DNA of 64,000 nt from contig RFFQ01000012.1 of the NCBI GenBank assembly GCA_003697105.1, positions 12,637 to 76,636 of the forward strand, given 5' to 3'. The position numbers and the translations under genes were made by a program. The DNA is from Gemmatimonadota bacterium (GTDB lineage Bacteria > 4572-55 > J002). How positions within the stretch are numbered: the first letter of the stretch is position 1; the number at the start of each line of letters is the position of its first letter. The notes below the pieces were generated by a model, which was not told the origin of the DNA, made no database searches, and worked only from the letters and a program-made list of their open reading frames with translations. Below, piece by piece: positions 1 to 64,000 of this stretch.

Positions 1-285
1 CAAAATGAAGGGGGTCATCAATGCCGCCAAAATGACATGCGGAATTAGGATTGAAAAATAGAGTGGGCGCGTCCAGTCGTAGTGTGGATATTTGACGGAT
101 CCGACAAAATAGTGATAAATCAAATACGAGGTCAAAAACAAGGCAGACGAAATCAACGCCGCGATCATTAATTTTTGGTGTGTTTCGCGATTCCCCCGCC
201 GGATATGAAGGTATCCGAAGGTGAGCAAAACGGCACTGACGGTGTTCAAGGTGGCATTGAGCGTGGGTAAAGTAGTGATAGACAT
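1..285 (-). CDS. DUF420 (CtaM/YozB-like) membrane protein, 3' end cut by window edge
   Basis: Ninety-five codons are visible, starting with ATG at 285; the C-terminus lies beyond the left edge. The visible part has three hydrophobic helices (about residues 8-25, 38-60 and 74-95) and conserved-looking histidines after the first helix (RETHQKL) and in YHYF. This matches DUF420, the family of S. aureus CtaM, which is needed for maturation of heme-copper oxidases. It starts one base after the stop of the SCO gene, so the two are almost certainly co-transcribed. The location beside SCO and caa3 oxidase genes agrees with an oxidase assembly role in the cytoplasmic membrane. The family call is by sequence pattern; the function here is inferred. 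Confidence 0.72.
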   Translation of the reverse strand, partial: MSITTLPTLNATLNTVSAVLLTFGYLHIRRGNRETHQKLMIAALISSALFLTSYLIYHYFVGSVKYPHYDWTRPLYFSILIPHVILAALMTPFIL

Positions 286-286
286 G

Positions 287-892
287 CTACAACCTTTTCA
301 ACAAAGCGTGAATATCTGCCCGAAGTTGGCGCAAACGGTCGGTATCAAAACTGTTGTAGTACCCCCGAATCAGGCCCGCCGCATCCACCAGCACAAATTT
401 ACTACTATGCCCCATCGGTAGATTCTCTGCCGGTAGAAAAAATCCCTTTTCACTTAAATCGATCACCTTTTGCACGTTTTCTTCCCGCAAAAAGCGCCAC
501 CGGTTATCCGTCACCCCGTGTTCCTTTGCATATTCCTGCAACACGTGGAGCGAATCCCGCGCGGGATCAACCGAAATCGAGACAAATTGCACTAACGGTT
601 GGTCGGCATACGCTTCATAGAGTTCCGCCATCCGGGCACTCATGGTTGGGCAGACACCCGGGCAATTCGTAAAAATAAAATCTACCACACTAATTTTCCC
701 CGTGAGGTCGTCCCGTCCAAACGGCTCACTGTTTTGGTCTATGAATTCAAACGCCGGAACTTCTCCATATACGTCTAATGAGGTTTGCTGCGATTGGACG
801 TAGGCAAAGATAAATAACCCTCCACCAAGACCGATCATCAGAAAAAAGACGCCTAAAAAGACTTTTATACTGCCTCGCGTTGAATTTAGCAT
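287..892 (-). CDS. SCO1/SenC family copper chaperone (first copy)
   Basis: A 201-residue protein with one N-terminal membrane anchor (about residues 10-32) and a periplasmic thioredoxin-like domain. The copper-binding CPGVC motif is at residues 77-81 and the distal histidine is H162 in GHSSKF, the full ligand set of SCO proteins, which deliver copper to the CuA centre of oxidase subunit II. A strong AGGAGG lies 12 bases before the ATG. It follows an intrinsic terminator behind the oxidase operon, so it may have its own promoter or depend on readthrough. A second SCO gene sits inside the operon (4839-5684); the two are quite different, so they are probably not a recent duplication. Confidence 0.9.
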   Translation of the reverse strand: MLNSTRGSIKVFLGVFFLMIGLGGGLFIFAYVQSQQTSLDVYGEVPAFEFIDQNSEPFGRDDLTGKISVVDFIFTNCPGVCPTMSARMAELYEAYADQPLVQFVSISVDPARDSLHVLQEYAKEHGVTDNRWRFLREENVQKVIDLSEKGFFLPAENLPMGHSSKFVLVDAAGLIRGYYNSFDTDRLRQLRADIHALLKRL

Positions 893-915
893 AAATAAAA
901 TACACCTCCTCTAAA

Positions 916-950
916 ACAAAAAGCGACCCCTTTACGAAAGAGCCGCCTTT
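916..950 (-). terminator. Intrinsic terminator after oxidase subunit IV gene
   Basis: Read on the minus strand, a GC-rich stem (923-946, GCGGCTC-TTT pairing with AAA-GGGGTCGC, one bulge, loop CGT) is followed by a run of five T. The plus strand also has a T run after the stem, so it could work in both directions. It separates the subunit IV gene from the SCO-DUF420 pair. Confidence 0.75.
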
Positions 951-980
951 TTTGCCAATCCGAATCACGTCCAATAGAGG

Positions 981-1535
981 TTAATGTCCTTCTGCTGGAG
1001 TTTCTTCCGGTGAATGTCCGGCAGTGGAATCCATACCGGCAGGTTGGGTTGAATCGATGGTCGTATCATGCGGTACAGCATCCGTCCCAGCATGTGTGGT
1101 ATCCTCGTGTTCAGTTGTCGCGGTAGAGCCATGTTCACCCGTCGTTCCGTGCCCGTCGCCGTGCCCAAATTTTGCCGCCCGGATATCTAAGGAATCATAA
1201 AATGCGGCTTGAGTTTGAATGGGTCCGGCTTTGGCATCATCTAGGTCACCGCGCCGCATGGTATCATACATCGTGAGAGTGATAAAAACCCCCACAAAAA
1301 GCACCCCTAAGATAAACACAAACATATACATTTTGTTATCATAATAGAGATGCATAAAAAAGAGTCCCACCAAGGTAGCTTTTACGGTTGCCACCGCCAT
1401 CGCTATGACTAAATTGAGTGGTCCAAAATCAAACGTAGAAACCCAAACCGTAATACCGGTGAGAACAATCAATGCCAAAAAAACGTTGACGAAAACCCAC
1501 AGTGGAATGTGATGTTCGTGCGTATGTTGACTCAT
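981..1535 (-). CDS. ctaF: Cytochrome c oxidase subunit IV (caa3 type) with long His/Asp/Thr-rich tail
   Basis: A 184-residue protein. The first about 100 residues hold three transmembrane helices typical of the prokaryotic COX subunit IV family (PF03626), with a VKATLVGLFFMHL-like second helix. It is the last gene of the II-I-III-IV oxidase set and starts 4 bases after the subunit III stop. Family members are usually near 100 residues. Here about 85 extra C-terminal residues are low-complexity, rich in His, Asp, Glu, Thr and Gly, with many HG, EH and TTH groups. That tail might bind metal ions or may simply be disordered. The start has a weak GGGTAA upstream. Confidence 0.85.
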   Translation of the reverse strand: MSQHTHEHHIPLWVFVNVFLALIVLTGITVWVSTFDFGPLNLVIAMAVATVKATLVGLFFMHLYYDNKMYMFVFILGVLFVGVFITLTMYDTMRRGDLDDAKAGPIQTQAAFYDSLDIRAAKFGHGDGHGTTGEHGSTATTEHEDTTHAGTDAVPHDTTIDSTQPAGMDSTAGHSPEETPAEGH

Positions 1536-1539
1536 TGCG

Positions 1540-2196
1540 TTACCCTATCAAATAGAAAAGCGGAAAGAGAAAAATCCAAACCATATCAACCAAGTGCCAA
1601 AATAACCCGACCATCTCAACCGGCACATAGTATTCCGACGAGAATCGACCCTTCAATGTGCCGATCATCACCCAGGTAATTAAGCCCATCCCGATCAAGA
1701 CGTGCACCCCATGCAGACCGGTCATGGCGAAGTAAATTCCAAAAAAGAGATGGGGATTCGTCCCTTCAAGACCGTCATAAAAATAGAAATGCCCGGGTAA
1801 TTGACCCACATGAATCTTGTGCGAATACTCAAAATACTTGATGACCATGAAAGTGGCGGCAAACAAAAGTGTCAGGGCTAAGTTAATCACCGTTCCGGTG
1901 CGATTATTCCGCTGAATACAGTAAATCGCATATACAACCGTAAAGGAACTGGCGATCAGCACAATCGTGTTAATGGTCCCCAGCCGCAAATCCAACACTT
2001 TATGAGCATCGTGGAACATCTCGGGGAACCAGGCCCGAAAGACGGCGTAGGCGCAGAATAGCCCTCCAAATGTTAGGATTTCCGTCGCTAAGAAAATCCA
2101 CATCCCTAACTTTGCCGATTCTTTCTGTTGCTCGATATCAGAAAAATGATGCGCTAAATATTCAGGATGAGAAGCATCCTGGGCAACTGTAGACAT
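1540..2196 (-). CDS. ctaE: Cytochrome c oxidase subunit III
   Basis: A 218-residue membrane protein with five predicted helices, matching the short heme-copper oxidase subunit III family (PF00510) of caa3 and quinol oxidases. Recognisable stretches are WIFLATEILTFGG near residue 33, the conserved HxxHV group (GLHGVHVLIG) near 160, and a C-terminal YWHxVDxVW-type segment (LFWHLVDMVWIFLF). Subunit III contains no redox centre and stabilises proton pumping in subunit I. It lies between subunits I and IV with short gaps, in the expected operon order. Confidence 0.94.
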   Translation of the reverse strand: MSTVAQDASHPEYLAHHFSDIEQQKESAKLGMWIFLATEILTFGGLFCAYAVFRAWFPEMFHDAHKVLDLRLGTINTIVLIASSFTVVYAIYCIQRNNRTGTVINLALTLLFAATFMVIKYFEYSHKIHVGQLPGHFYFYDGLEGTNPHLFFGIYFAMTGLHGVHVLIGMGLITWVMIGTLKGRFSSEYYVPVEMVGLFWHLVDMVWIFLFPLFYLIG

Positions 2197-2218
2197 AATA
2201 GTTTTCTACCTCAATAGG

Positions 2219-3874
2219 TTAAACGCTAACAGGTTCTTCTTTATACACTTTTTCGCCGTGTTCGTTGACCAACACGGTATCATAATCATAAAAACCATGT
2301 GTCATCTCAGGGACGGTTTCAAAATTATGATGAGGTGGTGGAGAAGTCGTTGACCATTCCCATGATAACGCTCCCCACGGATTATTGCCGGCAATCTTCC
2401 CTTTGAAGAGCGACCCGACCAGATAAAACGCCATAATCAAAAATCCAAGCCCCAGCACCCATGACCCAATCGAGGAAAAACCATGTAAGGGTTGGTATTG
2501 ATCCAGATACGTATAATAGCGTCGCGGCATCCCTTGCGAACCCAAGACAAACTGGGTAAAAAAGGTCATATTGAACCCAACAAAGATTAAAAATGCCGCA
2601 ATTGCCGCCCAGAATTCGCTATACATCCGTCCCCAGATTTTGGGCCACCAATAGTGAACACCTGCCAGAAACGCCATGACGGTGCCCCCCATCATCACAT
2701 AATGGAAATGTGCCACCACAAAATAGGTATCATGCAGGTGAACATCCACCGATAACGCTCCCAAGAAAATCCCTGTGAAACCGCCAATACAGAATAGAAA
2801 CAGAAACGACAACGTATAAAGCATCGGCGCTTCTAAGCTGATATTCCCTTTGTACATCGTCGTGACCCAGTTAAACACTTTGATGCCGGAAGGAATCCCC
2901 ACAAAGAAGGTCAAAAAGGAGAAGATCATCGCCGCTAATTCCGATTGGCCACTGGTAAACATGTGGTGACCCCACACCAAAAAACTGACAAAGGCAATCC
3001 CCAGACTGGAAAACGCAATAAACTTATACCCAAAGATTTTTTTATGGGAAAAGACCGAAACCGTTTCGCTGATAATCCCCATACCGGGCAAGATCATGAT
3101 GTACACCGCCGGATGGGAATAGAACCAGAAAAAGTGTTGATAGAGTACCGGGTCACCCCCTAATGCCGGGTCAAAAATGCCAATACCCAAAGTCCGCTCC
3201 AGAATGAGCAGTAAAAGTGTGATGGCTAAAACCGGCGTAGCCAAAATCTGAATAATTGCCGTTGCATACAATCCCCAGACGAACAGCGGTAATTTGAACC
3301 ACGTCAAACCGGGGGCACGCAACTTGTGCACCGTCACGATGAAGTTCAGACCGGTCAAAATAGAGGAAAACCCCAGCACAAACACACCGGACGTCATCGA
3401 AACGACCGAGGTCGTCGTTGACGTGCTATAAGGGGTATAAAATGTCCATCCGGTATCTACCGCGCCGGTCACAATCGAATAAATACAAAAGATAGACCCC
3501 ACCACATAAATGTAGAAACTGGCTAAATTCAAACGGGGGAATGCCACATCCTTTGCCCCCAGCATCAACGGCAGGACAAAATTACCCAGCGCCGCCGGAA
3601 TAGAGGGGATAATAAACAGAAAGATCATGATCGCGCCGTGCAGCGTAAACATCTGGTTGTAAGTATCCCCACTCTGGAAGAAATCCCCTTGCGGCGTGAG
3701 GAGTTCCAACCGGATCAGCATCGCCAAAATACCCCCGATGGTAAAGAAAAACATAATCGCGAAAAAGTACATCAAACCAATTCGCTTATGGTCGAGGGTA
3801 AACAACCACGATTTTAGCCCAGGCGGGTCATTTAAATAATGTTTTTGGGGAAATGTTGCTGTAGCCGTCGACAT
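2219..3874 (-). CDS. ctaD: Cytochrome c oxidase subunit I, A2-type
   Basis: A 551-residue, 12-helix catalytic subunit. Metal ligands visible by position: H79 and H391 for low-spin heme a, H389 for heme a3, and H254, H303 and H304 for CuB. Y258 is in the place of the Tyr cross-linked to H254. The helix VI motif is YSHPAVYI (252-259) rather than HPEVYI, so the D-channel glutamate of A1 oxidases is absent. The Tyr-Ser pair marks an A2-type oxidase, as in Thermus caa3. It reduces O2 to water in the cytoplasmic membrane with proton pumping. It sits 21 bases after the subunit II stop. Confidence 0.97.
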
Positions 3875-3895
3875 ATAAACACTCCTTAAGTCGCG

Positions 3896-4837
3896 TTATT
3901 TCAGAGTTTTAAGGTAAGCAATAATAGCATCAATATGACGGTCTTTCAAAATCCCTTGATATGTCGGCATAATGGGTTGAAAACCCGCAACCACTTTGGC
4001 ATTGGGATTGAGGATCGATTCCCGAATGTAATTTTCATCAATCGTGAGGGAGGAACCATCGGCAAAATGCTCTGTTTTGCCCCAAATGCCTTTGAAGCTT
4101 GGACCATTCATCGGTGTTCCATCTATAGAATGGCAGGTGACACACGCTTTGCTTTTGTAAAGCCGTTCACCCATTTCGTGCAAGGCGATTGTGGTATCAA
4201 AATCAGCGGCTTCCAACCATTTTTGATAATCCAATTCGGATAAAATTTTAACTTTGCCGATCATCTCGGAGTGTTTTGTACCGCAATATTCCGTACAAAA
4301 CAGATTGTACTCTCCGGTTTCGGTCGCTTCAAACCACGCCTTCGTATATCGATTAGGCAGTACATCCATTTTTACACGAAAGTCGGGCACATAAAAGCTA
4401 TGAATCACATCTTTGGAGGACATAAGCAGTTCCACCGGCTTATTGACCGGAGCGACAATCTCGTTGACACTACTGGCACCACTCGGGTAATCAAATGACC
4501 AGAACCATTTTTGCCCGGTTACTTTAATCTGCAAAGCATCCTTGGGGGCAACATGCATCTTCAGAAAGCCATTAAAACCCCAAAAGAAAATCACAAATAC
4601 CAGAATCGTCGGAATAACTGTCCATGTTACTTCCATGACATTACTATGTGAAAAGCCGGAAGTGAATTGCCGAGTGCCACCTCGCCGGCGATACCGGAAG
4701 ACAAAAAACGCGGTTAATCCGATGACTAAAATAAAGAGAACCACCGAAGCGTAATATACAAAATAAAAAATTGAATCGACTTCTCCGGCGACAGTCGAAC
4801 TTGCCGGCGGTAACCAAAACGATCCACCATTACCCAT
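3896..4837 (-). CDS. ctaC: Cytochrome c oxidase subunit II with fused cytochrome c (caa3)
   Basis: A 313-residue protein. Two membrane helices (about 24-47 and 68-92) precede the cupredoxin domain. CuA ligands are H146, C181, E183, C185, H189 and M192. A C-terminal cytochrome c domain follows, with the CVTCH heme motif at 232-236 and a likely axial Met at 290 (QPIMPTY). The fused cytochrome lets electrons pass from ACIII to the oxidase without a separate soluble carrier. No cleavable signal or lipobox is obvious. The gene begins one base after the stop of the operon SCO gene, which fits SCO metalating its CuA site. Confidence 0.95.
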   Translation of the reverse strand: MGNGGSFWLPPASSTVAGEVDSIFYFVYYASVVLFILVIGLTAFFVFRYRRRGGTRQFTSGFSHSNVMEVTWTVIPTILVFVIFFWGFNGFLKMHVAPKDALQIKVTGQKWFWSFDYPSGASSVNEIVAPVNKPVELLMSSKDVIHSFYVPDFRVKMDVLPNRYTKAWFEATETGEYNLFCTEYCGTKHSEMIGKVKILSELDYQKWLEAADFDTTIALHEMGERLYKSKACVTCHSIDGTPMNGPSFKGIWGKTEHFADGSSLTIDENYIRESILNPNAKVVAGFQPIMPTYQGILKDRHIDAIIAYLKTLK

Positions 4838-4838
4838 A

Positions 4839-5684
4839 CTAAACAGTCTCCTTCACCCGTTCAGACCGCCCGGAATGCGGACGCCGAACGTGCTCTTTTA
4901 CCCAGAACGAGCTTAAAAACACGGTTAAAACAATAATTGTCAAAATACCCCCTAAACGCATGACATTGCTTGCTAAAACAACATACCCTTTTGCGTCGGG
5001 GTCATAGTGAAAACAGGATAAAATCAACTTATCAATCGTATTCCCAATTTTGCCTTCGGAGGCTTCCAGTAGAGCCAACCGAACATCTTGCGTGTTAAAG
5101 GTCAACCCGTACAAATAGCGGGTAATTTTACCTTCTGGTGATAAAAAGGTCAATACTGCCGGATGCGCATATTGGTCATTGGTTTTATCATAATAATATT
5201 GGTAACCCACAGCACTTGCCAGCGCATCAATGTTGGCGGCGGTACCTACCAGAAATGCCCACCCTTCTTCGGGAACCGATTTGCCCAAACTTTCTAAATA
5301 CATCTTTTTCTTTGCGGCGGCAAGCTGGGCGGTTTCACGCGGGTCAATACTGACGGTCACCCACTGAAAATCTTCACCGGGGATAAGATGGAGCGGTTTT
5401 ATCGCCTCCACGGCACCGTTCAAAATCAGGGAGCAGAGCATCGGACAGCGATAATAATTCAACGTGAGCAAAACCGGTTTATCAGCGGTAAAATATTGGG
5501 CGAGCGTAACAGCTTGCCCCGTGTCATCGGTAAAGACTAAATCCAGAGGGATAGACTCTCCAAGATGCTCTTCCACATCAATCCCTTGCAACTCGGAAGG
5601 CTGGTCGAGAATGAGTTGTGCGGAAAGCGATGCGGCACCACCAAGCACAAAAACCAGCATGAAAATAAGGCGTCGTAATGCCAT
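4839..5684 (-). CDS. SCO1/SenC family protein inside the oxidase operon
   Basis: A 281-residue protein, counting from the ATG at 5684, which gives a proper signal peptide (MALRRLIFML... ending ...SLSAQ). An upstream in-frame ATG at 5720 would add 12 polar residues and overlap the preceding gene, so it is less likely. CPMLC is at about residues 80-84, the distal His at about 174 (YAHPAV), and one C-terminal membrane helix near 240-262. This longer SCO form with a C-terminal anchor is commonly found within ACIII-caa3 operons. Role: copper delivery or thiol reduction for the CuA site. Its ligand set is intact. Confidence 0.9.
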   Translation of the reverse strand: MALRRLIFMLVFVLGGAASLSAQLILDQPSELQGIDVEEHLGESIPLDLVFTDDTGQAVTLAQYFTADKPVLLTLNYYRCPMLCSLILNGAVEAIKPLHLIPGEDFQWVTVSIDPRETAQLAAAKKKMYLESLGKSVPEEGWAFLVGTAANIDALASAVGYQYYYDKTNDQYAHPAVLTFLSPEGKITRYLYGLTFNTQDVRLALLEASEGKIGNTIDKLILSCFHYDPDAKGYVVLASNVMRLGGILTIIVLTVFLSSFWVKEHVRRPHSGRSERVKETV

Positions 5685-5694
5685 GAAAATTATC

Positions 5695-6024
5695 TCAACG
5701 TCCTTCCATCTGAGATTCAAACGCTCGCTCCGCCATGAGCTTCATAGCCCGATCAATGGGAATCCGGTAAACACCGGCGGAATCATCCAAAACGGCGTAG
5801 GTGGTCAACACATCATCCTCATGAGCACGGAGATCGCGGTAATCCGCCGCTTCCGGCTGGAGAACAACGTCTTTAATCCGCTTTTCCGCCGTAAAGGTGA
5901 ACCAGTTATCCAACCCCACCAGAAACCCAATGATGATAGCAATGATAATCAAGGTCACTACTATCATTTGGAGCAAATTTACATCTTTCTTTTCATATCC
6001 GGCATGATGCGTTACATCACTCAT
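5695..6024 (-). CDS. Small single-helix membrane protein of the ACIII operon
   Basis: A 109-residue protein with one membrane helix (about residues 18-42, LLQMIVVTLIIIAIIIGFLV) and a hydrophilic C-terminal half containing a YRIPIDRAM segment near residue 86. AAGGGAG lies 6 bases before the ATG, overlapping the actF stop region. I do not know an assigned function. Proteins of this size and shape with a similar IPIDRAM segment occur at the same place (after actF, before SCO) in ACIII operons, so an accessory or assembly part of ACIII or the oxidase is a reasonable inference. No cofactor-binding residues are evident. Confidence 0.7.
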   Translation of the reverse strand: MSDVTHHAGYEKKDVNLLQMIVVTLIIIAIIIGFLVGLDNWFTFTAEKRIKDVVLQPEAADYRDLRAHEDDVLTTYAVLDDSAGVYRIPIDRAMKLMAERAFESQMEGR

Positions 6025-6035
6025 TGGCGACTCCC

Positions 6036-7226
6036 TTAATGATTAACAAAACGAATCGATTCATCCAGTTTCGGGTCATCGATGGGAATAACCGGATGTG
6101 CCGCCAGCGTGCGCCAGAACCACCAGATAAAAATCCCACCAATTCCAAACAGCGTCGAGGCATCCATCCACGACAGATGAACGGTTTCATGGTGCAAATT
6201 CGGCAATACCAGCCAATACATATCGACCCAATGGAAGATCAACATCCAGAATGCCATAACGCCCAGAAAGGGCAGGGTACGTTTCGATTTTCGGGGCATT
6301 AATAAGACAAACGGGATAACAAAGTGCCCCAAGACTAAACCGAGACTGATCATCTTCCAACTGCCGGGCCACCGGTGCGCAAACCAAACGGTTTCCTCTG
6401 GGATATTGCCATACCAGATGAGGAAATACTGCGAATATGCCATATATGCCCAAAACACTAAAAAGGCAAACATGAGTTTTCCGAGATCATGATAATGCTC
6501 GACCGTAATAATCTCTTTAAGTTTACCGGTTTTTCGCAAAGAAAGCGAAACCAAAATGATTAGCGCCAATACGGAAACCAGCGCCCCGGAAAACACATAT
6601 ACCCCAAAAATAGTGGAGTACCAATGCGGATCGAGTGACATCAACCAATCAAACGAAGCAAACGTGATGGAGAGCGCAAACAGAACCATACCCGGCGCAC
6701 TGATGGCCATCATTCGTCCCGTTAACTCCGGGTGATGCTTATCATCTTGTTTCAGAGATAACCGGTATAATAGAAATGCCAGTACCGCCCAAATCGCAAA
6801 ATAGGCAAATGCGCGAATCAAAAAGAAAGGAACGTTCAAATAACCGACTTTTTCCTGCAACAAAGCATCATGGGCGACCGCATCCGCATGGCTCCAATGA
6901 TATAATTCAGACAACCCTCCCATAAAGGCAATCGGCAAAAAGAAAATCACCATAAGGGGTAAGGTCACCATAATGCTTTCAAAGATGCGCCGGACGACCA
7001 CACTCCAAATGGGGTGCAACAAGTGGTGAATCAAGGTAAAAAACAAACCACCCAAACCAATGGTTGTCCAGAAGACAAAGGCAACGAGATAGGAATGAAA
7101 AAACTGCGTTTTATCCATCGTAAAACCGATGCCACTGGCTACCAGCCCGATAACACCGATCACCAACGCGATCATGCCCAGTTTACCCGCATCCGTCAGA
7201 CGAAAGGTTTGATCATCTAATTTCAT
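6036..7226 (-). CDS. actF: Alternative complex III subunit ActF (quinol:cytochrome c oxidoreductase membrane subunit)
   Basis: A 396-residue polytopic membrane protein with about ten helices, related to NrfD/PsrC like ActC. The ATG at 7226 follows GAGAGACGTG. An in-frame upstream start at 7304 would run into actE and was rejected. In ACIII, ActF and ActC form the membrane core; quinol is thought to be oxidised at ActC, while ActF is linked to proton translocation. Only family-level resemblance can be claimed here. Position 25 bases after actE and before the small membrane protein follows the common actABCDEF order. Confidence 0.9.
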   Translation of the reverse strand: MKLDDQTFRLTDAGKLGMIALVIGVIGLVASGIGFTMDKTQFFHSYLVAFVFWTTIGLGGLFFTLIHHLLHPIWSVVVRRIFESIMVTLPLMVIFFLPIAFMGGLSELYHWSHADAVAHDALLQEKVGYLNVPFFLIRAFAYFAIWAVLAFLLYRLSLKQDDKHHPELTGRMMAISAPGMVLFALSITFASFDWLMSLDPHWYSTIFGVYVFSGALVSVLALIILVSLSLRKTGKLKEIITVEHYHDLGKLMFAFLVFWAYMAYSQYFLIWYGNIPEETVWFAHRWPGSWKMISLGLVLGHFVIPFVLLMPRKSKRTLPFLGVMAFWMLIFHWVDMYWLVLPNLHHETVHLSWMDASTLFGIGGIFIWWFWRTLAAHPVIPIDDPKLDESIRFVNH

Positions 7227-7251
7227 AAAATCACGTCTCTCTATAATAGCA

Positions 7252-7884
7252 CTATTGGGATAATTGGTCCAACACCTCAGAGGGAACTTCGGCGGAAGTC
7301 GCATTCTGACTAAACTGCAACGCCCGAACGTAATTTACAATATGCCAGCGGTCTTCTACACGAATTTGATGCCGGTACATGGGCATGTTCCGAATCCCGT
7401 TGGTAATGACATCAAAAATATGCCCATCTTGGCCATTTAAACCACCCCGCCGCAACCGGTCTTGATGAAAAGAAGGCGGTGGAACATAACCAGCATCCAT
7501 GGTTCGCAATACCACAATACCCCGTCCATCACCTACCCGGCTATGGCACGGCGCACAGTAAATATTGTACTGTTCCTGTCCGCGCGCTAATGATTGCTCT
7601 GTTGGCGGAATGGGGGATATAACGACCAGACTATCCCGGGCATCACGCCCCCGATACAGCTTGGAATCTTCCGCTAAAAAGCCTTGCGCAACGGTACCGG
7701 CTACCGGCGGACGCATGGTCGCTTTATCCACAAAAAACTGACTTTCCGATTGCGGATTATACCGCTGAGTTTGGAACATATTGTGTTGTAATTTAATGGG
7801 TGACTTTTTTGACGGAGCGCCGCGATAACAGCCGATCAGGCTCACCCCGATTAGCACCACAACAAGCCCTGGTATCAATCGCAT
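7252..7884 (-). CDS. actE: Alternative complex III subunit ActE, monoheme cytochrome c lipoprotein
   Basis: A 210-residue exported lipoprotein: signal peptide with lipobox ending at C19 (SLIGC), then a cytochrome c domain with CAPCH at residues 110-114. A likely axial Met is at 167 or 169 in the NMPMY segment. GGAGG lies 7 bases before the ATG at 7884, and the start overlaps the actD stop by 10 bases, indicating translational coupling. ActE passes electrons from the ActA/ActB heme and Fe-S chain to the cytochrome domain of the oxidase at the periplasmic face. Confidence 0.93.
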   Translation of the reverse strand: MRLIPGLVVVLIGVSLIGCYRGAPSKKSPIKLQHNMFQTQRYNPQSESQFFVDKATMRPPVAGTVAQGFLAEDSKLYRGRDARDSLVVISPIPPTEQSLARGQEQYNIYCAPCHSRVGDGRGIVVLRTMDAGYVPPPSFHQDRLRRGGLNGQDGHIFDVITNGIRNMPMYRHQIRVEDRWHIVNYVRALQFSQNATSAEVPSEVLDQLSQ

Positions 7885-8411
7885 GTAATCACCTCCACAT
7901 TCGTACCCCCGATCAACTCCAGAAAAGCGGAGGTCTGCTCCACATTGAATTTACGGTCTGTCGCTTCGATGCTCACTAAAAAACCATCATCCGTCACCTT
8001 TTTGAATTGCTCGGACTCAAAAAGCGGATGATGCCAACGGGGTAAACCATTAAGCGCCATCATCCCAAAGGTCGAAACAAACGCAGAGGTCAACACGGCC
8101 ACCGCAAATGTCACGGGCAGATATGCCTGATAACTCACAAATGGCTTTCCTGAAATAACAAATTGATAATCAACCCCGTTTGTCCACCATTGCATTCCTG
8201 CACCAGCGAGAGTCGCAATAACGGCAATACCACCGACAATCCACCCCAACGGGGACCGCCGTTCGCCCATCGCCTGATCCATCCCGTGAATGGGGAATGG
8301 GGAATGGCAATCAAACTTTTTATAACCCTCATCGCGCACCCGCTCGGCGGCTTTCAACAAGGCGGCGGGGTCTTCAAATTGAGCAATAACTCCAGCTACG
8401 CGCTCACTCAT
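7875..8411 (-). CDS. actD: Alternative complex III subunit ActD (DUF3341)
   Basis: A 178-residue protein, starting at the ATG at 8411 with GTGGAG nine bases upstream. A GTG at 8426 is in frame but lies on the ribosome binding site. The N-terminal half is soluble with a CHSPFPIHGMD stretch typical of DUF3341. Two membrane helices follow, at about residues 57-80 and 97-120. ActD is a structural membrane subunit of ACIII without cofactors; a role in proton movement has been proposed in the family. It lies between actC and actE as usual. Confidence 0.92.
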   Translation of the reverse strand: MSERVAGVIAQFEDPAALLKAAERVRDEGYKKFDCHSPFPIHGMDQAMGERRSPLGWIVGGIAVIATLAGAGMQWWTNGVDYQFVISGKPFVSYQAYLPVTFAVAVLTSAFVSTFGMMALNGLPRWHHPLFESEQFKKVTDDGFLVSIEATDRKFNVEQTSAFLELIGGTNVEVITCD

Positions 8412-8429
8412 GTTTTCATACTCCACTGA

Positions 8430-9812
8430 TTAATGCGTGTCGTGATGATGCGGATCGGCTTGAGGCAAAACGCCTTTCACTTCCGCCATCGCAATGACCG
8501 GCAGAAAACGCACGAACAACAAGAACAACGTTAAAAAGAGTCCAAAGGTACCAATAAACGTCGTAACATCAAAAATCGTTGGACGGTAGTAATCCCAACT
8601 GGAAGGCAAGAAGTCACGGGACAACGAGGTAATCACAATCACAAAACGCTCAAACCACATCCCGATGTTGATAAAAATAGATGCCACAAACATCACAGGA
8701 ATACTACGACGTAACTTCTTAAACCAAAAGAGTTGGGGTACCAGCACGTTACAAGAGATCATGCTCCAATACGCCCACCAATAGGGACCAAATGCCCGGT
8801 TGATAAACGCAAACCGTTCAAATTCATTACCGCTGTACCACGCAATAAAAAACTCGCAACCATAGGCATAACCAACCATCATACCGGTGAGGAGCATAAT
8901 CTTATTCATATTCTCAAGGTGGCGAATCGTGATATAATCCTCTAGCCCGAAAATCTTGCGGGTAATAATACCGAGCGTCATCACCATCGCAAAGCCCGAA
9001 AAAATAGCGCCGGCAACAAAATAGGGTGGAAAGATCGTCGTATGCCAACCCGGAATGATACTCACCGCAAAGTCCGTACTCACGATACTGTGAACGGAGA
9101 GCACCAACGGCGTGGATAGCCCTGCCAAAAGCAAATATGCCAATTCATAGTGCTTCCACTGCTTGTTCCCGCCGCGCCAACCTAACGCAAAAATACCAAA
9201 CAGCACCTTGCGAATTTTAGTGGTTGCCCGGTCTCGCAACGTGGCTAAATCTGGGATCAAGCCCACATACCAGAACAGACACGACACCGTAAAATACGTC
9301 CCGACAGCAAATGCATCCCATAACAGCGGGCTACGGAAGTTGGGCCACATGGAAAGGTATTGCGTCGGATAGGGAAAGATCCAATAAATCAACCAGATAC
9401 GCCCCACGTGAATCGCCGGGAAAAGACCCGCACAAATCACCGCAAAAAGCGTCATGGCTTCCGCAAAACGATTGATGGATGTTCGCCACTTCTGGCGTAA
9501 TAAAAAGAGAATCGCTGAAATCAGCGTTCCGGCGTGCCCGATACCAACCCAGAAGACGAAGTTGACAATCGCCCAGCCCCAGCCATTCGGATTTTGCAAA
9601 CCCCAGATGCCCAAACCTTCCCACAATAGGTAACCAACGGAGCCTAACAGCAATAACACAATGGAACTGGATAAACCGATCGCAATAAACCAGAGCGGAG
9701 GTGTCTTACCTTCGATTAAGGAACTGATCTTCTCCGAGACATCATGAAACGTCGGATTGCCCTGAATCAGCGGCGCATCAACATGCGTTTTTTCAGCAGT
9801 TACAGCGTCCAT
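8430..9812 (-). CDS. actC: Alternative complex III subunit ActC (NrfD/PsrC-like quinol site subunit)
   Basis: A 460-residue integral membrane protein with about ten helices, of the polysulfide reductase NrfD family. It has a long N-terminal hydrophilic arm (about 35 residues) and the [16 protein letters not shown]-type segment near residue 92 that is typical of ActC. In ACIII it carries the quinol-binding pocket at the periplasmic side and docks the Fe-S subunit ActB. The C-terminal end is His-rich (DPHHHDTH). It starts about 50 bases after actB stops. The Shine-Dalgarno sequence is weak, suggesting coupling to upstream translation. Confidence 0.93.
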
Positions 9813-9865
9813 AAATCATTACACCACGTTTATAGTGAATAGTATCAATGAGTTATCCTAAAAAA

Positions 9866-12800
9866 TCAGTGATGACTCCCACCGGAGTGATCATCATCCG
9901 TGGTTGGTGGTACCGCCACCGGTTCTAATTCCGGATTGGGGTTACGCACCTTCGCCAAATACGAAGTGCGTGGTTTAATATTGAGTTCAGCCAGCATCTC
10001 GTAATCCCGGTTGATCGCCTTCATCTGGGTGACCTGACTTTGCGGGTCGTTAATATTCCCAAACGTGATCGCTTGTGTCGGGCATGCCTGCTGGCAGGCA
10101 CTAACCACTTCGCCATCATGAATATGCTGGTCGGGGCGGGTACCATTCCGAAATTCATTTTTAACTTTAATCCGCGTATAATTAATTCGTTGCGTACAGT
10201 ACGTACATTTTTCCATTACGCCGCGAAAACGTACCGTCACATCGGGGTTCATCCCCATTTTCACAATTTCAGGTGTCGCTTTGGTATAGTTGAAAAAGTT
10301 AAACCGACGAACTTTATAGGGGCAGTTATCCAAACAATACCGCGTACCGACACAGCGGTTATACACCATCACATTCAAACCTTCTTTATCATGCATGGTC
10401 GCCGCAAACGGGCACACTTGTTCACAAGGTGCATTTTCGCAATGATGGCATGCGACCGGCTGGTACACCATCTCCGCGTCATCCGGCTTTTCCGGATTAC
10501 CGGTAAAATAGCGGTCAATCCGAATCCAATGCATCTCACGACCGCGCCGAACTTCGGTCTTGCCCACAACCGGGATGTTATTTTCACTTTGACACGCAAT
10601 GGTACACGCATTACATCCGACACAGGCGTTCAAATCGATCACCATTCCCCACTGATACCCTTCGTCATAGCTGGGTTCTTTCCAGAGAGACTTGGCGATC
10701 TGCCGATCATGTTCTTTAATACGTTTGATTTGGTCTGGATGATGTTGGTAATCCGATAAGGTCATCTCCCGGATTAACATCGGCAACCGTTTCTGAATTT
10801 GGTCGGCGGCTAATTTTTCGGTATCCATGCCATGATGGTCTTGGGTACATGCCATTTCGTATGTGCCCGGTAGTTTTGTAACCGAAAGACCTTGATCAAA
10901 ATGGAGTGCTTGGGACGTCCGCAAACGGTACGTGTTAAATCCAACCCGGTCCCCAACACGACCGGCGGCTTCACGCCCATAACCAAGTGCTACGGCAACC
11001 GATTTATCCGCCATACCGGGCATCACCCAGACAGGCATTTTCAGCCGTTTACCCCGGTAACTCAATTCAACCCAGTTTTCATTCTCTACCCCGAGTTCTT
11101 TAGCCGTAGTAGCACTCATTAACGCGGCGTTATCCCACGTCAGTTTGGTCATGCTGTCCGGGAGTTCCTGCAACCACCCATTGTTGGCAAATCGCCCATC
11201 AAAAGTCGCCGGAGAGGCGTAAAAAACAATCTCCATCCCGCTTTTCACCACAATCGGATGGTCCTGAAGATACGCCCGGATGGATTCACTATTTAACCCG
11301 GGGACAACCGGTGTTGCCGCACTATTTTCCAGCACACCTTCGTGCAACACCTTACGCCAATGTTGCTCAAAATCGAGTTCACCCAATCGCGGTAACCATG
11401 TTGCCCGAACAAGGTCGTAGCCACGACCATCCTTGCCGGTAATAAGTAAACTGAGCACCTCAATCGCACTTTTAGCACCGAACAACGGAGCGATCATCGG
11501 TTGAACGACACTCAAAGTACCATCTACGGCACGCACATCCCCCCATGCTTCCAAAAAGTGGGTTTGGGGCAGATGCCATTCCGCAAGTTTGGAGGTTTCG
11601 TTGACATGGGAACTTAGGTGAATCGAATGTTGCAGGCTTTTCAATGCGCGGGTCATATCCATATCCGCGGGCGCGTCGTAAACCGGGTTACCGCCGAGCA
11701 TTACCAAGGTATTGACATCCTGATTTCCGATTTTTGCCAGCAGGTCTGTGAAAGAAGACAAACGAGGCCGTTCTACATCTTGAAATGGGTAATAATCCAC
11801 GGTTTGTCCGATATTCCCCAACGCGGTATTCAGGGCAAATACCATCGCATGGACCGCGGGAGATTGGCGCCTGCCGGCAACAATCAAGCATTTACCCGGC
11901 GCATGTGCTAAATCCTTTGCCAATGCTTCCAGCCATTTTTTATCAAAATGTGCCGTCCCATCAACCGGAATCGCATCCAACGAAACCGGAACACCCTGCG
12001 CTTGAAGTTCCTGCGCCAACGCCGCCACAAATGCGCCAATCTGGGAGCTTTGCAGGCGTAACCGGTGGTCCGCAACGGCACCCGTCGCCGTGTACATGGA
12101 CTCAACCATATATAACCGGTTCATCGGGTCATGTTCGGTTTTCAATCGCCGCCCAGCAATAAAGCCACGAGCATTGACAACATTTTCACTTTCCATCAGG
12201 GTAAAATCAGCATCGACCGAGAGGACAACATCCGCTTTATCAAAATGATAACGCGGCTGGTACGCTTGTCCAGTGGCAATCTCAATGCCTTCAAAAAGGG
12301 TCTCATCCGTGACCGGTTCATAGGTTGCCCAAACAGCTTGCGGGAACATGGCTTCAAACTCAGCTTTCAGACGTGCCATTGTGGGCGAGGCAAACGATTC
12401 ACTCAGGATCGCCAATCCTTTACCTTGATTCTCCACGAATTTGGGATAAAGCTCTCGCCACGCTGCGGTAAAGTCTGACCATTTTTTAGAGACACCTTTG
12501 TGGAGCACTCGCTGGGATCGATCCGGGTCATACAAGCCTAAAATTTGCGCTTGCATAAACGCATTTGAACCCCCCAAACTAGAGGGATGTTTGGGATTAC
12601 CTTCGATTTTTGTCGGGCGCCCTTCGTGATTTTCCACCACGAGACCATATGCTCCCGTGCCAAACGGCATGGCCGTCGCGTAATAATTGGGGATACCGGG
12701 GATGACTTCTTCTGGTTGTACCACATACGGAATAATCTTTTCCACAGGACGGCGGCATCCCGTGAGACCGGCTAATGCGGCGGAAGCTCCCATCAATTTT

Positions 12801-12949
12801 AGGAACGTCCGGCGCGTCACCGGGTCGGTCATTTCAGAAGCCCCTTCGGGGAATTCCCGTTCCGTAAATTGGCGAAACTCCGGTGAATCCGCTAATTGAT
12901 CCAAACTTCGCCAGTACTGTTTTCCGTTCTTTCCATCTATCGATGACAT
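9866..12949 (-). CDS. actB: Alternative complex III subunit ActB, fused molybdopterin-like and Fe-S protein
   Basis: A 1027-residue protein from the ATG at 12949 (a TTG at 12958 is in frame). A Tat signal (RRTFLK) with a lipobox-like LTGC appears near residues 45-67. The large N-terminal part resembles a molybdopterin oxidoreductase that in ACIII is not known to bind the cofactor. The C-terminal part (about 765-1000) carries four cysteine clusters: CVGCNACTIAC, CHHCENAPCEQVC, CVGTRYCLDNC and CTYC...CQQACP. One has the Gly-Thr replacement expected for a 3Fe-4S centre. It moves electrons from quinol to the hemes. Its start overlaps the actA stop by 13 bases. Confidence 0.95.
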   Translation of the reverse strand: MSSIDGKNGKQYWRSLDQLADSPEFRQFTEREFPEGASEMTDPVTRRTFLKLMGASAALAGLTGCRRPVEKIIPYVVQPEEVIPGIPNYYATAMPFGTGAYGLVVENHEGRPTKIEGNPKHPSSLGGSNAFMQAQILGLYDPDRSQRVLHKGVSKKWSDFTAAWRELYPKFVENQGKGLAILSESFASPTMARLKAEFEAMFPQAVWATYEPVTDETLFEGIEIATGQAYQPRYHFDKADVVLSVDADFTLMESENVVNARGFIAGRRLKTEHDPMNRLYMVESMYTATGAVADHRLRLQSSQIGAFVAALAQELQAQGVPVSLDAIPVDGTAHFDKKWLEALAKDLAHAPGKCLIVAGRRQSPAVHAMVFALNTALGNIGQTVDYYPFQDVERPRLSSFTDLLAKIGNQDVNTLVMLGGNPVYDAPADMDMTRALKSLQHSIHLSSHVNETSKLAEWHLPQTHFLEAWGDVRAVDGTLSVVQPMIAPLFGAKSAIEVLSLLITGKDGRGYDLVRATWLPRLGELDFEQHWRKVLHEGVLENSAATPVVPGLNSESIRAYLQDHPIVVKSGMEIVFYASPATFDGRFANNGWLQELPDSMTKLTWDNAALMSATTAKELGVENENWVELSYRGKRLKMPVWVMPGMADKSVAVALGYGREAAGRVGDRVGFNTYRLRTSQALHFDQGLSVTKLPGTYEMACTQDHHGMDTEKLAADQIQKRLPMLIREMTLSDYQHHPDQIKRIKEHDRQIAKSLWKEPSYDEGYQWGMVIDLNACVGCNACTIACQSENNIPVVGKTEVRRGREMHWIRIDRYFTGNPEKPDDAEMVYQPVACHHCENAPCEQVCPFAATMHDKEGLNVMVYNRCVGTRYCLDNCPYKVRRFNFFNYTKATPEIVKMGMNPDVTVRFRGVMEKCTYCTQRINYTRIKVKNEFRNGTRPDQHIHDGEVVSACQQACPTQAITFGNINDPQSQVTQMKAINRDYEMLAELNIKPRTSYLAKVRNPNPELEPVAVPPTTDDDHSGGSHH

Positions 12950-13590
12950 ATCGAACAATCCTCTCCTGGAGCAATATTCTTTTCTTTCTTTAAGCGGGCA
13001 GCAATTTCAAGTTGATTTGCTGGGGGTTGCCACGTCATGTCCGTGACGGAGGTGGTGTTTAAATCCCGTAAGTGCATATCGGGATTCCGGTGACAATCCA
13101 GACACCACGCCATACTCAAGGGTTCAACTTGGGTGACTTTCACCATCTGATCCACGCGCCCATGACAACTGGAACATCCGACCCCCGCCTGAAGGTGAGC
13201 ACTATGATCAAAATAGACATAATCCGCGAGATTATGTACTCGTACCCACTCAATGGGATTCCCGGAATTCCAACTTTCCCGCACCGGCAGCAATTTTTCG
13301 CTTTCCGGTAAGATCAGGGTGTGACAATTCATACAGGTTTGGGTGGGAGGAACATTGGCTTCTTGCGAAACCTCGACGTTCGTATGGCAATACCGGCAAT
13401 CCATGCCCAAATCACCTGCATGTAACTTGTGACTATACGGCACCGGTTGCTCTGGGCGATACCCCACATCAGTGTACGCCGGCGAAAAATAGTAGGCGTA
13501 CACTATCGCCGCGCCGGTTGAACCAAAAACCAACACGAAGATTAAAACCAACGGAATTTTATTTGTCCACTTGGGAAATGTTTGTGCCAT
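12937..13590 (-). CDS. actA: Alternative complex III subunit ActA, pentaheme cytochrome c
   Basis: A 217-residue protein with an N-terminal membrane anchor (about residues 12-35) and five CxxCH motifs at residues 65-69, 86-90, 139-143, 163-167 and 212-216. The last one ends at the penultimate residue. This is the pentaheme architecture of ActA. The hemes form the periplasmic electron path between ActB and the monoheme ActE. It is the first act gene, 46 bases after ctaB, with GAGG near the start. The stop overlaps the actB start, so the two are probably translationally coupled. Confidence 0.95.
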   Translation of the reverse strand: MAQTFPKWTNKIPLVLIFVLVFGSTGAAIVYAYYFSPAYTDVGYRPEQPVPYSHKLHAGDLGMDCRYCHTNVEVSQEANVPPTQTCMNCHTLILPESEKLLPVRESWNSGNPIEWVRVHNLADYVYFDHSAHLQAGVGCSSCHGRVDQMVKVTQVEPLSMAWCLDCHRNPDMHLRDLNTTSVTDMTWQPPANQLEIAARLKKEKNIAPGEDCSICHR

Positions 13591-13636
13591 ATATCTGTAA
13601 TCCTCTAAAGACGGAAGCTTACTTAGAGCTTAGAGC

Positions 13637-14497
13637 TTAAATAATTCCTTCCACAGCAATCGTGATAAAAAGGGCAAACAAATACACGATGGAATAACCA
13701 AATAACCCCCGCAACCGCTGTGGAGATGAATCGTTCCGAACATCAAACGCTTTTTTAACAAACAGACCACCTAAAATAAGAGAAACCGCCAAATACAAAA
13801 ACCCAAATTCGACGGTTAATAGCGACATGGTAATCGCAAACAACATTAACGAATAATAAAATATCTGATTTAACGTTGCCGCATCCCCTTGAGCCACCGG
13901 TAACATTGGGTAGCCAACTTTTACGTAATCATCTTTACAAAACATGGCCAACGACCAAAAATGTGGCGGTGTCCAGAAAAAGATAATCGCAAATAAAATC
14001 CACGGGGTAATGCTAAAGGAACCCGTTGCTGCCGTCCAAGCACCCACCGGAGCCATCGCCCCGGCAACCCCTCCAATAACGATATTTTGATCCGTATTCG
14101 GCTTCAACCACAACGTGTAAAAAAAACCATAAAAAATAATGGTACTTAGGGCTAAGCCGGCAGTCAACCAATTAAAATAAAACCCAAATAAGAGCGTTCC
14201 CGCCGTACCGATTAGAATCGAAAAGGTAAGCGCCTGATAGGGGGTGAGTTTACCTTGGGGTAACGGGCGGCGTTTGCTGGTGCGGGACATTTGGGCATCC
14301 ACATCTCGCTCAAAGTATTGATTGAGAGCGTTGGCACACCCTCCGGTTAAATATAAACCCAGCAATACTAAAAAAAAGCGGAACGGGTCCGATAAAAGAC
14401 TCCCCTCGACAATGAGAGACGTCGCCCCTGTCACAACCACCAACAACATAATGGATGGTTTCGTTAAATTCAGATAATCTCGAAGATGTAAATTCAT
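13637..14497 (-). CDS. ctaB: Protoheme IX farnesyltransferase (heme O synthase)
   Basis: A 286-residue UbiA-superfamily membrane enzyme. The ATG at 14497 gives MNLHLRDYLNLTKPSIM, the usual start of the family; the longer frame to 14593 would cross the predicted promoter. The Asp-rich NxxxDxxxD motif (NALNQYFERDVDAQM) and the second motif region DYVKVGYPMLP are present, as is the basic TSKRRPLPQG segment. It converts heme B to heme O, the precursor of heme A for the oxidase in the same operon. It is the first gene of the respiratory operon. Confidence 0.95.
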   Translation of the reverse strand: MNLHLRDYLNLTKPSIMLLVVVTGATSLIVEGSLLSDPFRFFLVLLGLYLTGGCANALNQYFERDVDAQMSRTSKRRPLPQGKLTPYQALTFSILIGTAGTLLFGFYFNWLTAGLALSTIIFYGFFYTLWLKPNTDQNIVIGGVAGAMAPVGAWTAATGSFSITPWILFAIIFFWTPPHFWSLAMFCKDDYVKVGYPMLPVAQGDAATLNQIFYYSLMLFAITMSLLTVEFGFLYLAVSLILGGLFVKKAFDVRNDSSPQRLRGLFGYSIVYLFALFITIAVEGII

Positions 14498-14538
14498 TGA
14501 ATTGTATTGTGAAGAGTGGGATGATTTTGTGAGAATAT

Positions 14539-14554
14539 TGTGAAAAAGATCACA
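14539..14554. promoter_or_regulatory. Perfect CRP/FNR-superfamily-like dyad TGTGA-N6-TCACA
   Basis: The 16 bases read TGTGA, six bases, TCACA on both strands, the exact CRP-type consensus. Relative to the predicted ctaB promoter its centre is near +12, a position that would suit repression. Two further TTGTGA half-sites lie nearby at 14507-14512 and 14527-14532. Which regulator binds, if any, is not known from this window. Confidence 0.5.
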
Positions 14555-14564
14555 AACGAGGCTG

Positions 14565-14593
14565 AAAATATGGACGCCTTTAGACTTTGTCAA
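14565..14593 (-). promoter_or_regulatory. Predicted sigma70-type promoter of the ctaB-act-cta operon
   Basis: On the minus strand TTGACA (14593-14588) is separated by 17 bases from TATTTT (14570-14565). The start of transcription would be near 14558, about 60 bases before the ctaB ATG. It lies just after the FMN reductase-like gene, for which no clear terminator was seen. Confidence 0.6.
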
Positions 14594-14638
14594 TATTTAA
14601 TTTGCAAGATACTGTATAAAAATGAGGTACCTAAATTA

Positions 14639-15157
14639 TCAGGACAAAAAGCGCAACAACGATTGTACCAACTGTTCAATCTTACTCCGCACTTTCTCAT
14701 CCACCAACACGCCCTCTTGAAAACTGGCAGAACTGGTATATACCGTCGGTTGTACCGACATTACATTGACCTCAAACGAAAGTACTTTCATTAACTCCGC
14801 CGAGGCAAGATAAGAACCTTGACCCCCTGCCGTACACACAATTCCGGCAAATTTATCCCGCATAGCACCGGTGGTAATATCCAAAAAATTCTTTAACACC
14901 CCCGAAAACGAGTATTGATAAACCGGCATCCCCAACACATAGGCATCAGCCGATTCCAAAACGGCATAAGCATGTTGCATATCCTGATTATACGCCGATA
15001 ATGGACGCCCATCACAAAATTCAAGATCAAGATGCCGGAGATCCAGTATTTCGGTCTCAATCCCATGCGACACCAATAACGTTGCGATGTGCTCCAATAC
15101 GATAGCGGTTTTAGAATCCTTCCCTAAACTCCCCTGAACAAGTACAACTTTGGACAT
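14639..15157 (-). CDS. NAD(P)H-dependent FMN reductase-like flavodoxin-fold protein
   Basis: A 172-residue protein, starting at the ATG at 15157 with TAGGAG eleven bases upstream; a longer open frame to 15319 has no supporting start. The N-terminus MSKVVLVQGSLGKDSKTA carries the FMN phosphate-binding loop of the NADPH-dependent FMN reductase family (SsuE/ArsH-like). The central segment YVLGMPVYQYSFSGVLKNFLD contains the conserved P-x-Y-x-x-S-x-x-G-x-L-K-x-F-x-D block that shapes the flavin site. It is expected to be cytosolic and to reduce flavin or a small quinone-like substrate. The true substrate cannot be told. Confidence 0.85.
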   Translation of the reverse strand: MSKVVLVQGSLGKDSKTAIVLEHIATLLVSHGIETEILDLRHLDLEFCDGRPLSAYNQDMQHAYAVLESADAYVLGMPVYQYSFSGVLKNFLDITTGAMRDKFAGIVCTAGGQGSYLASAELMKVLSFEVNVMSVQPTVYTSSASFQEGVLVDEKVRSKIEQLVQSLLRFLS

Positions 15158-15300
15158 CGTGATAAAAACTCCTACGCGATAAATAGAGTATGGTTTCCAA
15201 TCCCCACGGCTGGGGGAGAGAATACAATGAACATGACCGAAAATCAATGACAAAGATGACCCAACCCCGTCCAAATTCCGGCAAGATATTATGAAAGTGG

Positions 15301-15329
15301 TTGACAGTCCTGATTCCATTTCCTAAATT
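15301..15329 (+). promoter_or_regulatory. Predicted promoter of proS
   Basis: TTGACA at 15301-15306, a 17-base spacer and TAAATT at 15324-15329. Transcription would start near 15336, giving a leader of about 55 bases with no obvious T-box. The rest of the 233-base gap between the reductase-like gene and proS shows nothing recognisable. Confidence 0.55.
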
Positions 15330-15390
15330 GCGTGAATATGGACAAAACTCAATTCTGAAGGACTCGTTTTAATTTAAGGAGTGAAATATA

Positions 15391-16875
15391 GTGGCAAAAC
15401 GTAACATCACCAAACGAAGTGAGAACTATTCACAATGGTATTTGGATATTATTCGAGAGGCACAGTTAGCAGAGAATGCACCGGTGCGGGGTTGCATGGT
15501 CATTCGCCCCAACGGTTTTGCAATCTGGGAAAAGATGCAACGAACCCTGGATGATATGTTCAAAGCCACCGGTCACGTCAATGCCTATTTTCCCCTCTTC
15601 ATCCCCAAATCCTACCTCAGTAAAGAAGCCCAGCACGTGGAAGGATTCGCCAAAGAATGTGCGATCATCACCCACTATCGCCTGAAAAACGCCGAGGACG
15701 GCAACGGCGTGATGGTTGACCCCACCGCAAAATTGGAAGAGGAACTCATCGTCCGCCCAACCTCTGAAACAATGATCTGGAGTGTGTACAAAAACTGGAT
15801 TCAATCCTACCGCGACCTCCCTATCCTGATCAATCAATGGGCAAATGTAGTCCGGTGGGAAATGCGCACTCGCCTCTTTTTGCGTACCGCCGAATTCCTG
15901 TGGCAAGAGGGTCACACGGCACATCGCACCTACGAGGAAGCGGAAGAAGAAACCCTTCGTATGTTGAATGTCTATCGTACGTTTGCAGAAGATTACATGG
16001 CAATGCCGGTCTTTACCGGACGAAAAACCGAAGGTGAAAAATTCGCCGGAGCCGAGCATACCTACACCATCGAAGCGATGATGCAAGACCGCAAAGCATT
16101 GCAAGCCGGTACGTCACACAATTTAGGTCAGAATTTTGCCAAAGCATTTGATGTAAAATTCCAAGATAGTGATGGCGATGTAAAATATGTGTGGGCAACC
16201 AGTTGGGGGCTTTCCACCCGCATGATTGGGGCATTAATTATGACCCATAGCGATGATCGGGGACTGGTACTCCCCCCCAAATTGGCAAGCCAGCAAGTGG
16301 TCATCGTCCCCATCTGGAGATCCGATGATGAAAAAGCGATGGTCTTAAACTACGCGGAAAGAATTGAACACGAAATTCGTGAGAGCGGTATCACCGTCCA
16401 TTTAGATGATCGGGATGGTTACACCCCGGGCTGGAAATTCAACGAATGGGAAGTCCGGGGAATCCCAGTACGCTTGGAAATCGGTCCCCGCGATGTCCAA
16501 GGCAAAAATGCGATGGTCGCCCGCCGCGATATGGAGGGTAAAGCCGCCAAACAAATCGTACCACGCGATGCGATCCAAGCACAAGTGAACCAAATCCTGA
16601 AAGATATGCAAAATAACTTGTTTGAAAAAGCCCGTGCGTTCCGGGATCAACATACCTACGACTTGAAAACGTATGGCGATATGAAAGAATTACTGGAAGG
16701 TGAAGGTGGATTTGCCCGTGTGTGGTGGAATGGCACTCCCGAGGATGAGGAAAAATTGAAAGAAATCAAAGCCAGTGTTCGCTGCATTCTGCCAAACCCA
16801 GCAGGCGAAAAAGGGGCGTGTATTCTCACCGGCAAAGAAACCGACCAACGCGTGATTATCAGTAAAGCGTACTAA
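15391..16875 (+). CDS. proS: Prolyl-tRNA synthetase, archaeal/eukaryote-like (ProS type 3)
   Basis: A 494-residue class II aminoacyl-tRNA synthetase that charges tRNA-Pro. The GTG start at 15391 has AAGGAG nine bases upstream. Motif 2 is visible as [18 protein letters not shown] at about 165-182. It is preceded by the RPTSETMIW proline-pocket segment near 127. Motif 3 ([17 protein letters not shown]) lies near 270. The length near 490 residues and the lack of an inserted editing domain fit the short archaeal-type enzyme found in some bacteria rather than the about 570-residue E. coli type. It is followed by a strong terminator. Confidence 0.96.
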
Positions 16876-16882
16876 CAGCGTC

Positions 16883-16909
16883 AAGCCTCGCTTCGGCGAG
16901 GCTTTTTTA
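16883..16909 (+). terminator. Intrinsic terminator after proS
   Basis: A nine-base-pair perfect stem (AAGCCTCGC, 16883-16891, with GCGAGGCTT, 16896-16904) closes a TTCG tetraloop and is followed by a run of T. The H-NOX gene starts only 20 bases later, with its ribosome site in between and no space for a full promoter. Confidence 0.92.
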
Positions 16910-16928
16910 GAGGGAAGGGAGACAATTC

Positions 16929-17468
16929 ATGCACGGAATTATTTTCGTAAAGTTGAAAAAGTACGTCGAGGAAAAACTCGGAAAACCAGCATGGAAACAA
17001 TTACAAGAACACGCCGGTCTCAAAAATAAAATCTATATGCCGATTAAAGTGTATCCCGATGAAGAGATGTTCGCCCTCATTTCAAGTGCCGTTGAGCTTA
17101 CCCGCCAACCGCTCCCCGATATTTTGGAAGATTTCGGGAAATACGTTGTACCGGACCTGGTGAAGATGTACAAATCCTTGATTAAACCCGAGTGGAAAAC
17201 ACTTGATCTGCTAGAACACGTGGAAAACACCATCCATAAAGTGGTGCGAATTACCAACCCGAATTCCACACCACCGCAACTGATCTGTCACCGTGTGAAT
17301 CCCCGAGAAGTCCAAATCATCTATTCATCGGCGCGGAAAATGTGTCCCTTCGCACGGGGTATTATCCAGGGTATTGCAGATTTATATCACGAGCCAATCC
17401 GTATCACAGAACATCAATGTATGCTCTCCGGGGCGGAAAGTTGCCATATCCACGTGACATTAGTCTAA
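16929..17468 (+). CDS. hnoX: Stand-alone H-NOX (HNOB) heme-based NO/O2 sensor
   Basis: A 179-residue heme nitric oxide/oxygen binding domain protein. The proximal heme ligand is H103: it is 12 residues before the PP of TPPQL, the same spacing as in the Thermoanaerobacter domain. The YxSxR heme-propionate motif is YSSAR at 132-136. C139, H162, C164 and C172 match the zinc site of Vibrio and Shewanella-type H-NOX proteins. These proteins bind NO and control a partner kinase, diguanylate cyclase or chemoreceptor. No such partner is adjacent here. GGGAG lies upstream of the ATG. It overlaps the convergent methyltransferase gene by 9 bases. Confidence 0.93.
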   Translation: MHGIIFVKLKKYVEEKLGKPAWKQLQEHAGLKNKIYMPIKVYPDEEMFALISSAVELTRQPLPDILEDFGKYVVPDLVKMYKSLIKPEWKTLDLLEHVENTIHKVVRITNPNSTPPQLICHRVNPREVQIIYSSARKMCPFARGIIQGIADLYHEPIRITEHQCMLSGAESCHIHVTLV

Positions 17469-18227
17469 CCGCCGGGCATGAATGAAAAACCGGTGCAAGG
17501 TTACATCCAGATAGCCATCCCGCTCAATCCGGTTGTGAATTTCACCCAACGGCTCCCAGTAGGCCTCCACCGAAAAATCTGGAACTTGCCACGGAACTGC
17601 CTTGAGATAGTAGATAATCGCCCCAATATCATAAAAACGGGTGCGGGTAAAATCCGTCTGGGTTTGCTCGACCCAGAATCCCACGTTACCCAGCGCCCGG
17701 GCTGCCGTATCCACAAACCAATTTGCCTCTCCTCCGGTCGGTGAAGGCGCCCCTAACAACAGATTTAGCTCAATGTCGTTGTTCTCCCCAACTTGTTGGG
17801 TGATGAATTCACCCCCCGGCTTTAAAATTCGATACACTTCTGAGGGCGCATACCATTCATGCCGGTTGATCACCAATTCAAATTGTTGGTCGGAAAAGGG
17901 GAGCGGAGAACCTTCCTCAACGGGTATCACTTCAACGCCGAGTGGACTCAATCGGCGCCGGGCAATCGGGACATTGGGCGGGTAAGCTTCTGTGGCGTAG
18001 GTCTGGGCAGGTAAAGGTTGTAATGAGGCTAAAAATTCACCCCCACCGGTACCCATATCCAGTAACGAGGCAACCTGCCGAATTTTGGGCAAAATACGGC
18101 TTTTGTAACCCCACGCTACCGGCATTTCGACCATCCGCCCCGCCAGATAAGAAAAATCCCATCCCGCAAATGATGAGGTTTCAGCTTCCTTTAGCCAAAA
18201 CTCAAACAATGCTCGATTCTTTATCAT
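17460..18227 (-). CDS. Class I SAM-dependent methyltransferase
   Basis: A 255-residue cytosolic protein with a Rossmann-type methyltransferase core. The SAM-binding motif I is LLDMGTGGGEFLASL near residues 56-70. A motif II acidic residue follows in YATEAYPPN, and a post-motif stretch FELVINRHEWYAPSEVYRILKPGG near 118-140 is typical of this family. The substrate cannot be read from the sequence. The N-terminal WLKEAETSSFAGWDFSYL segment is common in bacterial methyltransferases of this subgroup. It starts 6 bases after tag and is the last gene of the rseP-to-methyltransferase run. The Shine-Dalgarno sequence is weak. Confidence 0.82.
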   Translation of the reverse strand: MIKNRALFEFWLKEAETSSFAGWDFSYLAGRMVEMPVAWGYKSRILPKIRQVASLLDMGTGGGEFLASLQPLPAQTYATEAYPPNVPIARRRLSPLGVEVIPVEEGSPLPFSDQQFELVINRHEWYAPSEVYRILKPGGEFITQQVGENNDIELNLLLGAPSPTGGEANWFVDTAARALGNVGFWVEQTQTDFTRTRFYDIGAIIYYLKAVPWQVPDFSVEAYWEPLGEIHNRIERDGYLDVTLHRFFIHARRLD

Positions 18228-18233
18228 GGGGAA

Positions 18234-18794
18234 TCAAACCTGCGAATAACGGAAACAATCGATGGTGTGGTCATTGACCATACCGGTGGCTTGCATGAAG
18301 GCATAACAGATGGTTGATCCGACAAAGGAAAAGCCTCGTTTTTTGAGGTCTTTACTCATGGCATCGGATTGTGGTGTGGTGGTGGGCACGTCAGCGAGCG
18401 TATGCCATTGATTTTGGATCGGGTTGCCGCCCACAAATTGCCAGATGTACCGGTCAAAACTCCCAAATTCATCTTGTACCCGCAAAAAGGCACTGGCATT
18501 TTGGATCGCCGCCTTGATTTTCAATCGATTGCGTACAATACCCGGATTTGCGAGCAACTCTGCCACTTTGACGTCATCATACCGGGACACTTTTTCGGGG
18601 TCAAACTGGTCAAACGCTTGGCGGTAATTATCTCGTTTTTTCAGAATGGTGAACCAACTGAGACCCGCCTGCGCCCCCTCTAAAATCAAAAATTCAAATA
18701 ACAGGTGGTCATCATGGAGCGGCACACCCCACTCCTGATCATGATATGCTACATACAGTGGATTATCCGGCGGCACCCAAGTACAACGGATCAT
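18234..18794 (-). CDS. tag: DNA-3-methyladenine glycosylase I
   Basis: A 186-residue base-excision repair enzyme that removes 3-methyladenine from DNA. The zinc-snap ligands are C4, H18, H176 and C180, which correspond to C4, H17, H175 and C179 in E. coli Tag. The YHDQEWG segment at 17-23 and the EGAQAGLSWFTIL block, holding the catalytic-site Glu and Trp, are intact. Its ATG overlaps the stop of the double-receiver gene (ATGA), so the two are translationally coupled. The length equals the family norm. Confidence 0.96.
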   Translation of the reverse strand: MIRCTWVPPDNPLYVAYHDQEWGVPLHDDHLLFEFLILEGAQAGLSWFTILKKRDNYRQAFDQFDPEKVSRYDDVKVAELLANPGIVRNRLKIKAAIQNASAFLRVQDEFGSFDRYIWQFVGGNPIQNQWHTLADVPTTTPQSDAMSKDLKKRGFSFVGSTICYAFMQATGMVNDHTIDCFRYSQV

Positions 18795-19789
18795 ACGTTC
18801 TCCCGTTCTTGAATCAACCGTTTAACCGTCTCATACAACTCACTCAGGTCAAACGGTTTCGTGAAAAAAGCATCAAACTGCCAGCGATCTTGCTCATTTT
18901 GCAACACTTCATTTTCAAACTTCGCCGTAATCATCACTACGGGCAAATCGGTGCTGATCTGCTTGCGAATGGTACCCACCAGCCCAAACCCATCCAATTC
19001 AGGCATCATGGCGTCACAGATCACCAAATCGACATGGTGGGCAGGGTCTCGTAAAACATCCAACGCTTCCCGCCCATTGACCGCCGTGAGTACGCTAAAA
19101 CCGGTCTTTTTGAGCTTGAGTTCGATCATGTGGCGCACCAATTCCTCATCATCGACAATAAGGACTGTTTTCCGGCGCGGTTCCAACCCCTCAAATAAAT
19201 CAAGAACTTCCCGGACATATTCTTGCACCAGTTTAACCAGCGGAGACAATTCAGAACGGGCTTCTGTCGACAGCGTTTTTGAGATATTCCGTAAGTTCTG
19301 CTGAACATCCTGACCGAGTTTCTCGATCTCCAGATAGGCTTGATCGATCCGGTCTTGTCGCTCCTGAAGTCGATCTGTTAGGCGTTGATTTTCCTCCTTC
19401 AACGCTTTGATTTTCATTGAGCGGCGTAATAGAAACCGAATCTGCGTTAAGAGTTGGTCGGGCTGGAAAATATCAGTCAGATAAGCATCTGCGCCAATTT
19501 CGTACCCGTGCGCGAGGTCATCCCGTCCAGAACGGAGCGCTGAAAACATGATCACCGGAAGGTCTTCCGTCTCTGGATTCTGGCGGATGCGGCGGCATAC
19601 TTCAAAACCGTCCATTTCCGGCATGACTACATCCAATACGACCAAGTCTGGATGTTCGGTGTTAATTTTTTCGATGGCAGATTTCCCGTCATATGCCTTG
19701 ATCACCTCATAATCTGTCTCTTTTTTCAGCGTTTGTCCCAATAATTGCAATAAATGGGGGGTGTCATTGACAATTAATATCCGTGCCAT
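18791..19789 (-). CDS. Response regulator with two receiver domains and no output domain
   Basis: A 332-residue protein. Receiver 1 (about 1-122) has the phospho-acceptor Asp in VVLDVVMPEMDG and the acidic pocket starting at ND after ILIV. A charged coiled coil follows (about 125-180, with KEENQRLTDRLQERQ). Receiver 2 (about 206-328) has LIVDDEE and LVICDAMMPELDG with the conserved Thr (MITAKF) and Lys (FTKPFD). No DNA-binding or enzymatic output domain is present, so it probably works through protein contacts or as a phosphate relay. GAGGG lies 9 bases before the ATG. It lies between the ABC exporter and tag genes. Its cognate kinase is not in the window. Confidence 0.9.
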   Translation of the reverse strand: MARILIVNDTPHLLQLLGQTLKKETDYEVIKAYDGKSAIEKINTEHPDLVVLDVVMPEMDGFEVCRRIRQNPETEDLPVIMFSALRSGRDDLAHGYEIGADAYLTDIFQPDQLLTQIRFLLRRSMKIKALKEENQRLTDRLQERQDRIDQAYLEIEKLGQDVQQNLRNISKTLSTEARSELSPLVKLVQEYVREVLDLFEGLEPRRKTVLIVDDEELVRHMIELKLKKTGFSVLTAVNGREALDVLRDPAHHVDLVICDAMMPELDGFGLVGTIRKQISTDLPVVMITAKFENEVLQNEQDRWQFDAFFTKPFDLSELYETVKRLIQERENV

Positions 19790-19812
19790 CGATGGATACC
19801 CTCACGTTAAAG

Positions 19813-21732
19813 TTAAAGTTCAAGCTCTTCCCGCAGGAGTTGTTTTTGATGTAAATCGGCATAGATGCCGTCCATAGCAATCAAACTGTCATGAGTCCCT
19901 TGTTCGACAATTTGCCCTTCATCAAGAACAATGATCAAATCGGCATCTTTAATCGTGCTAATCCGGTGAGAAATAATCAGACAGGTGCGCTCTGCCATGA
20001 CACCTCGTAGTTGGGCTAAAATCAATTCTTCGGTATAAGTATCCACACTGCTTAACGCATCATCTAAAATTAAGATCGAGGGACGCCGGATCAAGGCGCG
20101 GGCAATGGTGGCACGTTGTTTCTGCCCTCCGGAAAGGGTGATGCCCCGTTCACCTAAAATGGTCTCAAATTGGTGTGGAAAACGGTCTACATCGGTTTTG
20201 AGTTGGGCAATATCGGATGCCCACAACACATCATCCATTTCCCATTGATCTAACCCGTAGGCAATGTTTGTTCCGAGCGTCGTCGAAAATAAAAACGGCT
20301 CCTGTGAGACAAACCCAATATGTTTGCGCAGGGTTCGCAAGGGAATATTTCGGACATCCACCCCGTCAATCCGCAACTGCCCCTGGCTTACATCATACAA
20401 CCGGGGAATGAGATTCACCAACGAGGTTTTACCGGCGCCGGTATAGCCAACAATCGCCACGGTTTGTCCCTGCCGAATCCGTAAATTGATGTTCTTGAGA
20501 ACCGGCTTTCCAGCCACATAACCAAAGGAGACATCTCGAAATTCAATATCGCCACGAATGCGATCTAACGGCTGAAATGCGTCTTTGATGACGGTTGCCG
20601 TGCCTTTTTTGCCATTTTGAGGCACGCGCTTCTCCGCAATCATGCGCGCCGTGAGAACCACCGGACGATAAACGCTTGTTGGATCATGGATTTCTGGGAT
20701 TTCCTCAAAGATGCGATTCAGCCGCGCCATACTCGCCGAACCGCGCTGAATTAAGCTTAGGACCCAACCGATTGAAATAACGGGCCACGAAAGCGTCACT
20801 AAATAGGTGTTAAACGCTACCAGATTGCCCAGCGATATCTCCCCCGCCACAACTAATTTACCGCCGTACCAAATGCCCAATAGCGTACTCATTCCTAAAA
20901 GCATCCCCACCAAGGGGAATACCGCGCCTTCCACTTTCACCAGAAACATGTTTTCATCAATATATTCTCGATTCAGCTTTTCAAACCGCTGAATTTCGGA
21001 ATCTTCCCGCACAAACGCTTTGATCACCCGAATCCCAGAGAGGTTTTCTTGAGATAACGTACTAATTTCCGAGAACTTTTCCTGCACTCGAAGATGACCT
21101 TTGTAAATCCATTGCATGGCGGTGTAAACCACCAAAATAACCAGAGGCACGGTGATTAAAACCAACAGCGTCAATTTCAAGCTAATCAGGATCATCACGG
21201 AGAGAACAAATATAAAGGTTAAGACGGTGTTGAAGGAGTACATCACGGCGGGTCCAATCAATGCCCGGATGGAATTAAGGTCGTTCGTGGCGCGTGCCAT
21301 CAAATCGCCGGTGGAGTACTTCTGGAAAAAAGACATCGACATGCGTTGCAAATGCGCGAAAAAGTCATTGCGCAGATCGTACTCAATCTTACGGGAGGTC
21401 ACAATAATCGTCTGGCGCATCCAATAGCGGAAAATTCCAGCAATTATCACGGAGATAATGATGGCAACGGCGTAGCCCATCATCCGCGCATTCACCTCCA
21501 GCTGATTGAGATACTGCACAATTTTCACCACCAAAAAACCAATTCCCGGTAGTTCACCATGCGTATCATGAATCGATTCGGGATTGAGGCTATCAATCGC
21601 ATATTTAATAAAACGTGGCGAAAGCAAGGCAAACGCCTGATTCATTACAATTGCCCCAATTCCCAGCATCAACGGAATTTTATATGCCGGAATGTATTTC
21701 AGGAGCGTCTTTAACTCTTGAATATTTTTCAT
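19813..21732 (-). CDS. ABC exporter, fused membrane and ATPase domains (MsbA/multidrug type)
   Basis: A 639-residue half-transporter from the ATG at 21732; an upstream TTG (21786) has no good ribosome site. Six membrane helices occupy about residues 15-330 with DLMARATNDLNSIR, the intracellular loop typical of type IV exporters. The ATPase has Walker A GYTGAGKTS near 428, the Q-loop in VSQEPFLF, signature LSGGQKQR near 531, Walker B ILILDDALSSVD near 551, and the H-loop in LIISHRIST. It probably acts as a homodimer or with an unlinked partner. Substrate could be lipid or drug-like; the sequence does not decide. It is co-directional with rseP upstream and the double receiver downstream. Confidence 0.93.
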   Translation of the reverse strand: MKNIQELKTLLKYIPAYKIPLMLGIGAIVMNQAFALLSPRFIKYAIDSLNPESIHDTHGELPGIGFLVVKIVQYLNQLEVNARMMGYAVAIIISVIIAGIFRYWMRQTIIVTSRKIEYDLRNDFFAHLQRMSMSFFQKYSTGDLMARATNDLNSIRALIGPAVMYSFNTVLTFIFVLSVMILISLKLTLLVLITVPLVILVVYTAMQWIYKGHLRVQEKFSEISTLSQENLSGIRVIKAFVREDSEIQRFEKLNREYIDENMFLVKVEGAVFPLVGMLLGMSTLLGIWYGGKLVVAGEISLGNLVAFNTYLVTLSWPVISIGWVLSLIQRGSASMARLNRIFEEIPEIHDPTSVYRPVVLTARMIAEKRVPQNGKKGTATVIKDAFQPLDRIRGDIEFRDVSFGYVAGKPVLKNINLRIRQGQTVAIVGYTGAGKTSLVNLIPRLYDVSQGQLRIDGVDVRNIPLRTLRKHIGFVSQEPFLFSTTLGTNIAYGLDQWEMDDVLWASDIAQLKTDVDRFPHQFETILGERGITLSGGQKQRATIARALIRRPSILILDDALSSVDTYTEELILAQLRGVMAERTCLIISHRISTIKDADLIIVLDEGQIVEQGTHDSLIAMDGIYADLHQKQLLREELEL

Positions 21733-21843
21733 AATATCGCCGCAACGTGAAAATGAACGGTTCCCAGACGGCTTGAGCGGTTTCAAAACGGCTCGTCCGC
21801 CGGAACAAAACCGCCGAAACGTATGTGACTGCGCCGTACGTCC

Positions 21844-23154
21844 CTAACTAAAAAAACTACGCATAATATCATTGAATGTGGCAAAGATCATCAACATAAT
21901 CAATGCGACAAAGCCGACCGTTTGCCAAAACACCTTGCTTTGTACACTCAGTGGGCGGCGAATGACACTCTCAATCAGCAAAATCAAAAGGTGACCGCCA
22001 TCCAGCGCGGGGATCGGTAGCAGATTCAAAATAGCAAGGTTGATGCTTAGCAACGCCATAAATCGCAATAATTCAAACAGCCCGTACCGGGCAGAATCCC
22101 CTGCCGCTTGAAAGATCAGAATGGGACCCCCGACATTATCAGCGCCGACTTTCCCGGTGACCAACATACCCAAAAATTTGTAGATCATGGTACTGACGCC
22201 GACAAATTCTGCCGTTGCGACCTTAAACGCCTCCCCCACCGGTAACTTTTTGGTAATGGTGGGTGGTGAAATGCCGATCAAGCCGATCTGCTTGGTTTCC
22301 GTACCGTCTTCATTCGCGGGTGCCAACTGGGAAATCGGGGTGATGGTAGCGGACATCATTTGATCGCCCCGAACCCACGTAATTTCCAACGGAACTTTAG
22401 GGCTACCATGAATAATCTCAACCATTTCACGCCAACTTTCAACCGGCTCATCTTCAATTTGGATGATGCGATCCCCCGGTCGCATTCCCGCTTTTTGGGC
22501 TGGTTTACCAGTAATGATCCGCCCAACCACTGCCGGAGTTCGCGGCTCAAATCCCAGCGAATAGCGGTTTGTACTATCATTTTTTTCCGGTTGGTACACA
22601 ATCGAGACGACCTGATCCCCCCGTTCGACCTTGAACGTCATGGGTTGGTCTAACTTGGTGGAAACGATTTTGGTCAGGTCGTGCCAATCTGCCACCGGTT
22701 GGCCATCAATCGCCACCACCCGGTCTCCAGAAACCAGCCCCGCCTGTTCCGCCACCGATTGCGGCGTCACGTCAATCACGGATTCCGACGTGCTAAATCC
22801 GACATAAGCAAAAATGAAAAAGTAAAGAGCAAACCCCAAAGCAAAATTCATCGCCACGCCGGCAAAAAAGACAATAAACCGCTGCCACGCCGGTTTAGAG
22901 GCAAGCTCATCTTCCGCACCCGTCGCTTCTTCTGGGTTCTCACCCTTCATTTTAACATAACCCCCAAAGGGAATCCATGATAAAATATATTCGGTTTCGG
23001 CGCGCCGGAAAAGGGTTATCGCTTTGGGAGGAAAACCAATGGAAAACTCTTCAACAGCAACCTTGAACGCCTTTGCCGCCATAAAATGACCAAGTTCGTG
23101 GATAAACACAAGCACACCGAACACAAAGAGTCCGGCAAAAAGGGTAATCAACAT
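21844..23154 (-). CDS. rseP: Site-2 zinc metalloprotease RseP with two PDZ domains
   Basis: A 436-residue intramembrane protease. The chosen ATG at 23154 has GGAG eight bases upstream; an ATG at 23160 is only two bases from it. The zinc motif HELGH is at about residues 19-23 in the first helix and LDGGH, with the third ligand, near 383. Two PDZ domains lie between, at about 120-195 (VSGDRVVAIDGQPV) and 208-285 (RPGDRIIQIEDEPV). RseP cuts membrane-bound anti-sigma factors during envelope stress and clears signal peptides. A matching anti-sigma factor is not in the window. It heads the minus-strand run towards the methyltransferase. Confidence 0.94.
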   Translation of the reverse strand: MLITLFAGLFVFGVLVFIHELGHFMAAKAFKVAVEEFSIGFPPKAITLFRRAETEYILSWIPFGGYVKMKGENPEEATGAEDELASKPAWQRFIVFFAGVAMNFALGFALYFFIFAYVGFSTSESVIDVTPQSVAEQAGLVSGDRVVAIDGQPVADWHDLTKIVSTKLDQPMTFKVERGDQVVSIVYQPEKNDSTNRYSLGFEPRTPAVVGRIITGKPAQKAGMRPGDRIIQIEDEPVESWREMVEIIHGSPKVPLEITWVRGDQMMSATITPISQLAPANEDGTETKQIGLIGISPPTITKKLPVGEAFKVATAEFVGVSTMIYKFLGMLVTGKVGADNVGGPILIFQAAGDSARYGLFELLRFMALLSINLAILNLLPIPALDGGHLLILLIESVIRRPLSVQSKVFWQTVGFVALIMLMIFATFNDIMRSFFS

Positions 23155-23222
23155 AGACATCTCTCCAAAAACTAATAAAGAATTCATCCAGAAAAGCCCT
23201 GAAGGCACTAAAACATCAAGGC

Positions 23223-23251
23223 AAAATAACATGATCGCCAAACAGTGTCAA
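23223..23251 (-). promoter_or_regulatory. Predicted rseP promoter
   Basis: On the minus strand TTGACA (23251-23246), a 17-base spacer and TATTTT (23228-23223), the same -10 form as the ctaB promoter. Transcription would start near 23216, about 60 bases before the ATG. It is divergent from the M48 protease promoter. Confidence 0.6.
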
Positions 23252-23295
23252 GGATTGATGGGCACACTACCACCCCACCGCCCCAAACTTAAATC

Positions 23296-23325
23296 TTGAT
23301 TTTTGATAGGCTTAGCCATTATTAT
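23296..23325 (+). promoter_or_regulatory. Predicted promoter of the M48 protease gene
   Basis: TTGATT at 23296-23301, an 18-base spacer and TATTAT at 23320-23325, about 50 bases before the ATG at 23377. It is back to back with the rseP promoter, so the two envelope proteases are divergently transcribed from a 220-base region. Confidence 0.45.
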
Positions 23326-23376
23326 GAAGAAGGTCAGTCCTTATCCATGTTCATCCCTAGTGTAAGGAGAATCCAC

Positions 23377-24192
23377 ATGCGTAACTTTCTCTTAAAACGT
23401 CAAATTCTGTTCTTTTTAAGTCTGATGTTAGTCCTCGTCGCGTGCGCAACCGTACCCATCACCGGGCGGCACCAATTAACCCTGATACCCGCGGCGCAAA
23501 TCAATGCCATGAGCTTTCAGAACTACCAACAGGTATTGGCAGAAAGCCATGTAATCACCGATACGCCGGAAGCGCAAATGGTTAAAAGTGTCGGGCAACG
23601 GATTCAAGGCGCCGTAGAACGTTACTTTGCCGAACATGGCATGTCCGATCAACTGAGTGGCTACGCATGGGAATTTAACCTTATTGAGGACGATCAGGTC
23701 AATGCCTGGTGTATGCCGGGGGGTAAAGTGGCAGTTTATACCGGAATTTTACCGATTACCCAAACCGAAGAAGGTTTGGCAGTCGTAATGGGGCACGAAA
23801 TCGCCCATGCCATTGCCAATCATGGCAACGAACGGATGAGTCAGGGGCTATTACAGCAGTTTGGGGGACTCGCCCTTGCCGAATATCTAAAAGATAAACC
23901 AGAAACCACCCAAGCCCTGTTTTTGGGAGCGTATGGGATCGGTACCACCGTCGGGTTAATGCTCCCTTTTAGCCGCAAGCAAGAAGCCGAAGCCGATCAC
24001 CTTGGCTTGATTTTTATGGCAATGGCAGGTTATAACCCGGAAGTCGCCGTTGACTTTTGGGCACGAATGGCAGATACAAAAGGCGGAGCCGCACCACCAG
24101 AGTTCCTAAGCACTCACCCTTCGGACCAAACCCGCATCAACCATTTACGCCAATTGATCCCTGAAGCAATGGAATATTACCAACCCCGTTGA
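23377..24192 (+). CDS. M48 family metalloprotease lipoprotein (LoiP/BepA-like)
   Basis: A 271-residue protein from the ATG at 23377, preceded by AAGGAG eight bases upstream. A lipoprotein signal peptide ends in LVLVAC near residue 24, so the enzyme is anchored in a membrane facing the periplasm. The zinc site is HEIAH at about 140-144 with the third ligand Glu in EAEADHLG near 204, the M48 signature. The C-terminal LSTHPSDQTRINHL segment is also typical. Relatives degrade or help fold misfolded outer-membrane proteins. A terminator follows the stop. Confidence 0.94.
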   Translation: MRNFLLKRQILFFLSLMLVLVACATVPITGRHQLTLIPAAQINAMSFQNYQQVLAESHVITDTPEAQMVKSVGQRIQGAVERYFAEHGMSDQLSGYAWEFNLIEDDQVNAWCMPGGKVAVYTGILPITQTEEGLAVVMGHEIAHAIANHGNERMSQGLLQQFGGLALAEYLKDKPETTQALFLGAYGIGTTVGLMLPFSRKQEAEADHLGLIFMAMAGYNPEVAVDFWARMADTKGGAAPPEFLSTHPSDQTRINHLRQLIPEAMEYYQPR

Positions 24193-24224
24193 TTACCAAA
24201 CTTCCCCATACATTACAACATACC

Positions 24225-24257
24225 AACCGCTACTTACGTCTTGAGTAGCGGTTTTTT
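24225..24257 (+). terminator. Intrinsic terminator after the M48 protease gene
   Basis: A ten-base-pair stem AACCGCTACT (24225-24234) and AGTAGCGGTT (24244-24253) with a nine-base loop, then a T run to 24257. The -35 box of the next promoter begins three bases later. Confidence 0.92.
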
Positions 24258-24259
24258 AA

Positions 24260-24288
24260 TTGACAAACTCCGCGCTATATGTTATATA
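24260..24288 (+). promoter_or_regulatory. Strong predicted promoter of the heme monooxygenase gene
   Basis: TTGACA at 24260-24265, a 17-base spacer and TATATA at 24283-24288. The leader (about 24295-24350) is very A+T-rich with small dyads such as TATTAGTAAT. That might hold an operator, but no clear Fur or other known box was recognised. Confidence 0.65.
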
Positions 24289-24350
24289 AGCCAAACTTTA
24301 TTATTAGTAATATAACTATAATCTTACTATTAAAACATAAGGAGGTCCCC

Positions 24351-24698
24351 ATGACAAAATCCCCCCCAGCCAAGTGCAATGTCGTCACAATTAATTACAT
24401 CCATTGTCAAGCACATTATCGCCAGAGATTTGAGGAATTATTTGCCACCCGGGCTCATGCCATTGACCGGGTCCCGGGCTTCATCGAGATGCACGTCTTA
24501 CGACCCAAAGATATGGAAAGTGATTATCTGATCGTCAGTTTTTGGGAAAACGAGGCGGCATTTCAATCCTGGACAACATCTCCCGAATTTATCGAGGGAC
24601 ACAAACGCGGTTTTGAGGATATACGGCAAGCAAAAGAGCGGGGTGAAGAACCTCCTATGACATCGGATTTTAAAATATACGAGGTCATCGCCCGGTGA
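24351..24698 (+). CDS. IsdG/HmoB-type heme-degrading monooxygenase (ABM fold)
   Basis: A 115-residue single-domain protein of the antibiotic biosynthesis monooxygenase fold. The ATG at 24351 follows AAGGAGG; a longer in-frame start at 24279 overlaps the promoter and was rejected. N15, W74 and H84 fall at exactly the spacing (59 and 10 residues) of the catalytic Asn7, Trp66 and His76 of Staphylococcus IsdG. The context FQSW followed by EGHKRG also agrees. This supports heme cleavage to release iron over a general ABM role. It probably acts in the cytosol as a dimer. It overlaps a small membrane protein gene by 4 bases. Confidence 0.85.
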   Translation: MTKSPPAKCNVVTINYIHCQAHYRQRFEELFATRAHAIDRVPGFIEMHVLRPKDMESDYLIVSFWENEAAFQSWTTSPEFIEGHKRGFEDIRQAKERGEEPPMTSDFKIYEVIAR

Positions 24699-24829
24699 AC
24701 TGGAAAAAGATCACATCCAAAAGAATAATCAAGCGCATTGCGGCCACCGGATTCTGGTTTTTCTTCCTGAAAGGCATTCTCTGGCTGTGTTTACCGGCAT
24801 TAATGGCTCTGACCGCCTGGCTCCGGTAA
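24695..24829 (+). CDS. Small (44-residue) single-helix membrane protein coupled to the heme monooxygenase
   Basis: A short frame starting with GTG at 24695 whose start overlaps the monooxygenase stop (GTGA), a common translational-coupling arrangement. The product has a very basic N-terminus (NWKKITSKRIIKRIAA) and then one long hydrophobic helix rich in Trp, Phe and Leu (about residues 18-42). No cofactor residues or known family are recognised. Coupling suggests it works with the heme enzyme, for instance as a membrane tether, but that is inference. Being short, it could also be fortuitous. Confidence 0.5.
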   Translation: MNWKKITSKRIIKRIAATGFWFFFLKGILWLCLPALMALTAWLR

Positions 24830-24860
24830 GTGCCGCTATGCCCAGTGTCGCATTTTCTTG

Positions 24861-24889
24861 TTGATAGCTGACTCCATTCATGCTAATAT
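24861..24889 (+). promoter_or_regulatory. Predicted promoter of the 954-residue exported protein gene
   Basis: TTGATA at 24861-24866, a 17-base spacer and TAATAT at 24884-24889, with TGC directly upstream as an extended -10. The leader to the ATG at 24941 is about 45 bases. Confidence 0.5.
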
Positions 24890-24940
24890 ACGTTTCAATT
24901 TGAGGTCGATCTCTCTATCATTACACTATAGGATTAGAAA

Positions 24941-27805
24941 ATGCGAGCTTTATTCATCGTGTTACTCGGGCTAAGTTTGGTATCCTCTGGTCAAGCGGAG
25001 GATTTGAAATCTATCTACCAATCGTTGAACCGTCACGACCCTCAAGCACCGGTCAGTGTACGGGATGATTACCTTCGTGCCAGCGGGCAAGCGGTCGGGA
25101 TTCAGGATCGGGGGCGGGTGCAGAATGTCTTCAGCAACTTCGGTATTCTTTCCAACTTGCATTTGTTCACACCGGCAGTACACTTCCCCAATACGGATGT
25201 GTTCGTCCAACAATATTCGGCGGGCGTCAACTTCTTGGTGGGCGTAAAGGGAGATGTCATTAGTTCGGTCTTTAATCCACAGGATTTTGTGCGCAATTAC
25301 GAGTGGCAACCTGCCAGCCGGAATCTCTTTTCCGGGGATCGCACGGCTTCCGACGGCACACCCCTCTTGGCATCCAGTGACGATGAACTCACCTGGCCCC
25401 GCGATGCCTCGGATCAGCCATTTTGGCCCGGTCGTTACCGTTTAGATGAAGAAGGCACTCCGGTAGCAGGTGAATTCGTCTCCGAACGAGATATTTACGC
25501 GGTCTTCACCGATCAGGGCAATGAACGCGGCAGTTACGGATTAGAAGTGGAATTAACGGCGTACTCCTTCAATCGCCCCATTTTAGAGGATGCCCTCATC
25601 TTTGATTTTTATATCCACAACCGCAGTGATACTGACCTAGATAGTGTCGTCATCGGCTATTTGGTTGATCTCAAACCGGACTATGATTTTAAAGATATTT
25701 TGTTCGATTACCGTCACCTCCCCAATCACCTGATTTACGAACAAGATTTTAATCAGACCCCAGATGGAAATTGGGAGGAGGTCGCCTTAGTCGGGTTTGG
25801 AACATTGCCCACCCCGCAGACCGTCTCGACCCGGATTCAGAATTTTCATTATTTTGATGATGTGAGCGAACCGGCAGATGATGGTCTGCTCTGGCGATTG
25901 ATGACCAGTGACCGGGCATCCCTTCCGGATAGTATCGCCGCCAAATACTTCCACGGTGAGGATGTGAAGTACGATGATACCTCGCTTTCGCCTCTGCTTG
26001 ACCCAAGCGGCAATGGAGAAGGCACCGATGTGACCTTCATCGTTTCGAGTGGTCTGCTCTCCATTGCGGCGGGGGATTCGGTGCGCTCCACAGTGGTGAT
26101 TCTACTGGCAGAAACCGCCAACCAGATGATCGACCATTTCGAGTTTTTACGGGAACGTGCCCGGGACGACTTCCGGAGTTCTACCGCGCCACCGGTGCCG
26201 GCACTTTATGGTGTCGCCGGAGATGGGCGGGTCACTCTAACGTGGGACCGTGTGGCGGAATCCGCCATTGATCCCCTAACGGAACAAGCGGATTTTGAAG
26301 GCTACCGGCTCTATCGCTCCACCGACCAAGGCACAACGTGGGGAGAACCCGTGACCAATTCCCGCGGGCGGGTTATTGACTATGTACCCTTAGCCCAATT
26401 TGACCTCGATAACGAGGTGTTTGGCACCGATCCGGTGTCTGGGTTGTATTTGGGCAACAATTCCGGATTGACCCATGTGTTCATCGACTCCACGGTGGTC
26501 AACGGCATTGAATATTGGTACACCCTCACCGCCTACGATAACGGTTTGGAGAACGTGCCGGAAGGGAGTCTTAGCAGTCCACGGGGTGTTTTTCCGCAAA
26601 ATGAAAAGCAAATTATCGCCGTCACACCGGGGGGATTAGCATCGGATATCCGGTTTGTACCGGTCAATAATAGTCAACCCCTCGAACCACTTGGCGGAAT
26701 CTGTGATGGAACGGTAATCATTGAGGTGGTCGATCCGGCGGCACTGCTAGACCAGCAGTACACCCTCACGTTTGACATTATCGATGACACCACAACGGTA
26801 TTTAATCTGATTGCCATGCCCAACGATACCCTCCTCAAGCACTATCCCGTGCTGGAATCCCCAACGGATTTTGTGCCCATCATCAATGGGTTTCGCCCGA
26901 TTGTAATCGATACCGAATTTGGGGTGATTTCCGCCGAATGGACCTACGTACACCATGAGCAAACCACCTTTGATTGGTGGTTTGAACAGCGCACCAACTC
27001 CAATGAGGAACTGGGTCCGGTGATGTACGGTTACCATAACTATCGCATCACGGTGGGCGACGAAACCACCGGTGAAATGCTCCCTGCCGCTTCCGGCATT
27101 GACGGATTGCTTTGTGAAGCGCATGTGTACGAAACCGTTTGGATTCCCCTCCGGGTGGAAGCCTTTTTAACAGAAGAGGAGATGACCGATGTAACATCCT
27201 ATTGCGGGCTGTTGGATTTGCGCTATTATTTCCCCCAATCGTCGGTACTGAGTCCCCAAGGTTGGGATTTGATCCCCGGTGGAAAAGCGTACAACCCCAC
27301 CGCTTTAGCGGATCAATGGGCAGACCGGATCGTCCTGAAAAATGGACCCACCTGCGAAGATGATGAATTTTGGATGGGGACACAGCACCCGCCAGAAGAA
27401 TTGGGAGGCATCCCGCCATCCCCGGGCGACCAGTTCACGATTATCACTGCAAAGCCCTTCCGGGAGACGGTGTATTACCAATTTGAAACCCAAAAAGCCC
27501 GCCCAACAGAATCCGGCGGCGAACCATTGAGTGCCATCAAAGTGGTACCAAACCCGTACATCGTCTCGTCAGATTTGGCAAATAACGGCATCATGTTTAC
27601 CCATCTGCCATCAAAATGTACAATTCATATCTTTACGGTCGCCGGTGATAAAGTCACCCAAATCGATCATCAAAGCCAATCAGATACCGCCTATTGGGAT
27701 TTGCGGAATTCCAGCGGGCGAGAGGTGGCATACGGCTTGTATGTGTACGTGGTGGAAACACCGCAACATGGCACCTATACGGGTAAATTTTACATTATTC
27801 GCTAG
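24941..27805 (+). CDS. Large exported protein with FN3-like domain and T9SS-type C-terminal tail
   Basis: A 954-residue protein. A signal peptide (MRALFIVLLGLSLVSSGQAE) leads into a long region I do not recognise. An FN3-like domain follows at about 415-555 (GVAGDGRVTLTWDR, GYRLYRST, NGIEYWYTLTAYDNG). The last about 90 residues form the beta-sandwich sorting tail: VVPNPYIV, then a FTVAGDKV-type strand, a YWDLRNSSGREVAYGLYVY segment and GKFYIIR at the end. Such tails target proteins to the type IX secretion route in the FCB group. Proteins of this make-up are often encoded before a TonB receptor and a PorV-like protein, as here. The specific function is unknown. Confidence 0.85.
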   Translation: MRALFIVLLGLSLVSSGQAEDLKSIYQSLNRHDPQAPVSVRDDYLRASGQAVGIQDRGRVQNVFSNFGILSNLHLFTPAVHFPNTDVFVQQYSAGVNFLVGVKGDVISSVFNPQDFVRNYEWQPASRNLFSGDRTASDGTPLLASSDDELTWPRDASDQPFWPGRYRLDEEGTPVAGEFVSERDIYAVFTDQGNERGSYGLEVELTAYSFNRPILEDALIFDFYIHNRSDTDLDSVVIGYLVDLKPDYDFKDILFDYRHLPNHLIYEQDFNQTPDGNWEEVALVGFGTLPTPQTVSTRIQNFHYFDDVSEPADDGLLWRLMTSDRASLPDSIAAKYFHGEDVKYDDTSLSPLLDPSGNGEGTDVTFIVSSGLLSIAAGDSVRSTVVILLAETANQMIDHFEFLRERARDDFRSSTAPPVPALYGVAGDGRVTLTWDRVAESAIDPLTEQADFEGYRLYRSTDQGTTWGEPVTNSRGRVIDYVPLAQFDLDNEVFGTDPVSGLYLGNNSGLTHVFIDSTVVNGIEYWYTLTAYDNGLENVPEGSLSSPRGVFPQNEKQIIAVTPGGLASDIRFVPVNNSQPLEPLGGICDGTVIIEVVDPAALLDQQYTLTFDIIDDTTTVFNLIAMPNDTLLKHYPVLESPTDFVPIINGFRPIVIDTEFGVISAEWTYVHHEQTTFDWWFEQRTNSNEELGPVMYGYHNYRITVGDETTGEMLPAASGIDGLLCEAHVYETVWIPLRVEAFLTEEEMTDVTSYCGLLDLRYYFPQSSVLSPQGWDLIPGGKAYNPTALADQWADRIVLKNGPTCEDDEFWMGTQHPPEELGGIPPSPGDQFTIITAKPFRETVYYQFETQKARPTESGGEPLSAIKVVPNPYIVSSDLANNGIMFTHLPSKCTIHIFTVAGDKVTQIDHQSQSDTAYWDLRNSSGREVAYGLYVYVVETPQHGTYTGKFYIIR

Positions 27806-27842
27806 CGTCATGGGGATTTAATCGACAATTACATCGATTTTT

Positions 27843-27879
27843 GTTTCATTCTGAAACCAAAAAGATTTCAAAATGAAAC
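27843..27879 (+). other. Long inverted repeat between two exported-protein genes
   Basis: Sixteen bases starting GTTTCATT (27843-27858) can pair with 27864-27879, ending AATGAAAC, with two mismatches and an AAAAA loop. No T run follows, so it is not a classic intrinsic terminator. It may protect the 3' end of the upstream mRNA or separate expression of the two genes. Confidence 0.6.
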
Positions 27880-27939
27880 TTCACCTGGGCCGCACATTTA
27901 TTCATATTCACCATTTATTTGCAGGAGGGAAATACTGTT

Positions 27940-28965
27940 ATGCGTTATTTTGCGATTCTTTTCGGTGTCATTACCGCGCTTGTCATCATGCCAGTGGCGC
28001 AGGCACAAGAGGTACTCTATGAGGATCACTTCGGCGAACCCGGGGGCGATTGTGAAACCCAAATTGAGTGGGGGTCAGTCATTGGGGGAAATACCGTACA
28101 ACCCTTTTTCTTTGCCGATCAAACCCCAGATGGGGAATTCTGCGCCGGAGAATTAACAACGGTCGATGCCAACGGTGGTATTGTCATTAGTGGAGGTGGT
28201 GAACCAACGTTGGAGGACTATCGGGTGGAAGCATGGGTTTACACCATTGTGGATGCCGGTACCACCGCCCCCAATAACGGGATTGTCGCCCGCGCGCGTT
28301 ATGATGACGTTACGGAAAACCTGTACGGATACATTTTATGCTCGGATTTTGATCAAAATACGGATAATAATGCCCCCCGCATCCGGTTGCTTCTCTATAA
28401 TGGGGTGGTCTTCCCCAGCACCATTGCCCAATGGAGTGGCGATGATATTCCCGGCGGCGCCCCCACCGAATCTGGCTGGCACAAATTCACATTGCAAGTA
28501 GAAGGGGATCAACTTTGGGCGTGGTATGACGATGAATTGCTTGCCGGTTGCCCTTATACCGATAGCTCGCTTTCGCAAGGGTTGTTTGGCGTTTACGCAT
28601 TTGATTTCATGCAGATGAATGCCACCTATGTGGACGATTACATTGTGACCGAACCGTTCCAAACGGGGGTAACGGTGGAAGCGGCTAGCATCCAAACCCC
28701 GGCAAATAGCGTGCTGTACCAAAATTACCCGAACCCATTTAATCCCCGCACCACCATCCGCTACCAAATCCACCAAGCAATGCCCGTGCAATTGACCGTT
28801 TACAATACGCAGGGTCACGTGGTGCAAGCATTAGTGGATCAAATGCAGTCTGCCGGAACCTATACGGTCGAGTGGAACGCGGAAAACCTGACCAGCGGTA
28901 CCTATATTTACCAGCTAAAAACGCCGGCACAGGTGGAACAGCGGGAAATGATCCTGCTCAAATAA
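27940..28965 (+). CDS. Exported LamG/concanavalin-like protein with T9SS type A sorting tail
   Basis: A 341-residue protein. AGGAGGG lies just upstream of the ATG at 27940, which begins a signal peptide (MRYFAILFGVITALVIMPVAQAQ). Residues about 25-245 look like a concanavalin A-like lectin/glucanase sandwich, with GNNGIVARARYDD-like and GWHKFTLQVEG strands as in LamG or DUF1080 domains; catalytic residues are not identifiable. The tail (about 255-341) is a canonical sorting domain: YQNYPNPFNPRTTIRYQI, a VYNTQGHVV strand, a TYTVEWNA strand and a SGTYIYQL strand. It may bind extracellular carbohydrate after secretion. A strong terminator follows. Confidence 0.88.
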   Translation: MRYFAILFGVITALVIMPVAQAQEVLYEDHFGEPGGDCETQIEWGSVIGGNTVQPFFFADQTPDGEFCAGELTTVDANGGIVISGGGEPTLEDYRVEAWVYTIVDAGTTAPNNGIVARARYDDVTENLYGYILCSDFDQNTDNNAPRIRLLLYNGVVFPSTIAQWSGDDIPGGAPTESGWHKFTLQVEGDQLWAWYDDELLAGCPYTDSSLSQGLFGVYAFDFMQMNATYVDDYIVTEPFQTGVTVEAASIQTPANSVLYQNYPNPFNPRTTIRYQIHQAMPVQLTVYNTQGHVVQALVDQMQSAGTYTVEWNAENLTSGTYIYQLKTPAQVEQREMILLK

Positions 28966-28991
28966 CCTCCAAACTTTGCCGTTGAAATTGA

Positions 28992-29040
28992 AATGGGTAG
29001 TGGTTATAATGGCATCAATCACTACCCATTCTTTTTATTT
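28992..29040 (+). terminator. Intrinsic terminator before the TonB receptor gene
   Basis: An eleven-base-pair perfect stem AATGGGTAGTG (28992-29002) and CACTACCCATT (29020-29030), extendable inward by three pairs, followed by CTTTTTATTTTA. The receptor ATG comes 19 bases after the tail, so the receptor would need readthrough or a promoter overlapping this element. Confidence 0.88.
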
Positions 29041-29058
29041 TAGTCGGGTTATATCAAA

Positions 29059-31644
29059 ATGAAAAAGTTATATTGTATGGTACTCTTATGCATCTTTTCG
29101 AGCGCCGCATGGGCGGGAACTGTCGGTAAAATTGCCGGCACGATCCTAGACAAAGAATCTGGGAAGCCGTTATCAGTCGTATCTGTGCAGGCATTACAAG
29201 ACCATCGCACTGTCGGGCAGGCGATCAGTGATGAAAACGGCAATTATTATATTTTGAATCTTCCCCCCGGCACATATACGTTACAATTTCAACGGATCGG
29301 CTACCAATTCTATCGTGTGGACGGGCTAACCGTCAACGCGGGACGAACCACCCAGCTCAATGCCACCCTATACAGTGAAGCCTTACCAATGGAAACAGTG
29401 GATGTACGCGGTGAACGAGAATTGGTCACCCGTGATCTCACGGCTTCCCGCTCCATTGTGACCCGCCAACAGTTGGAAGACATTCCTCTGGCAGATTTCA
29501 AGGATATTTTGGAAGTACAAGCAGGCATTTCCACGGATCAAAGCGGTGAAATCCACTTACGCGGGGGGCGCACCGATGAAATTGCCTTTTTTGTGGATGG
29601 GGTCCGGGTTGAAAATCCATTTTCCGGTGGATTTGATGGTATTTTCAGCAATGATGCCATCCAAGAATTGCAAGTCCTCAGTGGAACGTTCAATGCGGAA
29701 TATGGTGACGCGCAATCTGGCGTGGTCAATATCGTTACGCGCGAGGGAGGCTCCCGGTTACACGGAAAGATTGAAATTACATCTGGAGCACTCAATGCCA
29801 GCCCCTACCGCAAACCCAACGCGCTGACGACAGATAAAAATCCATTTGATCCGGAAAATAACCCGCTGGTGTACCAAGAACAGGATGCCCTCGACCAACT
29901 GAAGCCGCTGATCCCCGCCGAAGGGGAGATTGAGGGATACCTCAGCGGGCGCATTCCCCAATTGCCGGAAGTCAATTTTTTCATTTCCACCCGCTATCTG
30001 AATGAAAACTCCCAATTACCGCATGGTTACAATCTGGAACGCAACACTTTCGGAAAATTGACCTTCCGCTATGCCAATTTCAAATGGTCGCCATTCGTGG
30101 ATGTGAGTAACCGCCAATACCAACCTTACCGGCACAGCTACAAATACGCCCCGGAGCGGCAAAATCAACGGGAAAAAGATCGAACCCGAATCGGGTTGAA
30201 TATGACCCACACGGTCAGTCCAAGCCTATTTTACCAGCTCAACATCGCGCAGACAACCCAAACAGAGGATGCGTTTGTCCCGGGCCAGCCCCGGGATGAA
30301 CTCGACCTACCCAGTTACGACCCAGAGTTTGAGTTTGTGATTGATGGCGCCGACCTTATGTGGGCAACGGAACTAAAAACAGTACTGTTCAAGGGAGATG
30401 TTACCGCCCAAGTCACCCCGAGGCACCAGCTCAAATGGGGGGCAGAACTACAACATCATTCGATTCAATATGCCGGCATTCGCCCTTTAGGTACGTTTGC
30501 CCGCTCCTTTTATCGCAATGAATATCTCCAAAAACCGCTGGAAGGTGCCGTGTATGCGCAGGATAAAATCGAATTAAACTACATGGTCGCCAATATCGGG
30601 CTGCGGTTGGATTTTCTGGATACAAATACCCCTGCATTAGCAGACCCCAGTGATGTCACATCCGGTATCATTGATGCCGAAACAAAAATCCAGTTGAGTC
30701 CCCGGATCGGGCTAGCCGTTCCGGTTAGCGAAGCCACCGTGGTACATTTTTCCTACGGGCATTTTTTCCAAAATCCAGAATATCAGGATATGTTCCAAAG
30801 CCTCGACATCATCCGCAACCCAGCACCACTGGACACATTAGCGCAAGTATTCATGGGTAACCCCAATGCCGATCCCCAGAAGACGGTCGCTTTTGAAGCC
30901 GGAATTCAACATCAATTTCATACGGATTGGCTAATTCATGCCACAGCGTTTTACCGGGATATTACCGATCTGCTGGGGGGTACCGGCAGTGTGCGCACCT
31001 ATCAGGATGGAGCGCAAATCAGCTACGCTTACATGGATAACGTGGATTTTGCCAATGTCAAAGGCATTGAATTCACGCTGGCACGCACGGGTAACCGGTA
31101 TATTAACGGGCAGTTGGCATATACTCTGATGTACGCCAAGGGTAACAATGCGACACCGGAATCCGGCATTTACGAAGTCCTAACCGCCGATACCGTGACC
31201 ACGTATCGCGATTATTATCTTTCATTTGATCGCCGTCACGATATTGCCGTATCGATTGATTTGACCGTTCCACCGGATGAAGGATGGGGGGTACTTGATG
31301 ATATATCCGTTAAAGTGATTGCTCAGGCGGCAAGCGGATTCCCCTACACGCCGGTCAGCCGTATGGGATTTGATGAGGATGTTGAGCCGAATTCAGCGCG
31401 GCAGCCGTGGACAGCAACGGTTGATCTGCGGGCGCAAAAGCAAATCCAAGCCGCCCAAGCCACACTCGCTTTCTTTTTGGAAGTAACCAACCTCTTTGAC
31501 CGAATCAATCCCTTGTTTGTCAACCCACAAACGGGGCAATTGTGGGAGACCCCCCGGGAACTTGCCAATTATGACGCCGTGTACAATCCGGCATTGGCGG
31601 ACCAGCGCCGGATCGTAAAGGCTGGGTTGAAAGTTGAGTTTTAA
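29059..31644 (+). CDS. TonB-dependent outer-membrane receptor with carboxypeptidase-like N-terminal domain
   Basis: An 861-residue protein. Signal peptide MKKLYCMVLLCIFSSAAWA; a carboxypeptidase-regulatory-like beta-sandwich at about 22-108 (GTILDKESGKPL, NLPPGTYTLQFQRIGY); a plug domain at about 115-230 (SRSIVTRQQLEDIPL, LRGGRTDEIAFFVDGV, SGVVNIVTREGG); then a long beta-barrel ending in VKAGLKVEF with terminal Phe. This is the SusC/CirA-like layout of the FCB group. The imported ligand cannot be read from the sequence. It is followed 21 bases later by a PorV-like gene. The ExbB/ExbD pair at 38401-39679 could energise it. Confidence 0.94.
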   Translation: MKKLYCMVLLCIFSSAAWAGTVGKIAGTILDKESGKPLSVVSVQALQDHRTVGQAISDENGNYYILNLPPGTYTLQFQRIGYQFYRVDGLTVNAGRTTQLNATLYSEALPMETVDVRGERELVTRDLTASRSIVTRQQLEDIPLADFKDILEVQAGISTDQSGEIHLRGGRTDEIAFFVDGVRVENPFSGGFDGIFSNDAIQELQVLSGTFNAEYGDAQSGVVNIVTREGGSRLHGKIEITSGALNASPYRKPNALTTDKNPFDPENNPLVYQEQDALDQLKPLIPAEGEIEGYLSGRIPQLPEVNFFISTRYLNENSQLPHGYNLERNTFGKLTFRYANFKWSPFVDVSNRQYQPYRHSYKYAPERQNQREKDRTRIGLNMTHTVSPSLFYQLNIAQTTQTEDAFVPGQPRDELDLPSYDPEFEFVIDGADLMWATELKTVLFKGDVTAQVTPRHQLKWGAELQHHSIQYAGIRPLGTFARSFYRNEYLQKPLEGAVYAQDKIELNYMVANIGLRLDFLDTNTPALADPSDVTSGIIDAETKIQLSPRIGLAVPVSEATVVHFSYGHFFQNPEYQDMFQSLDIIRNPAPLDTLAQVFMGNPNADPQKTVAFEAGIQHQFHTDWLIHATAFYRDITDLLGGTGSVRTYQDGAQISYAYMDNVDFANVKGIEFTLARTGNRYINGQLAYTLMYAKGNNATPESGIYEVLTADTVTTYRDYYLSFDRRHDIAVSIDLTVPPDEGWGVLDDISVKVIAQAASGFPYTPVSRMGFDEDVEPNSARQPWTATVDLRAQKQIQAAQATLAFFLEVTNLFDRINPLFVNPQTGQLWETPRELANYDAVYNPALADQRRIVKAGLKVEF

Positions 31645-31665
31645 TGCCCCGGATCAGGAGATACT

Positions 31666-32637
31666 ATGAAAAAGTGGACCATCTTTAGCCTCATGCTGTT
31701 GTTTTCCGTTGCGACCGCAAATGCCGCTTCCAACACCGGCACGGTCGCGGCACAATTCCTAAAAATCGGGGTTGGTGCGCAAGCCGCCGCAATGGGTGGC
31801 GCCACGACCGCCCACGTCAATGACCCCGCCGCACTGTATTGGAACGTGGGTGCATTAGCCCATCTCAACCAACCAGCATTGTACGGTGCCCATACGGAAT
31901 GGTTCGCCGGTATTCAGCATGATTTTATTGGGCTGACGCTGCCAATCGGCGCAAATAACATCCTCGGTTTGAGCCTGATCGCTCTGACCACCGGGGACAT
32001 TGAACAGACCACCCTCTCCCAACAAGATGGCACCGGCATTTTTTATGACGTAGCGGATATCGCCTTAGGAATTTCTGCCGCCCGGCAACTCACAGATCGC
32101 TTTTCCGTTGGTGTGACCGGTAAATACGTCCGGCAAACCGTCTGGAACGAAAGCGCCGCCACGTTTGCCTTTGATATTGGGGCATTGATGATCACCGATC
32201 TGCACGGGATGCGCTTGGGGATGCAATTTTCCAATCTGAGCGGCGACCTCAAACTGAACGGGTCGGATCTGCTGGCTGGTGACGGTACCCAACAGGTAAC
32301 GGAATCGTACGCCTTGCCTGTGCGGTTTCAGTTTGGAATTGCCCTCGATGTGGTGGGGCACAACATGCCGGAAGCGCCACACCGGCTCACCGTAGCCATT
32401 GACGGCACTCATCCCGGGGACGGAGCAGAAACCCTGCATTTGGGGCTGGAGTACGCCCATAAAACGTGGCTCTTTTTACGTTCTGGATATGTAATCAATC
32501 ATGATACGGCAGATGTCTCGTTTGGCGGCGGGGTGCGCTGGAGTTTGGCGCAGACGCCGTTTCAACTGGATTATGCCTACGCCGATTTGGGGCTGTTGGA
32601 CGATGTCCAACGGGTGAGTCTGAAGTTGAATTTTTAA
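31666..32637 (+). CDS. PorV/PorQ family outer-membrane beta-barrel protein
   Basis: A 323-residue protein with a signal peptide (MKKWTIFSLMLLFSVATANA) and the family signature near the mature N-terminus: FLKIGVGAQAAAMGGA, followed by NDPAALYWNVGALA. The rest shows alternating strands of an outer-membrane barrel ending in VSLKLNF. PorV is the shuttle that moves T9SS substrates from the translocon to the attachment complex in Porphyromonas; PorQ is its paralogue. In this cluster it may handle the two upstream proteins with sorting tails. A second PorV-like domain occurs at 60028-61650. Confidence 0.88.
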   Translation: MKKWTIFSLMLLFSVATANAASNTGTVAAQFLKIGVGAQAAAMGGATTAHVNDPAALYWNVGALAHLNQPALYGAHTEWFAGIQHDFIGLTLPIGANNILGLSLIALTTGDIEQTTLSQQDGTGIFYDVADIALGISAARQLTDRFSVGVTGKYVRQTVWNESAATFAFDIGALMITDLHGMRLGMQFSNLSGDLKLNGSDLLAGDGTQQVTESYALPVRFQFGIALDVVGHNMPEAPHRLTVAIDGTHPGDGAETLHLGLEYAHKTWLFLRSGYVINHDTADVSFGGGVRWSLAQTPFQLDYAYADLGLLDDVQRVSLKLNF

Positions 32638-32665
32638 TTAGGGTCTCTAAATTTGAGGTAATTCA

Positions 32666-35600
32666 ATGCGATATATTTCATATAGCTTACTGATTTTATG
32701 GGTGTTATTTGGAAGTAGTGTCCGTGCGGACTCTAGCATCCATCATGACATCCATGTGATGGAACTAAACCCTGCCGAGCATACCATTCGTGTGAAAGAC
32801 GAAATTACCATTCCGGCAGACCGGCTAAGCCCGGAAGTCCATTTTTTACTACACGGCGACTTGATGGTGACGGAGTCGTCCATCTCTTACCGCCGCCAGC
32901 GGGAAGCCGCCGCGGAAGATTTTGGCTTGAATCCGGAAGATTTTGAAGCTCCGATGGATATCCCCGTGTTTCATTACATCATCGAGGTTCCAGACCCGGG
33001 TCATGAACTCACCTTTACATTTTATTACGAGGGTACAATCTACCACCCGATTGAGGAGATGTCGGAAGAATACGCCCGCTCATTTAGTGTGTCCCCGGGG
33101 ATCATCTCGGCAGAAGGGGTGTATTTGAGCGGCTCATCAATTTGGGTTCCGTGGTTTAATGACGATTTGGTCACGTTTAATCTGGATGTCACGGTGGATG
33201 CGGCATGGGATGTGATCAGTCAGGGCACACGCGCCGTGCATGAGGTGGTAAACGGAAAAAAACGTGTCCGGTGGGAATCCCCCCAGCCGGTGGATGAACC
33301 CTTTTTAATTGCCGGACCCTTCACCGAATATGACCGCAATGCAGGTGCCGTCACGGCAATGGTCTTTCTGCGCGAAGCCGATGATGCGGCAACGCTTGCG
33401 GAAAAATATCTGGAAGCCACCGCCCAATATCTGGAAATGTACCGTGAACTGATTGGACCCTACCCGTACACCAAATTTGCGCTGGTGGAAAACTTTTGGG
33501 AAACCGGTTACGGCATGCCTTCCTTCACCTTGCTCGGTCCTAAAATTATCCGTTTCCCGTTTATTTTGCACTCCTCCTATCCCCATGAAATTTTGCACAA
33601 CTGGTGGGGTAACGGCGTTTTTGTCGATTACGATAAGGGCAATTGGTGCGAAGGTCTCACCGCATATATGGCAGATCATTTGATCAAGGAACAGCGCGGG
33701 CAGGCGGTGGAATATCGGCGCTCAACTTTGCAAAAATATGCGGATTATGTTAAAGAGAGTAACGATTTTCCCCTGATTGAGTTTCGTTCCCGCCACAATG
33801 CGTCCACGGAAGCCATCGGTTACGGAAAATCCCTGATGTTTTTCCACATGTTACGGCAGGAAGTGGGTGACGAACTCTTTGCCCGGGGGATGCGCCAATT
33901 TTACCGGGAGCAAAAGTTCAAAAAAGCCACTTTTGACGATATTCGCACGGCGTTTGAGAGCCTCACCGGTATTGACCTAAAACCGTTTTTTGAACAATGG
34001 ACTACCCGTACCGGCGCACCGAATTTGGCACTTTCGGATGTCACAGTCACACCCACCGGTGATAAACACCAACTGACATTCCAACTCCGCCAGACCCAAG
34101 CCGGCGACCCTTTTCCCATGCGAGTACCGGTGGCAATCTACTTCGCCAGCCAACCGGAACCGGAAATTCAGCACGTACCGCTTACGTTCAAGTCCCAATT
34201 CTACCAATTTGAATTCGATCAAGCCCCCGTACGAATCGATGTGGACCCGCAATTTGATGTGTTTCGAGCTGTTGATCCCCATGAAGTTCCCCCGGCGCTC
34301 TCCAAAATTTTTGGGGATGATGAGGTGCTGATGGTGCTACCACGAAATTCTGCATTAGTGGAAGCCTACCAGCAACTAGCTCGTACGTGGAACAAACCGG
34401 TAGTTTACGCCGATGAACTTGAACACATCCCAGCGGATAAGCCGGTCTGGATTTTAGGATGGGATAATCCCCACCGGTCGATTATTACCAATGGTATCAG
34501 TGATTATGATGCCGTCATCGGTGAGAGTCAAGTGCGCTTCGGAAAGACGGTTTTGACACGAGAAAATAACAGTTTTGTGGTGGTAGCCCGCCATCCCCAA
34601 AATGTGGAACACGTAGTGGTCTGGTTGGCGACTGATAATCCGGCGGCAATTCCGGGTTTAGCACGCAAACTGCCCCATTACGGCAAATATAGTTATCTTG
34701 TGTTTGAAGGAGATGAACCCACCAACATTGCAAAAGGACAATGGGAAGTGGTGCATTCTCCCTTGAGTGTCACACTGGGCCAGATGACCGTCGAGCCAAA
34801 ACTTCCGGAACGGCAGGCATTGGCAGAACTTCCGCCAGTCTTTTCGGCAGATCGGATGATGGCGGATATTCAATTTTTAGCTAGCGCGGAATTACAAGGT
34901 CGCGGCTTTGGTTCGGCAGGTTTAGACCGGGCGGCGGAATACATCCAACAGCAATTTGAGAACGCCGGATTGCAAGTGATCGTTCAGGAATGGTCAGATC
35001 AAGGGGGTCTCGATAATCAAACGGCGACCCTCAAGAACATCATCGGCATTATTCCGGGCACCCATTCCGGCTGGGAACAGCAATCTGTGGTTATCAGCGC
35101 CCATTACGATCATCTTGGCTTAGGGTGGCCCGATGTGCGACAAGGGAATGAAGGTAAGATTCACTACGGCGCGGATGACAACGCCAGTGGCGTAGCAGTT
35201 TTGCTCGAATTAGCCCGCACCTGGGGCACCAAATTGCAACCCAGCCGGACGATTATTTTAGCAGCATTTACGGCAGAGGAAGCCGGTCGCCGGGGTTCTA
35301 AATATTACGTCGATCATTTTGAGCCATATCCGGCAGATCAGGTAATGGCAAATATCAATCTGGATACCGTCGGGCGTTTGGGTGACGGCAAGATTCAAGT
35401 GATCGGCGGTTCAACCGCCTCAGAATGGAAACACGTGGCGATGGGCGTCAGTTTTGTGACCGGTATCCCCTCTGAGATGGTCACTCAAGATTTAGATGCC
35501 AGTGATCAAGTCAGTTTCATTGAAAAAGGCATCCCTGCCATCCAGTTGTTTACCGGCGCCCATCTGGATTATCATCGCCCGTCGGATACACCAGATCGGA

Positions 35601-35995
35601 TTGATGCCGATGGGCTGGTCAAAGTAGCCATGTTCACCCGCGAGGCAGCACTCTATCTGGCAGAACGAGAACAACCCATGCGTTTTACCGGTAGCCCCGA
35701 CAAAGAACCCCCCCCCGTGATGGAAGGAACGCGCCGGGCCACCACCGGTAGTATGCCCGATTTTAGCTATAGCGGCGAAGGGGTGCGTCTGGCAGAAGTA
35801 CCGGCAGATTCGCCCGCCGCCAAAGCGGGTCTGCAACCCGGCGATGTGCTGATCCGGGTGAATGAAACACCGATCCCCAATTTGCAAGCGTACACAAACG
35901 TTCTCAAAGCCCACCAACCCGGTGATGAAGTGCTGGTAACCTTCCAGCGAGATGGCAACGAAAAATCCGCAAAGTTGGTACTCGGCGCCCGATAA
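32666..35995 (+). CDS. Exported fusion peptidase: M1-like plus M28 plus PDZ
   Basis: An 1109-residue protein with a signal peptide (about residues 1-22). An M1-like gluzincin domain carries H307, E308, H311 (HEILH) and E329; the gap of 17 residues is one shorter than the usual 18. Near 700-1000 lies an M28 aminopeptidase domain with zinc ligands H813, D837, E871/E872, D900 and H970, all in expected contexts (AHYDH, GADDNASG, TAEEAG, LDTVG, DYHRPSD). A PDZ domain (about 1015-1105; AGLQPGDVLIRVNETPI) ends the protein. It is probably a periplasmic or surface aminopeptidase. No sorting tail is seen. It follows the PorV-like gene by 28 bases. Confidence 0.9.
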   Translation: MRYISYSLLILWVLFGSSVRADSSIHHDIHVMELNPAEHTIRVKDEITIPADRLSPEVHFLLHGDLMVTESSISYRRQREAAAEDFGLNPEDFEAPMDIPVFHYIIEVPDPGHELTFTFYYEGTIYHPIEEMSEEYARSFSVSPGIISAEGVYLSGSSIWVPWFNDDLVTFNLDVTVDAAWDVISQGTRAVHEVVNGKKRVRWESPQPVDEPFLIAGPFTEYDRNAGAVTAMVFLREADDAATLAEKYLEATAQYLEMYRELIGPYPYTKFALVENFWETGYGMPSFTLLGPKIIRFPFILHSSYPHEILHNWWGNGVFVDYDKGNWCEGLTAYMADHLIKEQRGQAVEYRRSTLQKYADYVKESNDFPLIEFRSRHNASTEAIGYGKSLMFFHMLRQEVGDELFARGMRQFYREQKFKKATFDDIRTAFESLTGIDLKPFFEQWTTRTGAPNLALSDVTVTPTGDKHQLTFQLRQTQAGDPFPMRVPVAIYFASQPEPEIQHVPLTFKSQFYQFEFDQAPVRIDVDPQFDVFRAVDPHEVPPALSKIFGDDEVLMVLPRNSALVEAYQQLARTWNKPVVYADELEHIPADKPVWILGWDNPHRSIITNGISDYDAVIGESQVRFGKTVLTRENNSFVVVARHPQNVEHVVVWLATDNPAAIPGLARKLPHYGKYSYLVFEGDEPTNIAKGQWEVVHSPLSVTLGQMTVEPKLPERQALAELPPVFSADRMMADIQFLASAELQGRGFGSAGLDRAAEYIQQQFENAGLQVIVQEWSDQGGLDNQTATLKNIIGIIPGTHSGWEQQSVVISAHYDHLGLGWPDVRQGNEGKIHYGADDNASGVAVLLELARTWGTKLQPSRTIILAAFTAEEAGRRGSKYYVDHFEPYPADQVMANINLDTVGRLGDGKIQVIGGSTASEWKHVAMGVSFVTGIPSEMVTQDLDASDQVSFIEKGIPAIQLFTGAHLDYHRPSDTPDRIDADGLVKVAMFTREAALYLAEREQPMRFTGSPDKEPPPVMEGTRRATTGSMPDFSYSGEGVRLAEVPADSPAAKAGLQPGDVLIRVNETPIPNLQAYTNVLKAHQPGDEVLVTFQRDGNEKSAKLVLGAR

Positions 35996-36083
35996 TAATG
36001 GAATTACCCGAGCGGTGGCACAACACCGTCTCCCAAACCGGTATTAAGCTCATTACCAGCGGGAACGGTATTCATAACAACCA

Positions 36084-36144
36084 ACCCTTGCCCGGTGTCA
36101 CAAATGGCAAGGGTGAAACGTAGAAAAATACGGTAAACTATAAT
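36084..36144 (+). promoter_or_regulatory. Hairpin and -10 element before the TolB-like gene
   Basis: The 185-base gap holds a nine-base-pair stem ACCCTTGCC (36084-36092) with GGCAAGGGT (36106-36114) lacking a T run, and a perfect TATAAT at 36139-36144 without a recognisable -35. The promoter may therefore need an activator. AAGGAG precedes the ATG at 36181. Confidence 0.45.
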
Positions 36145-36180
36145 CTTTTCATTCTCACCTTTTAAATTTAAGGAGTTCAT

Positions 36181-37314
36181 ATGACGCGGTACATTGTAAT
36201 CGTAATGAGCATTCTGTTTTTCACCCTTTCACTTTCGGCGGAAGAAACCCTCCTACCGGACCAACTGAAAGATTCACGGGAGGTTCATCTTCAAAATATT
36301 AAACAATTAACTTTCGGCGGGCAAAATGCAGAAGCCTATTTTTCATTTGACGGGCAACGATTAACATACCAATCGACCCCCCGTGACGGAAAATGCGATC
36401 AGATTTATCACATGAATATTGACGGCAGTGATAAACGGATGGTCAGTACAGGCAAGGGAATCACGACGTGTTCCTTCATGTATCCTGATGGGAAGCACTT
36501 TTTGTATGCCTCCACCCATGAAGGGAACCCGGACTGCCCCCCACCACCGGACATGAGTCAAGGATATGTATGGCGTTTGGAAAAAGAGTATGACATTTAC
36601 AAAGCGGATATGGAAGGCAATATTGTTCAAAAATTGACCGATACTCCCGGCTATGATGCCGAGGCGGTCATCTCCCCGACCGGTGACAAAATCGTGTTTA
36701 CCAGCGTTCGCAGTGGTGATTTGGAACTTTGGACAATGGATTTGGACGGTAGTAACCTCAAACAGTTGACAAACACCCCCGGTTATGATGGGGGTGCGTT
36801 TTTCTCCCGCGATGGGAAAAAAATTGTGTGGCGTGCCAGCCGGTTTGAAAACGATCCGGAAGGGTTAGCCGATTACCAACGCTTGCTCAAAATGGGCATG
36901 ATCCGACCCTCTAAACTGGATATTTACATAATGGACGCCGATGGCTCGAATGTCCAACGCGTCACGCATTTTAACAAAGCCAGCTTCGGCCCCTATTTTC
37001 ATCCTTCTGGCGAAAAGATCATTTTTTCAAGCAACTTAGGTGATCCCAAAGGGCGGGAGTTTGATCTATACTTGATCAATATTGATGGTAGCGGTCTGGA
37101 GCAGATCACCTTTACGCCGGAATTTGACGGCTTCCCCATGTTCAGTCTGGATGGGAAAAAACTCGTCTGGGGGTCCAACCGGTTTAATGAGTTACCCCGG
37201 GAAACCAATGTGTTTATTTGCGATTGGGTGGATCAACCGCTAAAATCAAACCTCACACCAGCTAAACGCGGTAAAGCCCGCCGGGTGAGTGGAGAATCCA
37301 GTCACACCCAATAA
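36181..37314 (+). CDS. Exported TolB-like beta-propeller protein (WD40-like PD40 repeats)
   Basis: A 377-residue protein with a signal peptide (MTRYIVIVMSILFFTLSLSAEE). At least five PD40/TolB repeats follow, each with a GKxIVFxS-type strand and a DLYxMDxDGSNxxQLT-type strand (for example near 155, 195, 255 and 300). Together they would close a six-bladed propeller. It lacks the N-terminal TolB domain, so it is not Tol-Pal TolB itself. Such propellers bind proteins or peptides in the periplasm or at the cell surface. It is separated from the fusion peptidase by a hairpin and has its own -10 element. Confidence 0.85.
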   Translation: MTRYIVIVMSILFFTLSLSAEETLLPDQLKDSREVHLQNIKQLTFGGQNAEAYFSFDGQRLTYQSTPRDGKCDQIYHMNIDGSDKRMVSTGKGITTCSFMYPDGKHFLYASTHEGNPDCPPPPDMSQGYVWRLEKEYDIYKADMEGNIVQKLTDTPGYDAEAVISPTGDKIVFTSVRSGDLELWTMDLDGSNLKQLTNTPGYDGGAFFSRDGKKIVWRASRFENDPEGLADYQRLLKMGMIRPSKLDIYIMDADGSNVQRVTHFNKASFGPYFHPSGEKIIFSSNLGDPKGREFDLYLINIDGSGLEQITFTPEFDGFPMFSLDGKKLVWGSNRFNELPRETNVFICDWVDQPLKSNLTPAKRGKARRVSGESSHTQ

Positions 37315-37330
37315 AAATAAATCGTAAAAC

Positions 37331-37372
37331 ATGACCTAAATCAAGGTCTCTTATTCCTGTTTTGGGTATAAT
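37331..37372 (+). promoter_or_regulatory. FNR/CRP-type class II promoter of the mini-protein and YwiC-like genes
   Basis: ATGAC-CTAA-ATCAA at 37331-37344 matches the FNR/DNR consensus TTGAT-N4-ATCAA in 8 of 10 positions. A perfect TATAAT lies at 37367-37372 and no -35 box is apparent. The centre of the dyad is at -41.5 from the predicted start (37379), exactly the class II activator position. The regulator gene is not in the window. Confidence 0.55.
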
Positions 37373-37408
37373 ATATGCCGTATTGAATTCACTGCCAATA
37401 CGGCATAT
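37373..37408. promoter_or_regulatory. Perfect 13-bp dyad overlapping the predicted transcription start
   Basis: ATATGCCGTATTG (37373-37385) and CAATACGGCATAT (37396-37408) are perfect inverted copies around a 10-base spacer. The dyad begins directly after the -10 box, so it would suit a repressor operator. It could also be a weak terminator for the upstream TolB-like gene, but only a short T run follows. Confidence 0.6.
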
Positions 37409-37438
37409 TTCCTACATCAATCGTTAAGGGAGTCGTAT

Positions 37439-37633
37439 ATGTCTCAGCCAGTTTCCAATCCCCATTGTGTCTATTGCCAACGCACCAGTGATCAAGTTCC
37501 GTTGATACCCATCATGTTCAAAGGGGAAGAATTGCATATTTGTTCCCAGCACATGCCGGTACTCATCCATCATCCTGAGCAACTTGCGGAATTTATGCCC
37601 GGCACCGAAAATTTGGAAGGACATCAGCATTAA
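37439..37633 (+). CDS. Zinc-ribbon-like mini-protein upstream of the YwiC-like gene
   Basis: A 64-residue soluble protein with CVYC at residues 10-13 and CSQH at 35-38, a CxxC-CxxH arrangement suited to one zinc or Fe ion. The C-terminus has HxH (EGHQH). I do not recognise a named family. GGGAG precedes the ATG, and the stop overlaps the next start by one base (TAATG), so it is coupled to the YwiC-like protein. The FNR-like promoter suggests expression under low oxygen or NO. Its role is unknown; a metal-dependent partner of the membrane protein is one possibility. Confidence 0.72.
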   Translation: MSQPVSNPHCVYCQRTSDQVPLIPIMFKGEELHICSQHMPVLIHHPEQLAEFMPGTENLEGHQH

Positions 37634-38409
37634 TGGCAAAAAATTGGAAACCCCCACTGCCCAAAGAACACGGGGCGTGGGGGATTCTTATCGGTTCATT
37701 TTTAGTGGTGCCCGCATTAGAACACCAATTTACCATCGCTATGGGCATCTTTTTGATAGGGTTACTCTGCCTCTACATCTTTAGTCAAGGAGTGTTGGTC
37801 TGTCTCAAACGGCAATTACAATTGCAAGATTGGCTCTGGTTAGGGTGTTTTGGCGGTGGGGGTATGCTCTTGTTGGGCATATCCCTTATGCTGGCGCAGA
37901 CCCTTTTTCCACTCTGGGGGCTCACACTGATGATCCCCTTCTGGTTGGTCCAATGGGCACTGATCCGTGCCCGAATGCAACGTACTATTTTTGCTTATTT
38001 ACTGGGTAGCATTGGGTTATCTGTAGTTGCACCACTCACGTTACTACTGATCGAGCCTCACCTCACACCCCATCTGATATGGGTTTGGCTACTGGCGGCA
38101 TTGTTTTACAGTAGCGCCATCTTATTTGTACAATATCTGATCATCAATTTGAAACACCAAGAAGAATTGCGGCAACGTTACCGGTTGACCCTGATTATCT
38201 ATCACATCATTCTTTTTGGGTTTCTAATCGGGCTTGTTCGGGGGGTTGAACGTTTGCAATGGGGATTAATTTTGGTGTACACACCGATTACCGCACAGGT
38301 GGTGTGGGGACTTCTCCGGCAGCCTAAAGTCCGCAGTTTTAAAACCGTCGGTTGGATTCAAATTTTACACGGGGTCGTGTTTATCCTGCTAATTTGGGGA
38401 TTAGTCTAA
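37633..38409 (+). CDS. YwiC-like polytopic membrane protein
   Basis: A 258-residue membrane protein with about eight helices. The N-terminal KPPLPKEHGAWGIL segment is the hallmark of the YwiC family (PF14256). In Bacillus subtilis ywiC lies next to fnr and narK, in the anaerobic nitrate respiration region, but its function is not established. The FNR-type site upstream of this operon fits the same regulatory context. Several His and acidic residues lie at helix ends. The stop overlaps the convergent exbD-like gene by 9 bases. Confidence 0.85.
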   Translation: MAKNWKPPLPKEHGAWGILIGSFLVVPALEHQFTIAMGIFLIGLLCLYIFSQGVLVCLKRQLQLQDWLWLGCFGGGGMLLLGISLMLAQTLFPLWGLTLMIPFWLVQWALIRARMQRTIFAYLLGSIGLSVVAPLTLLLIEPHLTPHLIWVWLLAALFYSSAILFVQYLIINLKHQEELRQRYRLTLIIYHIILFGFLIGLVRGVERLQWGLILVYTPITAQVVWGLLRQPKVRSFKTVGWIQILHGVVFILLIWGLV

Positions 38410-38868
38410 TCCTCCAGAAAAGGCAATTTCGGTAAAGCCAGAGCGGTTACAGCGGCTCATAACTTCCACAATATCCTCATAAAGCACATCATCTGCAGGA
38501 ATCAACACAACGGTTTGAATTTGGGGATGGTCTCTTTTGATTTGTACCAAGCGCGTAGTCAGGCGAGAAAAATCATAGGCTTGACCCGCCCGGCACGGAA
38601 TCTGTTCCACCAGCACCCCATCAAGAACCAGATTTAAGCCATCACGGGAGATTCCCACCGCAAACGCCACAATTTCAGGTTCTTCTTCAGATGAAGGCTC
38701 CGCCGGTTCGCCCTCTGCTGGAAGCGAAAATTCAAAAATAGCGGTCTGGGCAAAAACCGCGGTCAGCAACAGGAACGGAATCAGCACTAAAAAAAGATTC
38801 ATCACCGGCAATACATTGACTTCCGCCTCATGGGCACGTTTGCGGTGACGTGAACGACGACGAGACAT
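38401..38868 (-). CDS. exbD: ExbD/TolR-like protein with Asn in place of the conserved membrane Asp
   Basis: A 155-residue protein: basic N-terminus, one membrane helix (about 18-40) and a periplasmic domain that ends in VMSRCNRSGFTEIAFSGG, like ExbD/TolR. The helix reads VNVLPVMNLFLVLIP; position 24 is Asn where ExbD/TolR carries the protonatable Asp essential for proton-driven work. Relatives with MN at this place form a recognisable subgroup, so this is probably not a simple mutation. It pairs with the upstream ExbB-like gene, although a 187-base gap holding a tandem repeat separates them. Confidence 0.86.
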   Translation of the reverse strand: MSRRRSRHRKRAHEAEVNVLPVMNLFLVLIPFLLLTAVFAQTAIFEFSLPAEGEPAEPSSEEEPEIVAFAVGISRDGLNLVLDGVLVEQIPCRAGQAYDFSRLTTRLVQIKRDHPQIQTVVLIPADDVLYEDIVEVMSRCNRSGFTEIAFSGGLD

Positions 38869-38961
38869 TTTTCAATTAATGATGACAAATGAATAATGAT
38901 GAATGACCCACTCCCCAATCAGGATTTAGGGATTAGGATTTAGGGGTTCATGTAATTCCCC

Positions 38962-39057
38962 AACTCACCAACTCCCAAACTCCCAAACTCCCAAACTCCC
39001 AAACTCCTAAACTCCCAAACTCCCAAACTCCTAAACTCCCAAACTCCCCAACTCACT
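38962..39057. repeat. Tandem 8-bp repeat, twelve units, between exbB and exbD
   Basis: Twelve head-to-tail copies of AACTCCCA (AGTTTGGG-type on the other strand) with a few changes such as AACTCCTA, ending on the stop codon of the ExbB-like gene. Before it, 38878-38950 holds more degenerate simple sequence (ATGATGAA and GGATTTAGG repeats). No ORF is present in this gap. Confidence 0.92.
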
Positions 39058-39679
39058 ATTTTTTATTTTTCAGTAAGTTACCAATGTGAGTCGAACAGCG
39101 ATCTATATCATCAAGTAGGCGTTCTGTGCGTCGCCAAATAACGGTGTACGCAATCAGGCAAGGAATTGCAACAATCAACCCGAAAGCGGTGGTATTCATC
39201 GCTTTGGAGATACCTTGAGTCAATTCCATGGCACGAGCGGCGGCACTAGCCGTCCCCACTGCCGAAAAGGAATCCATTAAACCAATGATAGTGCCCAACA
39301 ATCCCAGCAACGTGGCAATCTGAGCCAGCATCGACAGGTAGGGGGTCCGTGCTTCGAGTAAGGGCAATTCCGCTAGTGTCGCTTCTTCCAACGCATCCTC
39401 GACGGGTAACTCATCTTCTTGAAAAGCTAACAAACCGGCAAGTATAATCCGTGAAAAGACGGTGGGATGGTCGCGGCAATAACGAATTGCTTTATCAAGG
39501 TTATCTACCCGAATATCACGGGCGATCTCATTGATAAAATAGTCAACACGGGTACGATGCGGCAAAAAAATGACCATCACCCGCTCAATAGTGATCGCCA
39601 CTGCTACAGCGGAGACCGCTAAAATCAGGTACATAAAAACGCCGCCATCCTGAAAGGCACGAGCGACCAGTTCGATCAT
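39056..39679 (-). CDS. exbB: ExbB/TolQ/MotA-family proton channel protein
   Basis: A 207-residue membrane protein with three helices (about 13-33, 112-135 and 155-180) and a cytoplasmic region between the first two. The signature LLGLLGTIIGLMDSFSAVG near 122 and the ISKAMNTTAFGLIVAIPCLIAY segment near 155 are the conserved parts of the MotA/TolQ/ExbB family. With ExbD it forms the motor that energises TonB or Tol-like machines. Nine bases separate it from the upstream 149-residue protein gene. No TonB gene was seen in the window. Confidence 0.92.
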   Translation of the reverse strand: MIELVARAFQDGGVFMYLILAVSAVAVAITIERVMVIFLPHRTRVDYFINEIARDIRVDNLDKAIRYCRDHPTVFSRIILAGLLAFQEDELPVEDALEEATLAELPLLEARTPYLSMLAQIATLLGLLGTIIGLMDSFSAVGTASAAARAMELTQGISKAMNTTAFGLIVAIPCLIAYTVIWRRTERLLDDIDRCSTHIGNLLKNKK

Positions 39680-39688
39680 AGGGAGTCC

Positions 39689-40138
39689 TCACCATATTAA
39701 ATAGATTAAGCCCGAAAGTAACAAACTTCCGCCGGCAGCATAGCCTAACTGCCGGGCGGCATTCGTTTGGTCTTGATTGTGTAGAACCCAAGCGGCGGAG
39801 CCGAAACCCACGCCAGCCGCAGCGGTACTCCACATGATAGCGCGTGAAAGACGAAAATTGGGAGAGGTCGCCGTCAAGAGGGCATCGGAATCCGGGTGGA
39901 GGGGTTTTTCCAGTGCTTCTAGGTTCGGTTCGAGGGGATTCAGGGGTACTATTTTTTTCTGTAATGGTATTGCTGCTGGTTGGGATTCTACGGCGCCTTC
40001 GATCTGTGCCGCCTCCATAATCATGGTTTCACCCGCTTTTGAGGTATCTTGGGATGCGGTTTCTTGCGCCGAAGCACCGAACACGCACCCCAAGAGAATC
40101 ACTAACACGAGGGAGAATCGATGGAAGACATTCATCAT
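39689..40138 (-). CDS. Exported membrane-anchored protein of unknown function in the exb operon
   Basis: A 149-residue protein (ATG at 40138; a second ATG at 40135 is equally possible; AAGGG lies just upstream). A signal peptide ends near ...FGASAQ. A polar Ala/Glu/Pro-rich linker follows (about 25-90), then two hydrophobic segments (about 97-118 and 128-148) at the C-terminus. I do not recognise a family. Its position directly before exbB, with 9 bases between, suggests a partner of the ExbB/ExbD motor. The pairing is by context only. Confidence 0.65.
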   Translation of the reverse strand: MMNVFHRFSLVLVILLGCVFGASAQETASQDTSKAGETMIMEAAQIEGAVESQPAAIPLQKKIVPLNPLEPNLEALEKPLHPDSDALLTATSPNFRLSRAIMWSTAAAGVGFGSAAWVLHNQDQTNAARQLGYAAGGSLLLSGLIYLIW

Positions 40139-40194
40139 CAATCCCTTACAATGGAGATGAGCCAGCGGAGATGTTCAGCCGTATCTTGTTCAGG

Positions 40195-41124
40195 TTAGCC
40201 TTCCTGCGACTCCAACCACCGTTCGGCATCAATCGCCGCCATACAACCTGTTCCGGCGGCAGTAATTGCCTGACGATAATAGGAATCTTGCACATCACCA
40301 CAAGCAAACACGCCTTCAATATTGGTTTTGGTTGATTTGGGCTGGGTGATCAAATACCCGACCTCATCCATATCCAATATCCCTTTGAAAAGGTCTGTAT
40401 TGGGTTTGTGACCAATCGCCATAAAGACGCCATCAATGGGCATTTCGCGGGTTTCGTTGGTTTTGACATTTTTCAACCGTACCCCGGTCACATTTTTCTC
40501 ACCTAAAATTTCATCAATAACCGTATCCCAAATGAACTCAATTTTTTCGTTCTTCATGGCACGCTCTTGCATGATTTTGGAGGCGCGCAGTTCGTTACGG
40601 CGGTGCACCACATACACTTTGGAGGCAAACCGGGTCAAAAAGGTGGCTTCTTCCATGGCGGTATCGCCCCCGCCAACGACGATGACCGCTTTATCGCGGA
40701 AAAAGGCGCCATCACAGGTGGCACAGGCAGAAACCCCGAAGCCCATCAGGCGTTTTTCGGATTCCAAACCCAGTAATTTGGCAGTAGCGCCTGTCGCCAC
40801 AATCACCGCTTTGGCGAAATAATCGTTTCCGTCATCCGCACTGATTTTGAAGGGTCGCTGGGAAAAGTCAACCGCGGTCACTTCACCGAAAATGGACTCC
40901 GTCCCAAAGCGAAGGGCTTGTTTCTTAAATTTTTCCATCATTTCGGGACCCATGATCCCATTTTCAAAACCGGGATAATTTTCCACATCGGTTGTGATGG
41001 TGAGCTGACCGCCGGGTTGCATACCTTCAAATACCAACGGCTTTAAGTTTGCGCGGGCGGTATAAATAGCCGCGGTCCAACCCGCCGCCCCCGCACCAAT
41101 AATAATCACATTGCGAATATCCAT
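40195..41124 (-). CDS. trxB: Thioredoxin reductase
   Basis: A 309-residue flavoprotein from the ATG at 41124, with AAGGAG ten bases upstream; an upstream ATG at 41154 lacks a ribosome site. FAD-binding GAGAAG is near residue 9, the redox-active CATC near 135, the NADPH motif [10 protein letters not shown] near 155 and the C-terminal FAD segment [10 protein letters not shown] near 275. It reduces thioredoxin with NADPH in the cytosol. It follows the DUF4412-type gene and precedes the exb operon; a 56-base gap to the next gene allows co-transcription. Confidence 0.96.
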
Positions 41125-41177
41125 TACACAAACTCCTTCAGTGATATAAATCATGAAAAAATAAGATGGTATTGCGA

Positions 41178-41987
41178 TTAATTATGTTGCATTTGCTCCC
41201 GCCAATCGACCTTCTTCAAGCCTTCCGGCAGTTTGAAGAGTGCCGCATCCACGTTTGTTTCTTCAATTTGGCGAAGCTCACTGGTTTCCACCACGTGATC
41301 CCCTTCATACGTGACCGTTTTAACCGGAACACCACTGTACATCAGCTTTTCTTCGGCTTCAGCAGAGCCATAGGCGTAAATCTCATCCCGGTCTGGATTC
41401 AGTTTGGCAAAAAAGTCAGCCATTTTCTGTAACGTCGCAAAATCATGCCCGGTTATTCCGAGTTTGGTTTCATCTGCCGCCCAAACAGTTTCGATTTTTG
41501 TATCATCTTCATACCCGTCGTACACATCACACACCCATGTGCCTATTTTTTCCCCAGAGCGTATTTTTTTGTACACCACCGGTGGTTTCTCATCCGGCAT
41601 ATACACCCCCATCATGTCTTCCATCATTTGGCGTTGTTCTGGGGGCAACTGTTTCAGTTGTTCTTCCATCAGGCGCTGTTGTTCCGTCATGGCGGCATTC
41701 ACTTGCTCACCTACCGCTTCAATATCCGCTTTGGTCATTTCTGTATAGGTTTTGTCCTTCAAATTGATAGACCAGACCACCTCTTTCGCGGCATCAAAAA
41801 TAAAGATGGCTTGATCTTCGACGGATTCAAACCGCAAATGATCCCCATCTATAAAAATCTTTTCGGTTAAGGTCTGTCCAGACACCTCGTTTGTAGTGGT
41901 ATGAACTGCCGCAATCCCAGCAAAACCATCACTCGAAATTCCCAGATTGAGAAGTAACAACAGTGAGACCACCGTTAAATAGCGCAT
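41178..41987 (-). CDS. Exported DUF4412-like protein
   Basis: A 269-residue protein from the ATG at 41987; the ATG at 41999 overlaps the ribosome site. A signal peptide ([23 protein letters not shown]) leads to a periplasmic beta-rich domain with the [31 protein letters not shown] and [15 protein letters not shown] segments seen in DUF4412 and LolA-like proteins. A Gln/Glu/Met-rich coiled stretch (about 95-125) interrupts it. The function of the family is unknown; a lipid- or polymer-binding role is possible. It is probably first in an operon with trxB. Confidence 0.75.
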
Positions 41988-42043
41988 AGTAAAAAACATC
42001 CTTTCTTGGCAAAAGAGAAAAATTGATAAATTTAAGAGCCTTC

Positions 42044-42073
42044 AAAATAGTGTTTTTTGTCATTCTCTGTCAA
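42044..42073 (-). promoter_or_regulatory. Predicted promoter of the DUF4412-trxB operon
   Basis: On the minus strand TTGACA (42073-42068), an 18-base spacer and TATTTT (42049-42044). The start would be near 42037, about 50 bases before the ATG at 41987. The remaining part of the gap (42074-42180) shows nothing else recognisable. Confidence 0.6.
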
Positions 42074-42180
42074 GCCTTCCTTTTGGATTTCGCTTGATCT
42101 TCAACGGGAATCATGCTAAGTTGCCGATGTCTCAATTCTATCACCGACAGTTCACGGTTCATGTTCAGGGAGTTCAAGTG

Positions 42181-42655
42181 ATGCGGAAATTCCTTTTTCT
42201 GACCTTTTTTAGGGATATGTGTCACCAGTTGTGATTCCGATGATAGCCGCCCCACCGGAACCCCCCCCCCTCCATTACCGAGCAAGGTTTCGATCCCCGG
42301 TACAACTTACTGGTGGAATGATACCGTCTTTTACGAAATTTTTGTACGTAGTTTTTACGACAGTGATGGCGATGATACCGGTGATTTTGCCGGTCTGATT
42401 GACAAACTGGATTATCTGAACGATGGAAACCCCAACGCCACGACCGATTACAAAGGTATTAAACTGGATGCGATGACAGTCGGGGAAGCATGGGATAACA
42501 CCAGTGTGGTCCGTGGTTATGCGGAGAGCGGACTCGACTTTTGTTTTGAATTCGATCTGGCAACGGCGATTTTAAATGCCGTCAATAGCGGTGCCCCGGA
42601 TTATATTCAATCCCAACTGGAAATCGTAGCAGATGCCTACCCCTACCACCAATAA
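42181..42655 (+). pseudogene. Decayed GH13 alpha-amylase lipoprotein gene
   Basis: The ATG at 42181 (GGGAG upstream) begins MRKFLFLTFF, then the frame breaks in a T6 run at 42205-42210. One base off, it continues as a lipobox LGICVTSC, a Pro-rich linker and the start of a GH13 catalytic domain (YWWNDTVFYEIFVRSFYDSDGD, quoted only in part; LIDKLDYLND). After NATTDYKGI the sequence jumps in frame to DAMTVGEAWDN, which belongs far downstream near the catalytic Glu. It stops at 42655 before the FLTNHD motif. So there is one frameshift, an internal loss of perhaps 200 or more residues, and a lost C-terminus. The region cannot make an active enzyme. Confidence 0.85.
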
Positions 42656-42667
42656 GGTAACCTCACC

Positions 42668-43888
42668 ATGAAAACGGTTCTGCAATGGCTGTTGCTGATC
42701 AGCTTGATGTTGGTTGCTAGCGGAAAAAGCCAACCGGTACGGACAATTACCAGCAGTGCCGAATTGCAAGCCCTTTTTGCCGAACCTGTTGACTCATTGC
42801 AAATTTATCTTCTGCGGGGTACGTACGAGTTGCAACCGCAGACGATTATCGATTCCAGTTGTGGTAACTGTGAAGACCCTGCCACACCGGTGGAAGCAAC
42901 CGTCGGGTTACAGATTAGCGGGAAGCATGTGGTTCTTGCCGGCGTCGCCGACCGGTCGGCAATTCTTCAGACCAACGCGGGATACGGAATTTTCTTCAAC
43001 GATTGTCAAGATTGCCGGCTGGAAAATCTCCAAATTACCGGTGGCATCCGTGACCCAGACCCTAACGCGACAAATGCGGCGGTCGTTGTCAAAAACAGCA
43101 CGGTGACAATCCAAAAAAACCGTATTTTTGCCAACATCGGCGATTCCAGTCGAGTTAATGAGACTGTTGTGGGTATTATGGGCATTGCCGGACGGGAAAA
43201 TGCTCTCATTAACATTTTTGATAATGAGATTGTGCAAAATTCATGGGATGGGATCGCGCTTTATCGTGGAGCTTCGGCCCATATTGCCCGCAATTTAATT
43301 GACGGCGTCGATCAGGTACGCGGGCGGCAAATTGGTGGAGGACGCGGTGTTGGCATCGGTGTGACATGGAATGCGGATGCCATCATTGAAGATAATTTAA
43401 TCCGGCGTTATTGGAAAGGCATTGGCCTATTTGTAGATGCCAACGGTATTGTTCGCCGCAACATTGTGGAAAATATTCTGACATGGGGTATGAGCCTGTG
43501 GGATGCCGGAAAAGGCAAGCCGGTCGGTGTTTTTCTGGATAATGTCATCTACCAGACGGGCGCTTGCGGGATGTCCATCACCCGGCAATTACCGGGACAA
43601 AATCCGGGAATGATCATCGGGAATATCATCATTCAAACGGGTCAGAATCCCATGTACGATGCACCGGATTACTACTGCTACCAGTGCCCACTGGCACTCC
43701 ATGCCGTACCCCGCACGTTTGATATCGAACAAAATCTATTTTATGATAACCGGCGTGGGTCCCCTGATCTACCCGACACGGATCTGAGTCCCGAGGCATT
43801 CCAACAAGCGTTGCAGTCGCGCTGCGAATCCCTGAAAGCCCACCCGTGGCACGAAAAATCCAGCATGGTGAAACAATTTTGTCCTTAA
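42668..43888 (+). CDS. Exported right-handed parallel beta-helix protein
   Basis: A 406-residue protein with a signal peptide (MKTVLQWLLLISLMLVASGKSQ). Residues about 80-330 are built of short strands with repeated N and I patterns (RLENLQITGG, VTIQKNRIFAN, ALINIFDNEIVQNSWDGIALYRGA, AIIEDNLIRRYWKGIGLFVDANG), as in NosD/pectate-lyase-like beta-helices. No specific catalytic triad can be assigned. It starts 13 bases after the amylase remnant, so the amylase decay may have placed it next to that promoter. It could be a polysaccharide lyase or a binding protein. Confidence 0.82.
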   Translation: MKTVLQWLLLISLMLVASGKSQPVRTITSSAELQALFAEPVDSLQIYLLRGTYELQPQTIIDSSCGNCEDPATPVEATVGLQISGKHVVLAGVADRSAILQTNAGYGIFFNDCQDCRLENLQITGGIRDPDPNATNAAVVVKNSTVTIQKNRIFANIGDSSRVNETVVGIMGIAGRENALINIFDNEIVQNSWDGIALYRGASAHIARNLIDGVDQVRGRQIGGGRGVGIGVTWNADAIIEDNLIRRYWKGIGLFVDANGIVRRNIVENILTWGMSLWDAGKGKPVGVFLDNVIYQTGACGMSITRQLPGQNPGMIIGNIIIQTGQNPMYDAPDYYCYQCPLALHAVPRTFDIEQNLFYDNRRGSPDLPDTDLSPEAFQQALQSRCESLKAHPWHEKSSMVKQFCP

Positions 43889-43918
43889 CCGTGATTCACT
43901 TTTATTTGGAGAACAAAA

Positions 43919-44146
43919 ATGGCAGATTGCAAATACATAGAAGCGTGTCCGTTCTTTAACGAAAAATTGCCAAATATGCCGGCCATGACAAAACTCATCA
44001 AAAAGCAGTATTGTCATGGAAATTTCACGGAGTGCGCCCGGCTCATCGCCTACGAAGCGACCGGTATCGAAGTGCTACCGAATACCATGTACCCCAATGA
44101 CAGCAAAGCCGCACAAGCATTTATCCAAGAACATCAAAAAAAGTAA
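43919..44146 (+). CDS. Four-cysteine mini-protein
   Basis: A 75-residue soluble protein with cysteines at 4, 10, 32 and 39 (CKYIEAC and CHGNFTEC). Short proteins with this KYIExCPFFN...YC..xxxxCAR pattern are widespread in bacteria and are annotated as hypothetical. Four spaced cysteines would suit a zinc or Fe-S site, but that is inference. GGAG lies about 10 bases before the ATG. A terminator follows at 44247-44280. Confidence 0.75.
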   Translation: MADCKYIEACPFFNEKLPNMPAMTKLIKKQYCHGNFTECARLIAYEATGIEVLPNTMYPNDSKAAQAFIQEHQKK

Positions 44147-44246
44147 GACTGTGTCATCAGATAGGCTCATCTACCGCCCCAATATTCCGCCAGATTCGGC
44201 GTATTGAGCGAGCCGAAATAACACCACCATAATAATTCAAATGAAA

Positions 44247-44280
44247 GAGGCAAAGACGGATAATCTTTGCCTCATTTTTT
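44247..44280 (+). terminator. Intrinsic terminator or attenuator before the POT transporter gene
   Basis: A nine-base-pair perfect stem GAGGCAAAG (44247-44255) and CTTTGCCTC (44265-44273) is followed by ATTTTTT. The transporter ribosome site starts 18 bases further on, too close for a separate promoter between them. Confidence 0.88.
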
Positions 44281-44309
44281 CCAAACCCTTCAACCTAAAG
44301 GAGACTCCA

Positions 44310-45650
44310 TTGGCGAAGACTCAACCAAAATATCCTCCCGGCATTCCGTACATCATCGGGAATGAATTTGCAGAGCGATTCAGTTATTACGGCATGAAGA
44401 CCATCCTCGTGGTTTTTATGACCCAATACCTGATGAGTAACAGCGGCACCCTAGACCCGATGTCTGAAGCAGACGCCAAATATTGGTACCACATGTTCAG
44501 TATGGCAAACTATTTTTTCCCCATTATTGGGGCGATTATCTCCGATATTTTTTGGGGGAAGTACAAAACGATCATCAATTTGTCGATTGTTTACTGTCTG
44601 GGACACCTGTTTTTGGGGTTGTTCGAGACGCGGTTCGGATTAGCCATGGGTTTGACCCTAATCGCTATTGGTTCCGGCGGGATTAAACCCTGTGTTTCAG
44701 CTCATGTGGGTGATCAATTTAGTGAGAAAAACAAGTCATTATTGACAAAAATGTTCAGCAATTTCTACTTGGCGATCAATATTGGGGCGGCAACCTCTTC
44801 CCTACTGACACCCGTCTTATTAGAAATATATGGACCCCACATCGCCTTTGGGTTACCGGGCGTGTTAATGCTCATTGCCACGATCATCTTTTGGATGGGC
44901 CGGAATAAGTTTGTCGCCATGCCGCCGGTGGGTATTGAACAATACAAACGTGATTTGCTGAGCCCCCAAGGAAAAAAAGCGCTGAAAAATCTGAGCTTGA
45001 TTTACTTGTTTGTGTCTATTTTTTGGTCTTTGTTTGATCAAACAGGTTCATCATGGGTTTTGCAAGCCCAACACATGGATCGGTGGGTGAATTTGGGTTT
45101 TGTTCAATTTGAGTTGCTTTCTTCGCAGATACAAGCGTTCAATCCGGTGCTGATCATCATTTTAATCCCTACATTTGCCTATGTGGTCTATCCGTTTGCC
45201 AATCGCTTTTTTGATTTTACGGCATTGCGGCGAATGTCTGTTGGTTTTTTTGTTGCGGCAGCCTCATTTGCGCTTTGTGCGGTGGCGCAAAGCTTGATCG
45301 ATGGCGGCGGGACTCCAAGCATTCTCTGGCAATTTTTCGCCTATTTTCTGATCACGATTGCGGAAATTCTGATCTCCATCACCGCGTTGGAATTTGCTTA
45401 TACGCAGGCACCCCATAACATGAAATCGTTTATCATGGGGTTTTACTTGCTTTCGATTTCGCTGGGGAATTTCGTGACAGCGATGGTGAATCATTTCATC
45501 CAAAACCCGGATGGCAGTTCCAAATTGGCTGGTGCCGCCTATTTTTGGTTTTTTGTGGTGCTAGTCAGCATCACCGGTTTTATCTTTATGTTTATTTCGC
45601 GACATTATAAAGAAGAGATTTATTTGCAATCGCGGGAGAAACTCGGATAA
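44310..45650 (+). CDS. POT/PTR family proton-dependent oligopeptide transporter
   Basis: A 446-residue membrane protein with about 12 or more helices. The start is TTG at 44310 with AAGGAG six bases upstream; an in-frame ATG at 44241 would place the terminator hairpin inside the coding region. The family ExxERFxYY proton-coupling motif is present as EFAERFSYYGMK near residue 22, and a TLIAIGSGGIKPCVSAHVGDQF segment lies near 120. It imports di- and tripeptides with protons across the cytoplasmic membrane. A terminator follows. Confidence 0.92.
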   Translation: MAKTQPKYPPGIPYIIGNEFAERFSYYGMKTILVVFMTQYLMSNSGTLDPMSEADAKYWYHMFSMANYFFPIIGAIISDIFWGKYKTIINLSIVYCLGHLFLGLFETRFGLAMGLTLIAIGSGGIKPCVSAHVGDQFSEKNKSLLTKMFSNFYLAINIGAATSSLLTPVLLEIYGPHIAFGLPGVLMLIATIIFWMGRNKFVAMPPVGIEQYKRDLLSPQGKKALKNLSLIYLFVSIFWSLFDQTGSSWVLQAQHMDRWVNLGFVQFELLSSQIQAFNPVLIIILIPTFAYVVYPFANRFFDFTALRRMSVGFFVAAASFALCAVAQSLIDGGGTPSILWQFFAYFLITIAEILISITALEFAYTQAPHNMKSFIMGFYLLSISLGNFVTAMVNHFIQNPDGSSKLAGAAYFWFFVVLVSITGFIFMFISRHYKEEIYLQSREKLG

Positions 45651-45674
45651 CGGGTAGAAACCGGAAAAAATAAC

Positions 45675-45703
45675 AGGCGACTCTTTGCGGAGTCGCCTTT
45701 TTT
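45675..45703 (+). terminator. Intrinsic terminator after the POT transporter gene
   Basis: A nine-base-pair stem AGGCGACTC (45675-45683) and GAGTCGCCT (45690-45698) with a six-base loop, then a T run to 45703. The other strand also has a T run further out, so it may act in both directions between convergent genes. The rest of the gap to 45827 contains only a weak small hairpin. Confidence 0.92.
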
Positions 45704-45827
45704 AGTGGTTATCATAGTGGAATTTTGGCTTACGGGATTTACCCAGTTCCGAGGTTCCATTTCGGGGGCAATCCTCTACCAAATTCACGGAGGAATCATC
45801 GTGAAAATTCAAACCGTTTTTTACCGG

Positions 45828-46628
45828 TTATTTTTCCGGGGAGATCAAATACTGTACATTTTCTGGAAGGCGGAAATTAAAATCATCATCTTTAATGGCA
45901 CGGTTCAATTCTTGATCGCGGAAGCTAAGTTGCACGGACTCCCCGGTCGTTGGACGCTCAATACGGATGCGTTGCGGGCGCCAATGGGTAAAAATCTGGG
46001 TATAATCCTCCAGTACCATGCGGTAGATGAGGGTATTGGCGCGGTCTAAGCGTTGGATTTCCACCGGATTGAGGGTTTCCGGTTCTAACCAGTAGTAGAA
46101 TGTTCCGGTTGCCTGAGTGACGGTCAAAAGATAATATTGCCCATCCGCCCGCACGGAGGAAGACCCAATATCATCCCACAGAAACGCCAAGCCCCCGTCC
46201 AGTAGCGCAAAGAGGTCATCAAAATTGATTTCTGCCCCGATGATATTCGCTAATTCGTTGGAATCGGTGGTGGTTTCAATCAGTGTATTTTCCACCGGCA
46301 CATAAACGCGCACTGAATCCTGTTTAATGGTAACAATAGCTCCTAAAATTCCCAAGGGACCGAAAATATCCAGCCGCAGATGATCCGGTTTGCGAAAGAG
46401 GAGCGCCCCGTTAAAGACATTCCGTTGGTGGTCTCTCTCGATGTGGATTTTTGTGACAGCCCGTAGCGTGCGGAAAGCGGCGCTTCGCTGGCGGAGAGTC
46501 GTGATGATTGATTTATCGGTCTGTTTGAGAATTACCGGCGCTGTGGAGCGTATTTGGCGGGAACATCCCCCTGAAGAGAGGGCAAGGAAGAGGCTGAGGA
46601 GGAGGAGCCCGAAGAATTTACTGGGCAT
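45828..46628 (-). CDS. DUF4292/LolA-like lipoprotein
   Basis: A 266-residue protein with a lipoprotein signal peptide (lipobox SGGC near residue 22). It then has a half-barrel-like beta pattern: LRAVTKIHIERDHQRNVFNGALLFRKPDHLRLDIFGPLG is shared in part with DUF4292 and LolA/LolB-type lipid carriers (shown here only as segments TKIHIERD, FNGALLFRKP and LRLDIFGP). It probably acts in the periplasm or at the outer membrane. Its start overlaps the TPR gene stop by 11 bases, a coupling often seen for DUF4292 behind TPR proteins in the FCB group. Molecular function is not established. Confidence 0.8.
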   Translation of the reverse strand: MPSKFFGLLLLSLFLALSSGGCSRQIRSTAPVILKQTDKSIITTLRQRSAAFRTLRAVTKIHIERDHQRNVFNGALLFRKPDHLRLDIFGPLGILGAIVTIKQDSVRVYVPVENTLIETTTDSNELANIIGAEINFDDLFALLDGGLAFLWDDIGSSSVRADGQYYLLTVTQATGTFYYWLEPETLNPVEIQRLDRANTLIYRMVLEDYTQIFTHWRPQRIRIERPTTGESVQLSFRDQELNRAIKDDDFNFRLPENVQYLISPEK

Positions 46629-48501
46629 TATCGATTTTCTCCTGAATGGCTGCGGGATTTTCGGGTTTTAATTCCACGGCACGTTGCCACTGCTCTATCG
46701 CTTTTTGAGTCATACCGAGCGCCTGATAGACATCCCCCAAATGGTCATGAATCACGGGGTCATCCACACCCGTTTGGAGGGCTTTTTCCAGTTGGAGCCG
46801 GGCATCACTCAGCCGTCCCATCTGAAAATAGACCCAGCCCAGACTATCCAGAAAAAAGCCATTTTCTGGCTCTAAATCCACCGCTTTTTGGATCAGTTCC
46901 AGCGATTCCTCCAAATTAATGCCCGCCTCTGCTTGCATATAACCCAGATAATTCAGGACGGTTGCATTTTCCGGGTTGATGTCCAAAATTCGATAAAACA
47001 CCATCGCGGCTTGGTCGAGGTCTCCTAACCGTTCATAGGCAACACCTAACCCAAACAGCACGTTTTCATTTTGGGGATTCGCTTCGAGTGCCTTTTGATA
47101 CGCCACAATTGCTTTTTCATAGGATTTATTTTGACGGTAGGTCGTACCCATCAATTCATAAGGAGAGGTGGTCGGATCATCCAATAACGGAATTGCTTTT
47201 TCAAAGGCGATTTTCGCCATGTTTTCATCTTCCAGACGGAGATAGCAATCTCCAATATTGAGCCATGCTTGGGGCATATTGGGGTCATAGATCAGGGCGG
47301 TTTCAAAACTGACAATGGCTTGTTGGCAATCCCCGGCATTCAGATAAAATCGTCCTTCATAAAAATAAATCGAGGGGTCTTCGGGGTCAATTTTTTGCGC
47401 TTCTCCGAGGGCAAAAAGGGCATCTTCATTCCGGTCTAATTGTTGGTAAGCTAGGGCAAGTTGGGTCCAGGCGTTCACCAAGGTGGGGTCATATTTTAGG
47501 GCGATTTCCAGTTGTTCTACGGCGTTTTCGGGTTTGCCGGCATCTAGGTACACTTCACCAAGCATCATGTACAATACGGGGTCTAATGGATGCAGTTCAA
47601 TCAACTTTTCATATTGGGCAATGGCTTTGTCAAATTCCATACCCCAGTGGTAGAAGAGTCCTAATTGGCGCTGAACCTCATAATTATCTCCAACGACGTT
47701 TTCCATGCCTTCGAGCAAGGTAGCGGCATCGGCAAATCGGCGCTCTTCTACGTACAGGTCCAATAATCGCCGGAGAAATCGCGGATTATCCGGTTCGAGC
47801 CGGACCAAGCTCTCGTATGCCCGGATCGCTTTAGGTTTGTTTTCCTGCGCTTCATACATTCGAGCCAATTTGATGTGAACATCGAACCAATCCCGATTCA
47901 ACATTGCTGCTCGTTCGTAGCTATCCATTGCCAACGGGGTCAGGTCATACTGCTCATAAATTTGCCCGACCCGAAAATAGAGAATCGCCGATTGCAAATT
48001 ACGCTTCATGATCGACTCACAAAAATCAAGAATGTTCCTCGGATCGGGTTCGAGGTCATACAGTTGCAACAATCGCATAAAGATTCCGATCCGGGTTGAA
48101 TCCGACTCAATAACCCGCTTATAATTCTCCTTAGCGCAATCCAGCCGGTCGAGCGCGTCGCAAAACTCAGCCAATGCCAGAATCATTTCCACATCGTCTG
48201 GGGCGAATGCAAGCCCTTTTTTAATGGTTTCAATAGCTTGATTGCTACGCCCTGTTTCAAAATAAATGATCGCAATATCACGGTAAACTCGTACCAGCGA
48301 GGGGTCTAATTTGAGTACCGTTTCAAATTTTTCCATTGCCGCTTTGGTATTGCCTGCTTCTTTCAGTAACACTCCTTCCAAATATTGCAGATACGCACTG
48401 GCACGATTGTCAATATCTTCCACTGAGGTGATTGCCTGTACAGAAGCGGTCAGGCACAGGATAATTAGCGCGGGTATTGTCCAAAAAACCCTACGATTCA
48501 T
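46618..48501 (-). CDS. Exported TPR-repeat protein
   Basis: A 627-residue protein with a signal peptide (MNRRVFWTIPALIILCLTASVQA) and about 16 tetratricopeptide repeats filling the rest. Many show the A-x-x-x-Y/F and final P signature (AIAQYEKLIELHPLDP, AIVAYQKALEANPQN, AIEQWQRAVELKPENP). It is a protein-binding scaffold facing the periplasm or attached to the outer membrane. With the DUF4292 lipoprotein it forms a two-gene unit possibly related to outer-membrane assembly. It starts 15 bases after nth; AAGGAG is about 11 bases before the ATG. Confidence 0.92.
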   Translation of the reverse strand: MNRRVFWTIPALIILCLTASVQAITSVEDIDNRASAYLQYLEGVLLKEAGNTKAAMEKFETVLKLDPSLVRVYRDIAIIYFETGRSNQAIETIKKGLAFAPDDVEMILALAEFCDALDRLDCAKENYKRVIESDSTRIGIFMRLLQLYDLEPDPRNILDFCESIMKRNLQSAILYFRVGQIYEQYDLTPLAMDSYERAAMLNRDWFDVHIKLARMYEAQENKPKAIRAYESLVRLEPDNPRFLRRLLDLYVEERRFADAATLLEGMENVVGDNYEVQRQLGLFYHWGMEFDKAIAQYEKLIELHPLDPVLYMMLGEVYLDAGKPENAVEQLEIALKYDPTLVNAWTQLALAYQQLDRNEDALFALGEAQKIDPEDPSIYFYEGRFYLNAGDCQQAIVSFETALIYDPNMPQAWLNIGDCYLRLEDENMAKIAFEKAIPLLDDPTTSPYELMGTTYRQNKSYEKAIVAYQKALEANPQNENVLFGLGVAYERLGDLDQAAMVFYRILDINPENATVLNYLGYMQAEAGINLEESLELIQKAVDLEPENGFFLDSLGWVYFQMGRLSDARLQLEKALQTGVDDPVIHDHLGDVYQALGMTQKAIEQWQRAVELKPENPAAIQEKIDNAQ

Positions 48502-48516
48502 GATAATGCAATCTCC

Positions 48517-49173
48517 TTAACATTTATGATCTTGACGAGAGGGACATAAGTCATTCAAAGGGCATGTTGTACATTGAGGGCGACGTGCGATACACGTTTT
48601 GCGCCCATGTAAGATCATCGCATGCGAGAAATAGACCCAATCTTCCTGAGGAACAATTTTCATTAAATCCTGTTCGATCTTCACTGCATTTTTGGGATGG
48701 TCAACTAATTTCAATAGATTGGTGATGCGGGTCACATGCGTATCCACCACAATACCTTCGGGCTTATGGAAGGCATCCCCAAGTACAACATTAGCGGTTT
48801 TGCGCCCGACACCGGCAAGGGCAGTCAACTCTGCCATTGTTTGGGGCACTTCTCCGTTGTGATGTTCTACCAATGCTCGGCAGCACTGCTGAATGTTACG
48901 TGCCTTGTTGCGGTAAAATCCCGTGGAGCGGATCATCTCCTCCAATTCTGGGAGTGGCGCCTGAGCAAAATCAGCGGCAGTCGGATATTTTTCAAATAGC
49001 GCCGGCGTCACCATATTAACCCGTTTATCCGTACACTGAGCCGACAAAATAGTAGCAATAAGCAGTTGCAACGGGCTATTATGGTGCAAGGCACAGTGGG
49101 CATCGGGGAATTCGGTTTTAAGCCGTTCTAGCACCTTTTTGACACGAAAACGGCGATGTTCTAGGGACTCCAA
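48517..49173 (-). CDS. nth: Endonuclease III
   Basis: A 218-residue base-excision repair glycosylase/AP lyase. The TTG at 49173, with AAAGGAG five bases upstream, is the best start; the longer frame covers the promoter. The helix-hairpin-helix LAGVGRKTANVVLG near residue 100 carries the catalytic Lys, and VDTHVTRI near 122 the catalytic Asp. A C-terminal 4Fe-4S loop C-x6-C-x2-C-x5-C is complete. It removes oxidised pyrimidines from DNA. It is the first gene of the nth-TPR-DUF4292 unit. Confidence 0.95.
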   Translation of the reverse strand: MESLEHRRFRVKKVLERLKTEFPDAHCALHHNSPLQLLIATILSAQCTDKRVNMVTPALFEKYPTAADFAQAPLPELEEMIRSTGFYRNKARNIQQCCRALVEHHNGEVPQTMAELTALAGVGRKTANVVLGDAFHKPEGIVVDTHVTRITNLLKLVDHPKNAVKIEQDLMKIVPQEDWVYFSHAMILHGRKTCIARRPQCTTCPLNDLCPSRQDHKC

Positions 49174-49226
49174 AGCAACTCCTTTATCGACGGCGACCTT
49201 CTGGGATGTGCAACCCACCAGCGCCA

Positions 49227-49256
49227 ATAATAACAAACTAAAATTAGGCCTGTCAA
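49227..49256 (-). promoter_or_regulatory. Predicted promoter of nth
   Basis: On the minus strand TTGACA (49256-49251), an 18-base spacer and TATTAT (49232-49227). Transcription would start near 49220, about 47 bases before the TTG start. Its presence argues against the longer coding frame. Confidence 0.6.
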
Positions 49257-49286
49257 ATTATTTATAGCGACACCTTCATTTAGAAT

Positions 49287-49321
49287 AAAAAATCGCTGAA
49301 GGTTCTGCCTCCAGCGATTTT
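49287..49321 (-). terminator. Intrinsic terminator after the giant exported protein gene
   Basis: On the minus strand AAAATCGCTG pairs with CAGCGATTTT (49312-49321 with 49289-49298), with further pairing inside, and the tail reads TTTTTTATTC. It is the second of two hairpins behind the giant gene. Confidence 0.9.
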
Positions 49322-49342
49322 ACGACTCATCTCAAGAAACCG

Positions 49343-49379
49343 TGCCGGTCTCTTTTCGAGTGAATCCAAGAGACCGGCA
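49343..49379 (-). other. Perfect 12-bp hairpin directly behind the giant gene
   Basis: TGCCGGTCTCTT (49343-49354) and AAGAGACCGGCA (49368-49379) are perfect inverted copies with a 13-base loop, 16 bases past the stop. No T run follows. It may stabilise the 3' end of the very long mRNA before the true terminator. Confidence 0.75.
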
Positions 49380-49394
49380 GGTATTAGAGCCAGT

Positions 49395-52300
49395 TTACTT
49401 CAACATCACCATACTCCGCGTCATGCTGAAGTCACCCGCAGTGATACGATAGACGTACACGCCACTGGCAACCGCGTTGCCGAGTTCATCCGTGCCATCC
49501 CATGTTGCGGTGTAGTAACCCGCCTCCCGCGGCGCATTGACCAGCGTTTTCACCAACTGACCGGCGGCATTGTAAATTTCCAGATTTACATGCGCCTTGA
49601 CAGGTAATTGGTACCGGATTGAGGTCGTCGGGTTGAATGGGTTTGGCGTGTTTTGAGCCATGTCGTAGGTTACCGGAACATCTACGGATGGGGTTTGTTG
49701 TTTGCTTTCCGAGCTAATTTCAAGTTCTGTGACGGATTCAACCGCTTCCGCCAGTTGTTGACCTCGCGAGGTCATGCTCACGTCACTCTTGAGCGTGAGT
49801 TCTGTTTCGCCTGAGAATCGTGCCCGGAAGGTCACGTTTGCGAGCACACCTTCACCATTCACCCCGCCAGCGGCGGCACCAAGGCGAGTCATATCAATCC
49901 GAACCGTACCTTGCTCAACATCGTTGTGGAAGAAGAGCGTTGGTGTACCATCCATGCGGAGGAAGGAGCCTTCTTCGACACGGACGAGTTCAAATTGAGC
50001 GGCATCATATTCGACTTCCAGACTCGTTGCAAACAAGTCTATTGCCTCATTCGCTATAATGCTAAAGGTGTATTCTTCACCTTCCACAAACGACCGCGAA
50101 CCGGTCAGGCTTTCTAAGTGATAAACCGGCGCGCTGGATGCTCGGTGTGCCAAAGCGTGATCCACTGCCTGATCCGCAATCCGGCTAGCACCGGCATAGG
50201 TATCGTAATACAACGCGAAGAGCGTCAAATCTGCCAGATTGATCCGGTAACGCCCACTTGGGATATTATCCGCCCCGCCACCTGCGAGGATCGGTGCACT
50301 ACCGTTTTCACCGGCATAGATACCAATATTACAGATCGGGTTCCAGTTACCAGAAACTTGACCTGTAGCGGGGTCATAGTACGAATTCAAGGCGTAATAA
50401 ATCACCAAGACGTCATCTAAGCCCCCGATGTAACCATCCCCGTTGAAATCCGCTGGCGAGAAGAAGTCTGAAATTTCCAGTTCAACGGGCATTTCTACAT
50501 TACCGGTTGAGGCTTCAAATGTGACGGTCCAGTTGTACACACCCGCGACAACATCACCATCAATCATATCATCATTATCTTGATCGAAATCGAAGATAAA
50601 GTAAACGACGGCACTGCTCGGCTCATCTGAATTTTGGCCATATAAGGTCAAACCGCCATCGATTTGCGCATCATCAAAGGTCAACCATCCTTCTGTGCCC
50701 GAAACTCCCGAGACCGTAACGGTAGCACTTGGGTCAAAAGCGGGGTTCGTAAGGCGCACAGCGACGCGTTCGGAGACATCTTCATCATCAATGGGGACAA
50801 AGAAGGCTTCCAGCATATCCGTATCCGCTTCAAAGTTCGGATGAACAACGAGTTCTGCGGGAACATCCAGAATCGCGCATTCTGGACCAACGATGTCGCT
50901 ATTGCCAACGTTGTACCGGGCGGCAACGCCGTAGCAGTACTCAACGCCAAACTCGACATTCTCATCTACATACGATGTTTGCCGTCCTGTCCAGATCAGC
51001 GTCCATTCCTCTTCAGAGGCAAGCCGGCGATAGAGATTATAGCCAAGTAACCGGATGTCGCGAAGGTCTGAATCCTGTTGCACGGCTTTAGACGCGGCAA
51101 CCGATTTGGCATTATCACCAATTGATGCCGCCGCAACTTTTGTCAACGGGGTAATATCCCGCTCTCCACCAATGCGCTCGGCGCTATCCCAACTGACATG
51201 GATCGTACCTTCATCGAGCATTGCTTCTGCCATGAGGTTTGCTGGACCTGCCGGCGCACCGACCGTAATGGTTACCGGAACATCAACCACCCGTTGATTG
51301 GGATCGTTGCTTCGGAATTGCAATGTTGTTTGGTAGGTATCACCCGATTCAAAATCAGTCGCATCCACCGTCATCATCATGTTATGAGATGTACCGCCCG
51401 GTATCATGAACCAGTGTTCATCCATCGTCAGCCAGTGGCCGACTAATTCCACCGGTGTTGTGCTGAAGCGAATGGCGGTACGCCGGCGAATCCGCGGGGC
51501 ACCGTCGGCGTATGTGCCATTATAGTAATATTGGAGACCTTTGGTACCGTGCATATTTTCAATCCCGATAGAAAGGTCTGTTTGACGAGGTGCGGTTCTG
51601 TATTGAAATACCAGATCGCCATTCGATTTGAACAACACTTGGAAGGTTTCCCGTTGGGTGCTACTCCCAAAATGCGGGACACGGCTGAATTCCACCACAA
51701 ATGTACCATTGCCGTCATCATAGACAAAGATACCACCTGCTGCCGACGGATTTAAGTCATCCCACAGCGGGGCAATGAGATTATTTGCCAAGTTCATGGT
51801 GGGGATGGGGCTAGAACTCAAGCTATTGTTGCCCGGATCATCACCTAAGGACATCCAACCATTGGAACAAATCCAAAGGGTGTTATAGCTTTCACCGTAG
51901 TAAGTGAAGTTGAACGGCAAGGTTACCATACCGCGGTCATCATCACCCAGCGGATTACCTGCGGCATTGAGTACCGGTGTACCATTGCCATCATAAGCCG
52001 GATCGATTTCCATCCAGTCATATTGAGCTTGATAGGCATAGTACGGATAGGCATAGGCGGGATTCATACCGACAATATCAGCCCGGTCAACGTACAGATT
52101 CGCTTCACCGAGGTTACTGAGCGGCATCGAGATCGTTTGAACTTCACCTGCCGAAACTTCCGCCGCAAATTCTACCGGTGCGTTCAAGTCTGGAGCCGAC
52201 AAAACGGTAACTTCAGCAACCGAACTCCGCATCCCGGGAGCGCCATCATACACAGCGGCAACTTGATAGGTGTATGTCCAGCCCGGTGTTACGTTATAAT

Positions 52301-55300
52301 CGTTAAATGTGTTTTGATCCGGTCCAACCGTACCGACTCGGGAGCCGCCGCGGTAGATTTCAAAACCGGTTAGTGAGCGGAGTTGCCCCGGTAACTCCCA
52401 CATTAACGAGACGTACCCATCTGTTTTTGCGATCGCCTCCAACGTGGGTTGGCCGTAGACCGTAAAATCAACCGGGATGGTTAATTCTGGGGTGTTATAG
52501 GCATTACTCAGAATGGTAATGGTACCGTTGTAAAGTCCCGCTTCCACGAGGCAAGAGGCATCGAAGGTCACCGTAACATCAAAGCTACCGGCGCCTTCAA
52601 TCGAACCCATGACCGGATCGACCATTAGCCAATCACACTCTTCGCCGCCGCCACCTTCATAGTCACGGCTATCATACCAGTTATATGTGCCATCGCCATT
52701 GGGTTCAAACATCAGGGCAAATTCATTTTCCAGCACAAATTCTGCCGGAACTTCATCACCACTAATGTTGCTATCACCTTGACCGGGAGCGTTGTTGTAG
52801 AAAATTTCGACCCCAGATGTACCGGTCGGGTCTTCAATACCAATGGTACAGGAGGTAATATCCAGATTTTCCCCAAAGGATTGATACTGGTACACAATCG
52901 AACCATCGGCATACAGAATAATTTCGGCATTGACACCATTTGTTGGGTCTTGATTCCCCGGATATTCAATATAATCGACAAACTGAATGACCAGCATATC
53001 GCCCATCGTTTGATAATACACCGGGGCATTGGTATCCGCGGGGTCCATATCATCCCAGAACCACGGTAGGATGGCATTGGGGGAACTGGACGTTGGAATT
53101 GGGCTGTTGCTGAGTGAGTTCAAGGATGTCGGGTCAAATCCAACCACACCATTGGAACCAATGTAGAATTCGGAATATACCGTTCCGTAGAAATCAAAAT
53201 CAAAACCGATAGGGAACGGACCCACATAGTTATCGTCACCTAACCCTGTGACGAGCGTACCTGTACCGGAAATATCCAGATAATCATATACCACGGGCAC
53301 GCCATCCCCTGGGTTATACCACGGGGAGTAGATCATCACAGCTAATTGCGGCTCAATATAGGCGGCATTATAGACAATTTCCAGCCCATCCGTACCGTCA
53401 ATATTCTCAATACCCACCGTGGCACTGAGCGTATCAAACCCTTCATCCATCGAATCGTATTGAATTTTGATCGATCCATCGGAATAGAGAATGACTTCCG
53501 CATTGATGGCATCTCCCCCATCGGGATATTCATAGTAATTCACAAATTGAATCACAAACATATCATCAATGGTCTGGTAATAGACGGCGGTGTTCGGGTT
53601 CGCTGGGTCTAGGTCGTCCCAGCACCACGCTAAAATATTATTGGGTGTGCTGGTCGTCGGAATCGGGCGGTTACTCAAACTACTCAAGCTCGTGTTTGAA
53701 CCGAAACCTAACAGCCCATTGGAGCCCAGATAGAATTCCGTATAAACTTCATCATAAAACGGAAATTCAATTCCCAACGGGAACGGACCCACGGAGTTAT
53801 CATCGCCTAAACCGGTCACCAAGGTACCTGTGGCGCTAATATCAATATAATCAAAGACAGGACCGTCGGCTTCATAGCTATCCTTCCAACTGTAACCGAA
53901 CGTACCATCCTCGCCCATACCTCGCAGTGCCGGTGTTCCGATACCGCGCGTGGGGTCTTTTTCTTCATACTTCGGTGTTTCTTCCGGCAGTTCTACTTGC
54001 CCCCGATGGACGGAAGGCGTCACGGAAATTTGAGCCGCCCGGGCGAGCATACCGCCGATATCATCCATAATTTCAAAGTCAAGTGTGGCACCACCGGTAT
54101 TGGAGACCGTAAAAGTTTGGGTGGTCATGCTACCCACTTCCGCATCAGCGGCTAACTGCGGCGGGTCAACGGCAATGTACGGTCCCGGGGTGACTTCCAG
54201 ATTCACCGGAACCACCAACTCTGGCTCATTAACCGCATTGCTTGCAAAGATAAGATTACCCGCATACATTCCAGCCAGCAGGTCTGCGGCATCCATGGTC
54301 ACGGTGAAGTCCGCACTCATACCGGGTTCAATGAACGCCACGTCTGGTGAAACAAAGAGCCAATCCAACGTCGGCAATTCGGGGATGTAATCTTCGTTAC
54401 AGGCGATTTGCAGACCATCCGTGGCATCGCCATTTTCAATACCAATAGTGGCGCTATTGAGCAATGCACCATTGCCCATATCGGCATATTGGAATTTGAT
54501 GCGACCATCGGGGTAAATAATTGCCTGAAATGTCAATGAACCCGTCTGGTAATACTTGGGAACTTCATTCCACTGCATCACAAACATATCGGGGCTGGAA
54601 TAGTACCACACACTCCCATTACCGCGGTGGGGTGCGAGATCATCCCAGAAGGGGGCAATCATGTTCTCTGGACCATCGGCTTCACCGATGCAACTATTGC
54701 TATAATCAGCTAAAGTGCTGGTGAAGGTCAAGTAGCCATTCATCCCCACCCGAATTTCATTAAAGGTATTACCGTAGAACACCACGTCAAAACCGAGCGG
54801 GAACGGACCCTCATTACCATCATCACTGGTGGGGACAGCCACCGCGCCGGGCATTGCCGGCACATTGACCCAATCATACGAGGGACCACCGGGTTCGTTG
54901 CTATCCATCCAGACATACCCATACAGGTCAGGCCCCCCAGCACCTCGCAGAACACCTGCACCTTCGTAGCTATCTTTTTCGCCTTTTGCTAAGCCGGACA
55001 AATCACGACCCACAAACTCGGCCTCGCGGACGGCACGCTTAGAAACATCACCGCCGATGCTACGCTCATTTCGTACCGGCGGATAAATCATGACTGCCAT
55101 ACCACCGCCGATGTCATCAGAAGCACCGACCGTCATTGGGGCATTACCCCCATTGGTCACGGTAACGGTTGCTTGAGCAACTTCACGCTCCACTACGGAA
55201 GCTTCGACCATTTCCGGTTCGACCGAAATCAAGGCACCGGTAATGATCACACTTCCATCAACACCGGCACCTGCCGGAAAACCATCATTAAACATAATGG

Positions 55301-58300
55301 GGTCAATCGACAAGATCGATTCATCTGCCACGGCACCGGCTGAGGCAAAATAGGCGAGCAAGAAATGACCATCCATTCGAATGCCTTGTGTACCAAAGCC
55401 GCTGATCATGACCATCCCTTCGCCATTATCATCATACTGTACCGTCCAATCTTCGGTTAGAATATCACCCGGCATAATATCGTAGACGGAGACGACCGTC
55501 GGATCATAGTGCAGGGTAAATTCAAAAGAGACGATATTCATCAGTGAATCGGAATCCATCAAGTAAAAGCTCACCGGACCTGTATCACCGTACGGAATTT
55601 CAGCGAAGTCTTGGATATCGACGATCACCGGTAATTCTTCTACATAAAATTGGTATTCACCCACTACATCACCACAGGCACGGGCTTTACCGGTACTCCG
55701 GCTACCTTCTGGGACGTTGGTCCACGCCGCCAGACGCACCGTATAGGTACCCGCTTCCGGTAAGAACGCCATCACTCGGGGGTTGCAATTCCCCAGTTCA
55801 ATATCATCATCATTGGTGCCGAGTAATTCGCCATTTGGACCGTAGAGATAAAGCGCCGCGTCCACATTACCGAGATCATAAACCGAAATATGTTGTCCGG
55901 CAAGCCCTTCAAAAGAGAACCAATCCACATCCCCTTCTGGGAAGACACACCCATCCACGACACCACCCACCATCGCTGGGGTCGCATCTTCCACGAGATC
56001 GTTGGGTTCATTTGCGTCTGGGCAATCCACCGTAAAGAAGCCATCTTCGGTTAAGGATGCGGGGTCTCCTTCATTCAGTTGAAAATGGACAAAATTCAAC
56101 TCTGAGGTGGAGGTAGGCGCCCCAATAACATCAAAAATCAGATAGACAAAGACACCTTCACCATCTGCGGGGGAAATGTCGAAGCCACTCAATAAGACAG
56201 ACCCCTCAGAACTATTATTGAACGAGAATGTCCACCCTTCGGTTATAGTACCTTCGTCACTGTAACCGGTGGCACTTAAGACCGTGGGGTCATAGCCGAG
56301 TTCTAGGTTGAAGCCAATCACTTCTAAATCGGCAGTTAGGTCTGTGGCATAGAGCGGTACCATGATGCTGGTACCGGTTTCCGCCAACAGGTCTTGTGGG
56401 ATGGAAATATCAACCGTGTACGGGATCACTTCTAAGGTCACAGGGACCCAAAAGGCGGGTGTAAAGGGGTCATTCGTGGTAATCATGAGGTTAGAGCGGT
56501 ATTGGTCAATTTCCAACTGAGAGGCATCGGCTATCACCATCACATCCATGCTTTCGCCGGGTTCAACCGTACCGCTAACGGGGTCTGCCGAAAGCCAATC
56601 GGTCGGAACGCTTTCGGTTTCCAGAGCCACATTGTCGATATACCACCACCAGTCATACTCTGAATCATACCGGAAGCGGAACGTAATATCACTTTGACCG
56701 GCGCCCCATTCAGTAATATCGTAAGAGGCATAGCCAATCACTTGCAGTTCATTACCCATCAATTCCCACGAATCGATAACATCCCAAGTTTGACCGCCAT
56801 CTAAGCTACCTTCGACATAGGCGTACGTATAACTGGAGGGGTCATTTTCGTAACCACCTCGGAGGTCCATCCAGAAATTGAGGTACAAATGTTCAACTCC
56901 TGAAGCATCGGCGCTGGGAGAGATCAATGAGGCATGAACCCGGTCACCAAAGTTACCGTATTCAATTCCAGCAACATTCATATGGAGGTCATTATAGTCA
57001 TCAACAAACCAAATGTTATTGCTTTCTGCCCCTTCTTCTAAGACGGTCGTCCAGCCTTCGGGGAGTTCTTCAGAGGCATCAAAATCTTCGTACCAGAGGG
57101 CATCCCGTAATCCGGCGACGGTACGTTGGGCATTTGCTTCAAACGGGCGATGGATCGCTTCTCGAACGGCGCGTGCCGCGTCCACTTGAGAGCGGCGAAT
57201 CTGTTCATCTTGCAAGCGTTGCAGATCGGAAATTTCATATTCAGCCATTAACATCCGCATTAACGCATCATCTTCCACGGTGAACGTCAATGGGGCTTCC
57301 CCTTCATTACCAATAGTGAGCACATCCATACCCGTCAGCCCTTGCTTGAGGACAAAGTCAAACGATTCTGGAGAATAGGTAACGGCGGGTGGGCTGGCAT
57401 CGCCAACAACAGCGAGACCACCGGTAACGGTTACTTCCGGCGTCCCTTCATTATACACAAAATCAAGACCTAAATCCGTGGTACCGGGAGCCACACCCGT
57501 CCACGTCAAGTCAAGTAAAGTACCTTCACCGACTAAGGGCGTCGTGCTAAACGCATTGATAAGCAACAGACCCGGTTGCGAATCGTTGGCTTGGACAACC
57601 CAACCTTCTAAAAGGTCGCCAACCATCATATCATCCGCCGTAATGGTGACGACGGCGGGGTCATAGCTGATGGAGGCATCAAACGAGACCACCCCATCTC
57701 CTTCGTAGGTCATGCCCGTAATTAGAGAGGTATTACCGGTTTGGAACGGTCCTAAGATGACGGTACTCCCTAAAACAATGTCAATGGGTTGGCGTTCCAC
57801 AGATTGGAGATAGAGGGTGTATTCACCTGTGGTAGCTCGCAAGCCGCTGCTCATCTTGCGTTCTTTTGCCATACGCAATTCAGGGTCATTGGTATAATGG
57901 GCTAAACGAATCCAATACATCCCATCTGCGGGTAAAACCAATTCAATTTCAGGTTGGAGGTCGCCATGACTATCATCATCATTGGTGATATAGAGGGTGT
58001 AGTCATCGGGACCATAGAGATAGATTTCTGGGTCAAGCTGAGAATCACCAACCCGTTCCGTGAACATTAGGACACCTTCACCAGCATTACCCATAAAGCT
58101 GAACCAGTCCACATCTCCTTCTGGAATAATCCAACCACCGATTTCGCCATCAATTTCGATTGAAGTTGCTTCTTCGGCAGTATCGTTAGGTTCGTTGGGG
58201 TCTGGGTCCACAAAGGAATCAAACGTTAAACTGATATGATAGAAATAATCACAACCCCCACTATTAAAATAATCCCGAACATAGGTGTAATACGTACCGG

Positions 58301-59876
58301 TATAAGGTAATTCAAATTCGATGTGCGAATCCCGCCCATCATAATCATCATTAGCGGCAAGAAGTTCACCTTGGTCATCCAACAAATAGAGATATGAATC
58401 GAGGGTAGATGCGGGGTCAAGGTTACGGGCATCAATATCAATAATAGCTAAATCGCCTTCTGTACCTTCAAACGTAAACCAATCTTCGTCATTTTCCGGT
58501 TCGATGATACCTTCCGTGAGGGGTTCATCCGCCATAATCGAATATGCTTCATCCGCATTGTTATTAGGTTCATACGGATCGGGGCATTCTTGTGCGGTAG
58601 CACACTCGATGCTCAACGTATAAGAACCTTCGCCCCCGTTATAGCCATCGACCACAACATAGTATTGTTGGCCGGGTACTGGGGACTCCAGAGTGGCTTC
58701 AAAATTACCGGAAGCTAAACAATCGTTCGCATCGCAACTTCCGAGGATAAAGACATCCAGATCACCACCCTCCAAGTTGCTTAATGTGGCGGTAAAGCTG
58801 GTCACATTTTCATCAACCATCAGAGAATAAACGACTTCGGGACCGGTTTCCGGCCAGGAGGTACAGGAATAGGCGTCCCAATAGGAATTTCCTCCAACCG
58901 TGCTTCCTTCCACCACATCATCACAGGCAAGAACCATTGCATTATCGCACGGTGAGCCACCTTCGCCGACGACAATCGTACCTCCGGAAACATCGACGGT
59001 GGGGTCGCCTTCATTATATTGAAAATCAACGGTCAAATCAGAGGTACCATCAATTAGCCCGGTCCAATTCATTGTAAAGAGCATTCCTTCACCCACAAGG
59101 GGTTGGGTGCTAAAGCCGTTTACAACTAAGACGCCCGGAACGTCCACATTGATTTCCGTGAACCAGCCGTCCACTAAACCGCCATCAAAATCAATATCGT
59201 TACGAGTAATAGAGAGAACAGCCGAGTCATATTGGATGTTGGCTTCAAATGCGAAAACACCATCTTCACCGCAATCCTCGGCAACCATACCAGTGTTTAA
59301 GGCGATCAGGGCAGTCCCTTCCACCGGAATTTCGACATAATCTGGATTGAGCGTAATCGCAATCGGTTCGATACAACCCGGACCGGAACCCACGACAATC
59401 ATACCTCCGGAAACATCGACGGCGGGGTCGCCTTCATTATAAGTAAACGAGACATCCAGATTTGAAAGTCCGTTGTCCAGACCTGTCCATGTCATGGTGA
59501 ACATCAAACCTTCGCCGACGAGGGGTTGGGTACTAAAGCCGTTTACAACTAAAACGCCCGGAGTGCTTACATTGATTTCGGTGAACCAGCCATCGACCAA
59601 GCCACCATCAAAATCAATATCATTCCGGGCAATTGAAAGTACCGCAGGGTCATATACGATGTTTGCTTGAAACGCAAAAACACCATCTTCACCACAATCT
59701 TCACTTACAGCACCTGTGATTAAGGAAATTGTGGTTGTTCCACCCAGCTCTGGGATTTCTGCTGAAGCTGGGTCTAGGCTAATGGGTATGGGTTCTTCAC
59801 ATTGGCCAAAAACGGAGCCAACAACCACAAATACCATCAGGAGCGCCACTGACGTGGCTAGAAAATATTTACTCAT
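49395..59876 (-). CDS. Giant exported mosaic with cohesin-like, dockerin-like, PPC, FN3 and T9SS tail domains
   Basis: A 3493-residue protein with a signal peptide (ends ...GSVFGQ, residue 25) and GAGGAGGAG before the ATG. Approximate order: cohesin-like 28-165 and 169-305; PPC-like 315-430, 435-560 and 565-695; cohesin-like 697-825; an anchor-J/MAM-like sandwich 910-1100; a BACON/ASH-like domain 1105-1165; cohesin-like 1165-1285; PPC-like 1285-1410; cohesin-like 1415-1550. Four copies of an unnamed about 175-residue domain lie near 1651-1834, 1991-2182, 2193-2366 and 2619-2789, with BACON-like and FN3-like domains between and after. A dockerin-like segment (DFNGDGYIGGLDD ... YRINLADLTLFAL) at about 3137-3230, a cohesin-like domain 3249-3379 and a sorting tail 3406-3493 (NTPNPFNPTTSIRYQL) end it. 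Probably surface-exposed; function unknown. Confidence 0.88.
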   Translation of the reverse strand: MSKYFLATSVALLMVFVVVGSVFGQCEEPIPISLDPASAEIPELGGTTTISLITGAVSEDCGEDGVFAFQANIVYDPAVLSIARNDIDFDGGLVDGWFTEINVSTPGVLVVNGFSTQPLVGEGLMFTMTWTGLDNGLSNLDVSFTYNEGDPAVDVSGGMIVVGSGPGCIEPIAITLNPDYVEIPVEGTALIALNTGMVAEDCGEDGVFAFEANIQYDSAVLSITRNDIDFDGGLVDGWFTEINVDVPGVLVVNGFSTQPLVGEGMLFTMNWTGLIDGTSDLTVDFQYNEGDPTVDVSGGTIVVGEGGSPCDNAMVLACDDVVEGSTVGGNSYWDAYSCTSWPETGPEVVYSLMVDENVTSFTATLSNLEGGDLDVFILGSCDANDCLASGNFEATLESPVPGQQYYVVVDGYNGGEGSYTLSIECATAQECPDPYEPNNNADEAYSIMADEPLTEGIIEPENDEDWFTFEGTEGDLAIIDIDARNLDPASTLDSYLYLLDDQGELLAANDDYDGRDSHIEFELPYTGTYYTYVRDYFNSGGCDYFYHISLTFDSFVDPDPNEPNDTAEEATSIEIDGEIGGWIIPEGDVDWFSFMGNAGEGVLMFTERVGDSQLDPEIYLYGPDDYTLYITNDDDSHGDLQPEIELVLPADGMYWIRLAHYTNDPELRMAKERKMSSGLRATTGEYTLYLQSVERQPIDIVLGSTVILGPFQTGNTSLITGMTYEGDGVVSFDASISYDPAVVTITADDMMVGDLLEGWVVQANDSQPGLLLINAFSTTPLVGEGTLLDLTWTGVAPGTTDLGLDFVYNEGTPEVTVTGGLAVVGDASPPAVTYSPESFDFVLKQGLTGMDVLTIGNEGEAPLTFTVEDDALMRMLMAEYEISDLQRLQDEQIRRSQVDAARAVREAIHRPFEANAQRTVAGLRDALWYEDFDASEELPEGWTTVLEEGAESNNIWFVDDYNDLHMNVAGIEYGNFGDRVHASLISPSADASGVEHLYLNFWMDLRGGYENDPSSYTYAYVEGSLDGGQTWDVIDSWELMGNELQVIGYASYDITEWGAGQSDITFRFRYDSEYDWWWYIDNVALETESVPTDWLSADPVSGTVEPGESMDVMVIADASQLEIDQYRSNLMITTNDPFTPAFWVPVTLEVIPYTVDISIPQDLLAETGTSIMVPLYATDLTADLEVIGFNLELGYDPTVLSATGYSDEGTITEGWTFSFNNSSEGSVLLSGFDISPADGEGVFVYLIFDVIGAPTSTSELNFVHFQLNEGDPASLTEDGFFTVDCPDANEPNDLVEDATPAMVGGVVDGCVFPEGDVDWFSFEGLAGQHISVYDLGNVDAALYLYGPNGELLGTNDDDIELGNCNPRVMAFLPEAGTYTVRLAAWTNVPEGSRSTGKARACGDVVGEYQFYVEELPVIVDIQDFAEIPYGDTGPVSFYLMDSDSLMNIVSFEFTLHYDPTVVSVYDIMPGDILTEDWTVQYDDNGEGMVMISGFGTQGIRMDGHFLLAYFASAGAVADESILSIDPIMFNDGFPAGAGVDGSVIITGALISVEPEMVEASVVEREVAQATVTVTNGGNAPMTVGASDDIGGGMAVMIYPPVRNERSIGGDVSKRAVREAEFVGRDLSGLAKGEKDSYEGAGVLRGAGGPDLYGYVWMDSNEPGGPSYDWVNVPAMPGAVAVPTSDDGNEGPFPLGFDVVFYGNTFNEIRVGMNGYLTFTSTLADYSNSCIGEADGPENMIAPFWDDLAPHRGNGSVWYYSSPDMFVMQWNEVPKYYQTGSLTFQAIIYPDGRIKFQYADMGNGALLNSATIGIENGDATDGLQIACNEDYIPELPTLDWLFVSPDVAFIEPGMSADFTVTMDAADLLAGMYAGNLIFASNAVNEPELVVPVNLEVTPGPYIAVDPPQLAADAEVGSMTTQTFTVSNTGGATLDFEIMDDIGGMLARAAQISVTPSVHRGQVELPEETPKYEEKDPTRGIGTPALRGMGEDGTFGYSWKDSYEADGPVFDYIDISATGTLVTGLGDDNSVGPFPLGIEFPFYDEVYTEFYLGSNGLLGFGSNTSLSSLSNRPIPTTSTPNNILAWCWDDLDPANPNTAVYYQTIDDMFVIQFVNYYEYPDGGDAINAEVILYSDGSIKIQYDSMDEGFDTLSATVGIENIDGTDGLEIVYNAAYIEPQLAVMIYSPWYNPGDGVPVVYDYLDISGTGTLVTGLGDDNYVGPFPIGFDFDFYGTVYSEFYIGSNGVVGFDPTSLNSLSNSPIPTSSSPNAILPWFWDDMDPADTNAPVYYQTMGDMLVIQFVDYIEYPGNQDPTNGVNAEIILYADGSIVYQYQSFGENLDITSCTIGIEDPTGTSGVEIFYNNAPGQGDSNISGDEVPAEFVLENEFALMFEPNGDGTYNWYDSRDYEGGGGEECDWLMVDPVMGSIEGAGSFDVTVTFDASCLVEAGLYNGTITILSNAYNTPELTIPVDFTVYGQPTLEAIAKTDGYVSLMWELPGQLRSLTGFEIYRGGSRVGTVGPDQNTFNDYNVTPGWTYTYQVAAVYDGAPGMRSSVAEVTVLSAPDLNAPVEFAAEVSAGEVQTISMPLSNLGEANLYVDRADIVGMNPAYAYPYYAYQAQYDWMEIDPAYDGNGTPVLNAAGNPLGDDDRGMVTLPFNFTYYGESYNTLWICSNGWMSLGDDPGNNSLSSSPIPTMNLANNLIAPLWDDLNPSAAGGIFVYDDGNGTFVVEFSRVPHFGSSTQRETFQVLFKSNGDLVFQYRTAPRQTDLSIGIENMHGTKGLQYYYNGTYADGAPRIRRRTAIRFSTTPVELVGHWLTMDEHWFMIPGGTSHNMMMTVDATDFESGDTYQTTLQFRSNDPNQRVVDVPVTITVGAPAGPANLMAEAMLDEGTIHVSWDSAERIGGERDITPLTKVAAASIGDNAKSVAASKAVQQDSDLRDIRLLGYNLYRRLASEEEWTLIWTGRQTSYVDENVEFGVEYCYGVAARYNVGNSDIVGPECAILDVPAELVVHPNFEADTDMLEAFFVPIDDEDVSERVAVRLTNPAFDPSATVTVSGVSGTEGWLTFDDAQIDGGLTLYGQNSDEPSSAVVYFIFDFDQDNDDMIDGDVVAGVYNWTVTFEASTGNVEMPVELEISDFFSPADFNGDGYIGGLDDVLVIYYALNSYYDPATGQVSGNWNPICNIGIYAGENGSAPILAGGGADNIPSGRYRINLADLTLFALYYDTYAGASRIADQAVDHALAHRASSAPVYHLESLTGSRSFVEGEEYTFSIIANEAIDLFATSLEVEYDAAQFELVRVEEGSFLRMDGTPTLFFHNDVEQGTVRIDMTRLGAAAGGVNGEGVLANVTFRARFSGETELTLKSDVSMTSRGQQLAEAVESVTELEISSESKQQTPSVDVPVTYDMAQNTPNPFNPTTSIRYQLPVKAHVNLEIYNAAGQLVKTLVNAPREAGYYTATWDGTDELGNAVASGVYVYRITAGDFSMTRSMVMLK
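59098..59704. repeat. In-frame tandem duplication encoding the first two cohesin-like domains
   Basis: A block starting AGGGGTTGGGT recurs 423 bases (141 codons) apart at 59098 and 59521, and the following about 185 bases of each copy remain closely similar at the DNA level. It encodes the matching LVVNGFSTQPLVGEG and NDIDFDGGLVDGWFTEINV parts of the two domains. The similarity indicates a fairly recent domain duplication. Confidence 0.85.
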
Positions 59877-59956
59877 ATTCTCCTCCTCGTAACGTTTATA
59901 GGTTAAGGAAGCCGAAAAATAAACACTAGTGATTTAAATACCAAACAAGGTTCATT

Positions 59957-60008
59957 ATAAAAAAATTTGGCTTTCCACTGACAATAGTTGTTAGTAGAAA
60001 GCCAAATT
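59957..60008 (-). terminator. Intrinsic terminator after the PorV-OmpA fusion gene
   Basis: On the minus strand GAAAGCCAAATT-type arms pair perfectly over 12 bases (59997-60008 with 59964-59975), followed by seven T. The tail runs directly into TATAAT (59959-59954). TTGTCA (59984-59979) in the loop lies 19 bases before that, so a promoter for the giant gene may be built into this terminator. Confidence 0.9.
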
Positions 60009-60027
60009 CCTTCAATGCATCACCTCA

Positions 60028-61650
60028 TTACTCAGAGATTGCTCGGAAAACGACTCGACGATTGACCTGATAATTACATTCCGTAGTATTGGGCACAACC
60101 GGCTCACTTTCACCGGCACCCACGACAATGAGTTGGTCATCAGGAATACCAAAGTTAGAAACCATATACTGTTTCACGCTATTGGCTCGACGAAGTGAAA
60201 GGTCTTTATTATACTCATCAGAGCCTCGGTCATCGGCATGGCCCCGAACTTCGACCTTATTTCCATCCTTAATACATTGTTGGATGATTTCCGCAATTCG
60301 GGCTAAAGCATCGCGGGATTCGGGACGGATTTCATCCCGGTCCACATCAAACAGGATTGGCGGTACATAATCATACCCCGCCAACAAGTAGTATAACCCT
60401 CGTTCATCATCGCATGGACCTTCGCCTCGTTCGACAAACTTGATAACGGTATCGACAACCGTCGTACCACCTTGCGACATCGCATCCGGACAGCCATCTT
60501 CATCATCATATCCATTGTAGTATTCTGGCTGATTCGGGCACTTATCATCGACATCAAAGATACCGTCATGGTCATTATCTGGATCAGGAACACCATCTTG
60601 ATCTTCGTAACCATCTTTGTCTTCCGCTTCATCGGGGGCTAAATCCCGGTCATCTGGGATTCCATCACCATCTCGATCCTGACGCGCCATACTTCCAAAC
60701 GTCATTGTACCGGAAAAACGATGCGTGGCATCAATCTGGGAATAATCGACATACGCATAATCTAACCGGACATCCCCAACGAAAACACCAAACCCGGCGC
60801 CAAATTCACCTTGCTCGGCGTTAACCCGGTAACCGGCACGGAGTGCTAAGAGGTCATAAAAGATGGTTTCCCCACCCACATTAAAGCGAAGCCCATTACC
60901 GGCAAATGGCAAATAGGCTAGGGCATCCAAACCTAGGTTTAGGTCAAAGTTTTCACCATCAACAGCCGCCCAACCCAAGCCGGCACGAAATTCCTCAGCT
61001 TCGTGCTTATCGGGGTTATCTTCATCACTTTCCAAATAATTCCCCGGATTAACATTACGAAAGGTTAGACCAAAAGCAAGTTTGTCTGATAGCGGTTTCA
61101 ACAGCCCGACATCAAACATCGTATAGTTAAAATGTTCTTCTGCGAGGGTTTGCAACATCATTTTCCCGTTAATCCCCAAGGTGGTTTTTCCCAACAGCGG
61201 GAGTTTGGCAGGATACGAATATCCGACAATGAGTGTCATATCAGAAGCATCGGCACGTCCTCCCGCCAAAATACCATCCATGTCAGTGATAGGGATATTT
61301 CCTTGATCAAAATAGATCAATCCGAAAGCAACCGTCCCTTTACCCCATGGAACGGCGTATGCCGCAAAATTATGTGAGGCATCCGTTAACCAATCGGCAT
61401 AACTCACCGTCAGTGTCCGGTATTCCAACAATGCCAAACCGGCTGGGTTGCTTGCCAGCGCACTTACATCAGCATCAACTCCGACTAGGCCCACTGAGAC
61501 ATCACCCATTGCCGCTTGACGGGCACTTGCCGTGATTTTCAGCGCATCAAGTCCGGCAGCTCCCGCATTATCATATATCTCAGCGGAGCTTACCATCGGA
61601 ATTGATAAGATCAACGCAAAAACAAATACAGAAAGTCGATAAGCCTTCAT
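60028..61650 (-). CDS. PorV-like barrel fused to thrombospondin type-3 repeats and OmpA domain
   Basis: A 540-residue protein from the ATG at 61650 with AAGGAGG nine bases upstream. Signal peptide 1-23; PorV/PorQ-like barrel about 24-320 (ITASARQAAMGD, then SALASNPAGLALL); calcium-binding Asp-rich TSP3 repeats about 324-390 (DRDGDGIPDD, DNDHDGIFDVDDKCP); OmpA peptidoglycan-binding domain about 428-538 (ILFDVDRDEI, GHADDRGSDEYN, LSLRRANSV, with Asp and Arg ligands near 474 and 488). The OmpA C-domain ties the outer membrane to the cell wall. A small GCAGAG hairpin (61679-61697) sits in the leader. It lies between two genes for exported proteins with T9SS-like tails. Confidence 0.92.
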   Translation of the reverse strand: MKAYRLSVFVFALILSIPMVSSAEIYDNAGAAGLDALKITASARQAAMGDVSVGLVGVDADVSALASNPAGLALLEYRTLTVSYADWLTDASHNFAAYAVPWGKGTVAFGLIYFDQGNIPITDMDGILAGGRADASDMTLIVGYSYPAKLPLLGKTTLGINGKMMLQTLAEEHFNYTMFDVGLLKPLSDKLAFGLTFRNVNPGNYLESDEDNPDKHEAEEFRAGLGWAAVDGENFDLNLGLDALAYLPFAGNGLRFNVGGETIFYDLLALRAGYRVNAEQGEFGAGFGVFVGDVRLDYAYVDYSQIDATHRFSGTMTFGSMARQDRDGDGIPDDRDLAPDEAEDKDGYEDQDGVPDPDNDHDGIFDVDDKCPNQPEYYNGYDDEDGCPDAMSQGGTTVVDTVIKFVERGEGPCDDERGLYYLLAGYDYVPPILFDVDRDEIRPESRDALARIAEIIQQCIKDGNKVEVRGHADDRGSDEYNKDLSLRRANSVKQYMVSNFGIPDDQLIVVGAGESEPVVPNTTECNYQVNRRVVFRAISE

Positions 61651-61814
61651 CAGATGATTCCTCCTTATTGTTGAGGTTGCAGAGTTTGCGTCTCTGCGAG
61701 TGTGAAAAACGGTAAAATAACTATTAGTGCTGATAATATAATTTAAGATGCCTCTCAACATTGAATCTACTCTCTCTTTTACGATGATATATTTGGAGAA
61801 AGACTGTGAAGGTT

Positions 61815-61848
61815 GAAGAGGGAATCCAGAGAGTCGGATTCCCTCTTC
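61815..61848 (-). other. Perfect 13-bp hairpin behind the TSP3 exported protein gene
   Basis: GAAGAGGGAATCC (61815-61827) and GGATTCCCTCTTC (61836-61848) are perfect inverted copies with an eight-base loop, ten bases past the stop at 61858. There is no T run. It resembles the T-less hairpin behind the giant gene. Confidence 0.75.
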
Positions 61849-61857
61849 ATGTCACTA

Positions 61858-64000
61858 CTAACGACGGATAACCATGATCTTACGAACATCCGTTTTGCCG
61901 TTAGTTTCAACGACCGCGATATAGACGCCAGAGACCACATCTACACCGCTTTCATTCTTCAACTCCCACTTCACAACGCAGGTACCCAAGGCATCACCAC
62001 GTTCAGCGGAGGTACCTTCAAGAACAGCTACTTCCTCACCGGACATGGTATAAATTGTGATGCTATAAGGCGCATTGCTACAATCGGGGTTATAACCATT
62101 TGCCAGACTCGGGTCTTCCCCAACTTTAATAGCCACGTGAGGCGGGCCATCAAAGTCAGCATCGGTGTAAACTGGGTTCGGATACACGCCCGCAAAACCA
62201 GCATTACTGATGTCATCAATCGGGCTTGTACCTTGTTCAACTTCCAGCCAGTCATTCGTACCGTCATCATCCGAGTCATAATCGTTCGGGTCGGAATTGA
62301 AGCTATTTTCGTTGCCGCATTCCTCACCGTCCGACAAACCGTCATTATCACTATCAAAATTACCCGGATTGGTGGAGGCATAGCGCTCACCGCTGCCGTC
62401 TGGTTTCAGACAACCCAGTTTTTCTTCGCTATCCGTCAGATTATCCAAGTCATTATCGGAATCTGCCGTCGGGTCACTACCAAAAGCAACCTCTTCACCA
62501 TCACACCAACCGTCACCATCAAAATCACCACGGAACGGATTTGTATTGTAGATGGTCATTTCATCTGCCGTCAACAATCCGTCACCATCCGGGTCACCCA
62601 TCACATCAACCGTAGCCGGGTCAACCAGATTACCTTGGCAATCGATAATCACAGAGTTGCCAGTACCATCATCGGCGTCATTGATACATGGATTGCTACC
62701 GATCTGAATTTCATAACCATCTTCTAAGAAGTCACCATCGCTATCTGGATTAAGCGGATCCAAACAGGTGTAACCACCATCCACAGCATAGGTCATTTCT
62801 TCAAGGTCGGTCAGACCGTCGTTATCACTATCCACATCATTCACCGTGATTTGCAAGATAAAACTGGTGGTACTACCGTCCGCACCCACCGTTACCGCGT
62901 ATTGATAGTAATCTTCGCGGACTAATGGGAACGGAATCGTAACGGTTACAGCTACTTCACGGATAGCACCTGCCATCAGGTTGGTTACCACTTCAAAATC
63001 CGGCGCGAAGTCATAGTCACCTTGGAACAGCGCGACCGGGGTAAATGTGACACTCGATAAGTTCGTATTACCCGTGTTCTCAACCATAAAGCTGGTTGAA
63101 ACCACGCTGTTCGGTATACCAACCACACTCACGACATCCGGCATCACATCAATTCCGGGTGTTGCATTCACCGATACTTGCAACACCGTTTCCGCGGTTT
63201 CACCATTAGCGGTCGTCACAGAAATAGTACCGGTGTACAGACCCGCCAGTTGACCCGCCGGCACCGTCACTTGGACATTCACCGTCGGCGTTTCAGCAAT
63301 ACCAACCATCTGAATCATCTCCGGCGCAAATGTCACTTCACTTGCCGAGATGGTGGTTTGACCTGATTCATGAACCAGACCCGTCACATCAAAATTGACA
63401 TCGGTCAATGCGACCGGGCTATCACCGGTTACGGAGACCGTGAAGTTCGTCGTGGCTTCCGTACCCGGGTTAGCCGTTGCCGTTGCCGGTATAGACAACG
63501 CAACACCTGTTTCAACCGTCAAGGTCAACATCGTGCTGGTGGTGGCACGACCATCTGGGTCATTGATGTAAATCATACCCTGATAGGCACCCGATGCCGT
63601 ACCCGCGGGCGGACGAACCGTTACCGGCACATCCACGCTCTCATTCACCATCAAGGCTTCGATGACATTCACACCAAACTCAACCGCACTACCCGGAATG
63701 AAACTGCTACGCAACGCACCCGCCTTGGTAACACCACCAAAACGTGCCGGCACATTGTTTAAGTCACTTGCCGAGAGGTCTAGGTTGAATACGTCACAAT
63801 TACCGGAGTTTGTCACGGTTAATGTGCCCGTCCAGACACCCGCATCATCATCGGTAGTCGCGACGGCATCCGCCGTAAGGTCACACGTTAGGGCAATTTC
63901 AACGTTCAAGGTGAACTCATCGCTCACTCCTTCAGCCGTCGTCAACGTCACCGTACCCGTGTACGTACCCGCATGGTACATGTCACCATCCGGGGCATCC
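61858..64000 (-). CDS. Exported protein with Ig-like repeats, TSP3 calcium repeats and T9SS-like tail (5' end outside window)
   Basis: The frame is open to the window end, so at least 713 residues are present and the N-terminus is missing. The first about 390 visible residues are repeated CARDB/Ig-like beta-sandwiches (for example AGTYTGTVTLTTAEG and AGLYTGTISVTTANG; ASGAYQGMIYIND). TSP3-type Asp-rich calcium repeats follow (about 395-595; VDSDNDGLTDLEE, NPDSDGDFLEDGYE, DYDSDDDGTNDWLEV). The last about 95 residues form a sorting-type tail (GVYPNPVY, ITIYTMSGEEVAV, VVSGVYIAVVET, VRKIMVIRR). It is probably secreted through the same route as the giant protein and is transcribed ahead of the PorV-OmpA gene. 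Confidence 0.86.
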   Translation of the reverse strand, partial: DAPDGDMYHAGTYTGTVTLTTAEGVSDEFTLNVEIALTCDLTADAVATTDDDAGVWTGTLTVTNSGNCDVFNLDLSASDLNNVPARFGGVTKAGALRSSFIPGSAVEFGVNVIEALMVNESVDVPVTVRPPAGTASGAYQGMIYINDPDGRATTSTMLTLTVETGVALSIPATATANPGTEATTNFTVSVTGDSPVALTDVNFDVTGLVHESGQTTISASEVTFAPEMIQMVGIAETPTVNVQVTVPAGQLAGLYTGTISVTTANGETAETVLQVSVNATPGIDVMPDVVSVVGIPNSVVSTSFMVENTGNTNLSSVTFTPVALFQGDYDFAPDFEVVTNLMAGAIREVAVTVTIPFPLVREDYYQYAVTVGADGSTTSFILQITVNDVDSDNDGLTDLEEMTYAVDGGYTCLDPLNPDSDGDFLEDGYEIQIGSNPCINDADDGTGNSVIIDCQGNLVDPATVDVMGDPDGDGLLTADEMTIYNTNPFRGDFDGDGWCDGEEVAFGSDPTADSDNDLDNLTDSEEKLGCLKPDGSGERYASTNPGNFDSDNDGLSDGEECGNENSFNSDPNDYDSDDDGTNDWLEVEQGTSPIDDISNAGFAGVYPNPVYTDADFDGPPHVAIKVGEDPSLANGYNPDCSNAPYSITIYTMSGEEVAVLEGTSAERGDALGTCVVKWELKNESGVDVVSGVYIAVVETNGKTDVRKIMVIRR

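Follow-up and report, generated by a model that had tools for sequence, protein, structure and literature searches.

Related systems

Outside cellulosomes, cohesin-dockerin pairs still have no settled role. Ca. Stygibacter (Cloacimonadota) encodes a non-catalytic cohesin scaffold of 3755 aa with a T9SS C-terminal domain, its genome also has dockerin-ended S8 and C25 peptidases, and docking of such proteins on the scaffold has been proposed, itself a deduction from the genome only (PMC8542988). For ANME archaea, cohesin/dockerin proteins have been regarded as possible links between proteins of the outer cell layer (PMC9012536), and in syntrophic sulfate reducers cohesin and dockerin proteins have been interpreted as putative adhesins (PMC10553843).

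Here we analyze a giant protein encoded in a stretch of 64,000 nucleotides (the window) from the genome of a Gemmatimonadota bacterium (4.18 Mb, 97% complete; its assembly yielded no 16S rRNA). Taken singly, this protein has a near counterpart in the literature. It resembles the Ca. Stygibacter scaffold in being very large and non-catalytic, in its repeated cohesins and T9SS tail, and in the dockerin-ended peptidases of its genome; that scaffold differs in having CBM2/CBM3 and partner glycoside hydrolases, and no dockerin is reported for it in the portion of the description considered here, whereas the giant protein has one (PMC8542988). The ANME proteins are similar in combining one dockerin with multiple cohesins (up to five) in a single chain, but they are archaeal and have no T9SS tail (PMC9012536). 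The cohesin fold and its repetition are shared with the clostridial scaffoldins CipA (1anu, 1ohz) and the C. cellulolyticum scaffold (1g1k); unlike them, the giant protein comes without a carbohydrate-binding module and without cellulases, and its anchoring is of the gram-negative T9SS kind rather than through an S-layer or sortase.

The genome as a whole offers a testable set: cohesins of two classes, dockerins of two or more types, proteases that end in a dockerin, and a dockerin-cohesin-sorting-tail module common to many proteins. This set bears on whether bacteria with a T9SS use cohesin-dockerin parts to make lattices or protein-degrading assemblies at their surface.

Architecture of the giant protein

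The gene is a single open frame of 3493 aa (49395..59876, minus strand, as are all features of this protein given below) with an AGGAGG-type ribosome site just before the ATG. A Sec-type signal sequence, MSKYFLATSVALLMVFVVVGSVFG, was identified by eye at residues 1-24 (59805..59876), and the chain ends in a T9SS type A sorting tail at residues 3405-3493 (49398..49664), which scores 33.7 bits with TIGR04183 (cut-off 23) in a region that also matches FlgD_ig (50.3 bits, cut-off 27). The observation reported in the initial annotation, that of an exported protein of 3493 residues with a sorting tail, six or so cohesin-like domains and a dockerin-like segment, largely holds, and its first two elements are borne out in full.

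Between these ends, the cohesin-like domains alternate with domains of other kinds. Three PPC-type domains (PF04151, 81.6 bits on the whole protein) are placed by our own HMM at residues 334-691 (57804..58877), and a further one at residues 1286-1412 (55641..56021). A choice-of-anchor J-like stretch lies at residues 928-1084 (56625..57095; NF038128 24.9 bits, under the cut-off of 30). The region 51552..54938 matches nidogen-like domains (PF06119, 54.1 bits on the protein), of which our own HMM finds four copies, at residues 1647-1816, 1992-2158, 2192-2351 and 2626-2775, with Ig-like spacers between them. Profile searches of the giant protein found no carbohydrate-active or carbohydrate-binding domain, as the initial annotation had stated for the carbohydrate-active ones.

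The count of about six cohesin-like domains is confirmed, although not all of them are reached in the same way. Over the whole protein PF00963 gives 92.6 bits (cut-off 24.1). When the domains are scored singly, domains 4 (residues 1152-1287; 56016..56423), 5 (residues 1415-1550; 55227..55634) and 6 (residues 3249-3392; 49701..50132) lie above the cut-off, with 28.3, 29.4 and 37.6 bits, respectively, whereas domain 1 (residues 26-165; 59382..59801) remains below it with 14.9 bits, and domains 2 (residues 167-306; 58959..59378) and 3 (residues 697-834; 57375..57788) give no score. The first three are recovered only through a family HMM, which we built from domains 4-6 and their paralogs with domains 1-3 left out, and which detects the left-out domains at E = 3.8e-24, 1.3e-25 and 4e-21; the maximum over 300 shuffles of the whole protein was 5.1 bits. 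Domains 1 and 2 are mutually 76% identical. A 14-row profile of the cohesin family matches solved cohesins over the full length of the profile (1g1k at 1e-9).

Structure prediction agrees with the assignment of domain 6, as cohesins occupy 50 of the 50 top Foldseek rows (probability 1.00) for the predicted model of the C-terminal dockerin-cohesin region. For domain 1, predicted from six sequences, the model is of low confidence (pLDDT 63); cohesins are among its top Foldseek rows, none at E <0.001, and its VIA-align list contains no cohesin. Domain 6 is firmly assigned as a cohesin by sequence and predicted fold, and domains 1-5 are confirmed as cohesin-like by sequence profile.

The dockerin-like segment lies at residues 3140-3228 (50193..50459), as aligned to paralogs on C3, C14 and C179, and had been described as having two DxNxDG-type loops. 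This is correct for loop 1, DFNGDGYIGGLD, a canonical calcium loop, but loop 2, IPSGRYRINLAD, is degenerate and has lost its ligands at positions 1, 3 and 5. The segment carries insertions, is the most degenerate dockerin within its group, and has no match to PF00404 even at E = 10. The alignable paralog on C179 passes PF00404 (32.2 bits vs the cut-off of 22.9), and a four-row profile of the dockerin-cohesin-tail ending matches the solved dockerin 2y3n chain B with its first part (E 0.0013), cohesins with its middle part, and FlgD and PorU with its end. Because this paralog passes, the profile matches 2y3n and loop 1 is canonical, we consider the segment a diverged dockerin; it appears to be real, and is recognized as one solely through homology to its paralogs. 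The predicted model of the region has a usable cohesin core and a poor dockerin (mean pLDDT 51.5).

Two cohesin classes and the dockerins of the genome

Genome-wide, we found 14 PF00963 places and 16 PF00404 places. The giant protein and 12 others end in a dockerin, a further domain and a sorting tail. In 8 of these 13 proteins the intervening domain is a cohesin (the giant protein and those on C3, C14, C31, C111, C124, C163 and C179), and in the other five (C125, C140, C160, C176 and C48) it is a shortened cohesin-like domain that plain HMMs miss or barely detect and that profile-profile comparison recovers with a probability of 91 (E 1e-6). All dockerins found before sorting tails in this genome are followed by a cohesin or a cohesin-like remnant.

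A tree of the cohesins, based on a short alignment and with some local supports low, places domain 6 in one clade with the tail cohesins of C163, C124, C111, C31 and C3 (local support 0.935), whereas domains 1-5 group with the cohesin repeats of C16, C157 and C160, apart from the tail clade. On sequence, the six domains separate into a scaffold class of five N-terminal cohesins and a tail class of one. The gene on C157 (L040:3-1856, minus strand) is a second scaffold-like array, truncated at the contig end; it encodes at least four cohesins, three of which we compared with domains 1 and 2 of the giant protein, finding 58-63% identity.

Dockerins are also found at the ends of at least seven proteins that have no sorting tail (C74, C165, C103, C53, C56, C30, C96 and probably C140). 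These include two subtilases (C74 and C165) as well as beta-propeller, Ig-like and lectin-like proteins; no glycoside hydrolase was present in the eight dockerin-ended proteins scanned, and some dockerin-ended proteins of the genome are free of any cohesin. Many dockerins of another type are near-twofold symmetric, with ISxFDAARxAQY occurring twice and 8-10 of 15 positions identical in 8 of 10, an internal symmetry that would be expected if a binding face had been retained. Judged by these sequences, the genome holds at least two dockerin types.

Secretion machinery and gene neighborhood

The genome encodes SprA (508.6 bits), PorU (649.9 bits) and about a dozen proteins over the cut-off for the PorV family (up to 233.7 bits), along with about 100 sorting tails. 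Display by a type IX-like route, suggested in the initial annotation, is hence well supported, and the presence of SprA, PorU and many PorV proteins indicates that the route is the T9SS proper. The gene for the dockerin-ended subtilase of C74 follows that of SprA in the same orientation, at a distance of about 0.8 kb (L126:3322-9528 and 10304-12607). In the window itself, a T9SS cargo, a TonB-type receptor, a PorV-family protein and a large aminopeptidase-like protein are encoded in a row at 27919-37314 (plus strand).

Giant T9SS surface adhesins can be encoded beside an outer-membrane T9SS helper, as in SprB/SprF-type pairs. Our protein is similar in that its gene adjoins that of an outer-membrane helper, directly upstream (60028..61761, minus strand), but this helper is a PorV-family barrel to which TSP3-like loops and an OmpA domain are fused (NF033709 108.1 bits, cut-off 90; PF00691 80.5 bits), and the giant protein's tail is of type A. 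The next upstream gene (61858..63981, minus strand) is probably cut by the contig end and has TSP3 repeats (35.4 bits) and a borderline T9SS tail, for which TIGR04183 gave 24.7 bits in one search and 19.5 in another. Downstream of the giant gene are genes for endonuclease III and a TPR protein, which look unrelated to it. A relative of the PorV-OmpA gene in genome G001 (39% identity) has upstream of it a frame of 2069 aa whose sorting tail is weak, and downstream a PPC protein; we rejected the idea of a fixed pair with the giant gene, since no cohesin giant occurs there in the stretch examined.

Proposed role and alternative explanations

Given the signal sequence, the sorting tail and the SprA/PorU/PorV machinery of the genome, the giant protein most likely crosses the outer membrane and is fixed at the cell surface through its tail end. 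We tentatively favor its being a scaffold or adhesin without catalytic function, displayed by the T9SS, with N-terminal cohesins that may serve to hold exoproteins ending in a dockerin; our confidence in this falls a little short of half. Domains 1-5 would point outward from the cell and hold the dockerin-ended exoproteins that lack sorting tails, giving an assembly of proteases and adhesins at the surface, while the dockerin and cohesin near the tail would lie at the base close to the membrane, either closed on themselves or forming a sideways link between neighboring tail-bearing proteins. Docking on domains 1-5 is suggested by the domain inventory and by the parallel with Ca. Stygibacter (PMC8542988), and the near-identical repeated cohesins of the giant protein and of C157, as in scaffoldins, are in agreement with a scaffold. 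Against it, PF00963 recognizes domain 1 only weakly and domains 2 and 3 not at all, and the crossing of the outer membrane by tail-less dockerin-ended proteins is unexplained. The separation of dockerin ends from sorting tails is not independent evidence, because a very C-terminal dockerin leaves no place for a tail. Most of the chain consists of adhesin-type domains, so docking may be secondary.

A second explanation, quite possible though we hold it less probable, is that the cohesin- and dockerin-like domains are structural modules only and that the giant protein serves as a long stalk or adhesin that docks nothing. Its dockerin may then pack on the tail cohesin as a rigid base, comparable to the X-modules on dockerins; the loss of loop 2 and the gain of insertions would be understandable, as would the reduction of the adjoining domain to a remnant in C176, C48, C140, C125 and C160, the fact that each pre-tail dockerin of the genome adjoins a cohesin or a remnant, and the large share of the chain that is PPC and nidogen-like. 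What this explanation does not accommodate well are the near-identical cohesin repeats and the symmetric dockerins elsewhere in the genome, which resemble maintained binding faces, and the dockerin-ended proteins that have no cohesin. The occurrence of both partners in one chain, known also from the ANME proteins (PMC9012536), together with a linker of 20-30 residues that would permit binding in cis or trans, is what one would expect if the dockerin bound cohesins of other copies head to tail to give fibers or a surface layer, as the initial annotation envisaged. We consider such self-polymerization unlikely, because the protein's own dockerin is degenerate in loop 2 and unmatched by PF00404; the dockerin is also near the membrane end and far from domains 1-5, its adjoining cohesin belongs to the separate tail class, a fiber fits poorly with each chain being anchored at one end by its tail, and the same tail is carried by 12 other proteins. 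A cellulosome scaffold for polysaccharide degradation would share the multiple copies of the cohesin fold, but we found neither a carbohydrate-active nor a carbohydrate-binding domain in the protein and no glycoside hydrolase among the eight dockerin-ended proteins scanned. We regard such a scaffold as highly improbable, and the argument against a cellulosome made in the initial annotation is supported.

The dockerin-cohesin-tail ending in other genomes

Since 12 other proteins have the same ending, the dockerin, cohesin and sorting tail form a shared ending and not a device specific to the giant protein. The same ending occurs in G001, a genome from the host's class, and in three genomes outside the host phylum (G002, G004 and G059); its dockerin-cohesin linker is 20-30 residues long, and in some of the proteins from outside the window's genome cohesins flank the dockerin on both sides. 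At least partial matches to the dockerin-cohesin profile occur in 33 of 386 genomes. A repeated module of this kind was not described in the literature that we searched, the coverage of which was incomplete, and the claim of novelty is a weak one. The ending might be a dedicated coupling module of T9SS cargo used across several phyla, in which the dockerin of one tail binds the cohesin of the next. We think this improbable; if true, all proteins with the ending would be anchored near the outer membrane, and many different ones would be joined sideways in a single lattice that carries the dockerin-ended proteases on top.

The dockerin-cohesin module was used to scan 84,980 named genomes twice. 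The first returned no relatives, and the second, with the consensus row placed first, returned nine, all dockerin-only and found in Planctomycetes-type and Armatimonadetes-type genomes. An alignment including the planctomycete dockerins was dropped, as these had aligned onto the cohesin. The genome G059, a single contig of 5.0 Mb, has at least 56 cohesin and at least 88 dockerin places and several proteins with the dockerin-cohesin-tail ending, and is richer in this system than the giant protein's own genome.
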